Source: Alkalicella caledoniensis | Lineage (GTDB): Bacteria; Bacillota; Proteinivoracia; Proteinivoracales; Proteinivoracaceae | Assembly (NCBI RefSeq): GCF_014467015.1 | Contig: NZ_CP058559.1 | Span: forward strand, 3,162,001-3,226,000 | Direction: 5' to 3' | DNA: 64,000 nucleotides | Shown here: piece by piece, positions 1 to 64,000 of the stretch | How the letters are laid out: each line of letters begins with the position of its first letter | Numbering within the stretch: the first letter of the stretch is position 1 | The notes under the pieces: model-generated | What the model saw: the letters and a program-made list of their open reading frames with translations, nothing else | Told to the model about the DNA's origin: nothing | Database searches by the model: none | Translations under genes and position numbers: made by a program

Positions 1-877
1 CATAGTCACCATCCACATACTCTTGGCCTATTTTGCTAACCCTGGACTGGGCCATTATAATAGAGGCTAGCTCAGTAAAGTTTCTATAGCTACCGGTGGC
101 ACCTGTTGTGACATCAATCTCACTCACTGACTGGGTGCTAACAAGTTGCTCTTCCAACTGGGCCACGAGAGCCAATGGGTCCACATCTGGATATGTATTT
201 TGCCAATTTTGGATATACTGTGGGTCATCTAGCTTTCCTTGATCCTCTTGATTATACTCATTATATTCCGCTGAAGTTATTTGACCATTTTCAATGGTTA
301 TATTTACTCTTGGTTCCCAACCCCTTTGGTCACGTCTTCTAACAGCAACATATTCTCCATCTCTAGGAGCTTCACTGTCATCTACTAAAAATACAGCGTT
401 CTCAAAAAGACTTTCGTAGAAATATATATCTAAAAGAGGTGCTATTTCTCTGCCAGATATATAGAATTCATCGTTTAATGTAATTATATTACTTGGGGTT
501 AGATCAGCGTTGTTTTTATAAATTTTAAGCTCTTCTTCACTTTCTTGGATGTCTTCATCTTGATCAGTACCTATCCAAATAGATTGTGTATTTGAGTCAT
601 AGCTTACTTCGATATTTAGAGCATTGGCTAATTCTAAAAGGGGCAAATGGATTGCACCTTTATCAAGTATTGGTGTATTTTCCATTTCAACACCTTCTGC
701 ATTTAACCAAACGTTACCTTCGAAGGGATCATATTCTTGCTGAGCTTCATCAGCCTGTTCTTGTTCATCGGGTTGTGGGGTTGGGTCTGGGGTAGTATCA
801 GGTGTTCTATTTAAGAAAAATACAGCTAGAGCTATGGCAGCTACTACTCCTATTATAATCCACAAAGTTTTCTTCAT
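1..877 (-). CDS. Exported FMN-binding domain protein with copper-amine-oxidase-like N-domain (3' end outside window)
   Basis: Reading from ATG at 877, a short basic N-terminus and one hydrophobic segment (residues 4-22) are followed by an acidic Pro/Gln-rich linker. A region of about 110 residues then resembles the copper amine oxidase N-terminal (stalk) domain seen in Firmicute surface proteins. From about residue 160 an FMN-binding domain follows, with DGEY, a GWEPRVN segment and the motif DVTTGATG at residues 255-262. In that family the second Thr of D-x-x-T-G-A-T is the site of covalent FMN attachment by ApbE. The protein is probably membrane-anchored outside the cell and involved in extracellular electron transfer. 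No lipobox Cys is visible, so anchoring by the N-terminal helix is likely. The ribosome-binding site AGGAGGAGAAA precedes the ATG. The C-terminus is cut by the window. Confidence 0.8.
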   Translation of the reverse strand, partial: MKKTLWIIIGVVAAIALAVFFLNRTPDTTPDPTPQPDEQEQADEAQQEYDPFEGNVWLNAEGVEMENTPILDKGAIHLPLLELANALNIEVSYDSNTQSIWIGTDQDEDIQESEEELKIYKNNADLTPSNIITLNDEFYISGREIAPLLDIYFYESLFENAVFLVDDSEAPRDGEYVAVRRRDQRGWEPRVNITIENGQITSAEYNEYNQEDQGKLDDPQYIQNWQNTYPDVDPLALVAQLEEQLVSTQSVSEIDVTTGATGSYRNFTELASIIMAQSRVSKIGQEYVDGDY

Positions 878-981
878 ATATTTCTCCTCCTTTTAAATAG
901 TGATACTACTATTTTGGGAGAAATAGCCAAATACTATGCAAAAAAATATCAAATAGGATTTTTTTTGCAATTACTTTCTGA

Positions 982-1599
982 TTAATCGTTGGCTCCTTTT
1001 TTACACACGGCTACCATTAAATAGTATTTTGTATCTGGGTTGGGTATCTCTATTCTCTGATCTATTTGGTGATACATTGTTATGTTCTTGAATGGCTTAA
1101 GTATTTCCCAAAACTCTTCCTCGGTGTACTGGTAGACATGAAATGGACAAGAACAAGGTTGATTTTTCCCCCTACCGAAGGGTGTAGATATAACAAGTGT
1201 ACCATCATCTTTTAAGAGATTATAAAGATTTTGAACAAATTTTTCGTCACCATGAAAATGTTCAATTGTCTCAAAACTTACTATGGTATCAAAAGTCCCA
1301 TATTTTTCTGGAAGTTCATCACTTAGGCAGTCATCAATGAAATATTTAGTATTAGGGTAGCTGTAGTGTTCTATAGCGTATTCTATTGATCTATGGTCAA
1401 TATCTACACCCACAAGCTCGTCTATATTTTCATTACCTTCCAATAGGTAGTCTGTTCCATAACCTACACCACATGCTATATCTAACACTCTGCCTTTGCA
1501 GAAAGCTTTTGCAAACTCATAACGAGCAATATGCTCAATTAGCATTCCGTTTTCAGGATTCATAACTTTAGGTACTACTCTTTCCCCTGTAAATTTCAT
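982..1599 (-). CDS. Class I SAM-dependent methyltransferase
   Basis: 205 residues. The glycine-rich SAM-binding motif I (VLDIACGVGYGTDYL, about residues 38-52) is followed by an acidic residue in the GVDID strand, then DTIVSFETIEH and LLKDDGTLVISTP, which are the usual post-I motifs of the Methyltransf_11/23 group. The substrate cannot be told. The family includes methylases of sugars, lipids, quinones and small molecules. AAAGGATGATTTA ahead of the ATG gives a good ribosome-binding site. It is transcribed in the same direction as the FMN-binding protein gene but 105 bases separate the two, so a shared operon is possible but not shown. Confidence 0.85.
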   Translation of the reverse strand: MKFTGERVVPKVMNPENGMLIEHIARYEFAKAFCKGRVLDIACGVGYGTDYLLEGNENIDELVGVDIDHRSIEYAIEHYSYPNTKYFIDDCLSDELPEKYGTFDTIVSFETIEHFHGDEKFVQNLYNLLKDDGTLVISTPFGRGKNQPCSCPFHVYQYTEEEFWEILKPFKNITMYHQIDQRIEIPNPDTKYYLMVAVCKKGAND

Positions 1600-1812
1600 T
1601 AAATCATCCTTTCTAAACCTATTTAAAAAATTCTAAGTAGTATTATATCAGAAATACAAGTTCACGTGGAATTTGATGGCTCAATTGGAAGTTTGTCAAT
1701 TGCTAGTGGAACAATATTAAAGAATCTATGAAATTAATAGCTAAATAAAAAAAGGATATAAGTTATAGCTATAGAATAAAAAAATATATATCACAGTTGT
1801 CGGAGGGATATT

Positions 1813-2412
1813 ATGTTTAAGATTGCTACCATAACTGGTGCTGGTATTTCCAAAGCTAGCGGGGTCCCAACCTTTGAAGAGAGGGGAGACCTAAGGGATA
1901 AATTAAGTAGGGAATTTTTTGAGAGTAGCCCCAGAGAGTTTTATGATATTCTACTAACCATGGAAGCAAAAATCAAGTTGGCAAAGCCCAATGATGCACA
2001 TCTTGCTTTGGCAGAGTTTGAGGTGCCAATAGTAACTATGAATATCGATGGATTACACCACAGGGCAGGAAGTAGTAACGTTGTGGAGATACATGGCAAT
2101 CTTGAGAGTGTTTATTGTCACTCATGTAATTTGGATTTTGATTTAAATATAATTAAAGAAAATATAAACTGTCCTGAATGTAGAAGAACACTTGAACCAA
2201 ATGTAGTGCTGTATGGAGATATGCTACCGAAATTTCATGAAGCCCTTGAGACAATAGGCTATACTGAAAGATTACTGGTTGTTGGTACATCATTTTATAC
2301 TTCCACAGTGTGTGAACTAGTAGACTGGGCAAAGTTTTCGAATATACCAGTGGATATAATAAATGACAACAGTGAGACTAAGGTTAGGGAGTATTTGAAG
2401 AAATATATGTAA
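1813..2412 (+). CDS. Sir2 family NAD-dependent protein deacylase (short form)
   Basis: 199 residues, shorter than the usual 230-250 of bacterial sirtuins. Visible motifs are GAGIS (residues 9-13) for NAD binding, [13 protein letters not shown] for the NAD/nicotinamide pocket, the catalytic His in EIHGN, and a four-Cys zinc module (CHSC then CPEC). VLYGDMLP replaces the more usual VxFGExLP. The reaction expected is NAD-dependent removal of acyl groups from lysine. The shortening falls in the region after GAGIS, where the usual arginine of the PTFR segment is absent (PTFEERGD). That may alter acyl preference or activity. GTCGGAGGGATATT precedes the ATG. Confidence 0.85.
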
Positions 2413-2426
2413 AGGGAGGTAATAAA

Positions 2427-2645
2427 GTGAGACATGACTTAGTAATCGGTGGTATCTATAGACACTACAAAGGGATGGAGTATAAAGTTTTATATATAGC
2501 TAGGCACTCGGAAACTGAAGAGGAGCTGGTTATTTATCAATGCCTTTATGGGGATTATTCTATTTGGGCAAGACCGCTAAATATGTTTATGGAAGAAACA
2601 ATAGTAGACGGTAAACCAGTAAAAAGATTTGCTTTGGTTAAATAA
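2427..2645 (+). CDS. DUF1653 domain protein
   Basis: 72 residues starting at GTG, with AAAGGGAGGTAATAAA directly upstream. The sequence ([23 protein letters not shown], later [14 protein letters not shown]) matches the DUF1653 family, a small beta-barrel-like cytosolic domain of unknown biochemical role. It lies 14 bases after the Sir2 stop codon and is probably co-transcribed with it. Confidence 0.85.
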
Positions 2646-2670
2646 GTATATATTCTTAAAAAATAAAAAA

Positions 2671-2694
2671 GTGAAGGCACAAGCCTTCACTTTT
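2671..2694. terminator. Bidirectional intrinsic terminator
   Basis: Stem GTGAAGGC / GCCTTCAC with a four-base ACAA loop, an A-run before it and TTTT after it. It lies between the convergent DUF1653 and nitroreductase genes and can serve both. The nitroreductase stop codon overlaps its edge. Confidence 0.85.
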
Positions 2695-3190
2695 ACCACT
2701 TATTATAGTGTACTTTTGCCTCATGGTAGCGATTTGCTGGTTCTTTCTTCTCTGCAGGGTGACCCACAGCGATAAGGTTTAGGGGAATGATACCTTCAGG
2801 CAAGTTAAGTAAATTTATAACCTGTTGTTCTAATTTTTCAATGGGGTGAATGCCTAACCATACAGCACCTAAACCCTTCGACTCAGCTGCTAATAAAATA
2901 TTCTGTGTAGCTGCTGAACAATCTTGTACCCACATTCCTCCATATTCCCCTGACAGATCTCCGCATACAGCTATGGCAAGGGGAGCTTCTAGTAACATCT
3001 TAGAGTAAGGGTGAAACTGTGGTACTTTTTCAAGAAGCTCTCTGTCGTCAATGACAACAAATTGCCAAGGTTGCTGATTCTTAGCAGATGGTGCAGCCAT
3101 GGCAGCTTTCATAAGATATGTAATATCCTCCTGAGATACAGGCTCATTTGTATACTTTCTGATACTTCTTCTAGTAAATATTTCGTTCAT
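2693..3190 (-). CDS. Nitroreductase family flavoprotein
   Basis: 165 residues. The N-terminal RRSIRKYTNEPV motif (FMN-phosphate binding arginines), MAAPSAKNQQPWQFVVI and the C-terminal GLGAVWLGIHP and IAVGHPAEKK are hallmarks of the FMN-dependent nitroreductase family. Members reduce nitro compounds, quinones or flavins using NAD(P)H. The physiological substrate is not evident. GGAGAGATTATT ahead of the ATG acts as the ribosome-binding site. The gene is divergent from the dehydrogenase at 3263. Confidence 0.9.
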   Translation of the reverse strand: MNEIFTRRSIRKYTNEPVSQEDITYLMKAAMAAPSAKNQQPWQFVVIDDRELLEKVPQFHPYSKMLLEAPLAIAVCGDLSGEYGGMWVQDCSAATQNILLAAESKGLGAVWLGIHPIEKLEQQVINLLNLPEGIIPLNLIAVGHPAEKKEPANRYHEAKVHYNKW

Positions 3191-3262
3191 AATAATCTCT
3201 CCTTCCGTTATGGGAATAATATAGTATAATTATAGTATAAACTAAAAAGGGAGGTAATACCA

Positions 3263-4210
3263 ATGGCAAATGTGTTAATTTATTTAGATTTGACTGAAGA
3301 AATTATAGAAAATGTAAAAAAACAGTTTTCCACTGATACAATTATTGTTACATACGAAAGGGAAGATATACCAAAGTATCTAAAGGACGCAGATGTTTTC
3401 GTGACGTTCCAATTTACTAAAGAAATGCTTGAAATGGCTTCAAACCTCAAATGGCTTCAAGTAATTAGTGCTGGAGTAGATTCACTTCCCCTTGAGGAGA
3501 TATTTAAAAGGGGTATTATCCTCACTAATGGTAGAGGTATACATAAAATTCACATGGCTGAATACGCAATGGGTGCAATGATATCTATGGCAAGAAATTT
3601 CCCAACTATGCTGAAAAACCAATTAGAAGGTAACTGGGATAGAAGGGTGGACCAAGGTGAAATCCACGGTGCCACTGTAGGGATATTGGGTATGGGAAGT
3701 ATAGGTGAACAAATAGCAAAGCTTTCAAAGGCTTTCGGTATGAATGTTTTAGGAGTTAAGAGAACACCTGCTGAAATGGATTATGTGGATGAAGTGTACT
3801 CCATGGATGATATGGGATTGCTTTTTAAAGAAAGTGACTACCTTATAAACCTTTTACCTACAACCAAAGAGACCCATGAAATTATAGGAAAAAAATATCT
3901 GCAAATGATGAAAAAAACAGCAGTGTTTATCAACATAGGTCGAGGCACTACTATGAATGAACCTGAACTTGTAGATGTGCTAAAAAACAAAAAAATTAGA
4001 GGATATTTCAGTGATGTATTCTACGAAGAACCACTACCAAAGGATAGCGAACTCTGGAAACTAGACAATGTGGTAATAACACCACATATCTGCGGAGTAT
4101 CACCCCATTACAATAAGAGAGCCATGGAAATAACAACCCACAACCTAAAAGTCTTCACAACAGGTGAAGGGGAGATGATTAACGTGGTTACAGAGGAAAA
4201 AGGATACTAA
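3263..4210 (+). CDS. D-2-hydroxyacid dehydrogenase
   Basis: 315 residues. The C-terminal Rossmann fold carries GATVGILGMGSIGEQIAKL (NAD binding). Catalytic residues expected in the family are visible as Arg in FINIGRG, Glu in YEEPLP and His in VITPHICG. The N-terminal part (LKWLQVISAGVDSLP) is the substrate-domain signature. It should reduce a 2-keto acid or oxidise a D-2-hydroxy acid with NAD(P)H. The exact substrate cannot be read. AAAAAGGGAGGTAATACCA precedes the ATG. Confidence 0.9.
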   Translation: MANVLIYLDLTEEIIENVKKQFSTDTIIVTYEREDIPKYLKDADVFVTFQFTKEMLEMASNLKWLQVISAGVDSLPLEEIFKRGIILTNGRGIHKIHMAEYAMGAMISMARNFPTMLKNQLEGNWDRRVDQGEIHGATVGILGMGSIGEQIAKLSKAFGMNVLGVKRTPAEMDYVDEVYSMDDMGLLFKESDYLINLLPTTKETHEIIGKKYLQMMKKTAVFINIGRGTTMNEPELVDVLKNKKIRGYFSDVFYEEPLPKDSELWKLDNVVITPHICGVSPHYNKRAMEITTHNLKVFTTGEGEMINVVTEEKGY

Positions 4211-4289
4211 GGTGTATTTAATTATCAAGCAGGAATCTCTCTGATTTTGGTGAATATGTTTATATATAAATTAGGGAGGTGGAGTGAAT

Positions 4290-5456
4290 ATGTACTCTTT
4301 TGATAAGATTGAAAGCCGCAGTAAAACTCATTCTATGAAGTGGGATGATCTTGAACAATGGTTCAACTGTAGTGATGTAATACCCATGTGGGTAGCGGAC
4401 ATGGATTTTAAAAGCCCTAATGAAGTAATTGAAGCAGTAAAGGCTAGGGTGGAGCATGGTATTTTTGGCTATGCCGGGGATATAAAACCCTATAATGAGG
4501 CTGTTATTAACTGGTTTAGCAATAAATATGGATGGAACATAAATGAAGAGTGGATTTGTATGACAGAGGGTATAGTTTCAGCCATCCATATGTTAATTCA
4601 AGGGTTGAGTGAAGAAGGGGATAAGGTATTAATACAAAGCCCTGTTTATCCACCCTTTTATAGGGCAATAAAAAATAACAATAGAGTGCTAGTTGAAAAT
4701 CAGCTTATATATAAAAATGGTCGCTATGAAATGGATTTTGATGAACTAGATAGGCAACTTGTAGGTGTTAAAATATTTATTTTGTGTAGTCCCCATAATC
4801 CAGTTGGTAGAGTTTGGAGCAAAGAGGAACTTTCAAGGGTTGTTGAACTGGCCAAAAAGCATAATACGCTAATCATATCAGATGAAATCCATGGAGACTT
4901 AGCTTTTAAAGACAAAGCTTTCACCCCCATGGGGGTTATGGAAGGATGCCAAGACCGCTTGATAGTATGTACAGCCCCTAGCAAATCTTTTAATATAGCG
5001 GGACTTCATGCATCAAATATTATAATAAGCAACCAAAGGTTGAGAGAAACATTTAGAGGTATATTGGAAAAAAATGGATCATCTACTAAACCAAATGTCT
5101 TAGGTGTGGTTGCTTTAATAGCAGCATATAACCATGGTGAAAAATGGCTAGAAGAAGTTATAAATTATATAGAAGGAAACTTCAGGTACTTAGATGAGTT
5201 TCTTAAAGAAAGGATTCCAAAATTAAAGCTTGTGGAAGCTGATGGAACCTATTTAGCTTGGGTAGATTGCTCTCAACTTGGCATTAGGAGTATCGAACTA
5301 TCTAACTTTTTTATAGAAAAGTGCAAAGTTGGAATGAATCCAGGATATAGCTTTGGAACCGGTGGTGAAAGGTTTATAAGATTAAATCTAGGGTGTTCTA
5401 GGGAACTCCTCAAAAGGGCATTGGAGCAGATTGAAGCTGGGGTAAAAGAATTATAA
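4290..5456 (+). CDS. MalY/PatB family PLP-dependent aminotransferase / C-S lyase
   Basis: About 388 residues. Fold-type I PLP enzyme: MWVADMDFKSP near the N-terminus is the MalY/PatB signature, CSPHNPVGRVW and ISDEIHGDL hold the PLP-contacting Asn and Asp, and APSKSFNIAG contains the Schiff-base Lys. RLNLGCSR near the end holds the carboxylate-binding Arg. The likely activity is cystathionine beta-lyase or cysteine desulfhydrase. GGGAGG at 4274-4279 sits 10 bases before ATG 4290 and only 4 before an alternative GTG at 4284, so the ATG was chosen. Confidence 0.88.
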   Translation: MYSFDKIESRSKTHSMKWDDLEQWFNCSDVIPMWVADMDFKSPNEVIEAVKARVEHGIFGYAGDIKPYNEAVINWFSNKYGWNINEEWICMTEGIVSAIHMLIQGLSEEGDKVLIQSPVYPPFYRAIKNNNRVLVENQLIYKNGRYEMDFDELDRQLVGVKIFILCSPHNPVGRVWSKEELSRVVELAKKHNTLIISDEIHGDLAFKDKAFTPMGVMEGCQDRLIVCTAPSKSFNIAGLHASNIIISNQRLRETFRGILEKNGSSTKPNVLGVVALIAAYNHGEKWLEEVINYIEGNFRYLDEFLKERIPKLKLVEADGTYLAWVDCSQLGIRSIELSNFFIEKCKVGMNPGYSFGTGGERFIRLNLGCSRELLKRALEQIEAGVKEL

Positions 5457-5479
5457 AAAATCAATAAAAGTCCTAGGTG

Positions 5480-5509
5480 TGGACATATTATAAAAATAGG
5501 TGGTATAAT
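5480..5509 (+). promoter_or_regulatory. Possible sigma-A promoter for the cyclophilin gene
   Basis: TGGACA and TATAAT separated by 18 bases, about 32 bases before the start codon. This is a plausible but not perfect -35/-10 pair. Confidence 0.45.
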
Positions 5510-5540
5510 TTAGTAATTATAAAAAGAAAGGGTGTATTAT

Positions 5541-6062
5541 GTGAGCAAAAATCCAGTAGTAACAATTGAGATGGAAAATGGAAACATAATCAAAGGGGAA
5601 CTTTATCCTCAAGTTGCGCCTAATACTGTAAAAAACTTTATAAGCCTTATTCAAAAGGGCTACTATGATGGACTTATCTTCCACAGGGTAATCCCAGGCT
5701 TTATGGTTCAAGGAGGATGCCCAGAAAAATCAGGTATGGGTGGCCCTGGCTACACAATTAAAGGTGAATTCACAAACAATGGTTTTGATAATGACCTAGA
5801 GCATGACCGCGGTGTACTATCAATGGCAAGAACCATGGACCCTGACTCTGCAGGCTCTCAATTCTTCATCATGGTTCAACGTTCTCCACACCTAGACAAC
5901 CAATACGCATCATTTGGTAAAGTAACAGAAGGTATGGAAGAAGTTGACAGAATCGTAAGCGTAAAAAGAAACATGCAAGACAAACCATTAGAAGATCAAA
6001 TGATGAAAAAAGTAACAGTTGATACCTTCGGTGAGGAATACGGCGAAGTAGAAAAAATGTAG
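5541..6062 (+). CDS. Cyclophilin-type peptidyl-prolyl cis-trans isomerase
   Basis: 173 residues from GTG 5541, chosen because GAAAGGG lies 8 bases upstream; a GTG at 5532 would overlap that site. Cyclophilin motifs are in order: VKNFISLIQKGYYDGLIFHRVIPGFMVQGG (catalytic Arg in FHRV), GVLSMAR, SAGSQFFIM and ASFGKVTEGMEEVD. There is no signal peptide, so it acts in the cytosol in protein folding. It stands alone and is followed at once by a long palindrome that can end its transcript. Confidence 0.93.
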   Translation: MSKNPVVTIEMENGNIIKGELYPQVAPNTVKNFISLIQKGYYDGLIFHRVIPGFMVQGGCPEKSGMGGPGYTIKGEFTNNGFDNDLEHDRGVLSMARTMDPDSAGSQFFIMVQRSPHLDNQYASFGKVTEGMEEVDRIVSVKRNMQDKPLEDQMMKKVTVDTFGEEYGEVEKM

Positions 6063-6068
6063 AAATAC

Positions 6069-6120
6069 TCGGGGTCAGGCTACAATTATCCAATAATGGA
6101 TAATTGTAGCCTGACCCCGA
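6069..6120. repeat. 52-nt near-perfect palindrome, copy 1 (terminator-like)
   Basis: Two 23-nt perfectly complementary arms around the loop AATAAT. The arms begin TCGGGGTCAGGCTACAATTA. A diverged copy lies at 20844-20897 with the same loop and compensating base changes in the stem. TTTTT follows at 6124, so it can end the cyclophilin transcript. Confidence 0.85.
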
Positions 6121-6166
6121 ATCTTTTTACTTAAATAAGTTAAAAATATTAGAGAGGTGATTATAA

Positions 6167-6274
6167 ATGATTAGCTATACTCTAATGTTTTTAAGCACTG
6201 TTGCAATATTGATTGGGTTTGGACTATTTACTTATTATCTTTTGAGGATTCTAAAAAAGAGAAAAAAACAATAG
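6167..6274 (+). CDS. 35-residue single-pass membrane protein
   Basis: ATG is preceded by GAGAGGTGATTATAA, a strong ribosome-binding site. One hydrophobic helix (about residues 6-28) is followed by a basic tail (LKKRKKQ), giving an N-out/C-in topology. I do not recognise the family. It lies between the cyclophilin palindrome and its own strong terminator, so it forms its own small unit at the edge of the metal island. Confidence 0.6.
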   Translation: MISYTLMFLSTVAILIGFGLFTYYLLRILKKRKKQ

Positions 6275-6283
6275 GAAAAGTTA

Positions 6284-6334
6284 TTTACTTAAGAACCTGT
6301 TCTTTTTAGAGCAGGTTCTTAAGTAAATCTTTTG
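6284..6334 (+). terminator. Strong intrinsic terminator
   Basis: Perfect 17-bp stem (ATTTACTTAAGAACCTG and its complement) around TTCTTTTTAGAG, followed by TCTTTT. It ends the 35-residue protein transcript and insulates the sigma-54 promoter just downstream. Confidence 0.8.
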
Positions 6335-6336
6335 GA

Positions 6337-6352
6337 TGGCACAAAAATTGCT
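6337..6352 (+). promoter_or_regulatory. Sigma-54 (-24/-12) promoter 1
   Basis: TGGCAC-AAAAA-TTGCT has the invariant GG (6338-6339) and GC (6350-6351) separated by exactly 10 bases and matches the sigma-54 consensus fully. It points toward copA (start 6605). A sigma-54-type activator gene lies at 11460 and three further matches are nearby. Confidence 0.75.
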
Positions 6353-6429
6353 TTGTTTAATAGATAGTCTACATATTTAACGAAAAATGGTATGGAAAGT
6401 AAAGCAGTCATTAAACTGCAAGAGAAAAG

Positions 6430-6465
6430 TGTAGCATATGCTACAGAGCTGTATCATATCAAACA
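6430..6465. promoter_or_regulatory. Tandem 16-bp dyad pair 1 (candidate activator site)
   Basis: The perfect palindrome TGTAGCATATGCTACA (6430-6445) is followed by a weaker copy at 6450-6465, start-to-start 20 bp. Related pairs occur at 9636/9657, 13204/13225 and 14070/14090. Here no gene ends just upstream and no T-run follows, which favours a protein-binding site over a terminator. Confidence 0.5.
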
Positions 6466-6501
6466 TTTTCAATAATTTATCCATGTAATGTAAAAAAACA
6501 C

Positions 6502-6534
6502 TTGACATTATACCCCTAGGGGGTATAATGTCAA
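6502..6534 (+). promoter_or_regulatory. copA sigma-A promoter with embedded CsoR-like operator
   Basis: TTGACA (6502-6507) and TATAAT (6524-6529) lie 16 bases apart. The whole segment is a 15-bp perfect inverted repeat (TTGACATTATACCCC and complement) around TAG. The core TACCCC-TAG-GGGTA is the pattern bound by the copper(I) repressor CsoR in Firmicutes, so repressor binding would cover both promoter boxes. No csoR gene lies in this window. Confidence 0.8.
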
Positions 6535-6604
6535 TAGAGGTGAATTTAAAAAAGCTAATCTCATAATAAAATAAGTTATCAACTAATATAAAGGGGGCTT
6601 AAAG

Positions 6605-9073
6605 ATGTCAAAGAAAAAACTAGTGTTTAAAATCGAAGGTATGACTTGTAGTAGCTGTGCAAATAACATAGAGAAGAAATTAAAATCTCTAGACGGAATA
6701 CTAACTACCAATATCAACATAGCTACGGAAAAAGGACAAGTTGAATACGACAGTTCTAAGATTGATGAAAAAGCAATTCTCAAAGGTGTAGAAGATGCAG
6801 GCTACAAAGGTAATATTGAAGAAGAAAAGAAACAAGAGAAAGTCACACTGAAGGTTCACGGTATGACTTGCACTGCGTGCTCTAGCAGGGTGGAAAAAGC
6901 TCTAAATAATATGGATGGGATAATATCGGCAAACGTGAATTTCCCAGCAGAAAAAGTGACCATCGAATATGACTCAAGCCAACTTCGGCTACTTGATATA
7001 AAAAAGAAAGTTTCGCAAGTGGGATATGAATTAGACCTTGAAGAAGAAACTCAAGATGATGGTATAGATGAAGATGAGCTTAAAATTAGAAAAACTGCTA
7101 GGACCATGAAGATTTCTATCGGTTTATCAACAGCAATAATGGCACTAATGATGGTTCATATGTTTATAACTCCTATACCTGGATATTTCATTATGACCAT
7201 AGTACTAGGTTTTCCAATTATATTTGGGACAGGATTACATGTCCATAAAGCTAGTTTTAAAGCACTGAAAAACGGAAGTCCAAACATGGATGTACTAGTA
7301 ACACTGGGATCATTACCACCATATTTGATAGGTTTATTAGGATTTTGGTTCCCAATACAAACTTTTATTGAAATGGCTACTACAATAATGACTTTCCATT
7401 TGATAGGGAAGTATTTAGAAGTTCGAGCTAAGGGGAGAGCTTCTCAAGCAATCAAAAAACTTCTGCAAATGGGGGCTAAGACAGCAAAAATCATTGTGGA
7501 TGGAGAAGAAGTTGAAATTCCAGTGAAAGATTTACAAGTAGGGGATATCATGGTAGTACGTCCTGGTGAAAAAATCCCTACTGATGGGGTTGTTGTTGAT
7601 GGAAGCAGTTTAGTTGATGAATCAATGGCCACAGGGGAATCAATGCCTGTGAAAAGGGAAAAGGACCATGAAGTTATTGGAGCTACACTGAACAAGCAAG
7701 GGTTACTAAAAGTTAAGGTAACAAAAATAGGAAAAGATACGTTTTTATCACAAGTTATTAAAATGGTTGAAGAATGTCAAGGTTCCAAAGTTCCTATACA
7801 GGAATTTGCTGACAGAATAACAGGATATTTTATTCCAGCTATTATCATCATTACAGTGGGTACATTTATATCATTTAATATATTCTCAGATTTTCATCTG
7901 AGTATAATCGAATGGGGTTCAACCTTTTTACCATGGGTTAACCCTGACCTAACACCACTTACACTGTCATTTATAACTGCAACAGCAGTTTTGGTTATAT
8001 CTTGTCCATGTGCCCTTGGTCTTGGTACACCTACAGCCCTAATGGTGGGTAGTGGTATAGGGGCAGAGAAAGGCATTTTGATCAGAAATGGTGAAGCTAT
8101 ACAGACTTTTAAAGATGTAAAAGCAATAGCCTTTGATAAAACAGGTACAATAACAAAGGGTAAACCAGAAGTAACTGATTTAGTTATGGTAGAGGGTATA
8201 AAGGATACAGACTTCCTATATTATGCCGGTACAATAGAAAAAGGTTCAGAACATCCATTGGCACATGCCATAGTGGAAAAGGCAAAAGAAGAGAAGATTA
8301 AACTCGGTGAGGTTACTGAATTTAGCGCTCTTGTGGGTATGGGTGTTGAGGGTATGATAGATGGAGAAAGAGTACTTGTAGGTAACAGAAAGCTAATGTC
8401 TGAGAACAATGTTGCCTATGAGAGCTATGAAGAAGAGCTAGTAAGGCTAGAAGAAGAAGCAAAGACTGCTATGCTCTTAGCCAAAGGTACAAAACTACTT
8501 GGTATTGTAGCTGTTGCAGATCCAATAAAAGAAGATTCAGCTCAGGCTATTGCTGAATTAGAAAGTATGGGTATCAAAACAGCCATGATCACAGGAGACA
8601 ATAAGAGAACTGCAGCTGCAATAGGCAAAAAAGTTGGTATCAGTCATGTTATTGCTGAGGTTTTACCTGATGGAAAGGTTGAAGAAGTTGTAAGGCTTCA
8701 AAAACAATATACTACAGTTGCAATGGTTGGTGACGGTATTAACGATGCACCTGCACTTAAACAATCTAACGTTGGTATCGCCATTGGAACAGGGACAGAT
8801 ATTGCAATTGAAGCAGCAGACGTAACCCTAGTTAGGGGAGAGTTAACTGGCATTGTATCAGCTATCAAACTATCTAGGGCTATCTTCAGAAAGATAAAAG
8901 AGAACTACTTCTGGGCGTGGTTCTACAACGCTGTAGCCATTCCAGTAGCTATGTTTGGTTTACTACACCCTATGATTGGTGCTGCAGCCATGGCTATCAG
9001 TTCCCTAAACGTTGTTTATAACTCTCTAAGGCTAAGGAAAGTTAATATAGAGCCGAACTACAAAAAAGCTTAA
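6605..9073 (+). CDS. copA: Copper-translocating P1B-type ATPase CopA
   Basis: 822 residues. Two N-terminal heavy-metal-associated domains carry MTCSSC (Cys15, Cys18) and MTCTAC (Cys89, Cys92). Membrane helices flank the actuator motif (ATGES), the ion-binding CPC motif is Cys467-Pro-Cys469, the phosphorylated Asp is in DKTGT (Asp511), and SEHPLA and GDGINDAP complete the ATP-binding domains. The length and the CPC plus two-domain layout are typical of Cu(I) exporters. It should pump Cu(I) out of the cytosol. It has both a CsoR-like operator/promoter and an upstream sigma-54 promoter. Its terminator begins 30 bases after the stop codon. Confidence 0.96.
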   Translation: MSKKKLVFKIEGMTCSSCANNIEKKLKSLDGILTTNINIATEKGQVEYDSSKIDEKAILKGVEDAGYKGNIEEEKKQEKVTLKVHGMTCTACSSRVEKALNNMDGIISANVNFPAEKVTIEYDSSQLRLLDIKKKVSQVGYELDLEEETQDDGIDEDELKIRKTARTMKISIGLSTAIMALMMVHMFITPIPGYFIMTIVLGFPIIFGTGLHVHKASFKALKNGSPNMDVLVTLGSLPPYLIGLLGFWFPIQTFIEMATTIMTFHLIGKYLEVRAKGRASQAIKKLLQMGAKTAKIIVDGEEVEIPVKDLQVGDIMVVRPGEKIPTDGVVVDGSSLVDESMATGESMPVKREKDHEVIGATLNKQGLLKVKVTKIGKDTFLSQVIKMVEECQGSKVPIQEFADRITGYFIPAIIIITVGTFISFNIFSDFHLSIIEWGSTFLPWVNPDLTPLTLSFITATAVLVISCPCALGLGTPTALMVGSGIGAEKGILIRNGEAIQTFKDVKAIAFDKTGTITKGKPEVTDLVMVEGIKDTDFLYYAGTIEKGSEHPLAHAIVEKAKEEKIKLGEVTEFSALVGMGVEGMIDGERVLVGNRKLMSENNVAYESYEEELVRLEEEAKTAMLLAKGTKLLGIVAVADPIKEDSAQAIAELESMGIKTAMITGDNKRTAAAIGKKVGISHVIAEVLPDGKVEEVVRLQKQYTTVAMVGDGINDAPALKQSNVGIAIGTGTDIAIEAADVTLVRGELTGIVSAIKLSRAIFRKIKENYFWAWFYNAVAIPVAMFGLLHPMIGAAAMAISSLNVVYNSLRLRKVNIEPNYKKA

Positions 9074-9102
9074 TCTATAATTGACATTATAGATTTAAAA
9101 TA

Positions 9103-9154
9103 AAGGGGTTAGGTTGAATTTCCTACTAAAGGATAATTAACCTAACCCCTTTTG
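9103..9154 (+). terminator. copA terminator
   Basis: Stem AAGGGGTTAGGTT (9103-9115) pairs with AACCTAACCCCTT (9139-9151), with a 23-base loop and TTTTG after it. Confidence 0.75.
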
Positions 9155-9207
9155 TGTACCTTTCTTCTCCTGAATTCAAAAAGTTATAGTCTTTGGTGTA
9201 TTTTTAT

Positions 9208-9223
9208 TGGCATGGGTTTTGCA
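9208..9223 (+). promoter_or_regulatory. Sigma-54 (-24/-12) promoter 2
   Basis: TGGCAT-GGGTT-TTGCA, with GG and GC 10 bases apart, lies about 40 bases before the start of the LDCC-type gene. It shares TGGCAY-N5-TTGCW with promoters at 6337, 13281 and 17701. Confidence 0.8.
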
Positions 9224-9261
9224 TACTAGTAATATATGATCTTCAAAAAAGGAGGAGTATC

Positions 9262-9396
9262 ATGAAAAATATTTTAAAGAAGTTAATTGAATCAATTGCG
9301 AAGAGTAATAAAGAGAGTTTTGATAGCAAGAGGTTAGATTGCTGTGACCTTAACAAGAAAAACAATAACGGAGGTAAGAAAAATGGAAAATCATAA
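9262..9396 (+). CDS. LDCC-motif putative metal-binding small protein
   Basis: 44 residues from ATG 9262, placed by GGAGGAGTATC just upstream. An amphipathic basic N-terminus (MKNILKKLIESIAKSNKES) is followed by LDCCDLNKK and an Asn/Gly/Lys tail. The LDCC cysteine pair defines a small family of putative metal-binding proteins in Clostridia. It is the first gene after a sigma-54 promoter and its end overlaps the next gene by 14 bases, so the two are translationally coupled. Metal binding is inferred from the Cys pair and context, not proven. Confidence 0.7.
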   Translation: MKNILKKLIESIAKSNKESFDSKRLDCCDLNKKNNNGGKKNGKS

Positions 9397-9622
9397 TCAC
9401 GGTAAAAGTAAATGGATGATGGTGCTGTGTATGCTACCCCTGGTGGCATTTGTGGTGGTAAGGTTCAGCGGGTTCCAGTTTGGAAGCATAGGCAATTACA
9501 TTCCTTTCATGTTCTTCTTGCTTTGCCCTTTAATTCACGGAGGTATGTTCTATTTCATGTTTAAGGCAGCTAAGGGTAAGAAAGAAGGAAATGATGGAGA
9601 TATAGAAATAGAAAATGCTTAA
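9383..9622 (+). CDS. Small two-helix membrane protein, DUF2933-like, His-rich N-terminus
   Basis: 79 residues from ATG 9383, with GGAGGT 7 bases upstream. The N-terminus MENHNHGKSK holds two His. Two hydrophobic segments follow (about 13-28 and 37-59), the second with Met and Phe clusters, then a Lys/Asp/Glu-rich tail. The layout resembles the DUF2933 family found near copper and other heavy-metal genes, but the match is by pattern only. It overlaps the LDCC gene and shares its sigma-54 promoter. Confidence 0.55.
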   Translation: MENHNHGKSKWMMVLCMLPLVAFVVVRFSGFQFGSIGNYIPFMFFLLCPLIHGGMFYFMFKAAKGKKEGNDGDIEIENA

Positions 9623-9631
9623 TTGCTAAAT

Positions 9632-9680
9632 AAGGTGTAGCATATTAAACAATTTTTGTGGCATATGCTACACCTTGTTT
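9632..9680. terminator. Hairpin formed by dyad pair 2 (terminator or activator site)
   Basis: Two 16-bp dyads, 9636-9651 and 9657-9672 (TGTGGCATATGCTACA), start 21 bp apart. Together they form a stem AAGGTGTAGCATAT / ATATGCTACACCTT. The T-run after it is weak (TTGTTT). It ends the LDCC/DUF2933-like unit and lies about 55 bases before the next small gene. Confidence 0.55.
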
Positions 9681-9726
9681 AATGCTAAGTGTACCTATTT
9701 GAACTAAGAGAGGAGGAGTAAAGTAC

Positions 9727-9828
9727 ATGAACGGTTTCGATATCATTTTTATCATGGTTGCTGCTGTTTGGATTTTCTTTATGTTTAGGAGAGGGGGATG
9801 CTGTGGAGGAGGAAAACATCATAGATAA
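9727..9828 (+). CDS. 33-residue membrane micro-protein with GGCCGGGKHH tail
   Basis: ATG is preceded by GAGAGGAGGAGTAAAGTAC, a near-perfect ribosome-binding site. Residues 4-20 form one membrane helix, then RRGGCCGGGKHHR ends the protein. The CysCys-GlyGlyGly-x-His tail could bind a soft metal at the membrane face. The same GCCGGG-x-x-H pattern appears at the N-terminus of the protein at 13461, so the two look like related modules with opposite order. Confidence 0.65.
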   Translation: MNGFDIIFIMVAAVWIFFMFRRGGCCGGGKHHR

Positions 9829-9891
9829 GTTGAAAAAACATAAGGTATTCTATAAACTATAATAAAGAAACAATGCGAATGGGGTGGAAAA

Positions 9892-10098
9892 ATGCCTATT
9901 TTAGTTTGTTTAGCCATGGCGGGTATTTTATATTTTTTACTAGATGGCGTAATAGGGGACAAAGATAATACAAAAACAAATACAAGTGATATTGCAGTCT
10001 CTGAGCCCTGTGCTGGTTGTGGCAAGAAAGTAAACAATACTTGGAGATACTGCCCCTTCTGTGGTTATGTCAAGGAAACTGGTGAGAAAAATGAATAA
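9892..10098 (+). CDS. Membrane-anchored zinc-ribbon protein
   Basis: 68 residues: one N-terminal membrane helix (about 2-20), a short acidic linker, then CAGCGKKV and CPFCGY, a four-Cys zinc ribbon in the cytosol. GGGTGGAAAA lies upstream of the ATG. The stop codon overlaps the start of the histidine kinase gene (ATGAATAA arrangement), so it is translationally coupled to that kinase and may belong to the same signalling unit. Confidence 0.75.
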   Translation: MPILVCLAMAGILYFLLDGVIGDKDNTKTNTSDIAVSEPCAGCGKKVNNTWRYCPFCGYVKETGEKNE

Positions 10099-11470
10099 AA
10101 GGCATTTTTTTACTACTTTAGTTATGGTGGTTTTAATAACACTTCTGCACTATTACCTTTTTAGCAACAGAATGGTTTTTCATGATTTAGTTAGAATATT
10201 TTATTATATTCCTATAGTCTATGGAGCATTTGTTTATAGGCTAAAGGGTGGAGTAATCATATCCAGCATAGTGGTAATTCTCTATGCTCCTCACTTGATA
10301 ATGTATTTTGGGGTTGTAAATTTTGAAGTGGTTTACCAGTTGCTAGAGTTACTGATGTTTATATTGGCGGGCTTAGGGATAGGTTATCTAGTTGAAAAAG
10401 ATCATATCAAACGAATGGCCATTGAAAGACAAGTGGTTAAGATAACAGATTTAGAAAACTATAACCATAATATTTTAGATAGTATAGAAAGTGGCATAGT
10501 TGCTTTTGATTCAAAGGGAAAACTCAAATTTGTGAATCACAAAGCTAATGAAGAATTTAAAGGGTTAAAATATGTCGAAAAATTTTTAAAACAATACTGT
10601 ATTGAAGAATCTATTGAAGATGTTTTACATGGAGGTACGGAAGGTATTACCCGGGAGATAAATCACAAAGAAGAATCATATGAGTTAAGTTGCATGCCAA
10701 TTATGACCATAAATAAAGATATTGAAGGAGTCGTAGTAAGCATCAAAAATATAACTATGATGAAGGCACTAGAGGAGCAAGTGCGCCGTGGAGATAGATT
10801 GTCAGCCGTTGGAAACTTAGCTGCAGGAATAGCCCACGAAATACGCAACCCTTTAGGGATTATTAAAACAATTAGTCAAACACTACAAAGTGGCGAAAAC
10901 CACGAATCTGAAAACCTTAAAGAAGGTTTGGAAATTATAGACCATGAAATAAACCGTGCTAATGATGTTGTTAAATGGCTCTTAGATTTTGCAAAGCCTG
11001 AGCAATATTCTCCCCAGCCCATTAACTTATCCGAAGTAATAAATCAGCTTTCTAGTATATTCAGTAAATACTCTGAAAAAAAATCTGTGGATATAAAATT
11101 AAACAACAAGGATAATATATGGACATACGGGGATCAAGAAAAGCTAAAACAAGCTTTTGTAAACCTCATGTTAAATGGAATTGAGTCTATATCAGGAAAC
11201 GGCATAATGGATATATCTCTAAAAGTAGAAGATTACAACTGTGTTCTTCAGATAATAGATAGTGGGTGTGGGATAAAGCAAGAAATCACAGAAAAAATAT
11301 TTAACCCTTTTTTTACTACCAAGGAAAAAGGAACAGGACTAGGACTTTCCATAACCCATAAGATTATTGAGCAGCATAAGGGTAAGTTAAAAATAGAAAG
11401 TGTAGAAGGTAAAGGTACGAAGGTTATGGTTTATTTGCCTTTATATGAGGGGGATAGGAATGAAGAATAG
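10091..11470 (+). CDS. Membrane sensor histidine kinase, NtrB/ZraS-like
   Basis: About 459 residues from ATG 10091, which overlaps the stop codon of the zinc-ribbon gene. Four hydrophobic segments fill residues 1-105 with almost no external loop. A PAS domain (about 125-225), a HisKA domain with His249 in GIAHEIRNPLG and an HATPase domain (NPFFTTKEKGTGLGLSI) follow. The SAVGNLAAGIAHEIRNPLG signature is typical of kinases paired with sigma-54 activators. With no large sensor loop, it may sense through the membrane or PAS domain. The 3' end overlaps the response regulator gene. Confidence 0.92.
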   Translation: MNKRHFFTTLVMVVLITLLHYYLFSNRMVFHDLVRIFYYIPIVYGAFVYRLKGGVIISSIVVILYAPHLIMYFGVVNFEVVYQLLELLMFILAGLGIGYLVEKDHIKRMAIERQVVKITDLENYNHNILDSIESGIVAFDSKGKLKFVNHKANEEFKGLKYVEKFLKQYCIEESIEDVLHGGTEGITREINHKEESYELSCMPIMTINKDIEGVVVSIKNITMMKALEEQVRRGDRLSAVGNLAAGIAHEIRNPLGIIKTISQTLQSGENHESENLKEGLEIIDHEINRANDVVKWLLDFAKPEQYSPQPINLSEVINQLSSIFSKYSEKKSVDIKLNNKDNIWTYGDQEKLKQAFVNLMLNGIESISGNGIMDISLKVEDYNCVLQIIDSGCGIKQEITEKIFNPFFTTKEKGTGLGLSITHKIIEQHKGKLKIESVEGKGTKVMVYLPLYEGDRNEE

Positions 11471-12809
11471 GATTCTTGTGGTAGACGATGAACGAAATAT
11501 GAGATGGGCTATAAAAAACGCATTGGTTAAAGAGGGCTTTGATGTTTTTGAAGCCAGTAATGGAAAAGAAGGTTTAGAGATGCTTGCAAGTATTGAACCT
11601 AATTTGGTACTGTTGGATATTCGTATGCCTGGCATGGATGGTATAGAAACTTTGACGGAAATAAAAAAGAAAGATAAAGACGTACCTGTAATCATGATCA
11701 CAGCCCATGGGACCATGGAAATGGCAATAGATGCGTTAAAGTTAGGGGCCTTAGACTTTGTATCTAAACCCTTTGAACTTGAAAAACTCAAAATAATTAT
11801 TCGAAATGCCTTAGACCTCAGAAATATGAAAGAAGAAATATCGTACTTGAAAGAAGAGTTGAGATACAACACAGGACAAAGGATTATTGGATCCAGTAAA
11901 AAAATGCAAGATGTTTTAGATATGGTGAATCGTGTAGCTAAAACAAATGCTACAGTGCTGATTTTAGGTGAAAGTGGAACAGGTAAAGAGGTTATAGCCA
12001 ATGCTGTACATTACAACAGTGATCGTAAGGATAACCCATATATAAAGGTAAATTGTGGTGCTATTCCTGAAAATTTAATAGAAAGTGAACTATTTGGATA
12101 TGAAAAAGGTGCTTTTACAGGTGCTGGTTCAAGGAAAATTGGGAAGTTTGAGAGGGCAAACAAAGGAACTATTTTCTTAGATGAGATTGGTGAACTTAGC
12201 TTACCACTACAGGTTAAGCTTTTACGTGTACTCCAGCAAAAAGAATTTGAGCGGGTTGGTGGTACTGAAAATATAAAAATAGATATTAGAATAATAACAG
12301 CTACAAACAAAAACCTATTGGAGATGGTGGAAAAAGGATTGTTCAGGGAAGATTTGTACTATAGGTTGAATGTTATTCCCATTGAGCTACCCCCATTGAG
12401 GGAAAGAGTTGAGGATATTCCACAACTTATAGACTATTTCACAGAGAAATATTCCCTAGAACTAAGCAAAAAAGACGTTAAAATAGATAGTTCCGTTATA
12501 CAAATCCTCTGTGATTATACTTGGAAAGGTAACATTAGGGAGCTAGAAAATGTTATTGAACGCATGGTTATACTGTGTGACGGTAATAGAATAACAGAGA
12601 ATATTATACCTGCAGAGGTCAAAATCCCTTCTACCTCTGAAAACAGTATTGTATTACCTGCCAAAGGTTTAAAGCTAGAAGAGGTAGAAAAAGAACTGAT
12701 AGTGCAAGCCCTAACCCGTACTGACAATAATCAAACAAAGGCAGCTAGATTACTTGGAATCACTAGGCACACCCTCCTTTATAGAATGGAGAAATATTCA
12801 ATTAAATAA
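11460..12809 (+). CDS. Sigma-54-dependent response regulator (NtrC/ZraR type)
   Basis: 449 residues from ATG 11460, inside the end of the kinase gene; GAGGGGGATAGG precedes it. The receiver domain holds Asp9-Asp10, phospho-acceptor Asp53, Thr80 and Lys102. The AAA+ domain holds GESGTGKE (about 170-177), the sigma-54 contacting loop GAFTGA (about 217-222) and a DEIGE Walker B. A Fis-type helix-turn-helix (TKAARLLGITRHTLLYRM) ends the protein. It should oligomerise on upstream sites and open sigma-54 promoters. Four such promoters lie within 7 kb, at 6337, 9208, 13281 and 17701. Its closest functional analogue in layout is the zinc-responsive ZraSR pair of enterobacteria, which is an inference. 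Confidence 0.95.
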   Translation: MKNRILVVDDERNMRWAIKNALVKEGFDVFEASNGKEGLEMLASIEPNLVLLDIRMPGMDGIETLTEIKKKDKDVPVIMITAHGTMEMAIDALKLGALDFVSKPFELEKLKIIIRNALDLRNMKEEISYLKEELRYNTGQRIIGSSKKMQDVLDMVNRVAKTNATVLILGESGTGKEVIANAVHYNSDRKDNPYIKVNCGAIPENLIESELFGYEKGAFTGAGSRKIGKFERANKGTIFLDEIGELSLPLQVKLLRVLQQKEFERVGGTENIKIDIRIITATNKNLLEMVEKGLFREDLYYRLNVIPIELPPLRERVEDIPQLIDYFTEKYSLELSKKDVKIDSSVIQILCDYTWKGNIRELENVIERMVILCDGNRITENIIPAEVKIPSTSENSIVLPAKGLKLEEVEKELIVQALTRTDNNQTKAARLLGITRHTLLYRMEKYSIK

Positions 12810-12831
12810 GTGTTTAAGGGGAGGAATTTAT

Positions 12832-13203
12832 ATCAAAAAGGGAGACAAAATAATTATTGCTATAGTACTTATACTGGGATTAAGCATGGGGGGGTACTTT
12901 TTGTACGGATTACCACCTATGGAAGATGGTTATGTAATAATAAATGTAGATGGAACCATTATTGATAAGATACCTGTTTTTTCAGATGTTGAAGAGACTG
13001 TATATCACGACTTTATTTTTGGTGAACATGAACATGTGGGAACATTAGAAATCATAGGAAATAGGGTGAGAATGTTACCTATGCCCACTGATATCTGCCC
13101 AGAAGGGATATGTTCAGATACAGGCTTTATAAGTGGTATGTTTCAAAATATAGTTTGTATGCCCAATAAAATACATGTATATCTAGATATTGATGGTATT
13201 TAG
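12832..13203 (+). CDS. NusG domain II-containing membrane protein, apparent AUC start
   Basis: About 123 residues: a short basic N-terminus, a membrane helix (about 7-27), then the NusG-II fold with YVIINVDG and the signature CPEGICSDTGF plus QNIVCMPNKI. Family members are common in Clostridia, often near redox or FMN-transfer genes, and their role is unknown. GGGGAGG (12818-12824) sits 7 bases before an in-frame ATC. No ATG, GTG or TTG occurs in frame between the regulator's stop codon and this site. The only canonical upstream start is a TTG at 12754 inside the regulator gene, with no ribosome site. AUC initiation is therefore the best reading; a base-calling error (ATG to ATC) is the alternative. 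Confidence 0.75.
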   Translation: MKKGDKIIIAIVLILGLSMGGYFLYGLPPMEDGYVIINVDGTIIDKIPVFSDVEETVYHDFIFGEHEHVGTLEIIGNRVRMLPMPTDICPEGICSDTGFISGMFQNIVCMPNKIHVYLDIDGI

Positions 13204-13248
13204 TGTAGTCAATGACACAAGCATTGTGGCATTGGCTACACTTTTTTT
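13202..13248 (+). terminator. Terminator built from dyad pair 3
   Basis: Dyads at 13204-13219 and 13225-13240 (TGTGGCATTGGCTACA) start 21 bp apart and fold into a long stem followed by seven T. It ends the kinase-regulator-NusG-II operon. The pair also sits 42-78 bases upstream of the -24 box at 13282, the normal place for an activator site, so it may have both roles. Confidence 0.7.
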
Positions 13249-13280
13249 GAATGATTACTGTTTACATTGACTTCTAAAGT

Positions 13281-13296
13281 TGGCATGTAAATTGCT
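13281..13296 (+). promoter_or_regulatory. Sigma-54 (-24/-12) promoter 3
   Basis: TGGCAT-GTAAA-TTGCT, with GG (13282-13283) and GC (13294-13295) 10 bases apart. It points to the micro-protein gene at 13461. Dyad pair 3 lies just upstream. Confidence 0.8.
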
Positions 13297-13334
13297 TATA
13301 TATTTGTTAAGAACAAATTTCTTCTGTTGAGTTT

Positions 13335-13395
13335 AAGAGCCTTAACCTTCTTTAAAATTAAATTTCCCCTTCTTCATAAACTTAAGGCTCTTTTT
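13335..13395 (+). other. Long-loop hairpin in the 5' leader of the 13461 unit
   Basis: AAGAGCCTTAA (13335-13345) pairs with TTAAGGCTCTT (13382-13392) around a 36-base loop, followed by TTT. It lies about 25 bases after the expected sigma-54 start site and could act as an attenuator or leader structure. No ribosome site is hidden in it. The rest of 13249-13460 shows nothing else I can name. Confidence 0.5.
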
Positions 13396-13460
13396 ACTCA
13401 GCTCAGATCTCTTTAGTAAGAAAAATATGAAAGATAGTATTTATGAAGGGAGGTGGAGTA

Positions 13461-13613
13461 ATGGGATGTTGTGGTGGAGGACATAATCACCTAAATAAAA
13501 ATAAAAATACCGAAAATTATAATAATAAGCCAGATACTGTCAGCAATACAAACACGATGCTTTGGGTAGGGGGAATGTTAGTTCTAATTGCGATAGTTTC
13601 TTATATATTTTAA
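13461..13613 (+). CDS. 50-residue micro-protein with N-terminal MGCCGGGHNH and C-terminal membrane helix
   Basis: ATG is preceded by AAGGGAGGTGGAGTA. The protein opens with MGCCGGGHNH, continues with an Asn/Lys-rich linker and ends in a hydrophobic helix (about residues 33-50), giving a tail-anchored layout. CysCys-Gly3-His-x-His is a plausible metal site. It mirrors the GGCCGGGKHH tail of the protein at 9727. It is the first gene after sigma-54 promoter 3. Confidence 0.65.
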   Translation: MGCCGGGHNHLNKNKNTENYNNKPDTVSNTNTMLWVGGMLVLIAIVSYIF

Positions 13614-13673
13614 GTTTTTTAATACAAATCTAATAGAAATCTAATAATAATTTAATTACACATGGAGGAAAAG

Positions 13674-14057
13674 ATGAACATAAGAGTGCTACTAATACAC
13701 AGAGATAAGAACATTTATTGGACAATAAGTAATGCCTTGACGAGAGCAGGTTTTATTACATTTCATGCCAGTAGTGGTGATGAAGGTATTGATGTACTAA
13801 ATCAAATAGACCCAGGTGTAGTGGTGATAAATGTAAATGAAGGCATCACAGGTAGGAAAAATATACTTAAGGAAATTAAAAAGAATCCAAGAACATCAGT
13901 AATAGCTGTTGGGAATAATCTAAAAAGCCAAGCTGTAAAGGAAATAATAGAATTGGGAGCTATATATATCAGCGTGAAATCACTAGAAATTAACAAATTG
14001 ATAAAAACAATAAATGAATCCGTTAAATATAATAAGAGTTTGGCAATATCAGTCTAA
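13674..14057 (+). CDS. Degenerate receiver-domain protein (pseudo-receiver)
   Basis: 127 residues from ATG 13674, which has GGAGG 5 bases upstream; the ATG at 13662 is part of that site and was rejected. It aligns without gaps to the receiver domain of the regulator at 11460, but the acidic pair is His9-Arg10, the phospho-acceptor is Asn53 and the Thr80 position is Gly; only Lys102 is kept. There is no output domain. It therefore cannot be phosphorylated in the normal way. It may bind the kinase or the full regulator as a decoy or adaptor. It is co-transcribed with the micro-protein at 13461. Confidence 0.75.
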   Translation: MNIRVLLIHRDKNIYWTISNALTRAGFITFHASSGDEGIDVLNQIDPGVVVINVNEGITGRKNILKEIKKNPRTSVIAVGNNLKSQAVKEIIELGAIYISVKSLEINKLIKTINESVKYNKSLAISV

Positions 14058-14065
14058 TAAATATA

Positions 14066-14118
14066 AAAATGTAGCATTTCCTACACAGAAGTAGAAGATG
14101 CTACATTTTTATATTTAC
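14066..14118 (+). terminator. Terminator built from dyad pair 4
   Basis: TGTAGCATTTCCTACA (14070-14085) and a related dyad at 14090-14105 start 20 bp apart. The outer arms AAAATGTAGCAT / ATGCTACATTTT form the stem, followed by T-rich sequence. It ends the micro-protein/pseudo-receiver unit. Confidence 0.65.
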
Positions 14119-14207
14119 AAAATATTATTTATGTAATTTAAGTGGTATTTCTATAAAGTTAATCATATAAATTAAAAAACCAGTTACTAACAGAAGGAGG
14201 AAGATCA

Positions 14208-14912
14208 GTGAGCGGATTTATGAACCTTTTAGAGGGATTAATTATGGGAAATTCATTATTAGTATATATAATAGTATTCTTGATTGGATTTATTTCATCA
14301 TTAAACCCCCATATGCTAGGGATGGTACCTATTTATCTAGGTACTACAATTGAAAGTGAGCAGGGGAAGAAGAAGTGGAGCGGTTTATTCCTTTTTGCAT
14401 TGAGCTTTTCCATTATTTTAACAGCACTTGGGATGATTGTATCCACTGTGGGCATGTCTTTACACTCAATTATGACTATTAGTTATACCTTTGCAGGGAT
14501 AATATACCTTTACTTGGGTTTAAGGCTCCTTGGGCTTCGCATCAGTAAATTTATACCCTTTAAAATCGTTGTGCTTTATACAAAGAAAAAGAAATCGGGA
14601 AAGAGAATTTTAAGTAATATCTTTTTGCCATTAATATTTACACCATGTAGTCTACCCTTTATTATTTCAGTATTAACATTGGCAATGATGAGGGGGAGTA
14701 TTATATACGGAGGATTGATATTACTGGTTTTTGGTCTGGGTCATAGCTTAATATTCATTTTGTTTGGTGCTTTCTCAAATTCAATAGTAAAAATATACGA
14801 AAAGATCCAGCACGGAAACTTTATTAATAAACTACTGGGTGCGTTACTTGTTATACTGGGTGTAGTTTTCCTACTTCTAAATCAGAGTCCAGAAATACAT
14901 AACCATCATTAA
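14208..14912 (+). CDS. CcdA/DsbD-like membrane protein lacking the first conserved Cys
   Basis: 234 residues from GTG 14208, placed by AGAAGGAGGAAGATCA. Six predicted membrane helices. The second half keeps the CcdA motif (IFTPCSLPFI), but the equivalent site in the first helix reads SLNPHMLGMVP instead of SPCxLPLxP, so only one of the two redox cysteines remains. CcdA proteins normally pass electrons from thioredoxin across the membrane. This one may have lost that activity or be a metal-handling relative. It ends in HNHH. It sits between the pseudo-receiver and a Met-rich secreted protein. Confidence 0.75.
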   Translation: MSGFMNLLEGLIMGNSLLVYIIVFLIGFISSLNPHMLGMVPIYLGTTIESEQGKKKWSGLFLFALSFSIILTALGMIVSTVGMSLHSIMTISYTFAGIIYLYLGLRLLGLRISKFIPFKIVVLYTKKKKSGKRILSNIFLPLIFTPCSLPFIISVLTLAMMRGSIIYGGLILLVFGLGHSLIFILFGAFSNSIVKIYEKIQHGNFINKLLGALLVILGVVFLLLNQSPEIHNHH

Positions 14913-15029
14913 TTTATCAGGGAGAAAAATGAAATGGCAAATTTCTTCATAATTTCTTCAAAATCTTTTAATATACTAAGCTTAAACCAATACAAAACAA
15001 ACAACAAATTTGAAGGAGGAATAATAATT

Positions 15030-15464
15030 ATGAACAAAAAAGTATTAATTTTAATTGCAGCCCTAGCAATCACTGTAATATCACTAGGAGGTTTAGCCTT
15101 AGCTAGTGATACAGATTCAGATATTATTGGAAGCGTTGTGCCAAGAAATGGATTTGGAGCACGAAGCACTAACCACTGTGGCGGAGATGATATGCTAGAA
15201 ATTATGAAGGAAAATGGGTTCGAAGATATGGCTCTTGCTATGGAACAAGGAGATTTTGAAGCCATGAATGAGTATATGAATAACCTTACAGAGGAAGAAT
15301 ATCAACAAATGCTTGATTTAATGGATGATAATGGTTTTGGAAATATGACAAGAATGATGGAATCCATAGGATTTGAAGGAATGGTTAATATGCACAATTC
15401 TATGATGGGTGGTAGAAATAAGAGTGGTTTCATGGGAAATATGATGGGACGCTTTAACAACTAA
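15030..15464 (+). CDS. Secreted Met-rich acidic protein (putative metal-binding)
   Basis: 144 residues from ATG 15030 (AAGGAGG 10 bases upstream). It has a clear signal peptide (Lys, long hydrophobic stretch, cleavage near ALAS-DTD, residues 24-28), then an acidic helical region with repeated E-x-M/N-E-Y-M segments. The C-terminus is rich in Met and Gly (NSMMGGRNKSGFMGNMMGRF). About 22 Met in 144 residues plus NHC suggest extracytoplasmic Cu(I) binding, in the spirit of CopK, Spy or ZraP-like proteins, although no sequence homology is claimed. It lies 5' of an OmpR-type two-component system and has its own terminator. Confidence 0.65.
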   Translation: MNKKVLILIAALAITVISLGGLALASDTDSDIIGSVVPRNGFGARSTNHCGGDDMLEIMKENGFEDMALAMEQGDFEAMNEYMNNLTEEEYQQMLDLMDDNGFGNMTRMMESIGFEGMVNMHNSMMGGRNKSGFMGNMMGRFNN

Positions 15465-15473
15465 ATAGAAAAG

Positions 15474-15515
15474 TATAATATCCAGTATTGAAAAATACTG
15501 GATATTATAGTATCT
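15474..15515 (+). terminator. Intrinsic terminator
   Basis: Perfect 16-bp stem TATAATATCCAGTATT and complement around GAAA, followed by GTATCTTT. It ends the Met-rich protein transcript. Confidence 0.75.
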
Positions 15516-15545
15516 TTAACCCAGTCACGCATGGTAGGAGGTGTT

Positions 15546-16250
15546 ATGGTGGAAAGAAAATCTATAAATATATTGGTTGTTGATGATGAAACTGAAATAG
15601 TAAATGTGTTAAAGGCTTACCTAGGTAAGGAAGGGTATACAGTCTTTACTGCTTTTGATGGAGTAGAAGCAATAGAAATCATTACTAATAATAAAATTGA
15701 TTTTATTGTTCTCGATTTAATGCTACCAAGCTTGAGTGGGGAAGAGGTATGTAAGGAAATTCGAGATACTTCAAATGTTCCAATACTTATGCTAACTGCA
15801 AAGGTGGAAGAATACGAGCGAATACATGGTTTGGATATTGGGGCTGATGACTACATGACAAAACCTTTTAGCCCTAAGGAACTTGTGGCTCGGGTAAAAG
15901 CCATACTTAGGAGGACGAGGGTGGAGAATAGAAGTAATTCCATGGTTTTCGAAAAAAACCACTTATCCATAGATCTAGATAAAAAAGAAGTTAAAAAAAG
16001 AGGCTTATTAGTAGAGTTAACCAATACAGAATACAAACTATTACTACTACTTTCTCAAAATCAAGGGAGAGTATTCAGTAGAGACGAGTTGGTCCTAAAG
16101 GTTCTAGGGTATGACTATGAGGGATATGACAGAACAATAGATACACATATAAAAAATATACGGCACAAAATTGAAGAAAAAGATGTAAAGTATATTTTTA
16201 CTGTATATGGTGTTGGTTACAAGTTTGTTGGTGAAAAAGATGTTAAATAA
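15546..16250 (+). CDS. OmpR/PhoB-family response regulator
   Basis: 234 residues from ATG 15546 (TAGGAGGTGTT upstream; ATG 15531 precedes that site and was rejected). The receiver domain has VVDDE, phospho-acceptor Asp in IVLDLMLP, and Lys in MTKPFSP. A winged-helix DNA-binding domain follows with [35 protein letters not shown] and [10 protein letters not shown]. Its end overlaps the histidine kinase gene. With that kinase it resembles CusRS/CssRS-type surface stress systems. Confidence 0.93.
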
Positions 16251-17667
16251 GCTGCGGTCTAGGGTAATACTTTTGGTATTGGGAGGAGCTATTTTTTCCA
16301 TAATCTTAGTTAGCATTATTACTAACATCAATCTGCTAGGGGAATTTGACACATACATGAGAAATGAGCACCAGGATAGATTGAATAACCTAATTCAAGT
16401 AGTGGAACAGTCCTACACCCTAAACAATGGGTGGACCGATGATGCCCTTAAGAGTGTTAGTTCATCCCCTGATATTATTAACTTTGATATAGAGATAAGG
16501 GATATATACCAAAACACAATTTTTACACACTTTATGGAGAGTACCATAATTAAAATGCATAATGATATGATGCAAAGGATAGGGCATGGGATGATGGGAA
16601 GAAGGCAGTCTGAAGCTTTGGATAACCGGCTTAGAGATGATAATTACTTTGTTGAAGGTTATGACCTGATAGTTGATAATAAGTTAGTGGGCACAATCAT
16701 AGTTGGTCAGTTAGGTCCTTTTATTGCCACAGAAAGAGAGGTTCAATTTACTCGAGGTATTAACTACTCCATTTTTTATAGTGCAGTTATATCTATTTTA
16801 ATAGCGGTTATATTTGGTGTTCACTCTTCTAAAGTATTCTCAACACCTATTATTAAGATAACTGAAGCAGCAAATAAAATAAGGGAAGGTAATTTAGGTA
16901 CTCATGTGGAGATAGATAACTCAATTGATGAACTTAAAGAGTTGTCACAATCAATTAATCATTTATCTACATCTCTTGCGAATCAAGAAAATTTACGTAA
17001 GAGACTAACTTCAGACATATCCCATGAATTGCGCACACCTTTGACAATATTGCAAAGTCACATAGAAGCACTAAGTGACGGAATATGGGAGCCTACACCG
17101 GAAAAATTAGATATATGCAAAAAAGAAGTTGTACGGCTTATTAACCTTGTGGAAGAATTAAGGCATCTGAATGAAATTGAGAACCATGATCTTGTCCTAA
17201 ATACGCAAAATTTCTCATTGTCGGATGAAATATTAGAGATAACCAATAGCTTTGAGCATAGCTTTAAACAGGAAAATATAAGTCTCAGAGTAAGAATTGA
17301 AGATAATATAGTGTACAATGGGGACAGGAATAAAATCAGGCAAGTAATCATTAACCTACTCTCAAATTCAATGAAATTTACAAATACAGAAGGTCTAGTA
17401 AATGTTAACTTGGTCAAGGCAAACAATAATATCAAAGTAATTATTGAAGACACAGGTATTGGCATTGATGAAAATGAGTTACCATTTATATTTGAGAGAT
17501 TTTATAGAACTGATCAATCCCGCAGTAGGAAAACTGGTGGGACAGGGATTGGACTTTCCATAGCAAAAACTCTAGTTGACGCCCATGGTGGAAAAATAAC
17601 CGTTGAAAGTGAAAAGGGTAAGGGGACAAGATTTATTATAACTTTGCCTATAGATCCACAAATATAA
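16240..17667 (+). CDS. Sensor histidine kinase with Met/His-rich extracytoplasmic loop
   Basis: 475 residues from ATG 16240 inside the end of the regulator gene. Membrane helices near residues 8-30 and 180-205 enclose a sensor loop of about 150 residues that includes [17 protein letters not shown], a cluster of Met and His suited to Cu(I) or Ag(I). HAMP, HisKA ([11 protein letters not shown]) and HATPase domains ([32 protein letters not shown]) follow. The pairing with an OmpR-type regulator and the Met-rich secreted protein next door suggest surface metal sensing. The ligand is inferred. Confidence 0.9.
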
Positions 17668-17700
17668 AAGCGAACCTTGAAGAGGTTCGCTTTTATATTT
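17661..17700 (+). terminator. Intrinsic terminator after the two-component operon
   Basis: 16-bp stem AATATAAAAGCGAACC and complement around TTGAAGA, running directly into the sigma-54 promoter at 17701. Confidence 0.8.
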
Positions 17701-17716
17701 TGGCATAGTTATTGCA
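17701..17716 (+). promoter_or_regulatory. Sigma-54 (-24/-12) promoter 4
   Basis: TGGCAT-AGTTA-TTGCA, with GG and GC 10 bases apart, immediately after a terminator and pointing toward lgt (17834). It matches the three other sigma-54 promoters of the island. Confidence 0.78.
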
Positions 17717-17748
17717 TTATAAAATAACAGGACTGAAAGGTTAAACAC

Positions 17749-17811
17749 ATGGAGGTGGAGGTTGGGGTAGTTTCTGCATTAAAGAAAGAGTTTATAAAAG
17801 TATTGAAATAG
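17749..17811 (+). CDS. Possible 20-residue leader peptide
   Basis: ATG with GAAAGG about 9 bases upstream opens a 20-codon frame (starts MEVEVGVVSAL, ends KEFIKVLK) between sigma-54 promoter 4 and lgt. It is amphipathic and ends 22 bases before the lgt start. It is too short to support by composition. Confidence 0.25.
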   Translation: MEVEVGVVSALKKEFIKVLK

Positions 17812-17833
17812 ATGCCAATGAGAGGAGAAATAT

Positions 17834-18694
17834 ATGAAACTATTATTTAATATTGGTGGTATAGGTATACATTTGTTTGGTATAACAATGGCATTAGGAA
17901 TTGTAGCAGGGCTTTATATAGTTGTTAGGGAGGTTAAAAGAAAAGGTTTGGAACTTGAGAAGACATTTGATTTGGCCTTTTATACAATTATCGTTGGAGT
18001 AGTAGGGGCAAGGCTCAATTATATATTGGCTTTTAATCCAAGCTTTTACTTTAATAACCCTAAAGAGATATTTATGATCCAAAATGGTGGTTTATCTATA
18101 CAGGGGGCACTGATTGCAGGAATTGTTTTTGCAATTTGGTATATGAAAAGAAATGGCATGCCTGTTTGGAAAACAGCAGATGCATTTGCTCCTGGAATAA
18201 TATTAGGTCAGGGTATTGGTAGGGTAGGTTGCGATGTATTTGGTATCCCCATGACTGGGCAGTGGTTTTGGGGGATTAATATTGGAGGGCAACTGTTGCA
18301 TCCCGCACAGATGTATGAGGCCATCTTAAATTATATTTTGTTTTTAATACTATGGAGCAAAAGAAAAAACACTAGGTATAATGGTCAGTTATTTGTCATG
18401 TACTTCATTGGTTTTTCCATGAACAGGTTTATAGTTGAGTTTTTTAGGGAGAATCCTTTAGTTATTGGGAGGCTGTCCGTTGCTCATGTGTATAGCCTAA
18501 TATTTATAGCTGTAGCGATTTTACTAGATAGGTTCTTACAAAATTTGAGCCAAAAGACTCAGACAAGTGTAGCAAATGACACAACTCAAGAAAAGAAGAA
18601 GATTGAGCAGAATAAAGAATTTTTACTGAGTATAATAACTATAGGAATACTGACTATTCTATCTCTATTTATCTACTATAATGTGCATTTGTAA
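17834..18694 (+). CDS. lgt: Prolipoprotein diacylglyceryl transferase (Lgt) homologue
   Basis: 286 residues, seven hydrophobic segments. GQGIGRVGCDVFGIPM corresponds to the Lgt signature (usually GRIGNFIN), LHPAQMYEAI to the HPxQLYE motif, and YFIGFSMNRFIVEFFR to the conserved C-terminal Arg segment. Lgt moves diacylglycerol from phosphatidylglycerol to the lipobox Cys. The variant signature and its place behind a sigma-54 promoter suggest a specialised paralogue rather than the housekeeping enzyme. AGAGGAGAAATAT precedes the ATG. The C-terminal 40 residues add a charged segment and an extra helix. Confidence 0.85.
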   Translation: MKLLFNIGGIGIHLFGITMALGIVAGLYIVVREVKRKGLELEKTFDLAFYTIIVGVVGARLNYILAFNPSFYFNNPKEIFMIQNGGLSIQGALIAGIVFAIWYMKRNGMPVWKTADAFAPGIILGQGIGRVGCDVFGIPMTGQWFWGINIGGQLLHPAQMYEAILNYILFLILWSKRKNTRYNGQLFVMYFIGFSMNRFIVEFFRENPLVIGRLSVAHVYSLIFIAVAILLDRFLQNLSQKTQTSVANDTTQEKKKIEQNKEFLLSIITIGILTILSLFIYYNVHL

Positions 18695-18725
18695 TCTATA
18701 GCTTTGAAAGGTTGTGTAAAAGCAT

Positions 18726-19283
18726 ATGGCTAAAAAAATGTTAGTGATATTTATAATATTTACGTTTATAGGTCTTGGTGTTTTTCAAGGAATCTCCCTT
18801 TACGTCGGTTCTAGAAACACTAACTCTGGTAACTATATGGTTGATGAGTTTGATTTTAAAGAAAATGATTCCATTGAAAATGAATTCAAAGACAAGTTTA
18901 ATGATGATATTAATGATGATATTAATGATGATATTAATGATGATGAACTTTTCAGAGAAGATTTTCAAGGTGATGTGATTATAGGTGTTATGCTTAGTGG
19001 GCTAGATGAAGCAAACAAACTAATGTTTGAAATATCCATGGATACACATACCGTTGACTTAGATCAATATGATTTAGGCAAAATGAGCAACGTTTTGATT
19101 GGTGAAAAATACGTGTCAGAAGGAATAGAGTGGGAAATAGTATCTGGAGCAGGCCATCACATTTTCGGAATATTAACGGTTCAAGTTGATGAACTTTCTA
19201 AGGATTTACTAAACGAGCCAATTACTCTAGAGATTAAGGGACTAGATGACATACCTGTCAGAACATTTACCTGGAATAATTAG
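18726..19283 (+). CDS. Secreted or membrane-anchored acidic protein with DDIN repeats
   Basis: 185 residues. An N-terminal helix (about 4-24) acts as signal or anchor and has no lipobox Cys, so the neighbouring Lgt is unlikely to modify it. An Asp-rich segment with DDIN repeats (from an in-frame 12-bp DNA repeat) leads into a domain of about 110 residues that I do not recognise. The strands look beta-rich. The stop codon falls inside the 8-bp duplication made by the adjacent IS256 element, and the same stop would exist without the insertion, so the protein is intact. Confidence 0.6.
   Translation: MAKKMLVIFIIFTFIGLGVFQGISLYVGSRNTNSGNYMVDEFDFKENDSIENEFKDKFNDDINDDINDDINDDELFREDFQGDVIIGVMLSGLDEANKLMFEISMDTHTVDLDQYDLGKMSNVLIGEKYVSEGIEWEIVSGAGHHIFGILTVQVDELSKDLLNEPITLEIKGLDDIPVRTFTWNN
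18901..18945 (+). repeat. In-frame 12-bp tandem repeat
   Basis: ATGATGATATTA repeated three times plus a partial fourth copy. Being a multiple of three, changes in copy number would lengthen or shorten the Asp-rich linker without breaking the frame. Confidence 0.9.
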
Positions 19284-19284
19284 A

Positions 19285-20833
19285 GAGAGCGTAATAAATT
19301 ACGTGTAATTGGATAATAATACCACTAAAAAAGGGGTTGTCCAATTATGACTACAAAGGGTAATTTATTAGCCAAAGAATTAGCAAAAGAGTGCCGAAGT
19401 GTAGAAGAAGTACAAGAACACTTAAAAAGTTTATTCAAAGATACTATGCAGGAAATCTTCGAAGCTGAAATGGATGAGCATTTAGGCTATGATAAACACT
19501 CACCCATTGGCGATCATTCAGGGAATAGTAGAAATGGTTACAACAAGAAAACCATTAAGACTAAGTACGGAGAATCAACCATAGAAATCCCAAGGGATCG
19601 TAATGGGGATTTTGAACCACAAGTAATCAAGAAATATCAACGGACTAGCAATGAGCTCGAAGATAAAATAATATCCATGTATGCTAACGGAATGACCACA
19701 CGTGACATAGAAAGCCATATGCAAGATATCTACGGCATCGAGGTATCAGCAACAATGGTTAGTAAAGTTACAGACAGGATACTACCTATGATTGCTGAAT
19801 GGCAATCTAGGCCACTAGATAGGATCTACCCTATAGTTTTCCTTGATGCAATTCACTTTAAAGTTCGTGAAGATAACAGGATAATTAATAAAGCGGCTTA
19901 CAGTGTACTAGGTATAAATATGGCAGGTCACAAGGAAGTTTTAGGAATATGGATTGGTGGTAACGAAAGTTCAAAGTTCTGGCTAGGAGTACTTAATGAC
20001 CTTAAAAATAGAGGTGTAGAAGACATCCTAATTGCTTGTAAGGACGGACTTTCAGGCTTTTCTGAGGCTATTAACTCTGCCTTTCCAAAAACAGAAATAC
20101 AGCTATGTGTTATTCACCAAATCAGAAACTCGATGAAGTATGTTTCGTATAAAGAAATGAAACAGGTAATGGTAGACCTGAAAAAAGTATACCAAGCTTT
20201 AACTCTTGATGAAGCAGAATATGCTTTTGAAGAGTTCAAAGAAAAGTGGGGTAAAAAACACCCAATAATTATTAAATCATGGGAAAAAAATTGGGATGAG
20301 TTAACTGTTTACTTTAAGTATCCTAACGAGATACGTAAATTGATCTATACTACAAATACCATCGAAGCATACCATAGACAGCTGCGTAAAGTTACTAAAA
20401 CTAAAACATCTTACCCTAACGATGAAGCCTTAGAAAAAATATTGTACTTAGCTACCATGGAAATATCTAAGAAGTGGACTCAACCACTTAGGATCTGGAA
20501 ACAATGTATCTCCCAGTTTGCAATATATTTTGAGGATAGAATTGACTCAAATTTAGCTGTTTAGTGCTGGGCTTTGCCCAGGAGTTTATCGCTTTAGTTC
20601 TCCCAAGGATAGAAAAAAGGACAAAAAAAGATAGAGGGTCAGATCCTCTATCCTCGGCAGAACCTTACTAATCGCTCAGGTTACTCTCCAGTATTGCCTT
20701 ATCCTTTTAGTAAGTAAGAGCCATGAATATTATATCCCAGTAATGGGAAAATATTTCTGATGTATGTTTAGATTTTCTACTAGTAGATGCAGTAAAGTAA
20801 GAAATCCAATTACACTAAATTATTTATACTCCC
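19285..20833 (+). mobile_element. IS256-family insertion sequence, 1549 bp, complete
   Basis: Terminal inverted repeats of 30 bp share the inner part GTGTAATTGGAT exactly and begin GAGAGCG and GGGAGTA. The flanking 8-bp sequence TAATTAGA (19277-19284 and 20834-20841) is a perfect target duplication. One transposase gene occupies 19347-20564. The 270 bases after it hold two small hairpins (near 20566 and 20628) and no gene. It lies between the 18726 gene and the palindrome that probably was its terminator. Confidence 0.92.
19347..20564 (+). CDS. IS256-family (mutator-type) transposase
   Basis: 405 residues, the full family length. N-terminal region VQEHLKSLFKDTMQEIFEAEMDEHLGYDKH is diagnostic of the family. 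The DDE triad is visible as Asp in FLDAIHFKV, Asp in CKDGLSGF and Glu in TNTIEAYHRQLRK, with CVIHQIRNS between. The gene is intact, with AAAAAAGGGGTTGTCCAATT upstream of the ATG. Confidence 0.95.
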   Translation: MTTKGNLLAKELAKECRSVEEVQEHLKSLFKDTMQEIFEAEMDEHLGYDKHSPIGDHSGNSRNGYNKKTIKTKYGESTIEIPRDRNGDFEPQVIKKYQRTSNELEDKIISMYANGMTTRDIESHMQDIYGIEVSATMVSKVTDRILPMIAEWQSRPLDRIYPIVFLDAIHFKVREDNRIINKAAYSVLGINMAGHKEVLGIWIGGNESSKFWLGVLNDLKNRGVEDILIACKDGLSGFSEAINSAFPKTEIQLCVIHQIRNSMKYVSYKEMKQVMVDLKKVYQALTLDEAEYAFEEFKEKWGKKHPIIIKSWEKNWDELTVYFKYPNEIRKLIYTTNTIEAYHRQLRKVTKTKTSYPNDEALEKILYLATMEISKKWTQPLRIWKQCISQFAIYFEDRIDSNLAV

Positions 20834-20843
20834 TAATTAGAAT

Positions 20844-20897
20844 AAGGGGTTCAGGCTTCAATTATCCAATAATGGATGATTGAAGCCTGAACCCCTT
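20844..20897. repeat. 54-nt palindrome, copy 2 (terminator-like)
   Basis: 24-nt arms around the loop AATAAT, related to copy 1 at 6069-6120. One stem position has changed from A-T to T-A on both arms, keeping the pair. One further change gives an A to G difference compatible with a G-U wobble. Before the IS256 insertion it lay 6 bases after the stop of the 18726 gene. Confidence 0.85.
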
Positions 20898-20900
20898 TCA

Positions 20901-21050
20901 TTACTTACACTTTTTGCATACTTTTACAGTGCCATTTTCTGTTACTGTATCGTATAGGACTTTGACTCTTGTGGTTTTACATATGGGGCATGTTCCTCTG
21001 CCCCTTGACTCTAAGTTCCATAGACCTTTGCCACGATTTTTTTTGGCCAT
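20901..21050 (-). CDS. 49-residue zinc-binding protein
   Basis: Begins MAKKNRGKGLWNLESRGRG, then CPICK and ends VCKKCK, a four-Cys zinc site in a basic protein, reminiscent of ribosome-associated or nucleic-acid-binding small proteins. AAAGGATGATACCTAA precedes the ATG. I recognise no named family. Confidence 0.65.
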   Translation of the reverse strand: MAKKNRGKGLWNLESRGRGTCPICKTTRVKVLYDTVTENGTVKVCKKCK

Positions 21051-21067
21051 TTAGGTATCATCCTTTC

Positions 21068-21343
21068 TTATTTGTCTTTGCGTTGTGCGTATACAATCTT
21101 GCGAATGCTTTCAGTACTTAAAAAAAATATCTGTGTTAGTTCTTCGTAAGAAAACCCTTCTTGATGCTTAGCTAAAATTTCTTTATTTCTAAAGGATATG
21201 TTTTTTACTGCTCCACTTTTTTTCCCCCACTTAGTTCGTTCATTTCCCTTTTGGGGAATGTATATTTGTTCACCTTGTACGTATTTTTGTACTTGCTCTA
21301 GTATGTCAGGTGGGAGTATGTTTTTTGCGTTTCGATATGACAA
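21068..21343 (-). CDS. CD3324-family helix-turn-helix protein
   Basis: 91 residues. ILPPDILEQVQKYVQGEQIYIPQKG at the start and RNKEILAKHQEGFSYEELTQIFFLSTESIRKIV at the end match the CD3324 family of small clostridial proteins with a C-terminal helix-turn-helix. Its function is unknown. AGGAGGAGTATCC lies upstream of the ATG. The 18-base gap to the zinc protein suggests one transcript. Confidence 0.75.
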   Translation of the reverse strand: MSYRNAKNILPPDILEQVQKYVQGEQIYIPQKGNERTKWGKKSGAVKNISFRNKEILAKHQEGFSYEELTQIFFLSTESIRKIVYAQRKDK

Positions 21344-21360
21344 AAGGATACTCCTCCTTG

Positions 21361-22305
21361 TTATTTTTCTAAAATGGCATCTACCCAGAACTCGAAGCAG
21401 TAATAGTTAAACTCTTCGAATAGATGAATAGGCTTTTGGAATTCCCTTGATAGATATACAATCACTTCTTTTTGGGGATAAGACTTGTTTATTAATTCAA
21501 GCTGTTTGCCCAGTAGGAACTGTCCTAGAACTCTTTCTTCATGACCAGTCTGAGCACAAGAACCTATTTTGAAATTATCAACCCAAACTTTATTATCATA
21601 TTCCTCATACCCTGAAAATACACCGGCCACTATTTGATCACTGGAATTTTGCAAAAACATAGCTGACTTTTTAAAATCGTCGGTTTCAATATAATCTAGA
21701 AACTCCTTGTAAGAACAATTAATAAAATAGCCGTTGGGATCTTGTTGGTAAAAAAATGATATTATCTGATCTTTTAAGTTGGGACTATAGTGCACAAAAC
21801 TCATATCACCTGGAAGGGTAAAATTTGGGGATTGACCTTTGCTATCTTCATCTTTTCTCATGTAAACCCTATAGTACGGGTTAAACCCTTGTTTAATCAA
21901 AGTTGGTAATAAGTAAGTAGATAAAGTTGGATAGTATTCTATCTCCCCATGCTCTAACATCTGAATCATAAATTTTCTAAAGGGCTGGGTATCTAACCAT
22001 TTCTTGAAATTTTGTATAGACTTATCAACTATGTCAAATCGATTTTCAAAGCTAGAAGGTAGTAACAATCTAGACCTGAGTAAGCCATCATCATCTGGTA
22101 GTGTATACAGATGATAAATACAAGTTTCTGACTTTGATACTTCGTCAACTAGGCAAATTGCCTTTTCGCCAAACTGAAGATAGCGGCGAAAATCATTAAA
22201 CTCTGACTTTACATAAGGCAACATTGGGATAAAATCCTTAATTCCTGTTTCAAGGATTTTTTTATAATCTTTGAAAGAATTTTTATCAATAACTTTTATT
22301 GTCAT
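21361..22305 (-). CDS. Probable GNAT-like acyltransferase of unknown substrate
   Basis: About 314 residues from ATG 22305, 8 bases after GGAGG (GTG 22314 lies inside that site and was rejected). The segment KSAMFLQNSSDQIVAGVFSGYEEYDNKVWVDNFKIG resembles the central strands of an N-acetyltransferase, but no clear acetyl-CoA Q/RxxGxG/A motif can be seen. The call is therefore tentative. It is probably cytosolic: no signal or membrane helix. Confidence 0.45.
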   Translation of the reverse strand: MTIKVIDKNSFKDYKKILETGIKDFIPMLPYVKSEFNDFRRYLQFGEKAICLVDEVSKSETCIYHLYTLPDDDGLLRSRLLLPSSFENRFDIVDKSIQNFKKWLDTQPFRKFMIQMLEHGEIEYYPTLSTYLLPTLIKQGFNPYYRVYMRKDEDSKGQSPNFTLPGDMSFVHYSPNLKDQIISFFYQQDPNGYFINCSYKEFLDYIETDDFKKSAMFLQNSSDQIVAGVFSGYEEYDNKVWVDNFKIGSCAQTGHEERVLGQFLLGKQLELINKSYPQKEVIVYLSREFQKPIHLFEEFNYYCFEFWVDAILEK

Positions 22306-22457
22306 GTAGATCACCTCCGCAACTAACTATATATATTATTGCATAAATTTTACAATAACTTAAGGTAATTTTTTATTGTAAGAGTTTTTTACCAATAAGA
22401 AGGAAAAAAATATATATTCTCGAATACACTTATAACAAACCAAAAGGAGGGAAAAAC

Positions 22458-23084
22458 GTGAAGAACTTATTGTTTATGAACACTGTTTTAGAAAAGTTTA
22501 GTGACACAGACTTTATTAAGAAGTTAGTTGTTATATGTATGAGGGCTATGGCCGGTATTATTTCACTACTTGGTTTATTTCTTTTCTTTGGCCTACTAAA
22601 TGAAATTTTTAGTGGTATGTTGGCTGGTTCCACTGCATTTTTAGGACTGATCTTTGCTCTTTTGTTTGTTATAATAACCTACATGGTTGTACACGTGCTT
22701 ATTGCTAGGGCAAATGATATTAATAAAACTCAGCTTATCCACTACCCAATACTGACTTTAATATCTAAGCTTATAAAAATCATTGGAGAGGTCTATATCA
22801 CTTTTTTATTCCCCATATGTATAGCCATGGGCTTTTTTGTGATTTTATCAAGCAGCGACTATTTAAGTTATATGCTTTTAGAGCCATTTCGTTTTACTGG
22901 TGTATTCACGTTTATAGGGTATGGATACCACTTTAACCCCATGGATGGATTAATAGTAATGATTTTTGGGCTATTTGCTTCTTTGACTATATTTTTCGCA
23001 ACTTATGGAATTTCAGAGTTGATAACTTTGATAGTTAATGTAGGTAAAAAAAGTAATATAAGTTCACCTTCTCAAATACCCTAA
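22458..23084 (+). CDS. Multi-pass membrane protein of unknown function
   Basis: 208 residues from GTG 22458 (AAAAGGAGGGAAAAAC upstream). About five hydrophobic helices: residues 28-48, 52-82, 110-135, 140-160 and 165-195. The last 10 residues are Ser/Pro rich. No family recognised. It stands between a divergent acyltransferase-like gene and an EamA transporter. Confidence 0.6.
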   Translation: MKNLLFMNTVLEKFSDTDFIKKLVVICMRAMAGIISLLGLFLFFGLLNEIFSGMLAGSTAFLGLIFALLFVIITYMVVHVLIARANDINKTQLIHYPILTLISKLIKIIGEVYITFLFPICIAMGFFVILSSSDYLSYMLLEPFRFTGVFTFIGYGYHFNPMDGLIVMIFGLFASLTIFFATYGISELITLIVNVGKKSNISSPSQIP

Positions 23085-23133
23085 AATAATGTAGAATCAA
23101 TGTAGAAAATACTTATAGTGGAGAGATGACTTG

Positions 23134-24036
23134 ATGAGCGATAATAAATTAGCAACTTTAGCAGTACTGGCAACGGTTTTTTTCTGGGGAGGCTCAGGAT
23201 CCATAACCAAGATAGCTCTTCGGGAGTTATCGCCTTCTATACTAGTTACTTCAAGAACATTGATAGCGGGGCTTTTGCTGGTGATAATTAGTAAAAAGAT
23301 CTATGGTCATGTTGTGTTAACTAAAAAAGACCACAAGTTACTGGCCCTATGTGGTTTTGTTGGGTATTCAGTTTATTTTCTATTAGAGAGTTATGGTTTT
23401 AGTCTAATAACTGCAGCTAACGGAACTCTTATTTTAGCAGCTATCCCTTTGTTTACTGTGGCCATTGAAGTCCTTTGGCTTAAAGAGTCCATTAGTTTTA
23501 ACAAAGGCTTAGGTGTATTGATATCCATGGTTGGTGTGGGACTAGTTATTGGTAAGTCAGTATCTATTTCAGGAAACTCACATGAAATGTTAGGTACTTT
23601 ATTTATGCTAGGTGCCGCTTTGAGTTGGGCAATATACACAATTGTGGCCAAAGGATTAAACCCTGAACAGCCTAGTGTTTTGCTAACTGCTTATCAAATG
23701 CTTTACGGTGTGATATTTATGATTCCTGCTTTACTCTTTGAAGGGGTGGGATCTATAAGTATATCTCCTATAACAATTGGAAGTGTATTGTATTTGGCAC
23801 TTTTTTGTTCTGCCCTTGCGTGTTTCTTATTTTTGATTGCTATCAAAGGCTTAGGACCATCTAGCACAAATGTATATCTAAACCTCATGCCCTTTGTAGG
23901 CATAATCGTAGCTTACTTTGTATTAGGAGAAAGCCTGTATCCAATGCAATACATCGGTGGTATAGTTATTGTAGCTGGAGTATTTTTAGTTAACTATAAA
24001 GGAACCCAAAAGGCTCAGGTTGTGATAGAAAGCTAA
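23134..24036 (+). CDS. EamA/DMT-family transporter
   Basis: 300 residues, ten membrane helices in two related halves as in the drug/metabolite transporter superfamily. FFWGGSGSITKIALRELSP and the ESISFNKGLGVLISMVGVGLV / GESLYPMQYIGGIVIVAGVFLV pair mark the two EamA repeats. The substrate is unknown. ATG 23134 was taken over TTG 23131 because GGAGAG is 8 bases upstream. Confidence 0.88.
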   Translation: MSDNKLATLAVLATVFFWGGSGSITKIALRELSPSILVTSRTLIAGLLLVIISKKIYGHVVLTKKDHKLLALCGFVGYSVYFLLESYGFSLITAANGTLILAAIPLFTVAIEVLWLKESISFNKGLGVLISMVGVGLVIGKSVSISGNSHEMLGTLFMLGAALSWAIYTIVAKGLNPEQPSVLLTAYQMLYGVIFMIPALLFEGVGSISISPITIGSVLYLALFCSALACFLFLIAIKGLGPSSTNVYLNLMPFVGIIVAYFVLGESLYPMQYIGGIVIVAGVFLVNYKGTQKAQVVIES

Positions 24037-24061
24037 TATTTACTAGGATGGAAGTGATAAT

Positions 24062-24670
24062 ATGAATAGTTATTTAGTTGCATCTTTTGCAGGCTATTTT
24101 CTAGGTTCCTTTCAAACAGCGTACTTTCTAGGTAAGATTATTAATAAAATTGATATTCGCGAACATGGCACCAATAACGCTGGAGCTTCTAACGTAACTA
24201 CCGTTATGGGCTGGAAATATGGTGTGGCCACAGCCCTTGTGGATATTTTAAAGGGTATTGTAGCTGTGCTTTTTATAAGATTTTTCGTTTCAAAATCCGA
24301 AATTTTTCCGTTTATAGCAGGTAGTACTGCTGTCTTAGGCCATATTTTCCCCTACTACCTAGGCTTTCGAGGTGGCAAAGGGCTAGCAACTATGCTAGGA
24401 ATGACACTGGCCTATGACTATAGGATTGGATTGATTTTATTTTTAGTTGTTTTAATTATAACTATAGTAACAGACTATATAGCCCTTGGAGCAATAGTGA
24501 TGTACTCACTATTTCCAATATTGACTCTGTATTTTGGCCATCCAATAGAAGGGGTTTATATAGGAATAACCCTTGCACTTATAGCTTACTTTAAGCATTA
24601 TGGAAATTTTATAAGGATAAAAAATAATGAGGAAAGCGGTCTCAGAGCCGCACTAAAAAGTAGAAAATAA
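24062..24670 (+). CDS. plsY: Glycerol-3-phosphate acyltransferase PlsY
   Basis: 202 residues with five hydrophobic helices. The three PlsY motifs are visible: GSFQTAYFLGK (phosphate loop), HGTNNAGASNV and GHIFPYYLGFRGGKGLAT. It transfers an acyl group from acyl-phosphate to glycerol-3-phosphate, the first step of phospholipid synthesis. A terminator begins 9 bases after the stop codon. Confidence 0.95.
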   Translation: MNSYLVASFAGYFLGSFQTAYFLGKIINKIDIREHGTNNAGASNVTTVMGWKYGVATALVDILKGIVAVLFIRFFVSKSEIFPFIAGSTAVLGHIFPYYLGFRGGKGLATMLGMTLAYDYRIGLILFLVVLIITIVTDYIALGAIVMYSLFPILTLYFGHPIEGVYIGITLALIAYFKHYGNFIRIKNNEESGLRAALKSRK

Positions 24671-24678
24671 AAAGGTTC

Positions 24679-24712
24679 AACTAAAAAAAACGCCAGGGGC
24701 GTTTTTTTAGTT
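24679..24712 (+). terminator. Intrinsic terminator after plsY
   Basis: AACTAAAAAAAACGCC pairs with GGCGTTTTTTTAGTT, loop AGG; T-run within the 3' arm. A mirror A-run makes it usable on both strands. Confidence 0.85.
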
Positions 24713-24842
24713 CATACAGAGTTTTCCACTAGGGCTTGGGTAATGGGAGCTGAAAAATAGTCAGTAAAACTTATGGCTTAAAGTTTGAAGAATTACTTTG
24801 CAGTAATATGTAAATACTAAACCAAAGGAAAGGGGTGAGATT

Positions 24843-25442
24843 TTGATAAAAGTAAGTGATGTTTTGGGGCTTCCCCTTCTTTCAACTTCTGAAGGTGAGA
24901 GATTAGGGATGGTTCATGAAGTTTTATTGAATCTTGCTAAAGGTGTGATAACAGGCTTTATTTTAGAAAACGGTGGTTTTTTACGGGAAGCAAAAATAGT
25001 TGATATAAGTCAAATAAAGAATATAGGAGAAGGTGCAGTAACTGTGCCTTCTGGTGAACTAAAATTTGAAAAGAATCTTGAAAAATTCAGTGACTGCCAT
25101 AAATACAAAGAGTTCATAACTAAGCCAGTATTTACTCAAGCAGGAAAAAGCATAGGTATAATTCAAGATGTTTTTGTTAATGAGACCAATGGTCATATAG
25201 TAGGTTTTGAAGTTTCAGAAGGTCTTATTCACGATATATTAGAAGGAAGAGGTATAATTCCTTTGCCAAAGTCAACAATATATGGAAAGGATACAGTGGT
25301 TGTACCCAATTATGTTATTGACTTTTTCGAGAAAAACAGAGGGAAAAAAGAGATGATGTTAGAAAGACTTACTTCCCTAGAAGCAATTTGGGAAAAAGCT
25401 GAGGAAGGGGCAGACTACTGGTCAAATGTAGAACAATATTGA
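24843..25442 (+). CDS. PRC-barrel domain protein
   Basis: 199 residues, TTG start with AAAGGGGTGAGAT upstream. Two PRC-barrel repeats are seen: ISDVLGLPLLSTSEGERLG-like residues 2-70 and TKPVFTQAGKSIGIIQDVFVNETNGHIVGFEVSEG at about 95-130. Such proteins sense or bind small ligands or RNA/protein partners; related clostridial YlmC/YmxH types are sporulation-linked. The exact role is unknown. The next gene begins 17 bases on. Confidence 0.8.
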   Translation: MIKVSDVLGLPLLSTSEGERLGMVHEVLLNLAKGVITGFILENGGFLREAKIVDISQIKNIGEGAVTVPSGELKFEKNLEKFSDCHKYKEFITKPVFTQAGKSIGIIQDVFVNETNGHIVGFEVSEGLIHDILEGRGIIPLPKSTIYGKDTVVVPNYVIDFFEKNRGKKEMMLERLTSLEAIWEKAEEGADYWSNVEQY

Positions 25443-25459
25443 TGGAGGTTGATCAAGCT

Positions 25460-25642
25460 ATGTTATGCCCTGTTTGTAGTGGAAAAGATATAGGTAAAGT
25501 TGCTAACAATCAATTTTACTGTTGGACCTGTTTTGTTGTTTTCAATGTTAATAAAGGAAATAATATAACGGGTGTTTACGATGTAGATGATGAAGGAACT
25601 TTAGTTTCATTAGAGGATGACGAGTATTCATTAGATATGTAG
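25460..25642 (+). CDS. Small zinc-ribbon protein
   Basis: 60 residues from ATG 25460, which has GGAGGTTGATCAAGCT upstream. CPVCSGKD and CWTC form a four-Cys zinc ribbon; the remainder is acidic (DVDDEGTLVSLEDDEYSLDM). Function unknown. It lies between PRC-barrel and YtxH-like genes and is likely co-transcribed. Confidence 0.7.
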   Translation: MLCPVCSGKDIGKVANNQFYCWTCFVVFNVNKGNNITGVYDVDDEGTLVSLEDDEYSLDM

Positions 25643-25669
25643 TTTAGGCTATTTTAGGAGGTGAATTCC

Positions 25670-26068
25670 TTGAGACGAGGTTATGTTAAAGGTTTAGTAA
25701 TCGGAGGTCTAATCGGAGTAGCTTTGGGTAAGATGTGGAAAAAAAGAGAACAACGGGATGAATCAAGATTCTTTGGTAATGATGGATATAGTGATTATAA
25801 TGATCTTACTAAAGATCGTTTAGATGATGATTTTGATGAAAATGCCTACTTAAACGAGTTTAGTCAATATGACGACGATCATGAAGAAGAATATGAACAT
25901 CATGATGCCCATGATAAAGTAATCAATAGATCACAGCCTTATATTAATGAGTTTGCAGAAGAAATTCATGATAGTGAAGATACTAGAGTATTGAATGAGT
26001 ACCTTCCTAGGAGAAGGAGAATAGCAAGAGTTCAAAACACAAAGAGACAAAAAGGTGGTAAACACTAA
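25670..26068 (+). CDS. YtxH-like membrane-anchored acidic protein
   Basis: 132 residues from TTG 25670, 8 bases after AGGAGG (GTG 25661 lies in that site). One helix at residues 5-22 (VKGLVIGGLIGVALGKMW) resembles the YtxH anchor. A long Asp/Glu/His-rich region and a basic C-terminal tail (RRRRIARVQNTKRQKGGKH) follow. Function unknown. Confidence 0.6.
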   Translation: MRRGYVKGLVIGGLIGVALGKMWKKREQRDESRFFGNDGYSDYNDLTKDRLDDDFDENAYLNEFSQYDDDHEEEYEHHDAHDKVINRSQPYINEFAEEIHDSEDTRVLNEYLPRRRRIARVQNTKRQKGGKH

Positions 26069-26078
26069 AATTAAGCCG

Positions 26079-26111
26079 GCAGTCTAAGTAATTAGGCTGC
26101 TATTTTATTTA
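26079..26111 (+). terminator. Intrinsic terminator
   Basis: GCAGTCTAA pairs with TTAGGCTGC (one G-U) around GTAA, followed by TATTTTATTTATTATTTT. It ends the PRC/zinc-ribbon/YtxH-like operon. Confidence 0.8.
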
Positions 26112-26178
26112 TTATTTTAATGGTAATGTTTTCATTACCGTATAAAAATGGTATAATGTTTTTAAGGAGGTGCTGCCC

Positions 26179-27249
26179 ATGACTCTAAGGGAGTTTTTTT
26201 CAAATAAATACGTCGTGCTTATAACTAAGTTAGTAATTATAGCTCTATTACTAACAGTAGTTTATACATACAGGCTCCAAATCATATCTTTAATAATACC
26301 ATTATTTGTAGCATTAGTTATAGCATATTTACTGAATCCTATTGTAGTATTTCTTCAAAATAGGAAAGTACCTAGAGGCGTTGCTGTATTAATAATATAT
26401 CTGTTATTGTTCGTAATGTTGTTTGCATTAATAAATAGATTTATACCAGTTGTAGCAGGAGAGATAGCTAGGCTGCAGAGTTTTGTTCCTGAATATACAA
26501 GATATACCACGGATTTCATATTAGATATAAACGATCAAATAAACAGACTTGAACTACCAGAAGCCATACAGCAAAGCATCCAAGATACAACCCAAAACAT
26601 TGAGTTAAGGCTAACTGGTTTTTTAGAATCATTACCAGGTATCGTTACAAATATAGCCCTAGGAGCATTTCAGGTATTTCTAGTTTTAGTGTATACATTC
26701 TACCTGCTTAGAGATTACTATAGTGTACAGGAATTTCTGTTTAAGCTAATATCACCTAAGAGAAAGCAGACTGTAATAAAGGTTTTAAGGGAAATAGATG
26801 AGTCCATGGGGAACTACATTAGAGGTCAATTTATTAACTGCCTTTTCATTGGTGTAACTTGCTATATAGGATTAAGGATATTAAATGTGGATTTTGCATT
26901 GATTTTAGGTATAATAGCTGGTATAACAAACATCATTCCTTATTTCGGACCATGGATTGGTGCTGTTCCTGCTATAATAGTAGCTGCCTTTACAGACCCT
27001 ATGCTAGCTTTAAAAGTTATAATTTGGTATGTAATAGTACAACAAATCGAAAGCAATGTTGTTGCACCACAGGTTTTGGGGAAAAAGATGGGAATGCACC
27101 CTCTTTTAGTTATATTCTCTTTAATAGCTGGTGGAAAATTCATGGGGATTTTAGGTATGATAATAGGGGTTCCAGTTGTAGCTATAATTAGAATACTGTT
27201 AAAGAACTTTTTTGCACGCTATCTACCTGACGGTATCTTTAGAAAATAG
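26179..27249 (+). CDS. AI-2E family transporter (YdbI/PerM/TerC-like permease)
   Basis: 356 residues from ATG 26179 (AAGGAGG 8 bases upstream). Eight hydrophobic segments. LVIAYLLNPIVVFLQNRKVPRGVAV, the soluble middle part with SLPGIVTNIALG, IIAGITNIIPYFGPWIGAVPA and VVAPQVLGKKMGMHPLLVIFSLIAGG are family signatures. Members export small molecules, including autoinducer-2, or exchange ions; the substrate here is unknown. It lies just upstream of the alaS T-box. Confidence 0.9.
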   Translation: MTLREFFSNKYVVLITKLVIIALLLTVVYTYRLQIISLIIPLFVALVIAYLLNPIVVFLQNRKVPRGVAVLIIYLLLFVMLFALINRFIPVVAGEIARLQSFVPEYTRYTTDFILDINDQINRLELPEAIQQSIQDTTQNIELRLTGFLESLPGIVTNIALGAFQVFLVLVYTFYLLRDYYSVQEFLFKLISPKRKQTVIKVLREIDESMGNYIRGQFINCLFIGVTCYIGLRILNVDFALILGIIAGITNIIPYFGPWIGAVPAIIVAAFTDPMLALKVIIWYVIVQQIESNVVAPQVLGKKMGMHPLLVIFSLIAGGKFMGILGMIIGVPVVAIIRILLKNFFARYLPDGIFRK

Positions 27250-27267
27250 TTTTTTGTATAGAAATGT

Positions 27268-27296
27268 TTGACAAAGGATAACTTAAATAATATAAT
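27268..27296 (+). promoter_or_regulatory. Sigma-A promoter of the alaS T-box transcript
   Basis: TTGACA and TATAAT with a 17-base spacer, both perfect consensus, about 30 bases before the start of the T-box structure. Confidence 0.9.
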
Positions 27297-27329
27297 ATAC
27301 ACAAATTGGATATAGTTTAGTTTCTATGA

Positions 27330-27541
27330 TAGGAAAAGTAAGTTGAATAAGCACTTCAAAGAGAGAGGGTCCATGGCTGAAAGACCTTTCAAGTGCAGCA
27401 ACTGAAAGCTACCCTTGAGAAATATGCAAAACATATCGTTGGCTACGTTATAGCTAAATTAAGAGGCCTATTCAGGCAATTAGGGTGGTACCGCGGATAA
27501 TCCGTCCCTGTTGAAATAAATCAACAGGGGCGGTTTTTTGT
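27330..27541 (+). promoter_or_regulatory. T-box riboswitch (tRNA-Ala sensing) controlling alaS
   Basis: The universal T-box sequence AGGGTGGTACCGCGG is at 27482-27496. A terminator stem (CCGTCCCTGTTG / CAACAGGGGCGG, 27502-27533) and six T follow, so binding of uncharged tRNA would favour the antiterminator. Stem I starts near 27358 (AGAGAGAGGGTCC). A candidate specifier GCT (Ala) is at 27408-27410, before ACCCTTGAGA. Low charged tRNA-Ala should raise alaS expression. Confidence 0.93.
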
Positions 27542-28029
27542 TTAGCCGCAGTGAGCAGTTCGTGAAAAAGATCAAAACCAGCCTCACACTAACCTTCACT
27601 AGCTAAATGGCTTACAATTTACTATTAGTCACGGGCCATTACTGTCAAGATTCCTGGATGTTCTTTACACGGCACCCTTCGGGTATCACTGGCCAATGGG
27701 GCTACGAAACAGGGAAATATTACTAGTTTCCTTTTCCGTGGGGGACAGATTCAGATAGCTAATTTAATCCGAGTTATAAAGGTTTGCCGTGACTATAAAG
27801 TAAATATTAAATCTTTGATCTCGTACGCTTTTTGGTCTTTGAATAGTGAAGAGTAGTGGTAAATAAAAGACCATCAAAACCAGCCCCCGCAAAAGCAAAT
27901 AATAAAGTCCTACTTACATGTCTAGTGATGAAAATGGTGGATGGTTTGTTGGTGTACATGGTGTCTAATGTTTAAGATATTTTAAAACTTAAGTTTTTAT
28001 TGATTATACATTGAAAGGAGCAATACAAA
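27542..28029 (+). other. 488-nt non-coding segment between T-box terminator and alaS
   Basis: No plausible gene is seen. The segment holds a 13-bp direct repeat ATCAAAACCAGCC at 27571 and 27873 (302 bp apart) and a tight CACCC-TTCG-GGGT-like hairpin near 27677. It has less of the A/T-rich character of ordinary leaders. It may be an inserted element or structured leader. A normal ribosome site (AAAGGAGCAAT) precedes alaS. Confidence 0.5.
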
Positions 28030-30633
28030 ATGAAAACAAATGAAATAAGAGGTCTATATTTACAATTTTTTGAAAAGAAAATGCATGACGTACTAGACAG
28101 TGCATCACTAATACCACAAAATGATCCCAGCTTACTACTTGTAGGTGCTGGCATGGCACCATTTAAGGATTATTTTACTGGTAAAGTTAAGCGAGATAAC
28201 CCAAGGGTAGCCACATGTCAAAAATGTATTCGAACAGGTGATGTTGACAATGTTGGTAAAACAGCAAGGCACCATACTTTCTTTGAGATGCTAGGCAACT
28301 TTTCCTTTGGAGATTACTTTAAAAAAGAAGCAGTATCTTGGGCATGGGAATTCTTGACAGAGGAGCTAAAACTTGACCCAAACAGGTTATGGCCATCAGT
28401 TTATGAGGAAGACGATGAAGCTTATGATCTATGGAAAGATATGATTAAAGTGCCAGAAGAGAGGATTGTAAGACTAGGTAAGAAAGATAACTTTTGGGAA
28501 GTAGGAGTAGGTCCCTGTGGTCCCTGTTCTGAAATCTATGTGGATCAGGGGGAAAAATACGGTTGTGACAGCCCAGACTGTAAGCCGGGGTGTGACTGTG
28601 ATAGATACTTAGAAATCTGGAACCTAGTTTTCACACAGTTTGATAAAGATGAAGATGGTAACTACCATCCACTGACAAATAAAAATATCGATACAGGTAT
28701 GGGACTTGAGAGAGTTGCATCAGTTATGCAAGGGGTAACCAATAACTTTGAAATAGATATCATATTCCCCATAATTGAACAAGCAGAGAAAATGTCTGGA
28801 AAGAAATATGGTGTTAATGCTGAAACAGATATTTCTTTAAAGGTTATAGCTGACCACCTAAGGGCAACGGTATTTATGGTTTCTGATGGAGTATTACCTG
28901 GCAATGAGGGACGTGGTTATGTCCTAAGGCGCCTTTTAAGAAGGGCAGTTCGCCATGGTATGCTACTGGGAATCAAAGAGCAATTTATGTACAGACTTGT
29001 TGATACTCTTATTGAACTAATGGGGGATACCTACAACGAAATCCAAACCAAGAGGGATTATATAGTTAAGATAATAACCATTGAAGAGGAGAAGTTTGCT
29101 CAGACATTAGAGCAAGGTTTGCAACTTCTTGAAAACGAACTTGAAAAACTTAAAGATGGTGAGATCTTCCCAGGGACTACAGCGTTTAAATTATACGACA
29201 CCTACGGTTTTCCACTGGATCTAACAAAAGAAATTCTTCAAGAAAAAGGTTTCACTTTAGACGAAGCTAGCTATAAGAGTGAATTGGAAGCCCAAAGAAA
29301 CAGAGCAAGGGAAGCAAGGGGAGAAGTTGAGGCAATGGGTAGCCAAGAAACCCTAAGCTTATCTTCTTTAGACAAGAGTAAGTTCGTTGGTTATTCAAAA
29401 CTAACTGAGTCAGGGGATATCAAAAGCATCCTTGTAGGAAATAACGAAGTTGAGATATTAGAATCAGGTCAAGAAGGAAGTATAGTGTTAGAAAATAGCG
29501 TGTTTTATCCCCAAGGTGGTGGGCAACTTGGCGACAGGGGAGTTATAAAAACCCAAAGTGGTACATTTGAAGTTTTAGATACCCAGAAAAAAGGAAGCTA
29601 TATCCTGTTAAAGGGTAAGATTTTAGAGGGAAGTATTACGACAGGGCAACAATCTGAAATGGCTGTTGACCAGATTCTAAGGGCAAAAACTCAATATAAC
29701 CATACTGCAACTCATATCTTACACAAGGTTTTAAGAGAAGTCCTAGGTACCCACGTAGAGCAAGCTGGATCTGAGGTAGGTCCAGAGAGGTTGCGCTTTG
29801 ACTTTAGTCATTATGGAGCATGTACTTTAGAAGAACTTAAACTAATTCAAGAAAAGGTCAATACCATCATCGGAAAATCCCTACCTGTAACTACTGAAGA
29901 AACAGACATTGACACAGCAAAGAAAAAAGGTGCAACAGCTCTTTTTGGAGAGAAATATGAGAAACATGTAAGGGTAGTATCCGTGGGAGACTATAGCTTA
30001 GAACTATGTGGAGGTACCCATGTAAAAAACACATCAGAAATTAGGTATTTCAAAATACTCTCTGAAGGTGGTATAGGATCAGGCCTTCGCAGGATTGAAG
30101 CGGTTACAGGGGAAAAAGCATTTGAAATATTAGAAGGATTCCAACAAGACGTTGAATTCATAGCAGATTCTCTAAAATGTCAGACCAGCGAGGTTGTGCA
30201 AAAAACAGAAACACTTGTTCAAAAGCTTAAAGACCAAGAAAGAGAACTGAATCAGTTAAGACAAAAAATGGCTGGCTCACAAAAAGATGATATTTTAGCA
30301 AACAAAAAACAGATAGGCGACCTTGAAATTTATGTAAGTAAAGTAAATGTTTCTGATGCCAATAACTTAAGGGATTTAGCTGATAGCTTAGTTGAAAACA
30401 AAGAAACAGTTTTAGTTGTGCTAGGTGCTGTCATAGGGGATAAAGTTAATTTTGTTGCTAAAACAACTCCCCAAGGTGTAAAATCTGGGGTGCATTGTGG
30501 TAAAATAATCAAGGAGGTAGCTCAAACAGCTGGTGGTGGGGGCGGCGGTCGCCCAGATATGGCCCAGGCAGGTGGGAAGTTACCTGAGATGATTGATGAA
30601 GCTTTAAGTAAAGTATTACCATTCTTTGAATAG
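28030..30633 (+). CDS. alaS: Alanyl-tRNA synthetase
   Basis: 867 residues, standard length. The class II catalytic core includes FFEKKMHDVLDSASLIP, the motif 2 region GKTARHHTFFEMLGNFSFGDYF and motif 3 GMGLERVASVMQG. The editing domain has HTATHILHKVL and CGGTHVKNTSEI (zinc ligands His, His, Cys, His), and the C-Ala domain ends with AGGGGGGRPDMAQAGG. It charges tRNA-Ala in the cytosol and clears Ser/Gly mischarging. A T-box about 490 bases upstream regulates it. Confidence 0.98.
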   Translation: MKTNEIRGLYLQFFEKKMHDVLDSASLIPQNDPSLLLVGAGMAPFKDYFTGKVKRDNPRVATCQKCIRTGDVDNVGKTARHHTFFEMLGNFSFGDYFKKEAVSWAWEFLTEELKLDPNRLWPSVYEEDDEAYDLWKDMIKVPEERIVRLGKKDNFWEVGVGPCGPCSEIYVDQGEKYGCDSPDCKPGCDCDRYLEIWNLVFTQFDKDEDGNYHPLTNKNIDTGMGLERVASVMQGVTNNFEIDIIFPIIEQAEKMSGKKYGVNAETDISLKVIADHLRATVFMVSDGVLPGNEGRGYVLRRLLRRAVRHGMLLGIKEQFMYRLVDTLIELMGDTYNEIQTKRDYIVKIITIEEEKFAQTLEQGLQLLENELEKLKDGEIFPGTTAFKLYDTYGFPLDLTKEILQEKGFTLDEASYKSELEAQRNRAREARGEVEAMGSQETLSLSSLDKSKFVGYSKLTESGDIKSILVGNNEVEILESGQEGSIVLENSVFYPQGGGQLGDRGVIKTQSGTFEVLDTQKKGSYILLKGKILEGSITTGQQSEMAVDQILRAKTQYNHTATHILHKVLREVLGTHVEQAGSEVGPERLRFDFSHYGACTLEELKLIQEKVNTIIGKSLPVTTEETDIDTAKKKGATALFGEKYEKHVRVVSVGDYSLELCGGTHVKNTSEIRYFKILSEGGIGSGLRRIEAVTGEKAFEILEGFQQDVEFIADSLKCQTSEVVQKTETLVQKLKDQERELNQLRQKMAGSQKDDILANKKQIGDLEIYVSKVNVSDANNLRDLADSLVENKETVLVVLGAVIGDKVNFVAKTTPQGVKSGVHCGKIIKEVAQTAGGGGGGRPDMAQAGGKLPEMIDEALSKVLPFFE

Positions 30634-30744
30634 TAGAAGATTTTGTGGGAAAAATTTATTAATATAAGTTAAAAATTAGAGGAAAGGTATCTAATTTTGT
30701 CGAATAATAATAATAACAAACTAAAATGAAGGGGGTTGGACAAA

Positions 30745-31002
30745 ATGACCGAATCCCAACAAACGATGAAATTCACAGCCCAGAAAGAAATCGTTGATGT
30801 TAAAGAGGTCTTGACAGATGTATTTAAAAGTCTAGAGGAAAAAGGCTATAATCCCATTAACCAAATAGTAGGATACTTACTATCTGGTGACCCGGCTTAC
30901 ATTACTAGTCATAATAATGCTCGTGTTAAGATTAGAAAACTAGAGCGAGACGACATCTTAGAAGAATTGGTTAAAAGTTATATCGATGTTGTTGTCAAAT
31001 AA
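30745..31002 (+). CDS. ireB: IreB family regulatory phosphoprotein (UPF0297)
   Basis: 85 residues from ATG 30745 (GGGGGTT upstream). Sequence [56 protein letters not shown] is the IreB/YrzL family. In enterococci IreB is phosphorylated by the PASTA kinase IreK and affects cephalosporin resistance. Its place after alaS and before ruvX is conserved in Firmicutes. The 3' end overlaps the aldo/keto reductase gene by 17 bases. Confidence 0.93.
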
Positions 31003-31951
31003 GGATTATAGAAGATTAGGACTTACTGATTTAAAAGTTTCACCCATATGTTTTGGTACATTAACAATTAGCCCTCTTCAGCGGAACTATTCCATTGAAG
31101 AGGGCAACACCCTTTTAAGAAAAGCTTATGAATTAGGTATAAATTTTGTGGATACTGCTGAAATATATGGAACCTATGGATATATACGAGAAAGTATAAA
31201 AAGATCTGGTTTCAGGCCAATTATTGCCACAAAGGCATATTGTTATGACGTAAAAACCGCAACAAAAAGTGTAGAAAGTGCTTTAAAAGAGTTAGATACG
31301 GACTACATAGATATTTTTTTATTGCATGAACAAACATCCTATCATTCAATAAAAGGTCATCAAGAAGCTATTGAAACATTGCTAGAATACAAGGTTCAGG
31401 GTAAAATAAAACATGTGGGAATTTCATGTCATACCATTTCAGCGGTACAGGGAAGTTTCGCCTTCCCCGAAATAGAAATAATCCACCCCATTTACAACAT
31501 GAGGGGTATTGGTATAGCCGACGGGTCCAAAGAGGAGATGTTAAAGGCTATAAACACCGCCGTTGATATGGGAAAGGGTATATATGGTATGAAAGCTTTA
31601 GGTGGAGGACATCTTATTAAAAATAAGGAAGAAGCATTAAAACACTGTTTTTCCATGAAAAGTTTTTCTTCTGTTGCCATAGGGATGCAAACTGTTGACG
31701 AAATAGTGTATAATATAAGTATATACTTAGATAAAGCTAAGGAATACCAAGATATAGCACGAAGGCTTGAAGGTAAGAAAAGGGAAATTTTAATTCATGA
31801 TTGGTGTACAAGCTGCGGAAAATGTAAGGATGTTTGTCCCCAGAAAGCTTTAAACCTTGGAGTAGAAACAATGGAAGTAGACACAAAGAAATGTGTTTTT
31901 TGTGGTTACTGCGCAAGGGTTTGTCCAGATTTTTGTATTAAAGTTATATGA
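30986..31951 (+). CDS. Aldo/keto reductase with C-terminal 4Fe-4S ferredoxin domain
   Basis: 321 residues. The barrel part has [26 protein letters not shown] (catalytic Asp/Tyr), ATKAYCYD (Lys) and FLLHEQ (His). The C-terminus holds two 4Fe-4S motifs: [12 protein letters not shown] and [15 protein letters not shown]. Such fusions are common in anaerobes and probably link NAD(P)H-type reduction to ferredoxin-like electron flow. The substrate is unknown. The ATG lies inside the ireB coding end. Confidence 0.88.
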
Positions 31952-31966
31952 TAGGAGTGTTTTTAT

Positions 31967-32374
31967 TTGAGAAGTATGGGCTTGGATTTTGGGGAAAAGA
32001 CTATAGGTGTTGCTGTTTCTGACCTACTTGGATTAACGGCCCAAGGAGTAAAGGTAATCAGGCGAAAAGAAGAAGATGAACTAAAAGAGTTAGAATCAAT
32101 TATAAAGGAATACGAAGTATCCACTATTGTTTTGGGGCTACCTAAAAATATGAACAACTCATTAGGGCCCAGGGCAGAGAAAACTCAGGATTTCGCGGAG
32201 GTTTTAAAAGAGAAATTCCCTGATTTAAAGCTTGTATTTCAAGATGAAAGATTGACGACTGCACAGGTACAAAGGCAGCTTATATCTGCGGATGTTAGTC
32301 GGAAAAAGAGAAAAAAAGTAGTTGATAAAATGGCCGCTATGCTTATTTTACAGACTTTTTTAGATAGAGGTTAA
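31967..32374 (+). CDS. ruvX: Holliday junction resolvase-like RuvX (YqgF)
   Basis: 135 residues from TTG 31967, with AGGAG 9 bases upstream. RNase H-like fold: MGLDFGEKTIGVAVSDLLG, IVLGLPKNMNNSLGPRA, FQDERLTTAQ and VVDKMAAMLILQTFLD carry the conserved Asp and Glu residues. It acts in pre-16S rRNA 5' end maturation and was earlier proposed to resolve Holliday junctions. The neighbours ireB and DUF1292 are conserved. Confidence 0.95.
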   Translation: MRSMGLDFGEKTIGVAVSDLLGLTAQGVKVIRRKEEDELKELESIIKEYEVSTIVLGLPKNMNNSLGPRAEKTQDFAEVLKEKFPDLKLVFQDERLTTAQVQRQLISADVSRKKRKKVVDKMAAMLILQTFLDRG

Positions 32375-32408
32375 TAACTAAATTTTAAAATAAAAGGAGA
32401 GTTTAAAA

Positions 32409-32708
32409 ATGGAAAATAATATTGATGATGTAAAAATAGTTTTAGTTGATGAGGAAGGAAATGAGCATTCTTTTGTAGAGTACGAAAGAATTTTTATGGA
32501 AGATGACAGACAATACGCCTTACTTTTAGCGGTTGACGAGTTAGATGATGATGAAGCAGAGCTATATGTATTTAAGATTGAAGTGGATGAAGAAGGTGAA
32601 GACAACTACACAGTTGTTGAAGATCCACAAGAAATCGAAGAAGTGGAAAACGCATACCATGACCTAATTGAATATGATGAAGAAGATGAGGAAGACGAAG
32701 AACTTTAG
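32409..32708 (+). CDS. DUF1292 / UPF0473 family protein (YrzB-like)
   Basis: 99 residues, very acidic, with VLVDEEGNEHSFVEYERIFMEDDRQYALL and EVDEEGEDNYTVVEDPQEIEEVENAYHDL. The family is conserved downstream of ruvX in Firmicutes and its function is unknown. AAAAGGAGAGTTTAAAA precedes the ATG. Confidence 0.93.
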   Translation: MENNIDDVKIVLVDEEGNEHSFVEYERIFMEDDRQYALLLAVDELDDDEAELYVFKIEVDEEGEDNYTVVEDPQEIEEVENAYHDLIEYDEEDEEDEEL

Positions 32709-32740
32709 AATGCAAATCCAATAAATGGGAGGGGAGACCC

Positions 32741-33811
32741 ATGGGCCTAGTAGATAATGTATCAAAGCTAGCAAAAAATTTACTAGCAAATATGTCAAAT
32801 AGGGCAAAAGTTTTATTGGGGATAGCAATAGCCATATTAGTGGTGTTTATAACGTTCTCCGTGGTGGCTTATTCACAAACACTACCACCAGGAAAAGGAG
32901 AAAATGAGCTAACAGTGGATATACCTATCGGAACTTCCACTGTTCAAGTTGTCAATAAGCTTGCGGATAATGGGCTTATTAAGAACAAGCTTTTGTTTAG
33001 ACTTTACCTGCGTCACAATGACTACGAAGGTAAATTTCAAGCTGGGAGCTACCAGCTACATGATGGACTAAGCTATGGTGAACTTGCTGAAATACTACTC
33101 TCTGGTCAAGTACAAAGGGAAGGTATTCGTTTTACTATTCCTGAGGGTTTTAAAGTTGAACAAATAGCTGAAAGGCTAGAAAACATAGGTATAGCAGATA
33201 AAGAAGTATTTTTAAATCTAGTGCAAAATGGTGAATTTGACTACTGGTTTATCAATCAAATCCCCCAGGATGTGGATTATCGTTTAGAGGGATATCTGTT
33301 CCCAAACACATATGAAATACATGTGGACTCTACTGAATGGGATATTATAAATGTTATGTTAGGTCAGTTTAACAAAGTATATAATGCTGATTTTATAGAA
33401 CGCACCGAGGAGCTTGAGTTATCTGTGCACGAGATCGTGACATTGGCATCTATCGTTGAAAGGGAAGCCATGGTAGATAAAGAAAGACCCATTATTGCAG
33501 GGGTATTCCATAATCGACTAGATATTAATATGCTTCTTCAATCCTGTGCAACCATCTACTATTTTACAGGAAGGGAGTTTATATTGAACTCCGATACTGT
33601 TATTGATCATCCATATAACACTTATAAGTACCCAGGCTTACCCCCAGGGCCAGTTGGTGCACCAGGGGCTAAGTCACTGGAAAGTACACTGTTTTATGAG
33701 GATACAGACTATTTATTCTTTGTTACAAAAAAAGATGGAAGCTCAGAACACTATTTTGCTAAAACCTATGAAGAACATCGGGCAAATGATAGAAAGAGTC
33801 GAAATAATTAA
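32741..33811 (+). CDS. mltG: Endolytic murein transglycosylase MltG (YceG-like)
   Basis: 356 residues. A membrane helix at about 25-45, a LysM-like region, then the YceG domain with RLEGYLFPNTYEI, the catalytic Glu in LASIVEREA, FHNRLDINMLLQSCATI, and YNTYKYPGLPPGPVGAPGAKSLESTL. It cuts new peptidoglycan strands at the outer face of the membrane. GGGAGGGGAGACCC precedes the ATG. Conserved neighbourhood with ruvX. Confidence 0.95.
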   Translation: MGLVDNVSKLAKNLLANMSNRAKVLLGIAIAILVVFITFSVVAYSQTLPPGKGENELTVDIPIGTSTVQVVNKLADNGLIKNKLLFRLYLRHNDYEGKFQAGSYQLHDGLSYGELAEILLSGQVQREGIRFTIPEGFKVEQIAERLENIGIADKEVFLNLVQNGEFDYWFINQIPQDVDYRLEGYLFPNTYEIHVDSTEWDIINVMLGQFNKVYNADFIERTEELELSVHEIVTLASIVEREAMVDKERPIIAGVFHNRLDINMLLQSCATIYYFTGREFILNSDTVIDHPYNTYKYPGLPPGPVGAPGAKSLESTLFYEDTDYLFFVTKKDGSSEHYFAKTYEEHRANDRKSRNN

Positions 33812-33849
33812 CAATAAGAACGTGGCCTAAAAAACCACGTTCTTATTGT
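33811..33849 (+). terminator. Hairpin after mltG, probable terminator
   Basis: Perfect 15-bp stem ACAATAAGAACGTGG and complement around CCTAAAAAA. The 3' arm is T-rich but no T-run follows. The U32 peptidase ribosome site begins right after it. Confidence 0.55.
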
Positions 33850-33864
33850 GGAAGGGTGGAATAT

Positions 33865-35085
33865 ATGAAGAAAAAGCCAGAACTTTTAGCCCCCGCTGGG
33901 GACTTGGAAAAACTAAAAGTAGCTATCGCCTATGGGGCAAATGCGGTTTATTTGGCAGGGAAGAATTTCGGACTAAGAACAAGGGCAACAAATTTTTCGG
34001 AAAGTGAGCTTTTAGAAGGCCTTTATTATGCACACCAAAATGGCGCTAGGGTCTATGTAACCCTAAATATATTAGCTCATAATGAAGATTTAGCTGAGCT
34101 TCCTAAGTTTGTCCGCTGGTTGGCAGCAGTGGGTGTGGATGCAGTTATAGTATCTGACCCTGGTATAATTGCAATAATTAAAAAAGAGGCACCGGACCTT
34201 GAAATTCACATGAGTACTCAAGCCAGTGTAACCAACTATGCTGCAGCAGAGTTTTGGAAATCCCAAGGTCTTACAAGGATTGTTCTTGCTAGGGAGTTAT
34301 CCCTAGATGAAATCAGGGAAATCAAAGAAAAAGTGGAAGTAGAGATCGAAACCTTCGTCCATGGGGCCATGTGCATGTCTTACTCTGGAAGATGCCTACT
34401 AAGTAATTTTATGGTAGGTAGAGATGCCAACAGGGGAGACTGTGCTCAACCTTGTCGTTGGAAGTACAAGCTTGTTGAAGAGAAAAGACCTAACGAACAT
34501 TATCCTGTGTATGAAGATGACCATGGAACATATATCATGAGCTCTAAGGACTTAAGAACCATTGAGTTTCTACCAGACCTTATGAAAGCTGGCATAGATA
34601 GTTTTAAAATCGAAGGAAGAATGAAAAGTGTAAATTACGTTGCCACAGTGGTGAATGCATATAGACAAGTTATAGATGAAATATATGAAAAAGGCGACGA
34701 TTATTCTTTTGATGAAAAGTGGTTTGATGAACTATCTAAATCCAGTCATCGTCACTTTACATCAGGCTTTTATAAAGAAAAAGCAGGCCCTTCAGCGCAA
34801 TCCTATGACAGCTCACATTATGTTAGGGACTTTGAGTTTGTGGCTCTTATAAGGGAAGTTGAAGAAGATGGTGTTACAGCAATTATTGAACAAAGGAACA
34901 ATTTTAATTTAGATCAAAAACTAGAGTTACTCCTTCCTGGAGGAGTTGTTAAAGATGCTAAGATACTAATTATGTGGGATATGGAGGGTAACTCAATAGT
35001 TAGTGCACCACATCCGCAACAGGTACTTAAGGCAGTATTTGACTCTGAAGTTAAGCCCTATGGTATTTTGAGAAGGGAGAAATAG
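33865..35085 (+). CDS. Peptidase U32 family protein
   Basis: 406 residues from ATG 33865 (GGAAGGGTGG upstream). PELLAPAGDLEKLKVAIAYGANAVYLAG, FVHGAMCMSYSGRCLLSNFMVGRDANRGDCAQPCRWKY (conserved Cys) and DSFKIEGRMKS are the U32 signatures. Related enzymes (RlhA, TrhP, UbiU/V) carry a 4Fe-4S cluster and hydroxylate RNA or quinones, so true protease activity is doubtful. It is coupled to udk, four bases downstream. Confidence 0.93.
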   Translation: MKKKPELLAPAGDLEKLKVAIAYGANAVYLAGKNFGLRTRATNFSESELLEGLYYAHQNGARVYVTLNILAHNEDLAELPKFVRWLAAVGVDAVIVSDPGIIAIIKKEAPDLEIHMSTQASVTNYAAAEFWKSQGLTRIVLARELSLDEIREIKEKVEVEIETFVHGAMCMSYSGRCLLSNFMVGRDANRGDCAQPCRWKYKLVEEKRPNEHYPVYEDDHGTYIMSSKDLRTIEFLPDLMKAGIDSFKIEGRMKSVNYVATVVNAYRQVIDEIYEKGDDYSFDEKWFDELSKSSHRHFTSGFYKEKAGPSAQSYDSSHYVRDFEFVALIREVEEDGVTAIIEQRNNFNLDQKLELLLPGGVVKDAKILIMWDMEGNSIVSAPHPQQVLKAVFDSEVKPYGILRREK

Positions 35086-35088
35086 TAG

Positions 35089-35709
35089 ATGGAAAGACCT
35101 ATGATTATCGGGATTGCTGGGGGTACCGGTTCTGGTAAAACAACAGTGGCTAAGAAGGTATTTCAATGCATAAACCAAGAACAAGTTGCAGTTATAGAAC
35201 ATGACGCTTATTATAAAGATCAAAGCCATATTGAGTTTGAAGACAGGCTCAAAACAAACTATGATCATCCCTTTGCTTTTGATACTGAACTTTTGCTAGA
35301 ACATCTTTTAAGCTTAAAGAAAGGCACTGCCATCGAAAAACCTGTTTACTCCTTTGTTACCCATACAAGACAGCTAGAAACAGTGAGAGTGGAGCCTAGA
35401 AAGATAATTATTCTAGAGGGGATTTTAATTTTAGAGGATGAAAGAATTAGAGATCTTTTAGACATAAAGGTGTATGTAGACACTGATGCAGATGTAAGGA
35501 TTATTAGAAGGATGTTGAGGGATATCAAAGATCGTGGAAGAACAGTGGATTCAGTAGTAGAGCAATATTTATCCGTTGTTAGACCAATGCATTTGCAATT
35601 TGTGGAACCATCTAAAAAATATGCAGACATTATTGTCCCCGAAGGCGGGGAAAATCTTGTTGCTATCGATATTTTGGTGACAAAGATTTTAGCACTAACC
35701 AATAGTTAA
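35089..35709 (+). CDS. udk: Uridine kinase
   Basis: 206 residues. Walker [15 protein letters not shown], the NYDHPFAFD substrate motif, IILEGILIL (Walker B) and [44 protein letters not shown] match uridine/cytidine kinase. It phosphorylates uridine or cytidine in pyrimidine salvage. GGGAGAAATAGT precedes the ATG. An unusual terminator follows. Confidence 0.95.
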
Positions 35710-35720
35710 ATAGTATAATA

Positions 35721-35762
35721 AACACCTCTCAAAATGTACAAAATATATGAGAGGTGTTTTTT
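35721..35762 (+). terminator. Terminator hairpin containing the next gene's ribosome site
   Basis: AACACCTCTCA pairs with TGAGAGGTGTT around a 16-base loop and is followed by six T. The 3' arm includes GAGAGGTG, which lies 8 bases before the ATG of the penicillin-binding protein at 35763 and is the only ribosome site for it. A read-through transcript would hide that site in the stem. Confidence 0.8.
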
Positions 35763-37229
35763 ATGTTCTATAAAAGAATGAAGATTGTATTTACTATGTT
35801 TTTACTGATCATGTTCTTTATGGTTTATAAAGTGGGATACTACTCAATTATATTACATAAGCAATATACACATTTGAGCGCCAGTCAAAGGCTAAAGACC
35901 TACATGTACAACAGCAACAGAGGTGACATCTTAGATAGAAAATTAAAGCCTCTTACAGATAGGGATAGTGAGACAGTGGTTGTATACTCGCCAAATATGG
36001 AGAATGAAGACGTCAAGGAAGTACTTGTGGCAGAGCCATATAGTGAAACAAATGATTTAGTAGATGGTTCTTATGTGGTGGAAAGAACAACGAGAAATTC
36101 TGGGGTAGCTGCACATCTTATCGGTAATGTGGGTTATGCACGTTTTCCGAAACTATATGGATTAAGGGGAGTTTCTGGCTTGGAAAAGCAATATGATGAC
36201 AAGCTAGCCGGTGTGCCAGCAAGAGTAGCACTAATTGCAGATAGCATGGGAAGACCCATTATGGGGATTCCCCCGTATAATATAGAGGGGGACAAAAACA
36301 AGAATAACCTAGTCCTTACAATAGACGCAGATATTCAAGAGAGTCTCGAGTATGTTATAGACACTAAAAACCTCATTGAAAGGGGAGCAGTTATTGTTAT
36401 GGACCCCTATAATGGTGAGGTTATAGCCATGGTTAGTAGACCTTCCATGAATTTTTTAAACATTGATGATGGCAGCCATCTAAATAAAGCCATACAAATA
36501 AACAAAGGCTTTCACCCTGCTTCTGTATTTAAAATAGTAATTGGTCTATACGCACTGGAAAATGGTCACAGTCCAAATACAAGCTATACATGTAAGGATA
36601 TGTGTATTTATCCCCATGGTCACATTACGTTTCGCGAAGGCATAGCCAAATCATGTAATGAGGTTTTTTATCAGATGGTTTTGCAATATGGGCCAGAAGC
36701 AATATTGGACTACGCCAAAGGGCTGGGGTTTGGAGAAAAAACAGGTATAGACTTAAATGGAGAGAGTAATGGAATGCTGCCTGAGATAGATACTGTAAAG
36801 GGGGCCCAGGGGAACAGGCTATTGGCAATGGGGCAAGGTCAGCTTGAGGTAACACCCATGCAAATTGCTAAGCTTACGGCCATGGTGGCAAATGGAGGTT
36901 ATGAGGTAACACCTAAGGTTGTGGGATATTTAGGTAAAAACCCAAATAAACTATATGGATTTAGAAACCTAGGACCCAGGACCCTCTCTAAAGAAAGTGC
37001 AACACAGATGCAAAAAATGATGGAATTAACAACAAAGATTGGTACAGCTAAAGCCCTAGATGGTTTCGGAGCAGTGAAAACAGGAACTGGGGACAATAAA
37101 AATAGATGGATGACAGGTTACTTTCCTCAAGAAAACCCTCAGTATGTTGTGACAATTTTTGTGGAAGAAGGTTATGGACAAAGGATTTCTTCTGTGACAA
37201 AAGAAATTGTAAAAACTATATTTAATTAG
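35763..37229 (+). CDS. Class B penicillin-binding protein (transpeptidase)
   Basis: 488 residues from ATG 35763. One membrane helix (about 8-28), a short N-terminal part with SNRGDILDRKLKPLTD, then the transpeptidase domain with SVFK (active-site Ser in HPASVFKIVIG), SCN (KSCNEVFY) and KTGT (AVKTGTGDN). It cross-links peptidoglycan outside the membrane. It lacks the large dimerisation and PASTA domains, and its place before sigK suggests a possible sporulation-type (SpoVD/PbpA-like) role, which is inference. Confidence 0.9.
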   Translation: MFYKRMKIVFTMFLLIMFFMVYKVGYYSIILHKQYTHLSASQRLKTYMYNSNRGDILDRKLKPLTDRDSETVVVYSPNMENEDVKEVLVAEPYSETNDLVDGSYVVERTTRNSGVAAHLIGNVGYARFPKLYGLRGVSGLEKQYDDKLAGVPARVALIADSMGRPIMGIPPYNIEGDKNKNNLVLTIDADIQESLEYVIDTKNLIERGAVIVMDPYNGEVIAMVSRPSMNFLNIDDGSHLNKAIQINKGFHPASVFKIVIGLYALENGHSPNTSYTCKDMCIYPHGHITFREGIAKSCNEVFYQMVLQYGPEAILDYAKGLGFGEKTGIDLNGESNGMLPEIDTVKGAQGNRLLAMGQGQLEVTPMQIAKLTAMVANGGYEVTPKVVGYLGKNPNKLYGFRNLGPRTLSKESATQMQKMMELTTKIGTAKALDGFGAVKTGTGDNKNRWMTGYFPQENPQYVVTIFVEEGYGQRISSVTKEIVKTIFN

Positions 37230-37290
37230 TAACAATTGAACCCTTTTAAACATAGTATATTAATGGACTAATTTAAGGGGGCGATAATTG

Positions 37291-37974
37291 ATGATATTAG
37301 CATTGCTTACAGTCATTAAAGAACTTTCAATGCTTGTCTCTTACGTAAAAAATAACTCTTTCCCACATCCTCTTTCAGATGATGATGAAAAGGATTATCT
37401 AGAAAAGCATGCAGCTGGGGATAAGATTGCTAGGCAGAAACTGATAGAACATAATCTAAGACTTGTTGCACACATAGTAAAAAAGTACGATAACACAAAA
37501 ATAGACAATGATGATCTTATTTCTATCGGAACAGTGGGTTTGATTAAAGCCATAGATACATTTAATATGGAAAAGGGAATAAAACTAGCTACTTACGCAG
37601 CTAGGTGTATTGAAAATGAAATTCTTATGCAAATAAGGTCAAACAAGAAAAACCGTGACGACATGTCTTTAGAGGAGCCCCTAGGTATAGATCAAGAAGG
37701 TAATGAATTAACTCTTATGGATATACTAGGTTTAGAGACTGACTTGCTTGAAGAAGTTGATGTAAAGATGAGCATCGAGAAGATGAGAACTTTACTAGAC
37801 AAACTATCAAAAAAAGAGAGGTTTGTCATAGATAGGCGTTATGGACTTTTGGATGGTAGGTACTACACCCAACGTGAAATAGCTGGGAAATTGGGGATTT
37901 CTAGGTCCTATGTTTCTCGGATTGAGAAAAAAGCAGTACGTAGGCTCACTAAAGAATTTAAGAAAAACAGTTAA
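37291..37974 (+). CDS. sigK: RNA polymerase sporulation sigma factor SigK, uninterrupted
   Basis: 227 residues from ATG 37291 (TTTAAGGGGGCG upstream). Regions 2.1-2.4 (RQKLIEHNLRLVAHIVKKYDNTKIDNDDLISIGTVGLIKAIDTF) and 4.2 (TQREIAGKLGISRSYVSRIEKKAVRRL) are intact. The N-terminal hydrophobic stretch (about residues 1-20) looks like the SigK pro-sequence removed by SpoIVFB-type proteolysis. There is no skin-type element splitting the gene. It directs late mother-cell gene expression, showing that the organism forms spores. Confidence 0.92.
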   Translation: MILALLTVIKELSMLVSYVKNNSFPHPLSDDDEKDYLEKHAAGDKIARQKLIEHNLRLVAHIVKKYDNTKIDNDDLISIGTVGLIKAIDTFNMEKGIKLATYAARCIENEILMQIRSNKKNRDDMSLEEPLGIDQEGNELTLMDILGLETDLLEEVDVKMSIEKMRTLLDKLSKKERFVIDRRYGLLDGRYYTQREIAGKLGISRSYVSRIEKKAVRRLTKEFKKNS

Positions 37975-38032
37975 TTGTTGGTATATGAGGTTTATGGTAT
38001 AATATTCGTACTAGTATTTGGAGGTGATTCAC

Positions 38033-38548
38033 ATAAGCATATTAAATTCTTTAACACCAAATTTATACTTAGATACAGTATATGATCTAGAAATTGAAAA
38101 GCTTAAGAAAAATGGAATTAACACTATTATCACAGATCTTGACAATACCCTTGTTGGTTGGAATGATCCAAGGCCTGATGCTAAACTTGTTAGATGGTTT
38201 GAAAATCTACAAGAGGCGGGGTTTAAGATAGCAATAGTTTCTAATAATAGTGAAAACAGAGTGGCAGAGTTTGCAACTCAAGTAGATATACCCTTTATTT
38301 CAAAGGCCAATAAGCCTAGAAGAAGTCCTTTTAAAAGGGCAATGGAGTTACTTCAAAGTACAAAAGCTGAAACTGCAGTAATTGGAGATCAGATTTTTAC
38401 AGATGTACTAGGTGGTAATAGGACAGGGCTTTTTACTGTGTTGGTGATACCCATAAACCCTAAGGAGTTCATAGGCACTAAGATTGTAAGACAGTGTGAA
38501 AAGATAGTTTTACGCCATTTAGCTAAAAAAGGGCGTATTCCTTCATAA
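38033..38548 (+). CDS. YqeG family HAD-IIIA phosphatase, apparent AUA start
   Basis: About 171 residues. IITDLDNTLVGW (catalytic Asp-x-Asp), IVSNNSENRV and AVIGDQIFTDVLGGNR are HAD motifs typical of YqeG. The substrate is probably a phosphatidylglycerol phosphate-like or nucleotide phosphate, not proven. GGAGG at 38020-38024 in GGAGGTGATTCAC lies 8 bases before ATA 38033, giving the N-terminus (M)SILNSLTPNLYLD, typical of the family. The only in-frame canonical codons (TTG 38018, GTG 38024) overlap or precede the ribosome site itself. It normally sits before aroE, as here. Confidence 0.85.
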   Translation: MSILNSLTPNLYLDTVYDLEIEKLKKNGINTIITDLDNTLVGWNDPRPDAKLVRWFENLQEAGFKIAIVSNNSENRVAEFATQVDIPFISKANKPRRSPFKRAMELLQSTKAETAVIGDQIFTDVLGGNRTGLFTVLVIPINPKEFIGTKIVRQCEKIVLRHLAKKGRIPS

Positions 38549-38563
38549 AAATATGAATAAAAT

Positions 38564-38605
38564 GACACCCCTTTGAATAGAATATCTCAAAGGAGGTGTC
38601 TTTTT
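38564..38605 (+). terminator. Terminator hairpin containing the next gene's ribosome site
   Basis: GACACCCCTTTGA pairs with TCAAAGGAGGTGTC (one bulged A) and is followed by five T. AGGAGG in the 3' arm is 9 bases before the ATG at 38606 and must be its ribosome site. Same arrangement as at 35721-35762. Confidence 0.8.
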
Positions 38606-38848
38606 ATGGAAAACACAAAAATTGTTACTGTTTTTAGAAAGGTACAGTGGGATAATTTTGATATCCTGAAAATTATTAAGGAAGCTGTGGAAGAGGCGAG
38701 AAGTGAGCAACCAGAGGTAGCCCAGTTAAAGCTAGGAGATATAGGGATGAAGAGATTTGAAAACCACGTACAATTAAACCTATACTTTGTGGACCCTCCT
38801 AGGAAAGAAGAAGCTGCCCAAGAAGAACTTGAAGAAGTAAGTTCGTAG
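38606..38848 (+). CDS. Small hypothetical protein
   Basis: 80 residues from ATG 38606. No recognised family; ends in an acidic tail (KEEAAQEELEEVSS). Begins MENTKIVTVFRKVQWDNFD, with the pattern of a small alpha/beta domain. It is preceded by the terminator whose 3' arm carries its ribosome site and is followed by its own terminator. Confidence 0.6.
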   Translation: MENTKIVTVFRKVQWDNFDILKIIKEAVEEARSEQPEVAQLKLGDIGMKRFENHVQLNLYFVDPPRKEEAAQEELEEVSS

Positions 38849-38896
38849 GCTTTAAGTAAGTAGTTTACTTAAAATCATATTATATTTACAAAATCT

Positions 38897-38918
38897 AACC
38901 CCGGTAACGGGGTTTTTT
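38897..38918 (+). terminator. Intrinsic terminator
   Basis: AACCCCG / CGGGGTT stem with GTAA loop and TTTT after it. Confidence 0.85.
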
Positions 38919-38936
38919 GTTGTTGAACTAATGAAA

Positions 38937-38981
38937 CATAAGTAATAATAACCTTTTGTTTAAAGGTTTTTATTACTTATG
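38937..38981. repeat. 20-bp inverted repeat in front of aroE
   Basis: CATAAGTAATAATAACCTTT and its complement (one mismatch) around TGTTT. It has no T-run afterwards. It lies about 40 bases before aroE and overlaps its probable promoter region, so it may be an operator or a second terminator. Confidence 0.55.
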
Positions 38982-39021
38982 TTAAAATAAGGTAACAAAA
39001 CTCATAAGGAGAGTCGAAAAT

Positions 39022-39750
39022 ATGAACAAATATTGTCTGATAGGCTATCCCATAGAACATAGTCTTTCACCTAAGATGCACAATAAGTGGTTTCACCGCT
39101 ATGGCATCCATGCCCATTATAAATTAGAAGAGGTGAGGCCAAGGGAACTTGAAACCAAAATCCGCTACCTAACAAAAAACTACAGTGGTTTCAACGTCAC
39201 ATACCCTCTAAAAAAAGAGATAACCCCATACCTAGATTGGATTTCACGGGAGGCAAAGGACCTAAAAAGTGTTAATACTGTGACTGTAGAAGAGGGGAAG
39301 CTGCTGGGCTACAATACAGATGTTTTCGGAATAAAGCAAGTCATTGGAAAGATACAAAATGACCACTGCTACATTTTAGGCAATGGCAACATGGCAAAGA
39401 CTGTTATTCATAGTATAAATTCAAGGGATATCACAGTGGTATGTAGAGATATAGATAAGGCAAAGAGGGACTTAGAAAAAGACCATATTAACTATATAAC
39501 ATACCATGAATTTAAAGAGCACCAGATAAGCCATAAACTAATCATCAATACCCTTCCTCTAACATTAGATATAGGTGAAATTTTGCTTGGCAAATATGAG
39601 AATACCTTGCTGGACTGTAACTATAAAGTGAGAAATAATTACAATATCAGGGTATACCTTGACGGCTTAGAAATCTTAATACATCAAGGAGCAGAAGCAT
39701 TTAGAATATGGACAGGGAAGACTCCTGTCGTTGATGGAATATTGGATTAG
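39022..39750 (+). CDS. aroE: Shikimate dehydrogenase
   Basis: 242 residues, shorter than the usual 270-290. YCLIGYPIEHSLSPKMHNKWF (shikimate-binding Ser-x-Ser), NVTYPLKKEI (catalytic Lys), SVNTVTVEEGKLLGYNTDVFGI (catalytic Asp) and HQGAEAFRIWTGKTPVVD are conserved. The shortening is in the NADP Rossmann half: ILGNGNMAKTVIHSI stands for GxGGxxxA, missing a Gly. It belongs to aromatic amino acid synthesis. AroK lies at the far end of the comG-like cluster. Confidence 0.9.
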   Translation: MNKYCLIGYPIEHSLSPKMHNKWFHRYGIHAHYKLEEVRPRELETKIRYLTKNYSGFNVTYPLKKEITPYLDWISREAKDLKSVNTVTVEEGKLLGYNTDVFGIKQVIGKIQNDHCYILGNGNMAKTVIHSINSRDITVVCRDIDKAKRDLEKDHINYITYHEFKEHQISHKLIINTLPLTLDIGEILLGKYENTLLDCNYKVRNNYNIRVYLDGLEILIHQGAEAFRIWTGKTPVVDGILD

Positions 39751-39857
39751 TCAAAGGTATTTTTTGTGGTTTTAATATCTTAACTAAAATTAATAAATAA
39801 AAAAAAGGAAAATTGACAGAATCTGTAGAATTTTAGCAATAAAGGAGGTGCTAAACC

Positions 39858-40925
39858 ATGGAAACCTTTAAAACATCGGAGAAAATCAAAGAGATAATCC
39901 AAAGGGCTTACAACCAAAACGCCAGCGATATACACCTACACCCCGAAGTAGGTAAATACCTACTAAAGTATCGTATTGATGGCTTACTTGTGGACATACA
40001 AGAGTTAAATATAGAAGAAACCGCCCTCCTTATAAGCAGTATCAAGGTAATGAGCAAGCTAGACATAGCACAAAAGCGAATACCCCAAGATGGAAGTTTT
40101 AAGATGCCATTAAAATCAGCTAATGTTGACCTAAGGGTTTCCACTGTTAATACAATAAAGGGTGAAAAAATTGTCCTTAGGCTATTTAGGGAGAACCCTT
40201 CCATCAAAACCTTTAAAGAATTGGGGCTGAATCAAGGACAACAACAAATATTCAAAGAACTATTAAATATAAAAAGCGGCATGTTACTTGTGACAGGACC
40301 TACGGGTAGTGGAAAAACAACTACCCTTTACACAGCCCTTTCATATATAAAGGATAATACAAAAAACTATATAACCATCGAAGATCCCGTGGAATATCAA
40401 CTAGATGATGTTACGCAAATCAATGTGGATGCAAAAATAGGCCTTGATTTCCCTAAAGTACTAAGAGCTGTGTTGCGACAAGACCCCGATGGTATACTGA
40501 TAGGGGAAATTAGGGATAAAGAGACAGCAGAGATAGCAATAAGGGCATCTCTTACTGGCCACATTGTACTTACCACATTGCATACAGAGGATTGCCAATC
40601 TGCTATTTTAAGACTAGTGGATATGGGGATAGAAAGATATTTGCTTTCCGGTGCATTAAAGGGGATCATATCCCAACGTTTAGTAAGGGTTAGCTGTGGG
40701 TGTGAAGGCATAGATAAAGATTGTAGATGTAATGGTACTGGATATTTCAATCGTACAGGCATCTTTGAGCTATTGCCTGTTAATGATTCCATGAGAACTC
40801 AGATTATAGAAGGAAAAAGAAACTTTAAATTTAAGGATTTATACCTAACACTAAAGGAAGCGGGGCAGGAAAAAGTAAGGGAAGGTATTACAGATACAAA
40901 GGAAATATATAGGGTTATTGGGTAG
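39858..40925 (+). CDS. ComGA/PilB-like secretion ATPase
   Basis: 355 residues, the length of ComGA, without the MshEN N-terminal domain of PilB. ASDIHLHPE, Walker A GPTGSGKTTT, Asp box, Walker B (DGILIGEIRD), His box (GHIVLTTLHTED) and a zinc four-Cys insert (CGCEGIDKDCRC) are all present. It should power assembly of the pseudopilus encoded downstream, from the cytosolic side. AAAGGAGGTGCTAAACC precedes the ATG. Confidence 0.92.
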   Translation: METFKTSEKIKEIIQRAYNQNASDIHLHPEVGKYLLKYRIDGLLVDIQELNIEETALLISSIKVMSKLDIAQKRIPQDGSFKMPLKSANVDLRVSTVNTIKGEKIVLRLFRENPSIKTFKELGLNQGQQQIFKELLNIKSGMLLVTGPTGSGKTTTLYTALSYIKDNTKNYITIEDPVEYQLDDVTQINVDAKIGLDFPKVLRAVLRQDPDGILIGEIRDKETAEIAIRASLTGHIVLTTLHTEDCQSAILRLVDMGIERYLLSGALKGIISQRLVRVSCGCEGIDKDCRCNGTGYFNRTGIFELLPVNDSMRTQIIEGKRNFKFKDLYLTLKEAGQEKVREGITDTKEIYRVIG

Positions 40926-40936
40926 GGGTGATACAA

Positions 40937-41914
40937 TTGAAGGATAAAGAAATGAGAGAATTTTTATGGGATTTGTACTACTTAGTTGAGGCAAATGTAC
41001 CCATAAAAGAAGCATTTGAAACCATGATAGATACAAATAAGAAGCATAATGAATTTTATATAAAAGTAGTTGATAGTTTAGCTGAAGGAGCTACCCTTGC
41101 CGATGGGTTAAAAGAGGCTGGCTTTAACAACTCCTACTATATAAATTTAATTGACATAAGTGAAAAGGGAAGTTTCTTAAAAGAAATGCTCTATGATATA
41201 TGCAACCTTTTAGAGGAACAAGAGAAAATTAAGTCATTATTAAAAAGTAGCCTTATATACCCAGCAATACTCATGATTTTTGCTCTTATTACCATGGTTT
41301 TTACTTTTACATACGTAATACCATCTGTCTCAAATATCTACACCGTACTTGGTGTGGAACAAAATATTGCAGTAAAGGTTATATTGAGAATCAACATACT
41401 GTATCCAGTACTCATGGGTTTAGGCCTATTCATAACCCATACCTACTTTAAAATCAAAAGGGAAGACTATCATAGAATTTTTCTTGTTGGTAGTTTGATC
41501 CAAAATCTAGATAAATTTCTATACTATAAAATGCTCACTAATTTACTACATAGGGGTATACCTCTCTATCAGGCCCTAGAGATTTTCAGTGACTATCCAA
41601 GGAAACAGCTAACTAAACTCTGGGCTACCATAAAAGAGGGGTTATATAGTGGTATGACTTTTAATAAAGCAGTGGAAAATGCAGGTGGAGAGAGCCCTTT
41701 GGTGATAAACTTCATTAAAATATCAGAACAAGGTGATGATCTAGCATCAGGGACAAAGAGGTGTGAGGTATTTTACCAGAAGTCTTTAGAAAAAAAACTT
41801 CTTTACTTTAGTAAGGTTTTTGAACCCATGGTTATTGCAGTAGTTGGAATAACTGTAACCACTGTTGTTCTTACATTACTACTTCCACTTTACCAGCTCT
41901 TTCAGAATATGTGA
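40937..41914 (+). CDS. ComGB/PilC-like inner-membrane platform protein
   Basis: About 325 residues from TTG 40937 (GTAGGGGTGAT upstream). Three hydrophobic segments (about residues 105-130, 145-165, 300-322) and two GspF repeats: FLWDLYYLVEANVPIKEAFETM and YYKMLTNLLHRGIPLYQALEI. It anchors the ATPase to the pseudopilus base in the membrane. Confidence 0.88.
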   Translation: MKDKEMREFLWDLYYLVEANVPIKEAFETMIDTNKKHNEFYIKVVDSLAEGATLADGLKEAGFNNSYYINLIDISEKGSFLKEMLYDICNLLEEQEKIKSLLKSSLIYPAILMIFALITMVFTFTYVIPSVSNIYTVLGVEQNIAVKVILRINILYPVLMGLGLFITHTYFKIKREDYHRIFLVGSLIQNLDKFLYYKMLTNLLHRGIPLYQALEIFSDYPRKQLTKLWATIKEGLYSGMTFNKAVENAGGESPLVINFIKISEQGDDLASGTKRCEVFYQKSLEKKLLYFSKVFEPMVIAVVGITVTTVVLTLLLPLYQLFQNM

Positions 41915-41925
41915 GGGGGATTACT

Positions 41926-42360
41926 ATGGACGAAAGGGGATTTACGTTACTTGAGATTACTATAACCATGGCAGTGTTGTCACTGGTATTCCTACTAGTT
42001 TTTTCACTACCCACAAAAGCCACTGATCACCTTACCATGGAGCAAACTATCTACCAAATTGCAAATGACATCATATACGCTAAAGAATATGCAAAAACAC
42101 ACACTGTCACTTTGGGATTCACCATATCCACAAGGGATAGCTACTATGTAATAAATAGAGGGAATAAAGAAATCCTAAAGGGTTATATTCCCAAGGAGTA
42201 CACCATTTCCACAGGGTTTGCTAGAAATGAGTTCTATATAAATAACAGTGGTGGAGTTAACTTATTTGGATCAATAACCCTCACAGACAAGGATGGGAAG
42301 CAGATTTGGCTCACTACAACTATTACCTCAGGAAGGGTTAAGGTGTATCTTAATGAATAA
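41926..42360 (+). CDS. Prepilin-like protein (ComGD type)
   Basis: 144 residues from ATG 41926 (GAGGGGGATTACT upstream). Type IV prepilin signature ERGFTLLEITITMAVLSLVF with cleavage after Gly6 and Glu at +5. Then an unremarkable beta-rich domain. Its position after ComGB suggests a minor or major pseudopilin. The next gene starts inside its final codons. Confidence 0.85.
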   Translation: MDERGFTLLEITITMAVLSLVFLLVFSLPTKATDHLTMEQTIYQIANDIIYAKEYAKTHTVTLGFTISTRDSYYVINRGNKEILKGYIPKEYTISTGFARNEFYINNSGGVNLFGSITLTDKDGKQIWLTTTITSGRVKVYLNE

Positions 42361-42706
42361 CAAAGGAGCCATGTTGTTAAGTGTAGGCTATGGTGCTTTG
42401 CTCGCTGCACTATTGGGGATCATATTTGCAACATCTGTTATTTTGGTTTTACAAGGAACAAAACGTGATGAGCTACACCTACAGGGAGTTATTGAGGCCA
42501 ATAATATAATAGCAATTTATAAGGCTAAGGATTTAGATGAACTTATGAACAATAGCTATAAATTAGAAGGAATTTCCAAATTTAATGGAGAAATAAATAT
42601 ATATAAGGATAATGAATTTATAGTTTTAGATGTAATTCTCCACTATAGTTACAGTAATAAAGATGACTTAGTTAATGTGAGGGGTTATCGATATGTGGGG
42701 GAATAA
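42353..42706 (+). CDS. Small membrane pseudopilin-like protein
   Basis: 117 residues from ATG 42353, overlapping the previous stop codon. The N-terminus MNNKGAMLLSVGYGALLAALLGIIFATSV keeps the Lys-Gly and hydrophobic helix but lacks the Glu5 of a classic prepilin, in the way ComGE or GspK-type minor pilins do. The rest is a short beta-rich domain. Function in the pseudopilus is inferred from position. Confidence 0.6.
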   Translation: MNNKGAMLLSVGYGALLAALLGIIFATSVILVLQGTKRDELHLQGVIEANNIIAIYKAKDLDELMNNSYKLEGISKFNGEINIYKDNEFIVLDVILHYSYSNKDDLVNVRGYRYVGE

Positions 42707-43157
42707 GGGGTTCACCCTGCTAGAGATGGTTGTGGCAGTAGCACTTATAAGTTTAATCTTACTAGTAATTGCATCCATGATCTTGACATACACAAACTCA
42801 TGGGACTACCTTAGGGATTCCGGTGAAAGGGATTATGCAATCAGGACCATAAGCACGTTTTTTCACAAGGAAGTTAAACTCATGGACCTAGATAAAGAAA
42901 TCTATGTGGATAACAACAACATTAACCGTGGGAACAGACTTAATTATACTGTGAAAAATTCCACAACAAAAAGCTATATCGATAGTCTGCATGCTGCAAG
43001 TAGTGGATTAATAAGCCTAAGGAATCATGATGGCACAAGGAGTATAACAATTGCTGACAACGTATCTTTCATCCACTTTACTGTTGACGAGGACTTTTTG
43101 CATATTGTTTTTAGGATTAAAGGAGAAGAGTATGGTATGGTGATACCATGGCAGTAA
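42693..43157 (+). CDS. Prepilin-like protein (ComGF/GspJ type)
   Basis: 154 residues. NKGFTLLEMVVAVALISLILLV is a full prepilin signature with Glu at +5. The C-terminal part, with VSFIHFTVDEDFLHIVFRIKGEEY, resembles ComGF or GspJ minor pseudopilins. Starts at ATG 42693 with GAGGGG upstream, overlapping the previous gene by 14 bases. Confidence 0.82.
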   Translation: MWGNKGFTLLEMVVAVALISLILLVIASMILTYTNSWDYLRDSGERDYAIRTISTFFHKEVKLMDLDKEIYVDNNNINRGNRLNYTVKNSTTKSYIDSLHAASSGLISLRNHDGTRSITIADNVSFIHFTVDEDFLHIVFRIKGEEYGMVIPWQ

Positions 43158-43540
43158 GCAAAAGGGGAAGTATAAATATATTTGTGCTGGTAATTATGTT
43201 TATAATACTGGGAGGAATATCCATACTAATTTACCAGTACGGAAGACAAACGGAAACAAACCAAATGTTTTATATTAAAAATCAATCCATGCAGATGGCT
43301 TTAGCTGTGGAAGAAAAATTTTTAAGTAATTACACCGAACTAAACTTAGGACACTTTGATGGAATAATAGAAGATGGCAGGTACTGTGTTAGCATATCTG
43401 AACATGAAAATAAGAAGAAAATCTTCATCATTGTGGAATATAGCGGTGTCCCTTTTACAATAGAGATAACTCTTGACAATGAAGGGCAAATAGAGAAAAG
43501 ACTTGACAATGTACCGAAAGGGGAGACGTTATGTTGGTGA
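43148..43540 (+). CDS. Minor pseudopilus component (PilX/ComGG-like position)
   Basis: 130 residues. SKRGSINIFVLVIMFIILGGISILIYQYG gives an N-terminal helix with a basic-Gly start, like PilX-type pilus proteins, then a domain of about 90 residues. No clear family. Overlaps its neighbours by 10 bases on each side. Confidence 0.55.
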   Translation: MAVSKRGSINIFVLVIMFIILGGISILIYQYGRQTETNQMFYIKNQSMQMALAVEEKFLSNYTELNLGHFDGIIEDGRYCVSISEHENKKKIFIIVEYSGVPFTIEITLDNEGQIEKRLDNVPKGETLCW

Positions 43541-44970
43541 ATAGTTGTTTAGAGAAGGATTTTGTAAAAGCAAAACCTGAAGCTTCAGTCTTCGAAGTGA
43601 TTGAGATAATGAAAGAAAGGGGTTCATCATGTGGCTATGTGGTAAATTCTAAAGATGAATTAGTGGGTATGATAACAAGTAGTACCATCTACGGATTTAT
43701 TACCGATAACTTAAGTGTTGATTTAACAATAGATCAAATGATGATACCAATTAAAGAAATTAGGTATGTATACCCCGACACAGGTTTGAAAAATGTAATG
43801 GACGTATTTACTAAATATGATGTAAAATATCTACCTGTACTAGAATCTGCTTATAGCTTTAAGATGGTTGGTTTTGTCAGTCATAAAGAAATACTTAAGC
43901 ACTACATGAACTGGCAAATGCAAATACAGATGGAAAATCTTCAAGAAAAGAGAGCCAGGGAAATACTAAATTCTTTAAATGAAGGCCTTATAGTTGTAGA
44001 TAAAGACTTAATCATCAGAGAGTTTAACCCAGCTGCTGAGATTTTGACAGGGTTAAAGGCACAGGATCGTATAGGAAAAAGGTCATCTAACATAAGTAGC
44101 AAACCATCCATAACTGAAATTGTCATGAGCACAGGTCAGGCTAGGTACAATGTGGAGACACAGATGCAAGATGGAAGGGTTTTTTTAGTAAATTATGTCC
44201 CTATGCGTCATAATGGGAGTGATAAAGTTACAGGTGTTATACAAACATTTACAGACATGACTAAGATTAAAACCTTACAGGTGCAATTATCTAAAACAAA
44301 AGAAGAACTAGATAAAGCTTTCGCACTGACTTTGCCAAATTCTAAGGTTGAATATAAGTTAAAAAGCACCCCTGAATACAGGGATGAATATGATTCAGAT
44401 AAGTCTACAATAAAAATCACTGAAACCATTGAAGGTGGGGGCTATTTGCATGTTGTTAACTGTTTAAAGGTTGCAGCAGACTTCAATGAAATGGGGCTTA
44501 TGAAGTTAATAGGAATTAACAAGGATACATTAGTTGAAGCCATAATCTTTCACGATTTAGGTAAATCCCAACCTAATTTGAAGGTTGGAGATGTGGTCAC
44601 ACCTGAAGAAGCCTTTGAAGAAGGAATATTTCATGCTGGTAGAAGTGCTGATCTGGCAGATAAATTCTACGGAAAAGATGAAGATGTGGTTAATATAATA
44701 AGGTACCATCACCATACTGAGGAGATGCTTCCTAAGGACTTCCCAACACACCTTTTACCATTACTTAGACTTTTCAAGGTTATCGACGGGTTATCTGCAG
44801 CTTTAACAAGACGTAGTGCAAAGGTTACATACAAGTCTGAGGGTTCTAGACTAATAGTATTTGAAGAAAATAAGCATCCGAAGTATAATAGAGTATTAGA
44901 ATTAGATTTATATACTGGAAGAGGTTCAGAAAAACCTTTAGGAGGAAAAATAGAAGATGGAGTTAATTAA
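43531..44970 (+). CDS. CBS-PAS-HD signalling protein
   Basis: 479 residues. Two CBS motifs (about 1-125: FVKAKPEASVFEVIEIMKERG, DQMMIPIKEIRYVYPDTGLKNVMDVF), a PAS domain (about 145-250: ILNSLNEGLIVVDKDLIIREFNPAAE), a coiled-coil linker and an HD-type domain with FHDLGK, an HxG segment (IFHAGRSAD) and YHHHTEE. The CBS and PAS parts resemble those of sigma-54 activators, but the output is an HD phosphohydrolase-like domain. Nucleotide hydrolysis is likely; the substrate is unknown. It overlaps the pseudopilus gene by 10 bases and ComFB by 14, so it is part of the same operon. Confidence 0.82.
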   Translation: MLVNSCLEKDFVKAKPEASVFEVIEIMKERGSSCGYVVNSKDELVGMITSSTIYGFITDNLSVDLTIDQMMIPIKEIRYVYPDTGLKNVMDVFTKYDVKYLPVLESAYSFKMVGFVSHKEILKHYMNWQMQIQMENLQEKRAREILNSLNEGLIVVDKDLIIREFNPAAEILTGLKAQDRIGKRSSNISSKPSITEIVMSTGQARYNVETQMQDGRVFLVNYVPMRHNGSDKVTGVIQTFTDMTKIKTLQVQLSKTKEELDKAFALTLPNSKVEYKLKSTPEYRDEYDSDKSTIKITETIEGGGYLHVVNCLKVAADFNEMGLMKLIGINKDTLVEAIIFHDLGKSQPNLKVGDVVTPEEAFEEGIFHAGRSADLADKFYGKDEDVVNIIRYHHHTEEMLPKDFPTHLLPLLRLFKVIDGLSAALTRRSAKVTYKSEGSRLIVFEENKHPKYNRVLELDLYTGRGSEKPLGGKIEDGVN

Positions 44971-45217
44971 CTATACGGAGATCATGGTTAAAGAACAACT
45001 AGAAGAAGTAATTATGAGTAGTGAAGTATGCAGATGTGAGCAATGCAAGCTAGATATCATGGCAATAGCATTAAATAATTTGCCCCCACGATATGTGGTA
45101 ACGGAAAAAGGAAGGATATTTTCAAAGGTACAAGCCTTCAATACTCAAATCAGCGTAGATGTGGTAGGAGCGATAACGGATGCAGTTAACAAGGTTAAAG
45201 GAAAACCTAACCATTAG
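44957..45217 (+). CDS. ComFB-family protein
   Basis: 86 residues. EVCRCEQCKLDIMAIALNNLPPRYVVTEKGRIF with the Cys triplet matches the late competence ComFB family; some members bind cyclic dinucleotides, which is a reported family property rather than seen here. It follows the HD-domain protein. Its end overlaps aroK by 38 bases. Confidence 0.88.
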   Translation: MELINYTEIMVKEQLEEVIMSSEVCRCEQCKLDIMAIALNNLPPRYVVTEKGRIFSKVQAFNTQISVDVVGAITDAVNKVKGKPNH

Positions 45218-45713
45218 AAGAATAGTATTTATAGGCTTTATGGGTTGTGGGAAAACAACCATATCAGAAGAAATCCAAAAATATATAAATGAGCCATTGT
45301 ACAACATAGATAAAATAATACAACTGCAAGAACAAAGGACTATTTCTGATATATTTTTTCATAGGGGTGAAAAATTTTTTAGAGATACAGAAGAAAAAAT
45401 CATCTCATCCCTAACTATGAACTCTACGGGCATTATTGACTGCGGCGGCGGAGCTGTTGAACGAGAGGTCAATATGCGACACCTGGGGACATGGGGCGAA
45501 GTCTTTTGGCTTGACTGTCCATTGGAAATTATTCAAAAGAGGGTAGAAAATAGTGATAGGCCACTTTTGCAAAACAAGGGTCACAAAGAGCTGAAAGATT
45601 TTTATCTAAGACGTAACCAGCTATACAAAAAGTACAGTAAACATAGAATCGATTCTTCAAGGGAAATACAAATAATAATTAACAATATAATGGAAATACT
45701 AAGCAAGGGATAA
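45180..45713 (+). CDS. aroK: Shikimate kinase
   Basis: 177 residues. Walker A FMGCGKTTI, the shikimate-binding Asp/Arg in YNIDKIIQLQEQRTISDIFFHRGEKFFRDTEE, CGGGAV, and the LID Arg in DRPLL are in place. It phosphorylates shikimate. ATG 45180 has GTAGGAG 9 bases upstream, so the overlap with comFB is accepted. The aroE-comG-aroK arrangement is common in clostridia. Confidence 0.9.
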   Translation: MQLTRLKENLTIRRIVFIGFMGCGKTTISEEIQKYINEPLYNIDKIIQLQEQRTISDIFFHRGEKFFRDTEEKIISSLTMNSTGIIDCGGGAVEREVNMRHLGTWGEVFWLDCPLEIIQKRVENSDRPLLQNKGHKELKDFYLRRNQLYKKYSKHRIDSSREIQIIINNIMEILSKG

Positions 45714-45715
45714 AA

Positions 45716-45752
45716 AAATCTCCTCCTTTTAAATAAAGGGGGAGATTATTTT
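45716..45752 (+). terminator. Intrinsic terminator after aroK
   Basis: ATCTCCTCCTTT pairs with AAAGGGGGAGAT around TAAAT and is followed by TATTTT. It closes the aroE/comG/aroK region. Confidence 0.8.
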
Positions 45753-45773
45753 GCTTAAGGAGATGAATTTGAG

Positions 45774-48700
45774 ATGACCATAGGAGAGTTGGCAGTTAAA
45801 AGACCAGTGGCCATGCTTATGTTTATGTGTTTTGTTTTGCTACTGGGCTTTGTTTCTTTAACGAACTTACAAATGGATTTGCTACCTAAGATATCTCCAC
45901 CAGTACTAGCTGTGGTTACAAGGATGCCAAATGCTGCACCCCAGGAGATGTCAACTCTAATAACAGAACCATTAGAGGCAATTGTTGGCACTGCCAGTGG
46001 CCTAAAAAAGATAACATCACATTCCCAGGAGGGTAATTCCTTAATAGTACTGGAATTTAACTGGGGAAGTGATTTAGATACAGTGCGAGATGAACTAAAG
46101 GATAGAATTGAGTTAATGCCCCTTCCGGAAGATGCCACAAAACCCATGGTGGTGAAATTTGACCCCACAAGTATGCCTATTCTAAAACTTTCTGTAACAG
46201 GGGAGAAGGAATTAACTGAGATACAAAGGTTTGTGGAAGACACAGTGGCTCCTGAAATTGATAGTGTGCCTGGTGTTGCCTCTGTGGACATAAGTGGACA
46301 GCTTACCAGAGAAGTACAACTTCAACTAAATGAAGAAAGGCTCAGGGAGTTAAATCTTAGCCCAAATGCTTTAGTCCAAATTATTTCCTATAATAATTTG
46401 AATTTGCCTGCTGATAAACTTCAAAAGGATAATAAAAACCTACCTGTAAGGGTAGTGGGACAGTTTGAGGATATTAAGGAGCTGGAAAACCTAGCTGTTT
46501 CAATGGTCCCAGGCTCTGATTCCATAAAACCCATTTATCTAAAGGATATTGTTGAGATTCGTGATACATATGCACCAGTAAGTTCAATAAATAGAACCAA
46601 TGGGAACCCAGGTATAAATCTTTCAATACAGAGGGAAGGAGATGCAAATTTAGTTACTGTAACCCAAGGAGTTTTAAGAAAAATTGAAGAGCTGAAAAAG
46701 GATGGATATGAAATAACCCTCACCATGAATCAAGGAGAAATAGTGGAACGTTCCATAGGGAACATATTTCAAAACCTTATTATAGGTGGAGCTTTGGCAA
46801 TAGTGATTTTATTGGTATTTCTTAGAAGCCCCCTAAGCACACTTATTATAGCTGTATCCATACCCTTTTCCATAGTTGCAACATTTGTACTTATGCACTT
46901 TGCGGGGCTTACCTTGAACCTGATGACACTAGGAGGTTTAGCCTTAGGTGTTGGAATGCTAGTTGACAACTCCATTGTGGTTATCGAGAATATTTATAGA
47001 CACTTGCAAAGGGGTGAAAATACAGTTGAAGCTGCTAAAAAGGGAGCAGATGAAGTGGCAATGGCTATTACAGCATCAACATTAACTACCATGGCTGTAT
47101 TTTTGCCAGTGGTTTTCGTAGGTGGTCTTACAGGGGAAATCTTTGGCGAGTTAGCCATAACAGTGGCTTTTGCCCTACTAGCATCATTAGTGGTGGCCCT
47201 TACAGTTATACCAATGCTCGCATCAATAATTTTAAAGTACCGTAAAGGCAAGATCACAGGGTACAAAGAGTGGAAGCCCTATAGTAATTTTTTAAGATAT
47301 CCACTTAAGTTTCGCCTAATAACATTACTTATAACCATTGCTGTCTTTGCTGCTGCCATGTCACAGTTCGGGGGAATTGGCAGAGAATTCATACCCGAGA
47401 TGGATGAGGGAGCTTTCAACATAAATCTATCTATGCCTGTGGGTACAAAATTAGACGTTACAAATACAGAGGTTGAAAAAGTTGAAAGAGTATTAGAAGA
47501 CTATGAAGGAATTAGAGCCTACTCAGTGAGAGTTGGTAAAAACGAAGGCACAACCAGTGGCAGCAATACACATACCGCCGAGATAAGCGTTATGCTAGTG
47601 GACAAAGCAGATAGAGAGATGGAAACCAAGGAGTACATGGATAAAATAAGGGAAGACCTTGTGGATATAGATGGAGAATTAGGCTTTGAACAGCAAAATG
47701 AGCTTCGTTCCATGGCTGGCAGTAGTGAGATGCAGTTGGTACTAAGGGGTAGAACCCTCGCGGGTGTTCAGCAGCAGACCCAACGTATTGTAGATGAATT
47801 AAAGGCCATGGACAATTTAGGTGAAGTTAAAAGTAACTTAGAAGACCAAAAACCAGAAATCCAAATAAATGTAGATAAAGACAGAGCTATCCTTTACGGG
47901 CTAACAACTGCTCAGATTGCTCAAAGGGTAAGGGTGGAACTTGGAGGAGAAAGAATCACCTACTTAACACATAATGGTCAAAGGATAGAAGTAAGACTGA
48001 CAACTCCCCTAACCCAAACAAAGGATTATAACGAGCTTATGCAGCTGACTATCCCAACGAATATGGGAGAAATAACCTTAGATCAAGTGGCAGAGATCAA
48101 AGAAGCCATGGGTCCCCAAACTATATACAGAGAAAACCAACAGGTAACAGGATTAATAGAAGCTAAGATAGTAGATGGAGACTTAGGAACTGTTCAAAAT
48201 GATATACAAGGGATTATTGATGAATTAAGCCTACCAGTTGGGTATCAAACGGAGTTCACAGGTTCCGCTCAACTCATGGAAGAAGGCTTTGCAGGACTTC
48301 AGTTTGCCCTGATACTTGCCATAGCTCTGGTTTATATGATTATGGCAGCCCAGTTTGAATCACTGCTTAACCCATTTATAATAATATTCACCATGCCCTT
48401 TGCCCTGATAGGAGTTGTGCTAGCACTACTCCTATCAGGTAGAGCCTTAGGAATAACAGCATATATTGGGATAATAATGCTGGCGGGGATAGTTGTTAAC
48501 AACGGAATCGTTATGGTGGACTATATCAATGGACTAAGAAGAGAAGGTATGGAAAAACAAGAAGCCATAATCCACGGTGCAAGCGTAAGGCTTAGACCCA
48601 TATTAATGACTGCCCTAACCACAGTCCTAGCCCTAGTTCCCCTAGCCCTAGGAATAGGAGAAGGGGCAGAAATGCAAGCTCCAATGGCCACAGCAGTTGT

Positions 48701-48785
48701 AGGTGGTCTTGTCACATCTACCATACTTACTTTGATTGTGATACCAGTGTTGTATTCGTACTTGTCTCCGAAGAGAATAAAATAA
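45774..48785 (+). CDS. RND-family efflux pump, AcrB/Swr type
   Basis: 1003 residues, full length. Twelve membrane helices in two repeats: LMTLGGLALGVGMLVDNSIVVIENIYRH is the proton-relay helix with two Asp-like residues, FTMPFALIGVVLALLL and AGIVVNNGIVMVDYIN the second repeat. Two large external loops lie between. The substrate is unknown; Firmicute homologues export lipids, detergents or drugs. No membrane-fusion partner gene lies beside it, unlike Gram-negative pumps. Its terminator was split by the mobile element at 48802. Confidence 0.93.
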   Translation: MTIGELAVKRPVAMLMFMCFVLLLGFVSLTNLQMDLLPKISPPVLAVVTRMPNAAPQEMSTLITEPLEAIVGTASGLKKITSHSQEGNSLIVLEFNWGSDLDTVRDELKDRIELMPLPEDATKPMVVKFDPTSMPILKLSVTGEKELTEIQRFVEDTVAPEIDSVPGVASVDISGQLTREVQLQLNEERLRELNLSPNALVQIISYNNLNLPADKLQKDNKNLPVRVVGQFEDIKELENLAVSMVPGSDSIKPIYLKDIVEIRDTYAPVSSINRTNGNPGINLSIQREGDANLVTVTQGVLRKIEELKKDGYEITLTMNQGEIVERSIGNIFQNLIIGGALAIVILLVFLRSPLSTLIIAVSIPFSIVATFVLMHFAGLTLNLMTLGGLALGVGMLVDNSIVVIENIYRHLQRGENTVEAAKKGADEVAMAITASTLTTMAVFLPVVFVGGLTGEIFGELAITVAFALLASLVVALTVIPMLASIILKYRKGKITGYKEWKPYSNFLRYPLKFRLITLLITIAVFAAAMSQFGGIGREFIPEMDEGAFNINLSMPVGTKLDVTNTEVEKVERVLEDYEGIRAYSVRVGKNEGTTSGSNTHTAEISVMLVDKADREMETKEYMDKIREDLVDIDGELGFEQQNELRSMAGSSEMQLVLRGRTLAGVQQQTQRIVDELKAMDNLGEVKSNLEDQKPEIQINVDKDRAILYGLTTAQIAQRVRVELGGERITYLTHNGQRIEVRLTTPLTQTKDYNELMQLTIPTNMGEITLDQVAEIKEAMGPQTIYRENQQVTGLIEAKIVDGDLGTVQNDIQGIIDELSLPVGYQTEFTGSAQLMEEGFAGLQFALILAIALVYMIMAAQFESLLNPFIIIFTMPFALIGVVLALLLSGRALGITAYIGIIMLAGIVVNNGIVMVDYINGLRREGMEKQEAIIHGASVRLRPILMTALTTVLALVPLALGIGEGAEMQAPMATAVVGGLVTSTILTLIVIPVLYSYLSPKRIK

Positions 48786-48791
48786 ACTACG

Positions 48792-48801
48792 AAAGCGCCA
48801 A
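48792..48801 (+). terminator. Left half of RND-gene terminator, split by insertion
   Basis: AAAGCGCC here pairs with GGCGCTTT at 52547-52554. Without the element (one CAA kept) the sequence reads AAAGCGCC-AAC-GGCGCTTT-GAATTTT, a normal terminator 6 bases after the stop codon. Confidence 0.8.
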
Positions 48802-48849
48802 TGAACATGCCCCTGTCAAGTAGACAGTAGAAAAAACAAAAAATACTAT

Positions 48850-48885
48850 GCCGTCAATCATTAATTTGATTGGCGTTATTTTTTT
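48850..48885 (+). terminator. Hairpin with T-run at the 3' end of the IS3 element
   Basis: CAATCA / TGATTG stem around TTAATT, with flanking GCC/GGC pairing and a run of seven T. It could block transcription entering the element from the RND side. Confidence 0.55.
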
Positions 48886-48944
48886 GAAGGTGTTATTTAT
48901 TTTACCCGCATTTATTCCACGGTCCTGTTGACATGGGGGCCCCT

Positions 48945-49029
48945 GTACCCTCTGGACTCCCATTTTTAGGCGGAAGTTGATACTTGACAAATATTTGGCT
49001 TCCGCCACACACATTTTACCAGAGGGTAC
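48945..49029. repeat. Nested hairpin inside the IS3 element's non-coding end
   Basis: Outer arms GTACCCTCTGG / CCAGAGGGTAC enclose inner arms GGCGGAAG / CTTCCGCC. It is more GC-rich than the surroundings. Its purpose is unknown; it may be part of the element or a small passenger. Confidence 0.7.
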
Positions 49030-49063
49030 CCCCCATATAAACAGGCTTTCGCGGCATAAAAGC

Positions 49064-49968
49064 TTATGCTACCTTACTTAAAAGGTGTTGCCTATACTCC
49101 ATTGGAGTCATACATTCAAGCCTCTTCTGATAACGATGATTATTGTAATACTCTATGTATTCAATGACAGCAGATTCCAATTCCTGATATGAGCTGAATT
49201 TGTTGAGATAGTACATTTCTGACTTAAGGGTACCAAAAAATGCCTCCATAGGGCCGTTATCTATACAACGGGAGATTCTAGACATACTCTGTGTCATACC
49301 CGCATTATCTAGCTTGTTTTTGAACACTTTTGATGTGTACTGAAATCCCCTGTCACTATGGAAAATTGGCTTTGCATCAGGGTGCTGTTCATGGGCAATG
49401 TCAAAGGTTCTAAATACCAGTACATTGTTGTTTGAATTACCTAAGACAAAGGACACTATGCTCTTATCCCCCAGATCAAGTATGGCACTTAAATAAGCTT
49501 TTCCACTTTTTCCATACTTCATCTCTGTCACATCAGTAAGCCACTTCTCCCCAAACCTATTTGCAGAAAAGTCCCTATTTAGTATGTTTTTTGCTGTAAT
49601 TTCTGGTGTGGATTTGATGTACCTCTTTCTCTTTCTACGACATACAGATTTTAGGTTTAGTATATTCATCAGCCTATATATTCTCTTATGATTTACATGG
49701 AAATCTTGCTCTCTATTTAACTTGATTGTCATCTGGCGATATCCAAGTATACCGCCTTTCTCTTCATATGCATCTCTGATTAATGGTATTAAAGTTTTGT
49801 TAAATTGTTCATTAGTACTTGCTTCTCTGTTTAACCATTTGTAATATGAGGAACGTTGAACCTTCGCAAAAACACAGAGTTTTGTGATTGAATAACCTTT
49901 AGTCTTTTTAAGTTCCTGTATCGTAAGATAGATCGTCTCATATCTTACTTGGCTTAAAACCGCCCCCT
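49064..49968 (-). CDS. IS150-type OrfB transposase (DDE), read by -1 frameshift from orfA
   Basis: The open frame on the minus strand runs from a G5 tract near 49963-49967 to the stop at 49064, about 300 residues, the full OrfB length; a start codon first occurs only at 49732. It has the helix region YSITKLCVFAKVQRSSYYKW, then the DDE core: Asp in WLTDVTEMKY, Asp in FHSDRGFQYTS, Glu in DNGPMEAFFGTLKSEMYY. OrfAB fusion by -1 slippage is standard for IS3 elements. Confidence 0.85.
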
Positions 49969-50473
49969 TTCTATTTCTTTCAACTTTTTTAAAAAATCTA
50001 TCTCCATTTGCTTCTGGCGAATTTCAGCTTCAAGTAGTTTGTTTTGGGCTTTAAGTTTGTCCATTTCAGACATGTCATCTTCTGACTTTCTTTTGCCTCG
50101 CTTGTCTTGAAGGGCTTCTATACCTTTTTTTAGGTATTTATTAGTCCATGAATTAACCTGCTGGTAAGATACATTAAACTTCTGTGCTGTTTCAACATAG
50201 TTGCATTTATTCTCAATACAGTACTTTACTATTTCTACTCTTTCATCAAAATGGGTCTTTCTTCCTTTAGTCATGATAGATACTCCTCCAGTACCAGAAG
50301 ATTTTAATTTCTCATAACTATTATACTTCATAACCCATGTATGAAGTATCCCTGTAGAGCGTATTCCATATTGAAAACATATATCATGCAAAGAACCCTT
50401 ACCAGAAAGGTATTCCTTTATCGCCAATTCCTTTGCATTTGAAGAATGGCTAGTATTCTTTGCACTAGTAGTC
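49954..50473 (-). pseudogene. IS150-type orfA, 3' part (gene split by insertion)
   Basis: Carries the second and third helix-turn-helix units (NAKELAIKEYLSGKGSLHDICFQYGI and RVEIVKYCIENKCNYVETAQKFNV) and a leucine-zipper-like coiled coil (MDKLKAQNKLLEAEIRQKQMEIDFLKKLKEIE). Its 5' part is at 52304-52473. Joined at one copy of the 6-bp duplication the frame is perfectly continuous (DGLTTSAKNTS). Confidence 0.85.
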
Positions 50474-50664
50474 GGTGTTTGTCAATAAAGTTGTCGCATT
50501 TTAATAAAAATAATTATGAGTTCTGGACCCGATTTGTCATTGACATGGAGCCTCTGCCCGGTCCTTAAAGGCATGCCCATAAATAATAAGTCCTGCCTTT
50601 TCAACAGGCTACCATGTGGGCCTCTCCAAGTAAATGATACGCTTCGCCAAATCTAGTCTTGTGA

Positions 50665-51753
50665 TTACACTTGCTCTTCCTGACTAATAAGTTCCACGGC
50701 TTCTTCATCCTTAATAGGATTTAGTGCCACAAACTCTGGCAACTCCCAATTTCTGATATGTCTAGCCCACCTTTCAGGATGCTTTCGTTGAGCTAGTTTA
50801 TAAGCTTCGATACGTTTAGCCATTATTGCCTTATCGAGACCGTAATGTCTCTGATAGGGTGTTATAAACTTAATACCACTATGCAAATGCTCGTTGTTGT
50901 ACCAACTTACAAATTTTCTTACCCATTTCCTTGCTTCATCTATTGATTGAAACCCTATAGTAGGGTACTTCGGAACATATTTCATTGTTTTAAATAGTGA
51001 TTCAGAGTACGGATTATCATTACTTACCCTAGGTCTAGAAAATGAACTTTGGATCCCAAGCTTCTCTAGGGTTGCTTGAAATGTAGCAGCTTTCATTGGG
51101 CTGCCGTTATCAGAATGAAGGACCAGGGGTCTTCCAGCTATGCCTTGTGACAAGGTTGCTTTTCTTACTAGTTGCTCTGCATATTCTGCTTTTTCTGACT
51201 CCCAAACTTCGTACGCCACTATCATTCTACTAAACATGTCCAAGATTAAATATAGCTTAAAGTAAGCACCTTTTACAGAAGCATTCAACCAGGTTATGTC
51301 CCATGTCCATACCTTATTTGGAGCTGTCGCAATATGTGTAGGAGCTTCCTTTTTTATAGGCTCTTTAGTTTTAGATCTATGTGCATTCATTTTTTCTTCT
51401 CTCAATATTCGGTAAATTGTCGATTCGGAAGCAAGATATTTACCCTCGTTAGCTAACTTCGGTACAATCTGAGAGGGAGGTAGGTCAGCGTACTCGGGGC
51501 TATTTACCGTATCTAGTATTATGGAGCGTTCTTCATCGCTTAACTTGTTTTTGGGAACAGGCCTTTGCGCCAACGGACGTTGATCCTTTTTCACTTCATT
51601 TCCCTTAGACCAACGCTGATAGGTTCTATCGCTTATATTAAGCTCTGCACAGGCTGGTCTTAATCTAGCACCACTATCTACGGCCTCTTTGATCAGCTTT
51701 ACTGCTTCAACACGATCTGAGTCACTGATCAGTCTTCCTCGGGGTCCCCCCAA
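50665..51753 (-). CDS. OrfB transposase (rve/DDE integrase core) of the inner IS
   Basis: 362 residues. An N-terminal helix-turn-helix (KLIKEAVDSGARLRPACAELNISDRTYQRW), then the integrase core: Asp in TWDITWLNASVKG, Asp in LHSDNGSPMKAATF, Glu in SNDNPYSESLFKTMKY. Intact. It overlaps OrfA by 25 bases, and a G6 tract at 51746-51751 (GGGGGGA on the minus strand) is a classic -1 slippery site that would give an OrfAB fusion. Confidence 0.88.
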   Translation of the reverse strand: MGGPRGRLISDSDRVEAVKLIKEAVDSGARLRPACAELNISDRTYQRWSKGNEVKKDQRPLAQRPVPKNKLSDEERSIILDTVNSPEYADLPPSQIVPKLANEGKYLASESTIYRILREEKMNAHRSKTKEPIKKEAPTHIATAPNKVWTWDITWLNASVKGAYFKLYLILDMFSRMIVAYEVWESEKAEYAEQLVRKATLSQGIAGRPLVLHSDNGSPMKAATFQATLEKLGIQSSFSRPRVSNDNPYSESLFKTMKYVPKYPTIGFQSIDEARKWVRKFVSWYNNEHLHSGIKFITPYQRHYGLDKAIMAKRIEAYKLAQRKHPERWARHIRNWELPEFVALNPIKDEEAVELISQEEQV

Positions 51754-52223
51754 ATCGCGTTTGCCTTTTTTCTAAGTACCAATAAGGCAGCCGTTTCAGC
51801 TAATGCCTTTTCTTTCATCCGAAGCTCTTTTTCTAGCTCTTTAGCTTTTATTTTCTCTTCTTTAAGCTCACTCTTTATCTTCTTAGTATCTTCTACAGGT
51901 TCATTATTTGCATTAAGACATTGCTCTTTCCAAGCTTTAACTTCCTCTACATAAAGACCTTTTCTCCTACAATACTCTGCTAGTTGCAGTTCCGATAGAG
52001 TGGCTGTCTCTAAAACAACATGAAACTTATCCTTAGATGTCCACTTATCCTTTGGTTTTTGCTTTCTTAAACTACCATTGCTCCTTTTTACCCATGTATA
52101 GATAGTTGAGCTTGGTATCCCTAACTCTTCTGATAAATCATTCACTGTCTCTGATGAAGGGGGCTCAAGCCTCTTTAAAACTGTATCTATAAAATCTTGA
52201 CTATACTTGCTAGTTCTAGGCAT
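51729..52223 (-). CDS. OrfA (helix-turn-helix) of the inner IS
   Basis: 164 residues. YSQDFIDTVLKRLEPPSSETVNDLSEELGIPSSTIYTWVKR and KFHVVLETATLSELQLAEYCRRKGLYVEEVKAW are two transposase-type helix-turn-helix units. A coiled coil (IKSELKEEKIKAKELEKELRMKEKALAETAALL) then leads into the slippery overlap. GGAGAGAGAATA precedes the ATG. Confidence 0.85.
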   Translation of the reverse strand: MPRTSKYSQDFIDTVLKRLEPPSSETVNDLSEELGIPSSTIYTWVKRSNGSLRKQKPKDKWTSKDKFHVVLETATLSELQLAEYCRRKGLYVEEVKAWKEQCLNANNEPVEDTKKIKSELKEEKIKAKELEKELRMKEKALAETAALLVLRKKANAIWGDPEED

Positions 52224-52303
52224 TATTCTCTCTCCTTAGGTTCATTGTCGTATTTTTTCTATTATACATCAATTTCTATACGACAACTATCCTAACACAT
52301 AGG

Positions 52304-52473
52304 GTAGTCAACCCATCAACACCCAACGACATATAATTACTGACCCATCTCCTCATGGTATCTTTACCGACACCGATTAACTTAGCTGCATGGCTAACTG
52401 AATTTTTTCCTTCTATACACATAAGAACATACTCTAACTTTTCTTCTGGTGAGAATTTACTTTTCCGACCCAT
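52304..52473 (-). pseudogene. IS150-type orfA, 5' part (gene split by insertion)
   Basis: Starts MGRKSKFSPEEKLEYVLMCI and carries the first helix-turn-helix (HAAKLIGVGKDTMRRWV). After DGLTT the frame runs into the inner IS and stops at 52276. AAGGAGGAGTATTTTTT precedes the ATG, as in other IS150-group elements. Confidence 0.85.
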
Positions 52474-52546
52474 AAAAAATACTCCTCCTTGTTGTAAACA
52501 GTTTTTATTATTTTAACTGTCTACCACAAGGGGAGCATATCACAAC

Positions 52547-52554
52547 GGCGCTTT
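52547..52554 (+). terminator. Right half of RND-gene terminator
   Basis: GGCGCTTT followed by GAATTTT; pairs with 48792-48799. Separated from its partner by 3.7 kb of inserted DNA. Confidence 0.8.
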
Positions 52555-52685
52555 GAATTTTGGTTTAATTTTACAAAAATTGTTACTTTTTTCCTAACTA
52601 AACCATTTATTTTTCCCCTATTTATGTTAAAATAGTAGTGTTGGTAGAACTATTGTCCTAATGGAAGAAATGGGGGATTATTACT

Positions 52686-54302
52686 ATGTCAAACATTAAA
52701 AAAAGGTTGGGGGATTTATTGGTTGAAAACCATATGTTGACAGAGGAACAGCTTATGGAAGCATTAAGGTACCAAAAGCAGAATGAAATGAGGCTAGGAG
52801 ATGCTTTGGTGGAGCTAGAGCTTATTACATATGAAGCACTTATAGAAGTTCTGGAATTTCAGTTAGGCATTCCCCATGTAAATTTATATAAATTTGCTAT
52901 TGAAGAAAAGGTTATCAACTTAATTGATAGTAATCTTGCAAAGAGATTTTCTGTTATCCCACTAAAGCTAAACGGTAAAAGCTTAACCCTTGCTATGATG
53001 GACCCATTGGACATAGTGGCCATTGATGAAATAGCAAGGGTTACAGGCTTTGATGTTGAGCCGGTAATCGCATCACCTACTGAGATACAAAGAGTGCTTG
53101 ATCAACATTATGGGATTAAAGAGTCAGTTGACAAGGTTATTAGAAACCTTGAAAGTACGAAGGACATAGAAAAGGAAATACTTGAGATCGACCAATTGAA
53201 AGAAATGGTTGACGATGCACCTATAGTTAGGGTTGTTAACTCCATTATTGATCAGGCCATAAAAGAAGGGGCCAGTGATATACATATTGAGCCAAGTGCT
53301 GATAAACTGGTTATTCGATTTAGGGTGGATGGTGTCCTTAGGGACATTATGAACTCTCCTAAACATACCCAAGGGGTTATTATATCAAGACTTAAGATTA
53401 TGGCAAACATGGATATTGCAGAAAGAAGGCTTCCGCAGGACAATCGATTCCAGACTAATGTAGGGGGAAAAGAAATCGATGTGAGGGTTTCTACTTTACC
53501 AACTATCTATGGTGAAAAAATGGTTATGAGGATTTTAGATACCAGTTCTCTTATTTTAGATATCAATAACCTTGGGATGGAGAAATTTAATCTTAACAGA
53601 TTTAAGGAGATTATATCTAAGCCAAACGGTATTTTCTTGGTAACTGGGCCAACTGGATGTGGAAAAACAACTACACTTTATTCATTATTAAGTTATTTTA
53701 ATTCTAGAGATAAAAATATAGTTACAATAGAAGACCCTGTAGAGTATCGTCTAGTGGGTATAAATCAAGTTAATGTAATACCTAAGATAGGGCTTAACTT
53801 TGCAGAGGGTTTACGTTCAATTCTTAGACAGGACCCTGATATAGTAATGGTGGGAGAAATCAGGGATAAAGAAACAGCAGAAATAGCCATTAGGGCAGCC
53901 CTTACTGGTCATGTGGTTCTTTCAACCTTACATACAAATGATGCTCCAGGGGCTTTGAATAGACTTATAGATATGGGCCTGCCACCATTTTTAGTGGCTT
54001 CTGCTATCAATGGTGTAATGGCTCAGCGCTTGGTAAGGAGAATCTGTGCTACCTGTGGTGGATCTGGGTGTGGTAAGTGTAACAACACTGGATATAAAGG
54101 TAGGGCAGCTATTCATGAAATTCTTGTTATGGATGATGACATGAGACAGGGGGTAATGAACAAGATTAGTAATAAAGAATTAAAGCAATTGGCACTGAAC
54201 AAAGGACTGATAACCCTGTACAACGACGGGCTAGCGAAGGTGGAAAATAAAGTAACCACTAAGGAAGAAGTACTTAAGGTTGCTTATGGGGAGGAATTTT
54301 AA
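52686..54302 (+). CDS. pilB: Type IV pilus extension ATPase PilB
   Basis: 538 residues. MshEN-type N-terminal domain (KKRLGDLLVENHMLTEEQLMEALRYQKQNEMRLGDALVELELITYEALIEVLEFQLGIPHVNL), then the ATPase core: Walker A GPTGCGKTTT, Walker B DIVMVGEIRD, His box LSTLHTND, and four-Cys zinc site CATCGGSGCGKCNNTGY. In other bacteria MshEN domains bind cyclic-di-GMP, so such control is possible here. It drives pilin assembly. The first gene of the pil operon; its stop overlaps the pilT start (TAATG). Confidence 0.96.
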   Translation: MSNIKKRLGDLLVENHMLTEEQLMEALRYQKQNEMRLGDALVELELITYEALIEVLEFQLGIPHVNLYKFAIEEKVINLIDSNLAKRFSVIPLKLNGKSLTLAMMDPLDIVAIDEIARVTGFDVEPVIASPTEIQRVLDQHYGIKESVDKVIRNLESTKDIEKEILEIDQLKEMVDDAPIVRVVNSIIDQAIKEGASDIHIEPSADKLVIRFRVDGVLRDIMNSPKHTQGVIISRLKIMANMDIAERRLPQDNRFQTNVGGKEIDVRVSTLPTIYGEKMVMRILDTSSLILDINNLGMEKFNLNRFKEIISKPNGIFLVTGPTGCGKTTTLYSLLSYFNSRDKNIVTIEDPVEYRLVGINQVNVIPKIGLNFAEGLRSILRQDPDIVMVGEIRDKETAEIAIRAALTGHVVLSTLHTNDAPGALNRLIDMGLPPFLVASAINGVMAQRLVRRICATCGGSGCGKCNNTGYKGRAAIHEILVMDDDMRQGVMNKISNKELKQLALNKGLITLYNDGLAKVENKVTTKEEVLKVAYGEEF

Positions 54303-55339
54303 TGTCAATCATTAGTATTTTAGAAAATGCCTGTAAAAGGGATGCCTCTGATATTCACTTAACTTACGGTAGCCCCGTGATATACAGAATACAAGGTTCA
54401 TTGGTCACTGTAAATGCCGATATATTAACTGAAGAAACCCTAAAGGAGTACGCATATACACTTTTAAGAAGGGCTGGACTCTTTAACAACGGAGAAAAGA
54501 TTGAAAATGTTAAAGAAATAGATTTTTCTTTTGATTTAGATGCAATAAATCGATTTAGAGTGAATATATTTAGGCAGCGAGGATATTATTCCATAGCTGC
54601 AAGGGTTATACCTACTAACATACCAAATTGGGGGACACTAGGGCTTCCTGACTCTGCTAAAGATTTTGCACAACTTAAAAAAGGATTGGTACTGGTCACA
54701 GGGCCAACTGGAAGTGGAAAATCAACAACTTTAGCTTCACTTCTCAACATTATAAATGAACAGCATTCGTCTCATATTATCACATTAGAGGACCCTATTG
54801 AATTTTTACATAGAAATAAAAAGTCTATAGTGAATCAAAGAGAAGTAGGTAAAGACAGCGATTCGTTTAAAGATGGTTTAAGGGCAGCAATGAGGCAGGA
54901 TCCAGATGTGATCTTAGTAGGTGAGATGAGAGATTTTGAAACAATTCAAACTGCCATTACCGCAGCAGAGACTGGCCACCTTGTTTTTGCTACACTGCAT
55001 ACAGTTAGTGCTGCAAAGACCATAGATAGGATAATAGATGTTTTTCCACCAGATCAGCAAAATCAGATACGGATTCAGTTGGCTGACACTTTAAGGGGTG
55101 TGTTAGCACAACAACTAGTACCTACAGTTGATAAAAGGAGAACCGTTGCTGTTGAGCTACTTAAAGTAAACACTGCCGTAAAAAACCTTATCAGGGAAGG
55201 CAAAAATTTTCAAATACAATCTATACTTGAAACAGGCTCTAAACAAGGTATGTGTACAATGGTACAGTCTTTAAGGAATTTGTTATATGATGGGATGATT
55301 TCAGAGCCTATATTTAATGAATATTATCAAAGTGAGTAG
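54302..55339 (+). CDS. pilT: Type IV pilus retraction ATPase PilT
   Basis: 345 residues. ASDIHLTYGSPVIYRIQGSL, Walker A GPTGSGKSTT, Asp box, RQDPDVILVGEMRD and the His box FATLHTVSAAKTIDRIIDVFP are typical of PilT, including the AIRNLIRE-like region (AVKNLIREGK). It depolymerises the pilus for twitching. Retraction implies real motility or DNA-uptake function. GGGGAGGAATTTTA precedes the ATG. Confidence 0.95.
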   Translation: MSIISILENACKRDASDIHLTYGSPVIYRIQGSLVTVNADILTEETLKEYAYTLLRRAGLFNNGEKIENVKEIDFSFDLDAINRFRVNIFRQRGYYSIAARVIPTNIPNWGTLGLPDSAKDFAQLKKGLVLVTGPTGSGKSTTLASLLNIINEQHSSHIITLEDPIEFLHRNKKSIVNQREVGKDSDSFKDGLRAAMRQDPDVILVGEMRDFETIQTAITAAETGHLVFATLHTVSAAKTIDRIIDVFPPDQQNQIRIQLADTLRGVLAQQLVPTVDKRRTVAVELLKVNTAVKNLIREGKNFQIQSILETGSKQGMCTMVQSLRNLLYDGMISEPIFNEYYQSE

Positions 55340-55347
55340 GTGAGAGG

Positions 55348-56550
55348 TTGTTATTTCAATATGTTGCCAAAAACATAACGGGGGAACTGATAAAAGGGCA
55401 GTTAGACGCAGAGGATTCAAAAAGGGCCCTACATTTACTCCGTGAAAAAAACCTTTTTGTTTTACAACTGAAAAGAGCGCAGCTCCAGACAACAATTAAA
55501 CTTTTTCAACGTAAGGTTGGAGTAAAGGATTTAGCTTTGTTTTGTAGCCAAACCTCAACAATGCTAAAAGCAGGAGTGTCAATAACCAGATCACTTCAGA
55601 CAGTGGCAGATCAAACTGAAAATAAACTTCTTAAAGATGCTGTAACAGATGTAATAAGAGAGCTAGAAAATGGAAATACCCTGACAGATAGTGTGAAAAA
55701 AAGGGAAGATGTTTTTCCACAGATATTTGTTTCCCTAGTTGAAGCTGGTGAAGCAGGAGGAGTACTAGACACAGTGCTGGAGAGGCTTTCCTTGTACTTT
55801 GAAAGTGAGAGGGAAATTAAAGAGAAAGTAAAATCCGCAATGACATACCCAATGTTTATCGGAGGGTTTGCCTTAGTTGCTTTAGTGTTTATGCTTGCAT
55901 TTATTGTTCCAAACTTTGTTAGTATGTTTGACCAGATGGGAGCAGGTGATGAACTACCTTTGATAACGAAGATTTTAATTTCTTCTTCGGAGTTTCTCCA
56001 AAGGAATATAATTTCTTTAATCTTACTTATATGTGCCACTATTTTTGGAATGAGATTACTATTACAAAAACCAAATATACGTATTTGGTGGGATTATAGA
56101 AAGACAAGGATGCCTGTTTTTGGCAAGCTTATAAAAAAAATCGCAGTATCAAGGTTTTGTCGAACAATGTCCTTAATGACAGCCAGTAGTGTGGGTATCG
56201 TAACTTCCCTACAGTTGGTATCAAAGGCAGTTGATAATAACAGTTTTGGTGAAGAGATCCTAGACGTACTAGTGGGTATTCAAGAAGGTGGTACCCTTGT
56301 TCAAGAATTCAAGAAAAGCAGGTATTTAGATAACCTCACCTTACAGATGCTTTCAGTTGGTGAAGAGACCGGTAATCTGGAAACTATGCTAGAAAAAATA
56401 GGCGTATACCATGAACAGGACGTAAAGTACTCCACTGAAAGACTTGCATCACTTATTGAGCCATTGATGATAGTGGTTGTAGCTATATTTATTGGCCTTA
56501 TACTAGCAGCAGTATTGTTACCAATGTTTGATATGATGCAACACATTTAA
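55348..56550 (+). CDS. pilC: Type IV pilus platform protein PilC
   Basis: 400 residues, TTG start with GGTGAGAGG upstream. Two GspF domains (VKDLALFCSQTSTMLKAGVSITRSLQ and VSRFCRTMSLMTASSVGIVTSLQLV), membrane helices at about 168-195, 218-238 and 370-392. It couples PilB/PilT to the pilus. Confidence 0.94.
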   Translation: MLFQYVAKNITGELIKGQLDAEDSKRALHLLREKNLFVLQLKRAQLQTTIKLFQRKVGVKDLALFCSQTSTMLKAGVSITRSLQTVADQTENKLLKDAVTDVIRELENGNTLTDSVKKREDVFPQIFVSLVEAGEAGGVLDTVLERLSLYFESEREIKEKVKSAMTYPMFIGGFALVALVFMLAFIVPNFVSMFDQMGAGDELPLITKILISSSEFLQRNIISLILLICATIFGMRLLLQKPNIRIWWDYRKTRMPVFGKLIKKIAVSRFCRTMSLMTASSVGIVTSLQLVSKAVDNNSFGEEILDVLVGIQEGGTLVQEFKKSRYLDNLTLQMLSVGEETGNLETMLEKIGVYHEQDVKYSTERLASLIEPLMIVVVAIFIGLILAAVLLPMFDMMQHI

Positions 56551-56571
56551 TTGTAGGGGAGAGGGGAGAAA

Positions 56572-57501
56572 ATGTTTAATTCTAATTTTGTCGCTATAGA
56601 TATTGGAAGTGGATATATCAAGCTGTTTTACCAAGATAAAGTGTATGAAATACAAACACCTGAAGATTCAATTTCAAGTGGTGTTATATCAGATGTGGGG
56701 AAAATAGCCGAAGCTATTAAAGCTCTAGTTTTAGATAAAAAACTTCAAAACAAAAGTGCTGTACTAGTTTACAATGGACCTAGTGTTTTTACTAAGGTAG
56801 TGAAAATCCCCATGATGAGCGAAACAGAAATACAAAATTATCTTGAACTAGAGGCTGATAATATAGTTCCTTTTCCTGCTAAAGAAGGGGTATTGGACTA
56901 TATAGTACTTAAGAAAGATGTGCAGACAATGGAGATTTTAGCAATGGCCATTAAAAATGAACTAGTTATTCCGTATATAAATGTAATCCAAAGGTCAGGG
57001 CTCACACCATTGGCCATAGATATTCCAGCCATGGCCATAGCAAGGAAGATTTTTAAAGAAAAAGAAGATGGTTTACAACTGGTAGTCGATATCGGTAATG
57101 CCACAACAGATATCCATATATACCAAAACTCGATTTTTAGCTTCTCGCGTAGTATTAACATTGGAGGAGCTGATTTCGACAACATTTTATCTGCGTCCAT
57201 GGGCATAGATAAAAAAGTGGCTTTGAAGGATAGACTGGCAAAGAATTACCAGCCTATGACCTTTAGAGGAATTTTAATGGATTTACAAAGGGAGCTTAAC
57301 AGATCATTTGATTATTTTAGGTATAGATTTGGCAATCAACAAAGTAGTAATTTTACTAAAGTCTACCTTATAGGTGGAAACAGCAACATGGCTGAGCTTA
57401 CGGATATCATCACTGAAGTTTCAGGTAGAGCTCCTCAGATATGTGAAGAAAGCAAAAATCTACTGGTTAGAGGTTTAGGGAAGTGGAGGTTGAACCCATG
57501 A
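56572..57501 (+). CDS. pilM: Pilus assembly protein PilM
   Basis: 309 residues. Actin-like ATPase: NFVAIDIGSGYIKLFYQ, LVVDIGNATTDIHIY and VYLIGGNSNMAELTDII are phosphate-1, phosphate-2 and adenosine motifs. It is cytosolic and binds the N-terminus of PilN (next gene, NINLLP). Overlaps pilN by 4 bases (ATGA). Confidence 0.92.
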   Translation: MFNSNFVAIDIGSGYIKLFYQDKVYEIQTPEDSISSGVISDVGKIAEAIKALVLDKKLQNKSAVLVYNGPSVFTKVVKIPMMSETEIQNYLELEADNIVPFPAKEGVLDYIVLKKDVQTMEILAMAIKNELVIPYINVIQRSGLTPLAIDIPAMAIARKIFKEKEDGLQLVVDIGNATTDIHIYQNSIFSFSRSINIGGADFDNILSASMGIDKKVALKDRLAKNYQPMTFRGILMDLQRELNRSFDYFRYRFGNQQSSNFTKVYLIGGNSNMAELTDIITEVSGRAPQICEESKNLLVRGLGKWRLNP

Positions 57502-58028
57502 GAAATATAAATTTACTTCCCTTACAATATAGACCAGAGCCAAAATTTATATTCAAGAGATTTGCAACTGTACTATTAGCAAGTGTAGTTCTCTTAACTG
57601 TACTAGGAAGCTTCATAGGACTGAGAATAAACATACTAAGTACTAATAAGCTAATAAACTCTGCTAATGCAAACATAGAAGCTTTAGAAAACAACCTTTT
57701 AGCAGTGGACAATGAAAACTCTCACTTGCAGAATGTAAGGGATATAGTTATGTTAATGGAGAAAATTGATGCAAGTTACATAAGCCAGGTTGAGGTTTTT
57801 AATGATTTAGCAAAGCATACGCCACCTGCTGTAACAATTACTAATGCATCTATTTATCCCGAAGGAATAATTTTAAATGGAAGAGTAAGTAATTTATCAG
57901 CTGTTTCTTTATTTTTGCAGTCTCTAAATAGTTGGAACATGTATGAAGGGTTTTCAATACCCCATGTTAACTTAGTAGAAGGTCAGTATGTCTTTCAAGT
58001 TCAAGGTTCTCTAAGGAGGGGTGAATAA
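57498..58028 (+). CDS. pilN: Pilus assembly protein PilN
   Basis: 176 residues from ATG 57498 (GGAGG 8 bases upstream). MRNINLLPLQYRP is the PilM-binding INLLP motif; one helix (about 20-45) and a coiled coil plus ferredoxin-like fold follow. Part of the inner-membrane alignment complex with PilM and PilO. Confidence 0.9.
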   Translation: MRNINLLPLQYRPEPKFIFKRFATVLLASVVLLTVLGSFIGLRINILSTNKLINSANANIEALENNLLAVDNENSHLQNVRDIVMLMEKIDASYISQVEVFNDLAKHTPPAVTITNASIYPEGIILNGRVSNLSAVSLFLQSLNSWNMYEGFSIPHVNLVEGQYVFQVQGSLRRGE

Positions 58029-58615
58029 TGCTAGAAATGTTTAAAAAATTATCCTCCAGAGAGAGAAATATGCTTATAATTCTTTGTAGTCTAATATTTC
58101 TTTATGTTATTTATATAACACTTTTTGAAACATCAATGACAACACTTAAGGATGCTAATAAACAGTTAGAGTCTTTACAGTCTAGGGAAGATGAACTAAA
58201 CCTGCAGTTAGCAACCTATAATGGACTTAAAAATAGATATGGTAGTTATGATATAAATGAGTTACAAAAAATACTGCCTGCTGAAGGTAAAGTACCGGAG
58301 ATAATACTTTGGATAGAGAGTTTGTTTGCTGATACTGGTCTCTCAAGACCAAATATCAGCTTGAATCTAGTTGAAAGCCAAGAAAAACACATGCAACTTA
58401 CACTGACCTTTTCAGGACCATATAATAGCATTTATTCACTGATAAATAACATTGAAAACAACACAAGGCTTACAAAAATTGAGAGAGTGAATCTCAATGG
58501 AAACCAGGGGTCTTTAAACGCAAATTTAGTTGTAAATGTATATGGTCAATCATTCCACGAAGTGCCAGATGGACAATTTAATTTTTCCAATGAAGCTCTG
58601 TTTAGAGGTCAGTAA
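58028..58615 (+). CDS. pilO: PilO-like protein
   Basis: 195 residues. Helix at about 14-32, a coiled coil (TTLKDANKQLESLQSREDELNLQLA) and a C-terminal ferredoxin-like fold, the PilO/GspM pattern. Sequence similarity in this family is low, so the call rests mainly on order after pilM and pilN. Confidence 0.82.
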   Translation: MLEMFKKLSSRERNMLIILCSLIFLYVIYITLFETSMTTLKDANKQLESLQSREDELNLQLATYNGLKNRYGSYDINELQKILPAEGKVPEIILWIESLFADTGLSRPNISLNLVESQEKHMQLTLTFSGPYNSIYSLINNIENNTRLTKIERVNLNGNQGSLNANLVVNVYGQSFHEVPDGQFNFSNEALFRGQ

Positions 58616-58617
58616 GT

Positions 58618-59358
58618 ATGGATTTAGCTATAATTGCAGTGTTTGGTCTATGTTTGGGAAGTTTCCTAAACGTTTGTATTTTCCGTATACCTAAGAAGCA
58701 ATCCATTGTTTCTCCACCTTCTAGCTGTATGGGTTGTGGGAAGAAAATTCCACCCCTTTACCTAGTTCCAGTTGTGGGGTACTTAATTAGCAGAGGGAAA
58801 TGTTTTAATTGTAAGGAGAAAATCTCTATCCAATATCCAATTATTGAGATAGTAGCTGCAGTGACAGCAGTTATTGTATTCAAGTTTTTCAATAATATCT
58901 TAGATTTTATTATCTTGTATAATTTGCTGTTGGTACTTTTGGCAATCACTGTTGTAGACTTAGAAGAAATGATCATACCAGATCAATTTATCATTTACCT
59001 TATCATCTGCTCTGTGCCATATATTGTTGTAAATAATAACTACATAAATATACTGGTAGCCTTAGGTCTAGGTATAGCATTTTACCTCATAGCTGTACTG
59101 TCTAAAGGAGGTATGGGTGGAGGAGATGTAAAACTAGCTTTTGTCATGGGATTATACCTAGGCATAGGACCTGGGATACTAGCTGTGTTTTTGTCTTTCG
59201 TCCTTGGGGGTTTAATTGGGATAGTTCTTTTGTTAACTGGAGCAAGCAGAAAAAAAGCCATACCCTTTGCACCATATATGGTGATGGGTACAGTTGTGGC
59301 ATTGTTCTGGGGAGAGAAAATTATTGATTTATATTTAAAATGGGCAAGGTTAATTTAA
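58618..59358 (+). CDS. pilD: Prepilin peptidase PilD
   Basis: 246 residues. LGSFLNVCIFRIP, the zinc four-Cys pairs (CMGCGKK and CFNCKEK), seven further hydrophobic segments, and the catalytic Asp in VDLEEMIIPD and GGGDVKLAF. It cleaves and methylates prepilins of this operon, and probably those of the comG-like cluster, which has no peptidase of its own. Confidence 0.95.
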   Translation: MDLAIIAVFGLCLGSFLNVCIFRIPKKQSIVSPPSSCMGCGKKIPPLYLVPVVGYLISRGKCFNCKEKISIQYPIIEIVAAVTAVIVFKFFNNILDFIILYNLLLVLLAITVVDLEEMIIPDQFIIYLIICSVPYIVVNNNYINILVALGLGIAFYLIAVLSKGGMGGGDVKLAFVMGLYLGIGPGILAVFLSFVLGGLIGIVLLLTGASRKKAIPFAPYMVMGTVVALFWGEKIIDLYLKWARLI

Positions 59359-59472
59359 AAGTGACAATTTTATAATTATTGCAGGAATTTAACTCTATTA
59401 GGTCGAAAGTACTAATAAAGGGTTTTATTTGCTAGAGGCAAAAAAACATATAAAAAAGAGGAGGAAATAAAA

Positions 59473-59805
59473 ATGTTTAAATTCTTTGGTAAGAAATTAA
59501 ATGAACAAAAAGGCTTTACACTAATCGAACTTATCGTAGTAATCGCAATCATTGGTATCTTGGCAGCAATCGCAATCCCTAGGTTAGGTGCCTTTACAAG
59601 CAGAGCAGAAGATGCAGCAGAAAAGGCTGATATCAGAATTATTGAAAGTGCAGCTCAGATGTATTATGCAGAGGTTGGTAGTTTTCCAGCGGATATTAGT
59701 GCTTTGACAGAATACTTAGATGAAGAAATTCTTGATAAATATGAAGGTACTACATTTGATACTGATAACGGTAAAATCTCTGAATTAAAAGTTGACGAAG
59801 ACTAA
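59473..59805 (+). CDS. pilA: Major type IV pilin PilA
   Basis: 110 residues. Leader MFKFFGKKLNEQKG is cut before Phe15, giving FTLIELIVVIAIIGILAAIAIP with the essential Glu5. Mature length about 96. The C-terminal domain is small with no Cys pair, as in clostridial GspG-like pilins. AGAGGAGGAAATAAAA is a very strong ribosome site, fitting high expression. Two hairpins follow. Confidence 0.92.
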   Translation: MFKFFGKKLNEQKGFTLIELIVVIAIIGILAAIAIPRLGAFTSRAEDAAEKADIRIIESAAQMYYAEVGSFPADISALTEYLDEEILDKYEGTTFDTDNGKISELKVDED

Positions 59806-59832
59806 GTACTCTTCAACAATCAACCATCACCA

Positions 59833-59896
59833 CCCTGTCCCACAGACAGGGTATGTGAGAAAGCTTCAAAATAAATATTTTGGAGCTTTCTCACAT
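59833..59896 (+). terminator. Double hairpin after pilA
   Basis: CCCTGTC-CCACA-GACAGGG, then a 21-bp stem (arms 59853-59873 and 59876-59896). There is no T-run. These may stabilise pilA mRNA or attenuate entry into the minor-pilin genes. Confidence 0.65.
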
Positions 59897-60019
59897 ATAG
59901 AGGAGAATAAAATATAATACTACCTGAGGATGTTTATGCATAATTTATTTCAGGAGGAGTTTTCTAAAGTTACTAATAATAAATCCTCTAAATTCCATGG
60001 ACTGAAAGGAAGTGGAGGG

Positions 60020-61072
60020 ATGTTGAAATTTTTGGACAACAAGGGATCTAGTTTAACCCTTGTACTAATAGTTTTGATGATTATGGCAGTGTTGGGTAGC
60101 ACTGCGCTATTTGCCATGAGCTCAGAGGGTAAACAAGCAGCAAGGCATGACCACAAGGTACAGGCTTATTATCTTGCAAGAACTGGGGCTGAAGCAGTTT
60201 CAGAGTATATCATTCAAAACCCAAACAATATTTCAGACATAGATATGTTAATTAGCTCTATACCATCTGACATGACAAATCCCTTGGGAAATAACGGCAG
60301 TATTGCTATAGAGGCAGTTAGGGATGACAACAAAGTTATAATAACCTCTACGGGAATTTTTAAAGGTGTAGAAGATGTTGTGGTACTGGAGTTAACACTT
60401 CCAGGTTTTTCATTACTCGACTATGCCATATTTACTTTGTCCTACCAACCAGATAAAATGGATCTAAAGAATAATATTTCTATAGTTGGTCCCATAGGTA
60501 GCAACTCAACCATTGCAACAAAAAACAAAACTGACGCTCCCGATATAACTGAAAATGCAAATATACCCATGTCTGAGCTACCCCAATTTGATGCTAGCTT
60601 ATTTCCAGCCATAACTTCTCTACAGAATAACTACAACACTAGTTCTGGAGACTTATACGTTAGGGTACATGGAGAGAAGACTAACAGAACTATCACCGTG
60701 GAAGGCAATAATATACTACATTTACTAGTCCAAGGTGAGTTGGAGTTACACGGTAATGGAGAAATTAAAACAGAGGGCAACAGTAAAATAATTATTTATG
60801 TTATGGATGGCTCTGAAGTTACCATATCAGGTGGCTCGAGAATTAATGCATTTGTATATGCACCTTATTCTGTAGTGACATGGAATGGTGGTGGCAGTGC
60901 CACAGAACCAATGCTCGGGGGATTCATAGCCCAAGAGTTCAACGGTCCCAGTAGCAATGGTCAGGTTATAGAGCATGATGTAAACCTTCTGCTTCAAGGG
61001 GCTTTTACAAACATAGATGAATTGGTCACTGGTACTGGTTCATCAAGCTTTGAAAGGCATTGGAGTAAATAG
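60020..61072 (+). CDS. PilX-like protein with beta-helix-like C-terminal domain
   Basis: 350 residues from ATG 60020, chosen because it gives MLKFLDNKGSSLTLVLIVLMIMAVLG, matching its paralogue at 62112; AAGGAAGTGGAGGG precedes it. The N-terminal helix has the PilX type Gly-Ser/Thr start. YYLARTGAEAV is the conserved segment after it. The region from about 185 on has many short beta repeats (GNNILHLLVQGELELHGNGEIKTEGNSKIIIYVMDGSEVTISGGSRINAFVYAP), like bactofilin or polymer-forming domains. Probably a surface or pilus-tip protein. Confidence 0.7.
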   Translation: MLKFLDNKGSSLTLVLIVLMIMAVLGSTALFAMSSEGKQAARHDHKVQAYYLARTGAEAVSEYIIQNPNNISDIDMLISSIPSDMTNPLGNNGSIAIEAVRDDNKVIITSTGIFKGVEDVVVLELTLPGFSLLDYAIFTLSYQPDKMDLKNNISIVGPIGSNSTIATKNKTDAPDITENANIPMSELPQFDASLFPAITSLQNNYNTSSGDLYVRVHGEKTNRTITVEGNNILHLLVQGELELHGNGEIKTEGNSKIIIYVMDGSEVTISGGSRINAFVYAPYSVVTWNGGGSATEPMLGGFIAQEFNGPSSNGQVIEHDVNLLLQGAFTNIDELVTGTGSSSFERHWSK

Positions 61073-61100
61073 ATTTCACTATGTAAGAAAAGGTGATGAG

Positions 61101-61478
61101 ATGCATCGAATAGTTAATAACAACAAAGGCTTTACCCTTATAGAAGTAATAATATCTATCCTGATAATATCTATAATAGTTCTGGCTTTTCTATCTATTT
61201 TTAGCAACAGTGTTATAAATGTATTTTCCATGGGCAATAAAAATACCGCCATGGTGCTGGCCTCGGATATCATGGAGATACTTTATGGTTCTCAACCCTT
61301 TGAAAATATTGGTCAATTAAATGAATTTTTAGATAGCTTAGAGGGGAATTTCAGCTATTCAGTTCAACAATCAACACTTCTCGGTGAAATAGATGGGTTC
61401 AATGTTACTATAGTAGCATATTACAAAAATGGTGATCGATCTGTGGAATTGAAGTCATTTATAAGGGGGGAAGACTGA
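61101..61478 (+). CDS. Minor pilin (PilV-like)
   Basis: 125 residues from ATG 61101 (AAGGTGATGAG upstream). NNNKGFTLIEVIISILIISIIVLAFL with Glu5. The C-terminal part is short. Overlaps the next gene by one base. Confidence 0.82.
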   Translation: MHRIVNNNKGFTLIEVIISILIISIIVLAFLSIFSNSVINVFSMGNKNTAMVLASDIMEILYGSQPFENIGQLNEFLDSLEGNFSYSVQQSTLLGEIDGFNVTIVAYYKNGDRSVELKSFIRGED

Positions 61479-61957
61479 TGCTAAACTTCCTTAGAAATGA
61501 CAGGGGGATAACCCTAATAGAGGTCATAATATCCATGGTGATAATGAGTATAGTTATGGCACTGGCTTTTTCCCTATACTTTTTTGGTTTGAGGAGCTTT
61601 AGTACTAGTACATCTCAAGCTGATATTCAGCAGGAAGTACGTTTAGTTGATGAAATAATAAAAAAACAGTTGAGAAATGCATTGGAGTTAACCATAGATA
61701 GTGGCTCTGACTACCATGAGTTGAAGCTTGTGAACAACAAATTTTACTACAATAACAACCAATCTGTTTCTCTTAAATGGGTGCAGAACATAATTGTAAA
61801 CTCTAACACAAATGGAAATATATTAATTTATGAAATAATCACAAAAGAAAATAGATTTAACATGAAAAACCAACTGTTATTAAATAACTTCACACTAGAC
61901 AATCCACTAAGTATACAACTTACTAATCAGGTCCTTTACTATGAAACAACAGACTAA
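61478..61957 (+). CDS. Minor pilin (PilW-like)
   Basis: 159 residues. NDRGITLIEVIISMVIMSIVMALAFSLYFFGLRSF with Glu5, then a domain rich in Asn, as in PilW/GspJ. AAGGGGGGAAGACTG precedes the ATG. Confidence 0.8.
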   Translation: MLNFLRNDRGITLIEVIISMVIMSIVMALAFSLYFFGLRSFSTSTSQADIQQEVRLVDEIIKKQLRNALELTIDSGSDYHELKLVNNKFYYNNNQSVSLKWVQNIIVNSNTNGNILIYEIITKENRFNMKNQLLLNNFTLDNPLSIQLTNQVLYYETTD

Positions 61958-61988
61958 ACAGACTATTGCTTTTAAAGCAATGGTCTGT
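61958..61988 (+). terminator. Hairpin after the minor pilin pair
   Basis: ACAGACTATTGCTTT pairs with AAAGCAATGGTCTGT (one mismatch) around T, followed by CGTATTCT. Possible terminator; the T-run is weak. Confidence 0.5.
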
Positions 61989-62111
61989 CGTATTCTATAC
62001 GAGATAAATACTCTCGAATTTTTATTAAACCACTATCTATATCCTATAAAATAAGATAATATGGGATTAATAATACGTGGACAAGCTACTTTTGGGGTGG
62101 AGGTATAATAA

Positions 62112-62672
62112 ATGATAAAAATACTTAATGAAGAAAAAGGATCAGGGTTGATATTAATACTCATTGTAATGATGTTAATGACAGTATTAGGCACAACAGC
62201 CCTTTATTCCATGGGAACAGAAGGAAAACAAGCAACACTTCACAACTATAAAACTCAAGCATACTACTTGGCAAGGTCTGGAGTAGAAATAGGGCAGCAG
62301 TGGTTAAAGAACAAAGAGTTCAATATAGCAGGGGTGGTGTACCTAAGTGGAGATCTAGGAGGGAATTTTGTAGAGGCAAGTGACAGTTCAAAGGCAGTAA
62401 ATATTACAATAACAGAAAGTGGAAATATATATACCATTAAAGCCACTGGGCAACACAATGGCCAAAAAGAAGTGGTGAGCTTAGAAATCAAAAATACAAG
62501 TGAATCAAGTTTTCCAACGGGTAATAATGCACTCTATGTATCTAATAGCATTACATTCTCAGGAAGTACAAGGATTTTAGGTTCTGTTGCAACTGATTTT
62601 AACTCACCAACTCAAATAGCTTTTAACAGTAGTGGTGGGCAATATATTTCAGGAGACGTATATATATATTGA
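62112..62672 (+). CDS. PilX-like protein, N-terminal part (frame broken at a TA repeat)
   Basis: 186 residues. MIKILNEEKGSGLILILIVMMLMTVLGTTALYSMG and TQAYYLARSGVEIGQQWL parallel the PilX-like protein at 60020. The frame ends at a TGA immediately after TATATATATAT (62659-62669). Deleting one TA would join it to the following frame as GDVYILNPSISKSQINYG, giving a protein of about 455 residues. GGGTGGAGGTATAATAA precedes the ATG. Confidence 0.75.
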   Translation: MIKILNEEKGSGLILILIVMMLMTVLGTTALYSMGTEGKQATLHNYKTQAYYLARSGVEIGQQWLKNKEFNIAGVVYLSGDLGGNFVEASDSSKAVNITITESGNIYTIKATGQHNGQKEVVSLEIKNTSESSFPTGNNALYVSNSITFSGSTRILGSVATDFNSPTQIAFNSSGGQYISGDVYIY

Positions 62673-63481
62673 ATCCATCCATTAGTAAAAGTCAAATAAA
62701 TTATGGATTTAAGATACATGGACAGGTCAAGACTTCAGATGAGCCACTAACATTTTCTATGCCAAATTTTCCTGTTTTCCCTAACCTTCCAATTCACCCC
62801 AATATGGTAGAAGGAACTCACAATGTTATTGCAGAAGGTAACCTAAATATAACAAACTATCAAGTTGCAAACTTTACCCTACATCTAAATAGTGACTATA
62901 AATTTAACCAAATTAACATGAACAGTGGTAGAACACTTAATATCAATATAGGTAATCAAGATCGCGTAATAGTGGTAGAACAGTTAAATATTGAAAATGG
63001 TTTTATAAATATTCTGGGTACAGGAAAACTGACTATTTATGTAAATAATAATATAACCTTTAACAATGGTAGAATTAACAGTGAGGATAAAACCCAAAAC
63101 TTGACCATTTATTTAAAGGGTTCAGGTAATCCATCTCATCCAAAGGTAGTAAACATAAGTGGTAGCCAAAAAATATATGCTTCACTGTACGCAGAGGATG
63201 CAGATGTTCAATTATTCAATTCAGGGGGTTTTCAAGGAAATATTATAACAGGTGGAAAAAACGTAAATCTTAGTGGATCTGCCACCGCCAATGTAAGGGC
63301 AATCTATGCCCCAAACGCCAAGGTGAGTGTAGATGCAGGGGCAAATGTTAAAGGAGTTGTTATTTCTAATGAGTTTTCCATGAGTGGTAACACTACCTTA
63401 GAATATACTGATGTAAAGGGAGATCCGTTTTTGGAATCACTTTTCGGCGGAAATGTATCATACAAACCAATATGGAAATAA
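62669..63481 (+). CDS. PilX-like protein, C-terminal part (out of frame)
   Basis: 270 residues in the -1 frame. Many short beta repeats (LNINIGNQDRVIVVEQLNIENGFINILGTGKLTIYVNNNITFNNGRI; SGSATANVRAIYAPNAKVSVDAGANVKGVVISNEFSMSGN), like the C-terminal domain of the protein at 60020. It has a TTG at its first codon but no ribosome site, so it is best seen as the rest of the gene that starts at 62112. Confidence 0.7.
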   Translation: MNPSISKSQINYGFKIHGQVKTSDEPLTFSMPNFPVFPNLPIHPNMVEGTHNVIAEGNLNITNYQVANFTLHLNSDYKFNQINMNSGRTLNINIGNQDRVIVVEQLNIENGFINILGTGKLTIYVNNNITFNNGRINSEDKTQNLTIYLKGSGNPSHPKVVNISGSQKIYASLYAEDADVQLFNSGGFQGNIITGGKNVNLSGSATANVRAIYAPNAKVSVDAGANVKGVVISNEFSMSGNTTLEYTDVKGDPFLESLFGGNVSYKPIWK

Positions 63482-63483
63482 TC

Positions 63484-63516
63484 AAAAACTGTAGCCATTA
63501 AAGCTACAGTTTTTTT
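63484..63516 (+). terminator. Intrinsic terminator of the pil operon
   Basis: AAAAACTGTAGC pairs with GCTACAGTTTTT and is followed by TT. It ends the last pilus gene. Confidence 0.85.
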
Positions 63517-63698
63517 ATACCACGAACTTTATCACACAATTATTGTATCGCCCTTTAGTGTAAGTTAGTGGCCAAATGTTTTTTTCTGTAAGATTCTCTG
63601 CCTATTGTTTAAGTGTCAAAAAATTAACAAAAAATTCATACCCAAAACACCTAAAATAAGCTAATATTAAAGTAATAAATAAAAAGGGGGTATAACAC

Positions 63699-64000
63699 TT
63701 GAAAAAAGCCATAGCACTTATTCTATTAACTATTATTACACTAACGCTTAGCCCAAGTATGGCCTCGGCTGACGAGAAGATCAAGGCAACATATACATCA
63801 AACTTCGGGCAAGGGATACAAAGGGAAAACTGGAACAGGGTTGAAGTGGAAATAGAAAATCAAGGGGATCAAGATTTTACAGGGCAAGTGGAAGTTGATG
63901 CTGGAGGTAAATACATACAAGAAATATTTATAGAAAGAGGAAAGAAAATCACAGTGGAGTTTTACATACCTCCCATGGGTGTGGAAAATATAAATCAGGT
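63699..64000 (+). CDS. Secreted protein of unknown function (3' end outside window)
   Basis: TTG start with AAAAAGGGGGTATAACAC upstream. A signal peptide (KKAIALILLTIITLTLSPSMASA, cleavage near ASA-DEK) is followed by a beta-sandwich-like stretch (NWNRVEVEIENQGDQDFTGQVEVDAG), a pattern seen in many large exported clostridial proteins. About 100 residues are visible. Confidence 0.7.
   Translation, partial: MKKAIALILLTIITLTLSPSMASADEKIKATYTSNFGQGIQRENWNRVEVEIENQGDQDFTGQVEVDAGGKYIQEIFIERGKKITVEFYIPPMGVENINQ

Follow-up and report, generated by a model that had tools for sequence, protein, structure and literature searches.

The window analyzed here is a 64,000-nucleotide stretch of the Alkalicella caledoniensis genome. 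Its forward strand carries the gene for a copper-type P-type ATPase (6605–9073; TIGR01511, 553 bits against a cut-off of 397), followed by genes for a sensor histidine kinase with a membrane N-terminus (10091–11470, kinase 10091) and an NtrC-type sigma-54 regulator with receiver, AAA+ and Fis-type helix-turn-helix domains (11460–12809, regulator 11460). Neighboring genes encode a NusG_II-domain protein (12829) and a DsbD-type membrane protein (14208). Copper or silver is the signal that we infer for the kinase–regulator system. The regulator scored best against the AtoC model and the kinase against AtoS, then ZraS, with all scores below the curated cut-offs. The pair therefore resembles AtoSC/ZraSR-type systems, but the kinase has a membrane N-terminus of its own, with matches in 12 of the 398 phylum genomes searched (A. 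caledoniensis included). We know of no AtoSC or ZraSR-type system of which a stand-alone receiver is a part. Tiny membrane-type proteins with a GCCGG(G)-H motif are encoded twice in the window on the forward strand: a 33-residue protein ending in GGCCGGGKHHR (9727–9828), with a counterpart at locus L105 of another genome (near 8222), and a 50-residue protein, P0004, that begins MGCCGGGHNH and has a C-terminal hydrophobic stretch (13461–13613). Others lie at loci L109 (near 11272) and L110 (near 15368), where a GCCGGHNH-like stretch is combined with a Cys-rich segment (VCGM...FCSETC), presumably a YHS-type metal domain. A search for P0004 in 12 further genomes of the class gave no match.

The gene under study, PsR, follows P0004 on the same strand (13674–14057). 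It is a real gene for a receiver-only protein of 127 residues. The ATG start has GGAGG close upstream, and codon usage is gene-like: the reading frame scores 0.234 log-odds per codon, the other frames tried score 0.011, −0.106 and −0.182, and the regulator scores 0.275. The only Pfam domain at cut-off is Response_reg (PF00072; 9.6e-9, 35.8 bits, cut-off 30.2), and the protein contains no cysteine. AlphaFold2 predicted a (beta-alpha)5 fold with a pLDDT of 87.3, from an alignment of 23 rows that consisted mostly of true receivers and so biased the model toward that fold; Foldseek matched the model to the receivers of Spo0F, KdpE, NtrX and NtrC1.

An exact sigma-54 −24/−12 element (TGGCATGTAAATTGCT, 13281–13296, forward strand) precedes P0004. 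The original prediction had assigned this promoter to PsR; the element is real in sequence, but it stands before the 50-residue gene, and PsR is the second gene of a two-gene unit. No strong hairpin was found between the two genes, and the long hairpin after PsR (14058–14117; −29.4 kcal/mol, z −12.3) is a likely terminator. The leader holds another hairpin (13326–13402), a possible attenuator, with an 11-bp inner stem, a 36-base loop and a following U run; taken whole, the leader was no stabler than shuffled versions (z −0.98), and no known RNA element reached the gathering threshold in 6000–20700. The pattern TGGCAN6TTGCW has four exact matches in the window, the others being at 6337–6352 (upstream of the copper-type ATPase gene), 9208–9223 (ahead of the small genes upstream of the kinase) and 17701–17716 (before the prolipoprotein diacylglyceryl transferase gene at 17834), all on the forward strand. 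Genome-wide there were 51 matches, versus 4 for the reversed pattern. The sigma-54 activator domain has 20 matches in the genome, so the promoter alone cannot name its activator. Exact elements occurred in six of eight kinase-bearing neighborhoods in other genomes and in three of four other neighborhoods, and hence do not discriminate orthologous loci.

A more specific feature came to light through a terminator scan that showed two similar dyads; a de novo dyad search of the four sigma-54 promoters had found nothing. Tandem palindromes, TGTAGTCAATGACACA and TGTGGCATTGGCTACA, occupy 13204–13240 and are a putative enhancer for the regulator. Another palindrome, TGTAGCATATGCTACA, lies with a weaker partner between the promoter and copA (6430–6465), and a second tandem pair, TGTAGCATATTAAACA and TGTGGCATATGCTACA, at 9636–9672. 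The exact form TGTRGCATNNSCTACA occurs at four places in the 3.7-Mb genome (6430, 9657, 13225 and 14070), all within 8 kb at the copper-type locus. All four are paired with a weaker site at a distance of 20 or 21 bases (6430/6450, 9636/9657, 13204/13225 and 14070/14090), and no such pair arose in 20 Markov versions of the window. When one mismatch was allowed, there were 36 matches genome-wide, many of them a single recurrent form (TGAAGCAT...), and the weaker matches thus lack specificity. Regularly spaced one-mismatch matches of the form TGAAGCATNGGCTACA (contig C1, 205375–205651 and 285635–286204) suggest a repeat family elsewhere in the genome that is probably unrelated to the enhancer. 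The sites at 13204–13240 form a hairpin followed by a T run, the terminator of the preceding gene, and those at 14070–14085 and 14090–14105 are part of the hairpin after PsR. Terminator function is thus a second reason for the dyad shape at these two places; the site at 9657 is terminator-like too, and that at 6430 lies outside the terminator scan. The palindromes associated with the 6337 and 9208 promoters are, unusually, downstream of them.

The palindrome recurs with the system. Allowing up to three mismatches, TGTRGCATATGCYACA was found at all seven loci in other genomes where kinase and regulator are both present, with 10 sites in all (null mean 1.30, maximum 4 in 30 shuffles), and at none of five other loci (null mean 0.83), one of which, L106, has a kinase without a regulator match. 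Sites were located at L105 (8166/8187), L107 (9794/9814), L108 (5391), L109 (10083), L110 (14246), L111 (14323) and L112 (7517). The recognition-helix region of the regulators reads RHT, RYT, RPT or RQA at palindrome loci and RSA or other forms elsewhere, in a small sample that was judged by eye and has the L110 regulator outside its rows. Two of the loci are irregular. The regulator orthologue at L110 (genome G234; 10872–12019, reverse strand) seems broken, with residues 57–118 missing and a frame change near 11861, which could be a contig error; the kinase orthologue at L106 (genome G002; 7803–8807, reverse strand) matches residues 2–333 only, and no regulator match was found within 16.8 kb. 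The form TGTRGCAT..GCYACA, often paired 20–21 bases apart, accompanies the kinase–regulator system in several families and is a candidate enhancer that would define a copper-type sigma-54 regulon. Since the exact palindrome is local to the regulator and related sites are present at seven of seven orthologous loci, regulator 11460 very probably switches on the P0004–PsR unit, as had been predicted. Both the −24/−12 element and the candidate enhancer sites for induction of PsR by its own system are present.

Within the 3.70-Mb genome, PsR is matched best by the receiver of regulator 11460 (33% identity over 2–114, 54.7 bits); the second-best receiver scored 24.6 bits. This ranking agrees with the paralogy put forward in the original prediction. 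The accompanying claim of a gapless alignment gave way to one with a single gap, for a residue absent from PsR near position 75, in which 36 of 127 positions are identical; ungapped, 29 of 127 match, compared with a mean of 8.8 and a maximum of 22 in 20,000 shuffles. The predicted losses are borne out by the alignment. The metal-binding acids D9 and D10 of the regulator are H9 and R10 in PsR, the phospho-acceptor D53 is N53, and the switch residue T81 is G80, with the lysine kept (K103 in the regulator, K102 in PsR); the Thr80 and Lys102 of the prediction are in PsR numbering. Four of the five conserved active-site residues (DD, D and T) are therefore lost and only K remains, the pattern of a pseudo-receiver. 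The aromatic residue three positions before the lysine, which serves Y–T coupling, has changed from F100 to I99, and the proline after the lysine from P104 to S103.

In the best phylogenetic tree, PsR was placed beside regulator 11460, but this grouping is unsupported (47/55). Its branch is very long and its composition odd, and the tree also allowed placement with the regulator of locus L113 (p 0.29) or with the receiver at 15546 (p 0.45). After the local regulator, the top matches of PsR were mostly receivers of regulators of about 450 residues. The NtrC-type ancestry of PsR owes more to the ranking of matches in the genome and the phylum than to the tree; most probably PsR arose by duplication of the receiver of the local regulator. 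The best match outside the genome, at 44.4 bits in a search of 398 genomes of the phylum, is the L113 regulator, in which Glu replaces the phospho-acceptor Asp. This full-length NtrC-type regulator itself carries a pseudo-receiver (4562–4945, reverse strand), in which Glu-His stands for the acid pair.

The identity that remains is unevenly distributed over the fold. Across beta1, alpha1, beta2, alpha2 and alpha3, PsR is identical to its own regulator at 20 of 47 positions (0.43), close to the 0.42 expected from the level at which 20 other regulators match that regulator. From beta4 through the beta5–alpha5 loop, together with beta3 and its loop, the count is 8 of 41 (0.20; expected 0.59), with 1 of 10 in alpha4 and 0 of 5 in beta5, and alpha5 has 3 of 21 (0.14; expected 0.29). 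The contrast between sides, for a grouping of elements set after inspection of the table, is 0.402 (permutation p 0.0004), compared with at most 0.189 among the 20 other regulators. Five alpha1 positions, which we take to be equivalent to the kinase-side contacts of Spo0F, read N-I-T-N-A in PsR and N-M-A-N-A in the regulator (three of five identical), and Asn20 of PsR is shared by two of the 20 other regulators. PsR thus appears to have kept the kinase-docking half (alpha1–alpha3) and lost the catalytic loops and the alpha4–beta5–alpha5 face. A docking surface kept while catalysis, switch and dimer face are gone is the expected look of a kinase blocker, though not proof of one; alpha1 may instead have been retained because folding or a different partner requires it.

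No orthologue of PsR was found. At family and at order level the search space was one set of five genomes (four with a match, A. caledoniensis included), and the matches outside the genome lay inside frames of 232–451 residues. Among the 398 genomes of the phylum, 253 had some receiver match and none an orthologue; a scan of the genome contigs gave three weak receivers and nothing more, and no relatives were found in plasmids or viral contigs. Neighborhoods were fetched from eight of the 11 further genomes in which the kinase had a match and from four genomes chosen by their match to PsR, and in these tblastn hit the receivers of regulators only, with no stand-alone copy; for three genomes with weak kinase matches (G015, G163 and G236), and for a second place in G155, the view covered loci of about 3.3 kb. 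The system therefore appears to run without PsR elsewhere, and PsR to be an extra in this lineage. Random decay, with a lack of orthologues as one sign of it, was among the refutations that the original prediction had named. That sign is borne out in part, as no orthologue turned up in these searches; together with the long branch, the unusual composition and the loss of four active-site residues it would fit a functionless duplicate that is open by chance. Simulations make decay unlikely. In place of dN/dS, DNA of the regulator's receiver was mutated randomly to the protein divergence of PsR, and 7 of 3000 runs stayed free of stop codons; six other mutation settings gave 0 to 11 of 500 at the same divergence and 0 to 36 of 500 when halted earlier, at 60 of 128 identical. 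Scored against a profile built from 22 receivers, PsR reaches 62.3 bits, while 1000 stop-free runs gave 18.6 ± 9.2 with a maximum of 51.7, none of them equalling PsR. Hydrophobic core positions are kept at 34 of 41, a modest signal because the simulated mean of 28.7 came with a maximum of 37. The ribosome-binding site, in-frame codon usage and terminator also speak against decay, which we regard as very improbable. PsR is a real pseudo-receiver, probably under selection and probably induced by the regulator.

Small receiver-only proteins that restrain a kinase have precedents. FixT and Osp are described in the available parts of two papers as receiver-only, lacking the acid pair, unphosphorylated, induced by their system and inhibitory to kinase autophosphorylation (PMC7078487; PMC9430884). 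FixT of Sinorhizobium and Caulobacter, which inhibits FixL, is like PsR in its receiver-only form, its lost acid pair and its lack of a phosphate acceptor, and it is induced by the system it resembles, as we propose for PsR; it differs in belonging to another regulator class (FixLJ/FixK rather than NtrC-type), and the Caulobacter protein has a four-Cys Fe–S motif (PMC7078487, as available). Fe–S sensing of that kind is ruled out for PsR, which has no cysteine. Osp of Rhodobacter sphaeroides, which is induced by CtrA and inhibits CckA, also lacks the two acids before alpha1, and its gene is turned on by the system's own regulator in a negative loop, again as proposed for PsR. In contrast to PsR, Osp has kept the Asp and lost the Lys, acts in a hybrid kinase/ChpT/CtrA relay rather than an NtrC-type sigma-54 pair, and has a demonstrated rather than a proposed inhibitory activity (PMC9430884, as available). 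These likenesses are by published features, not by sequence alignment, and no FixT or Osp model was among the NCBIfam or Pfam matches. The accessible portion of a review of pseudo-receivers puts them at about 6% of bacterial receivers, calls their control largely a mystery and reports that the pseudo-receiver domains of ShkA and CikA inhibit autophosphorylation; FixT and Osp are not named in that portion (PMC12632262). The accessible portion of a study of Clostridiales sigma-54 regulons mentions neither heavy metals nor P-type ATPases (PMC6615313). Searches of the open-access literature turned up no feedback inhibitor of receiver-only form for an NtrC/sigma-54 system, which is not proof of absence, and no description of this copper-type sigma-54 system.

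We propose, with moderate confidence, that PsR is a FixT/Osp-like feedback inhibitor of kinase 10091. The active kinase would phosphorylate regulator 11460, which would bind the palindromes at 13204 and 13225 and activate sigma-54 polymerase at 13281. PsR, made together with the tiny Cys/His-rich membrane protein, would use the alpha1 side that it has kept to dock on the kinase; having no phosphoryl acceptor, it would lower autophosphorylation or block the regulator's access. The outcome would be a negative feedback brake, like that of FixT on FixL or Osp on CckA. This reading draws on the lost catalytic set, the retained and lost sides, the promoter and repeated palindromes, all legible in the DNA, and on the kinship with the 11460 receiver, the survival of frame and fold beyond that of the neutral simulations, the predicted receiver fold and the published precedents. 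The original prediction had offered two roles, decoy for the kinase and heterodimer partner of the regulator. The first is the better of the two (20/47 versus 8/41), although "blocker" describes it more aptly; a phosphate-sink decoy is ruled out by Asn53 in place of the acceptor Asp.

The second role, in which a mixed receiver dimer would poison or pre-activate assembly of the regulator ring, gains from the fact that the regulator's receiver is the closest relative of PsR. Receiver pairs are also known (WhiI–BldM) or proposed (CmrT–CmrR), according to the accessible review text, and CmrT of Clostridioides difficile and WhiI/BldM of Streptomyces, like PsR, are pseudo-receivers beside or with a two-component regulator; they are, however, full regulators with DNA-binding domains, and PsR has none (PMC12632262). 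What weakens pairing is that the identity is lowest in alpha4 and beta5, the face through which NtrC-family receivers dimerize (PMC12632262, as available), so that by sequence PsR lacks this face, and that the Y–T coupling residues are gone as well. A heterodimer is less likely than a feedback inhibitor of the kinase, and we consider it improbable. Somewhat less remote, but still unlikely, is that PsR serves as an always-on effector or adaptor of another partner, controlled by its amount only. That partner could be P0004, with which PsR is co-transcribed, or the second local kinase (16237), in keeping with the kinship to the 15546 receiver that the tree allows, or something else. Pseudo-receivers are described as binding varied partners (FrzS–SgmX, CikA–KaiB), and expression-only control has been proposed for CmrT, in the available text (PMC12632262). 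No positive feature points toward any one such partner, and PsR is identical to the 15546 receiver at 19 of 121 positions, compared with 36 of 127 for the 11460 receiver. On these figures the second kinase was rejected as the main partner, though weakly, given the tree p value of 0.45.

As a brake on kinase 10091, PsR would have a function that is known in kind; the setting would be new, and the origin would likely lie in the cognate regulator. We suggest only tentatively that a copper-type sigma-54 system present in several families gained an anti-kinase here, by duplication of its own receiver, stripping of the catalytic and dimer faces and retention of the docking face under the same enhancer. 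If so, PsR would capture the emergence of a feedback inhibitor from the very regulator that it restrains. Brakes of the FixT/Osp kind would then extend to an NtrC-type system, and the cognate regulator's own receiver would be a route by which such a brake can originate. The circuit is compact, with kinase, regulator, promoter and enhancer all nameable, which makes the anti-kinase idea testable with few purified parts, and the palindrome offers a testable regulon for the copper-type sigma-54 system.
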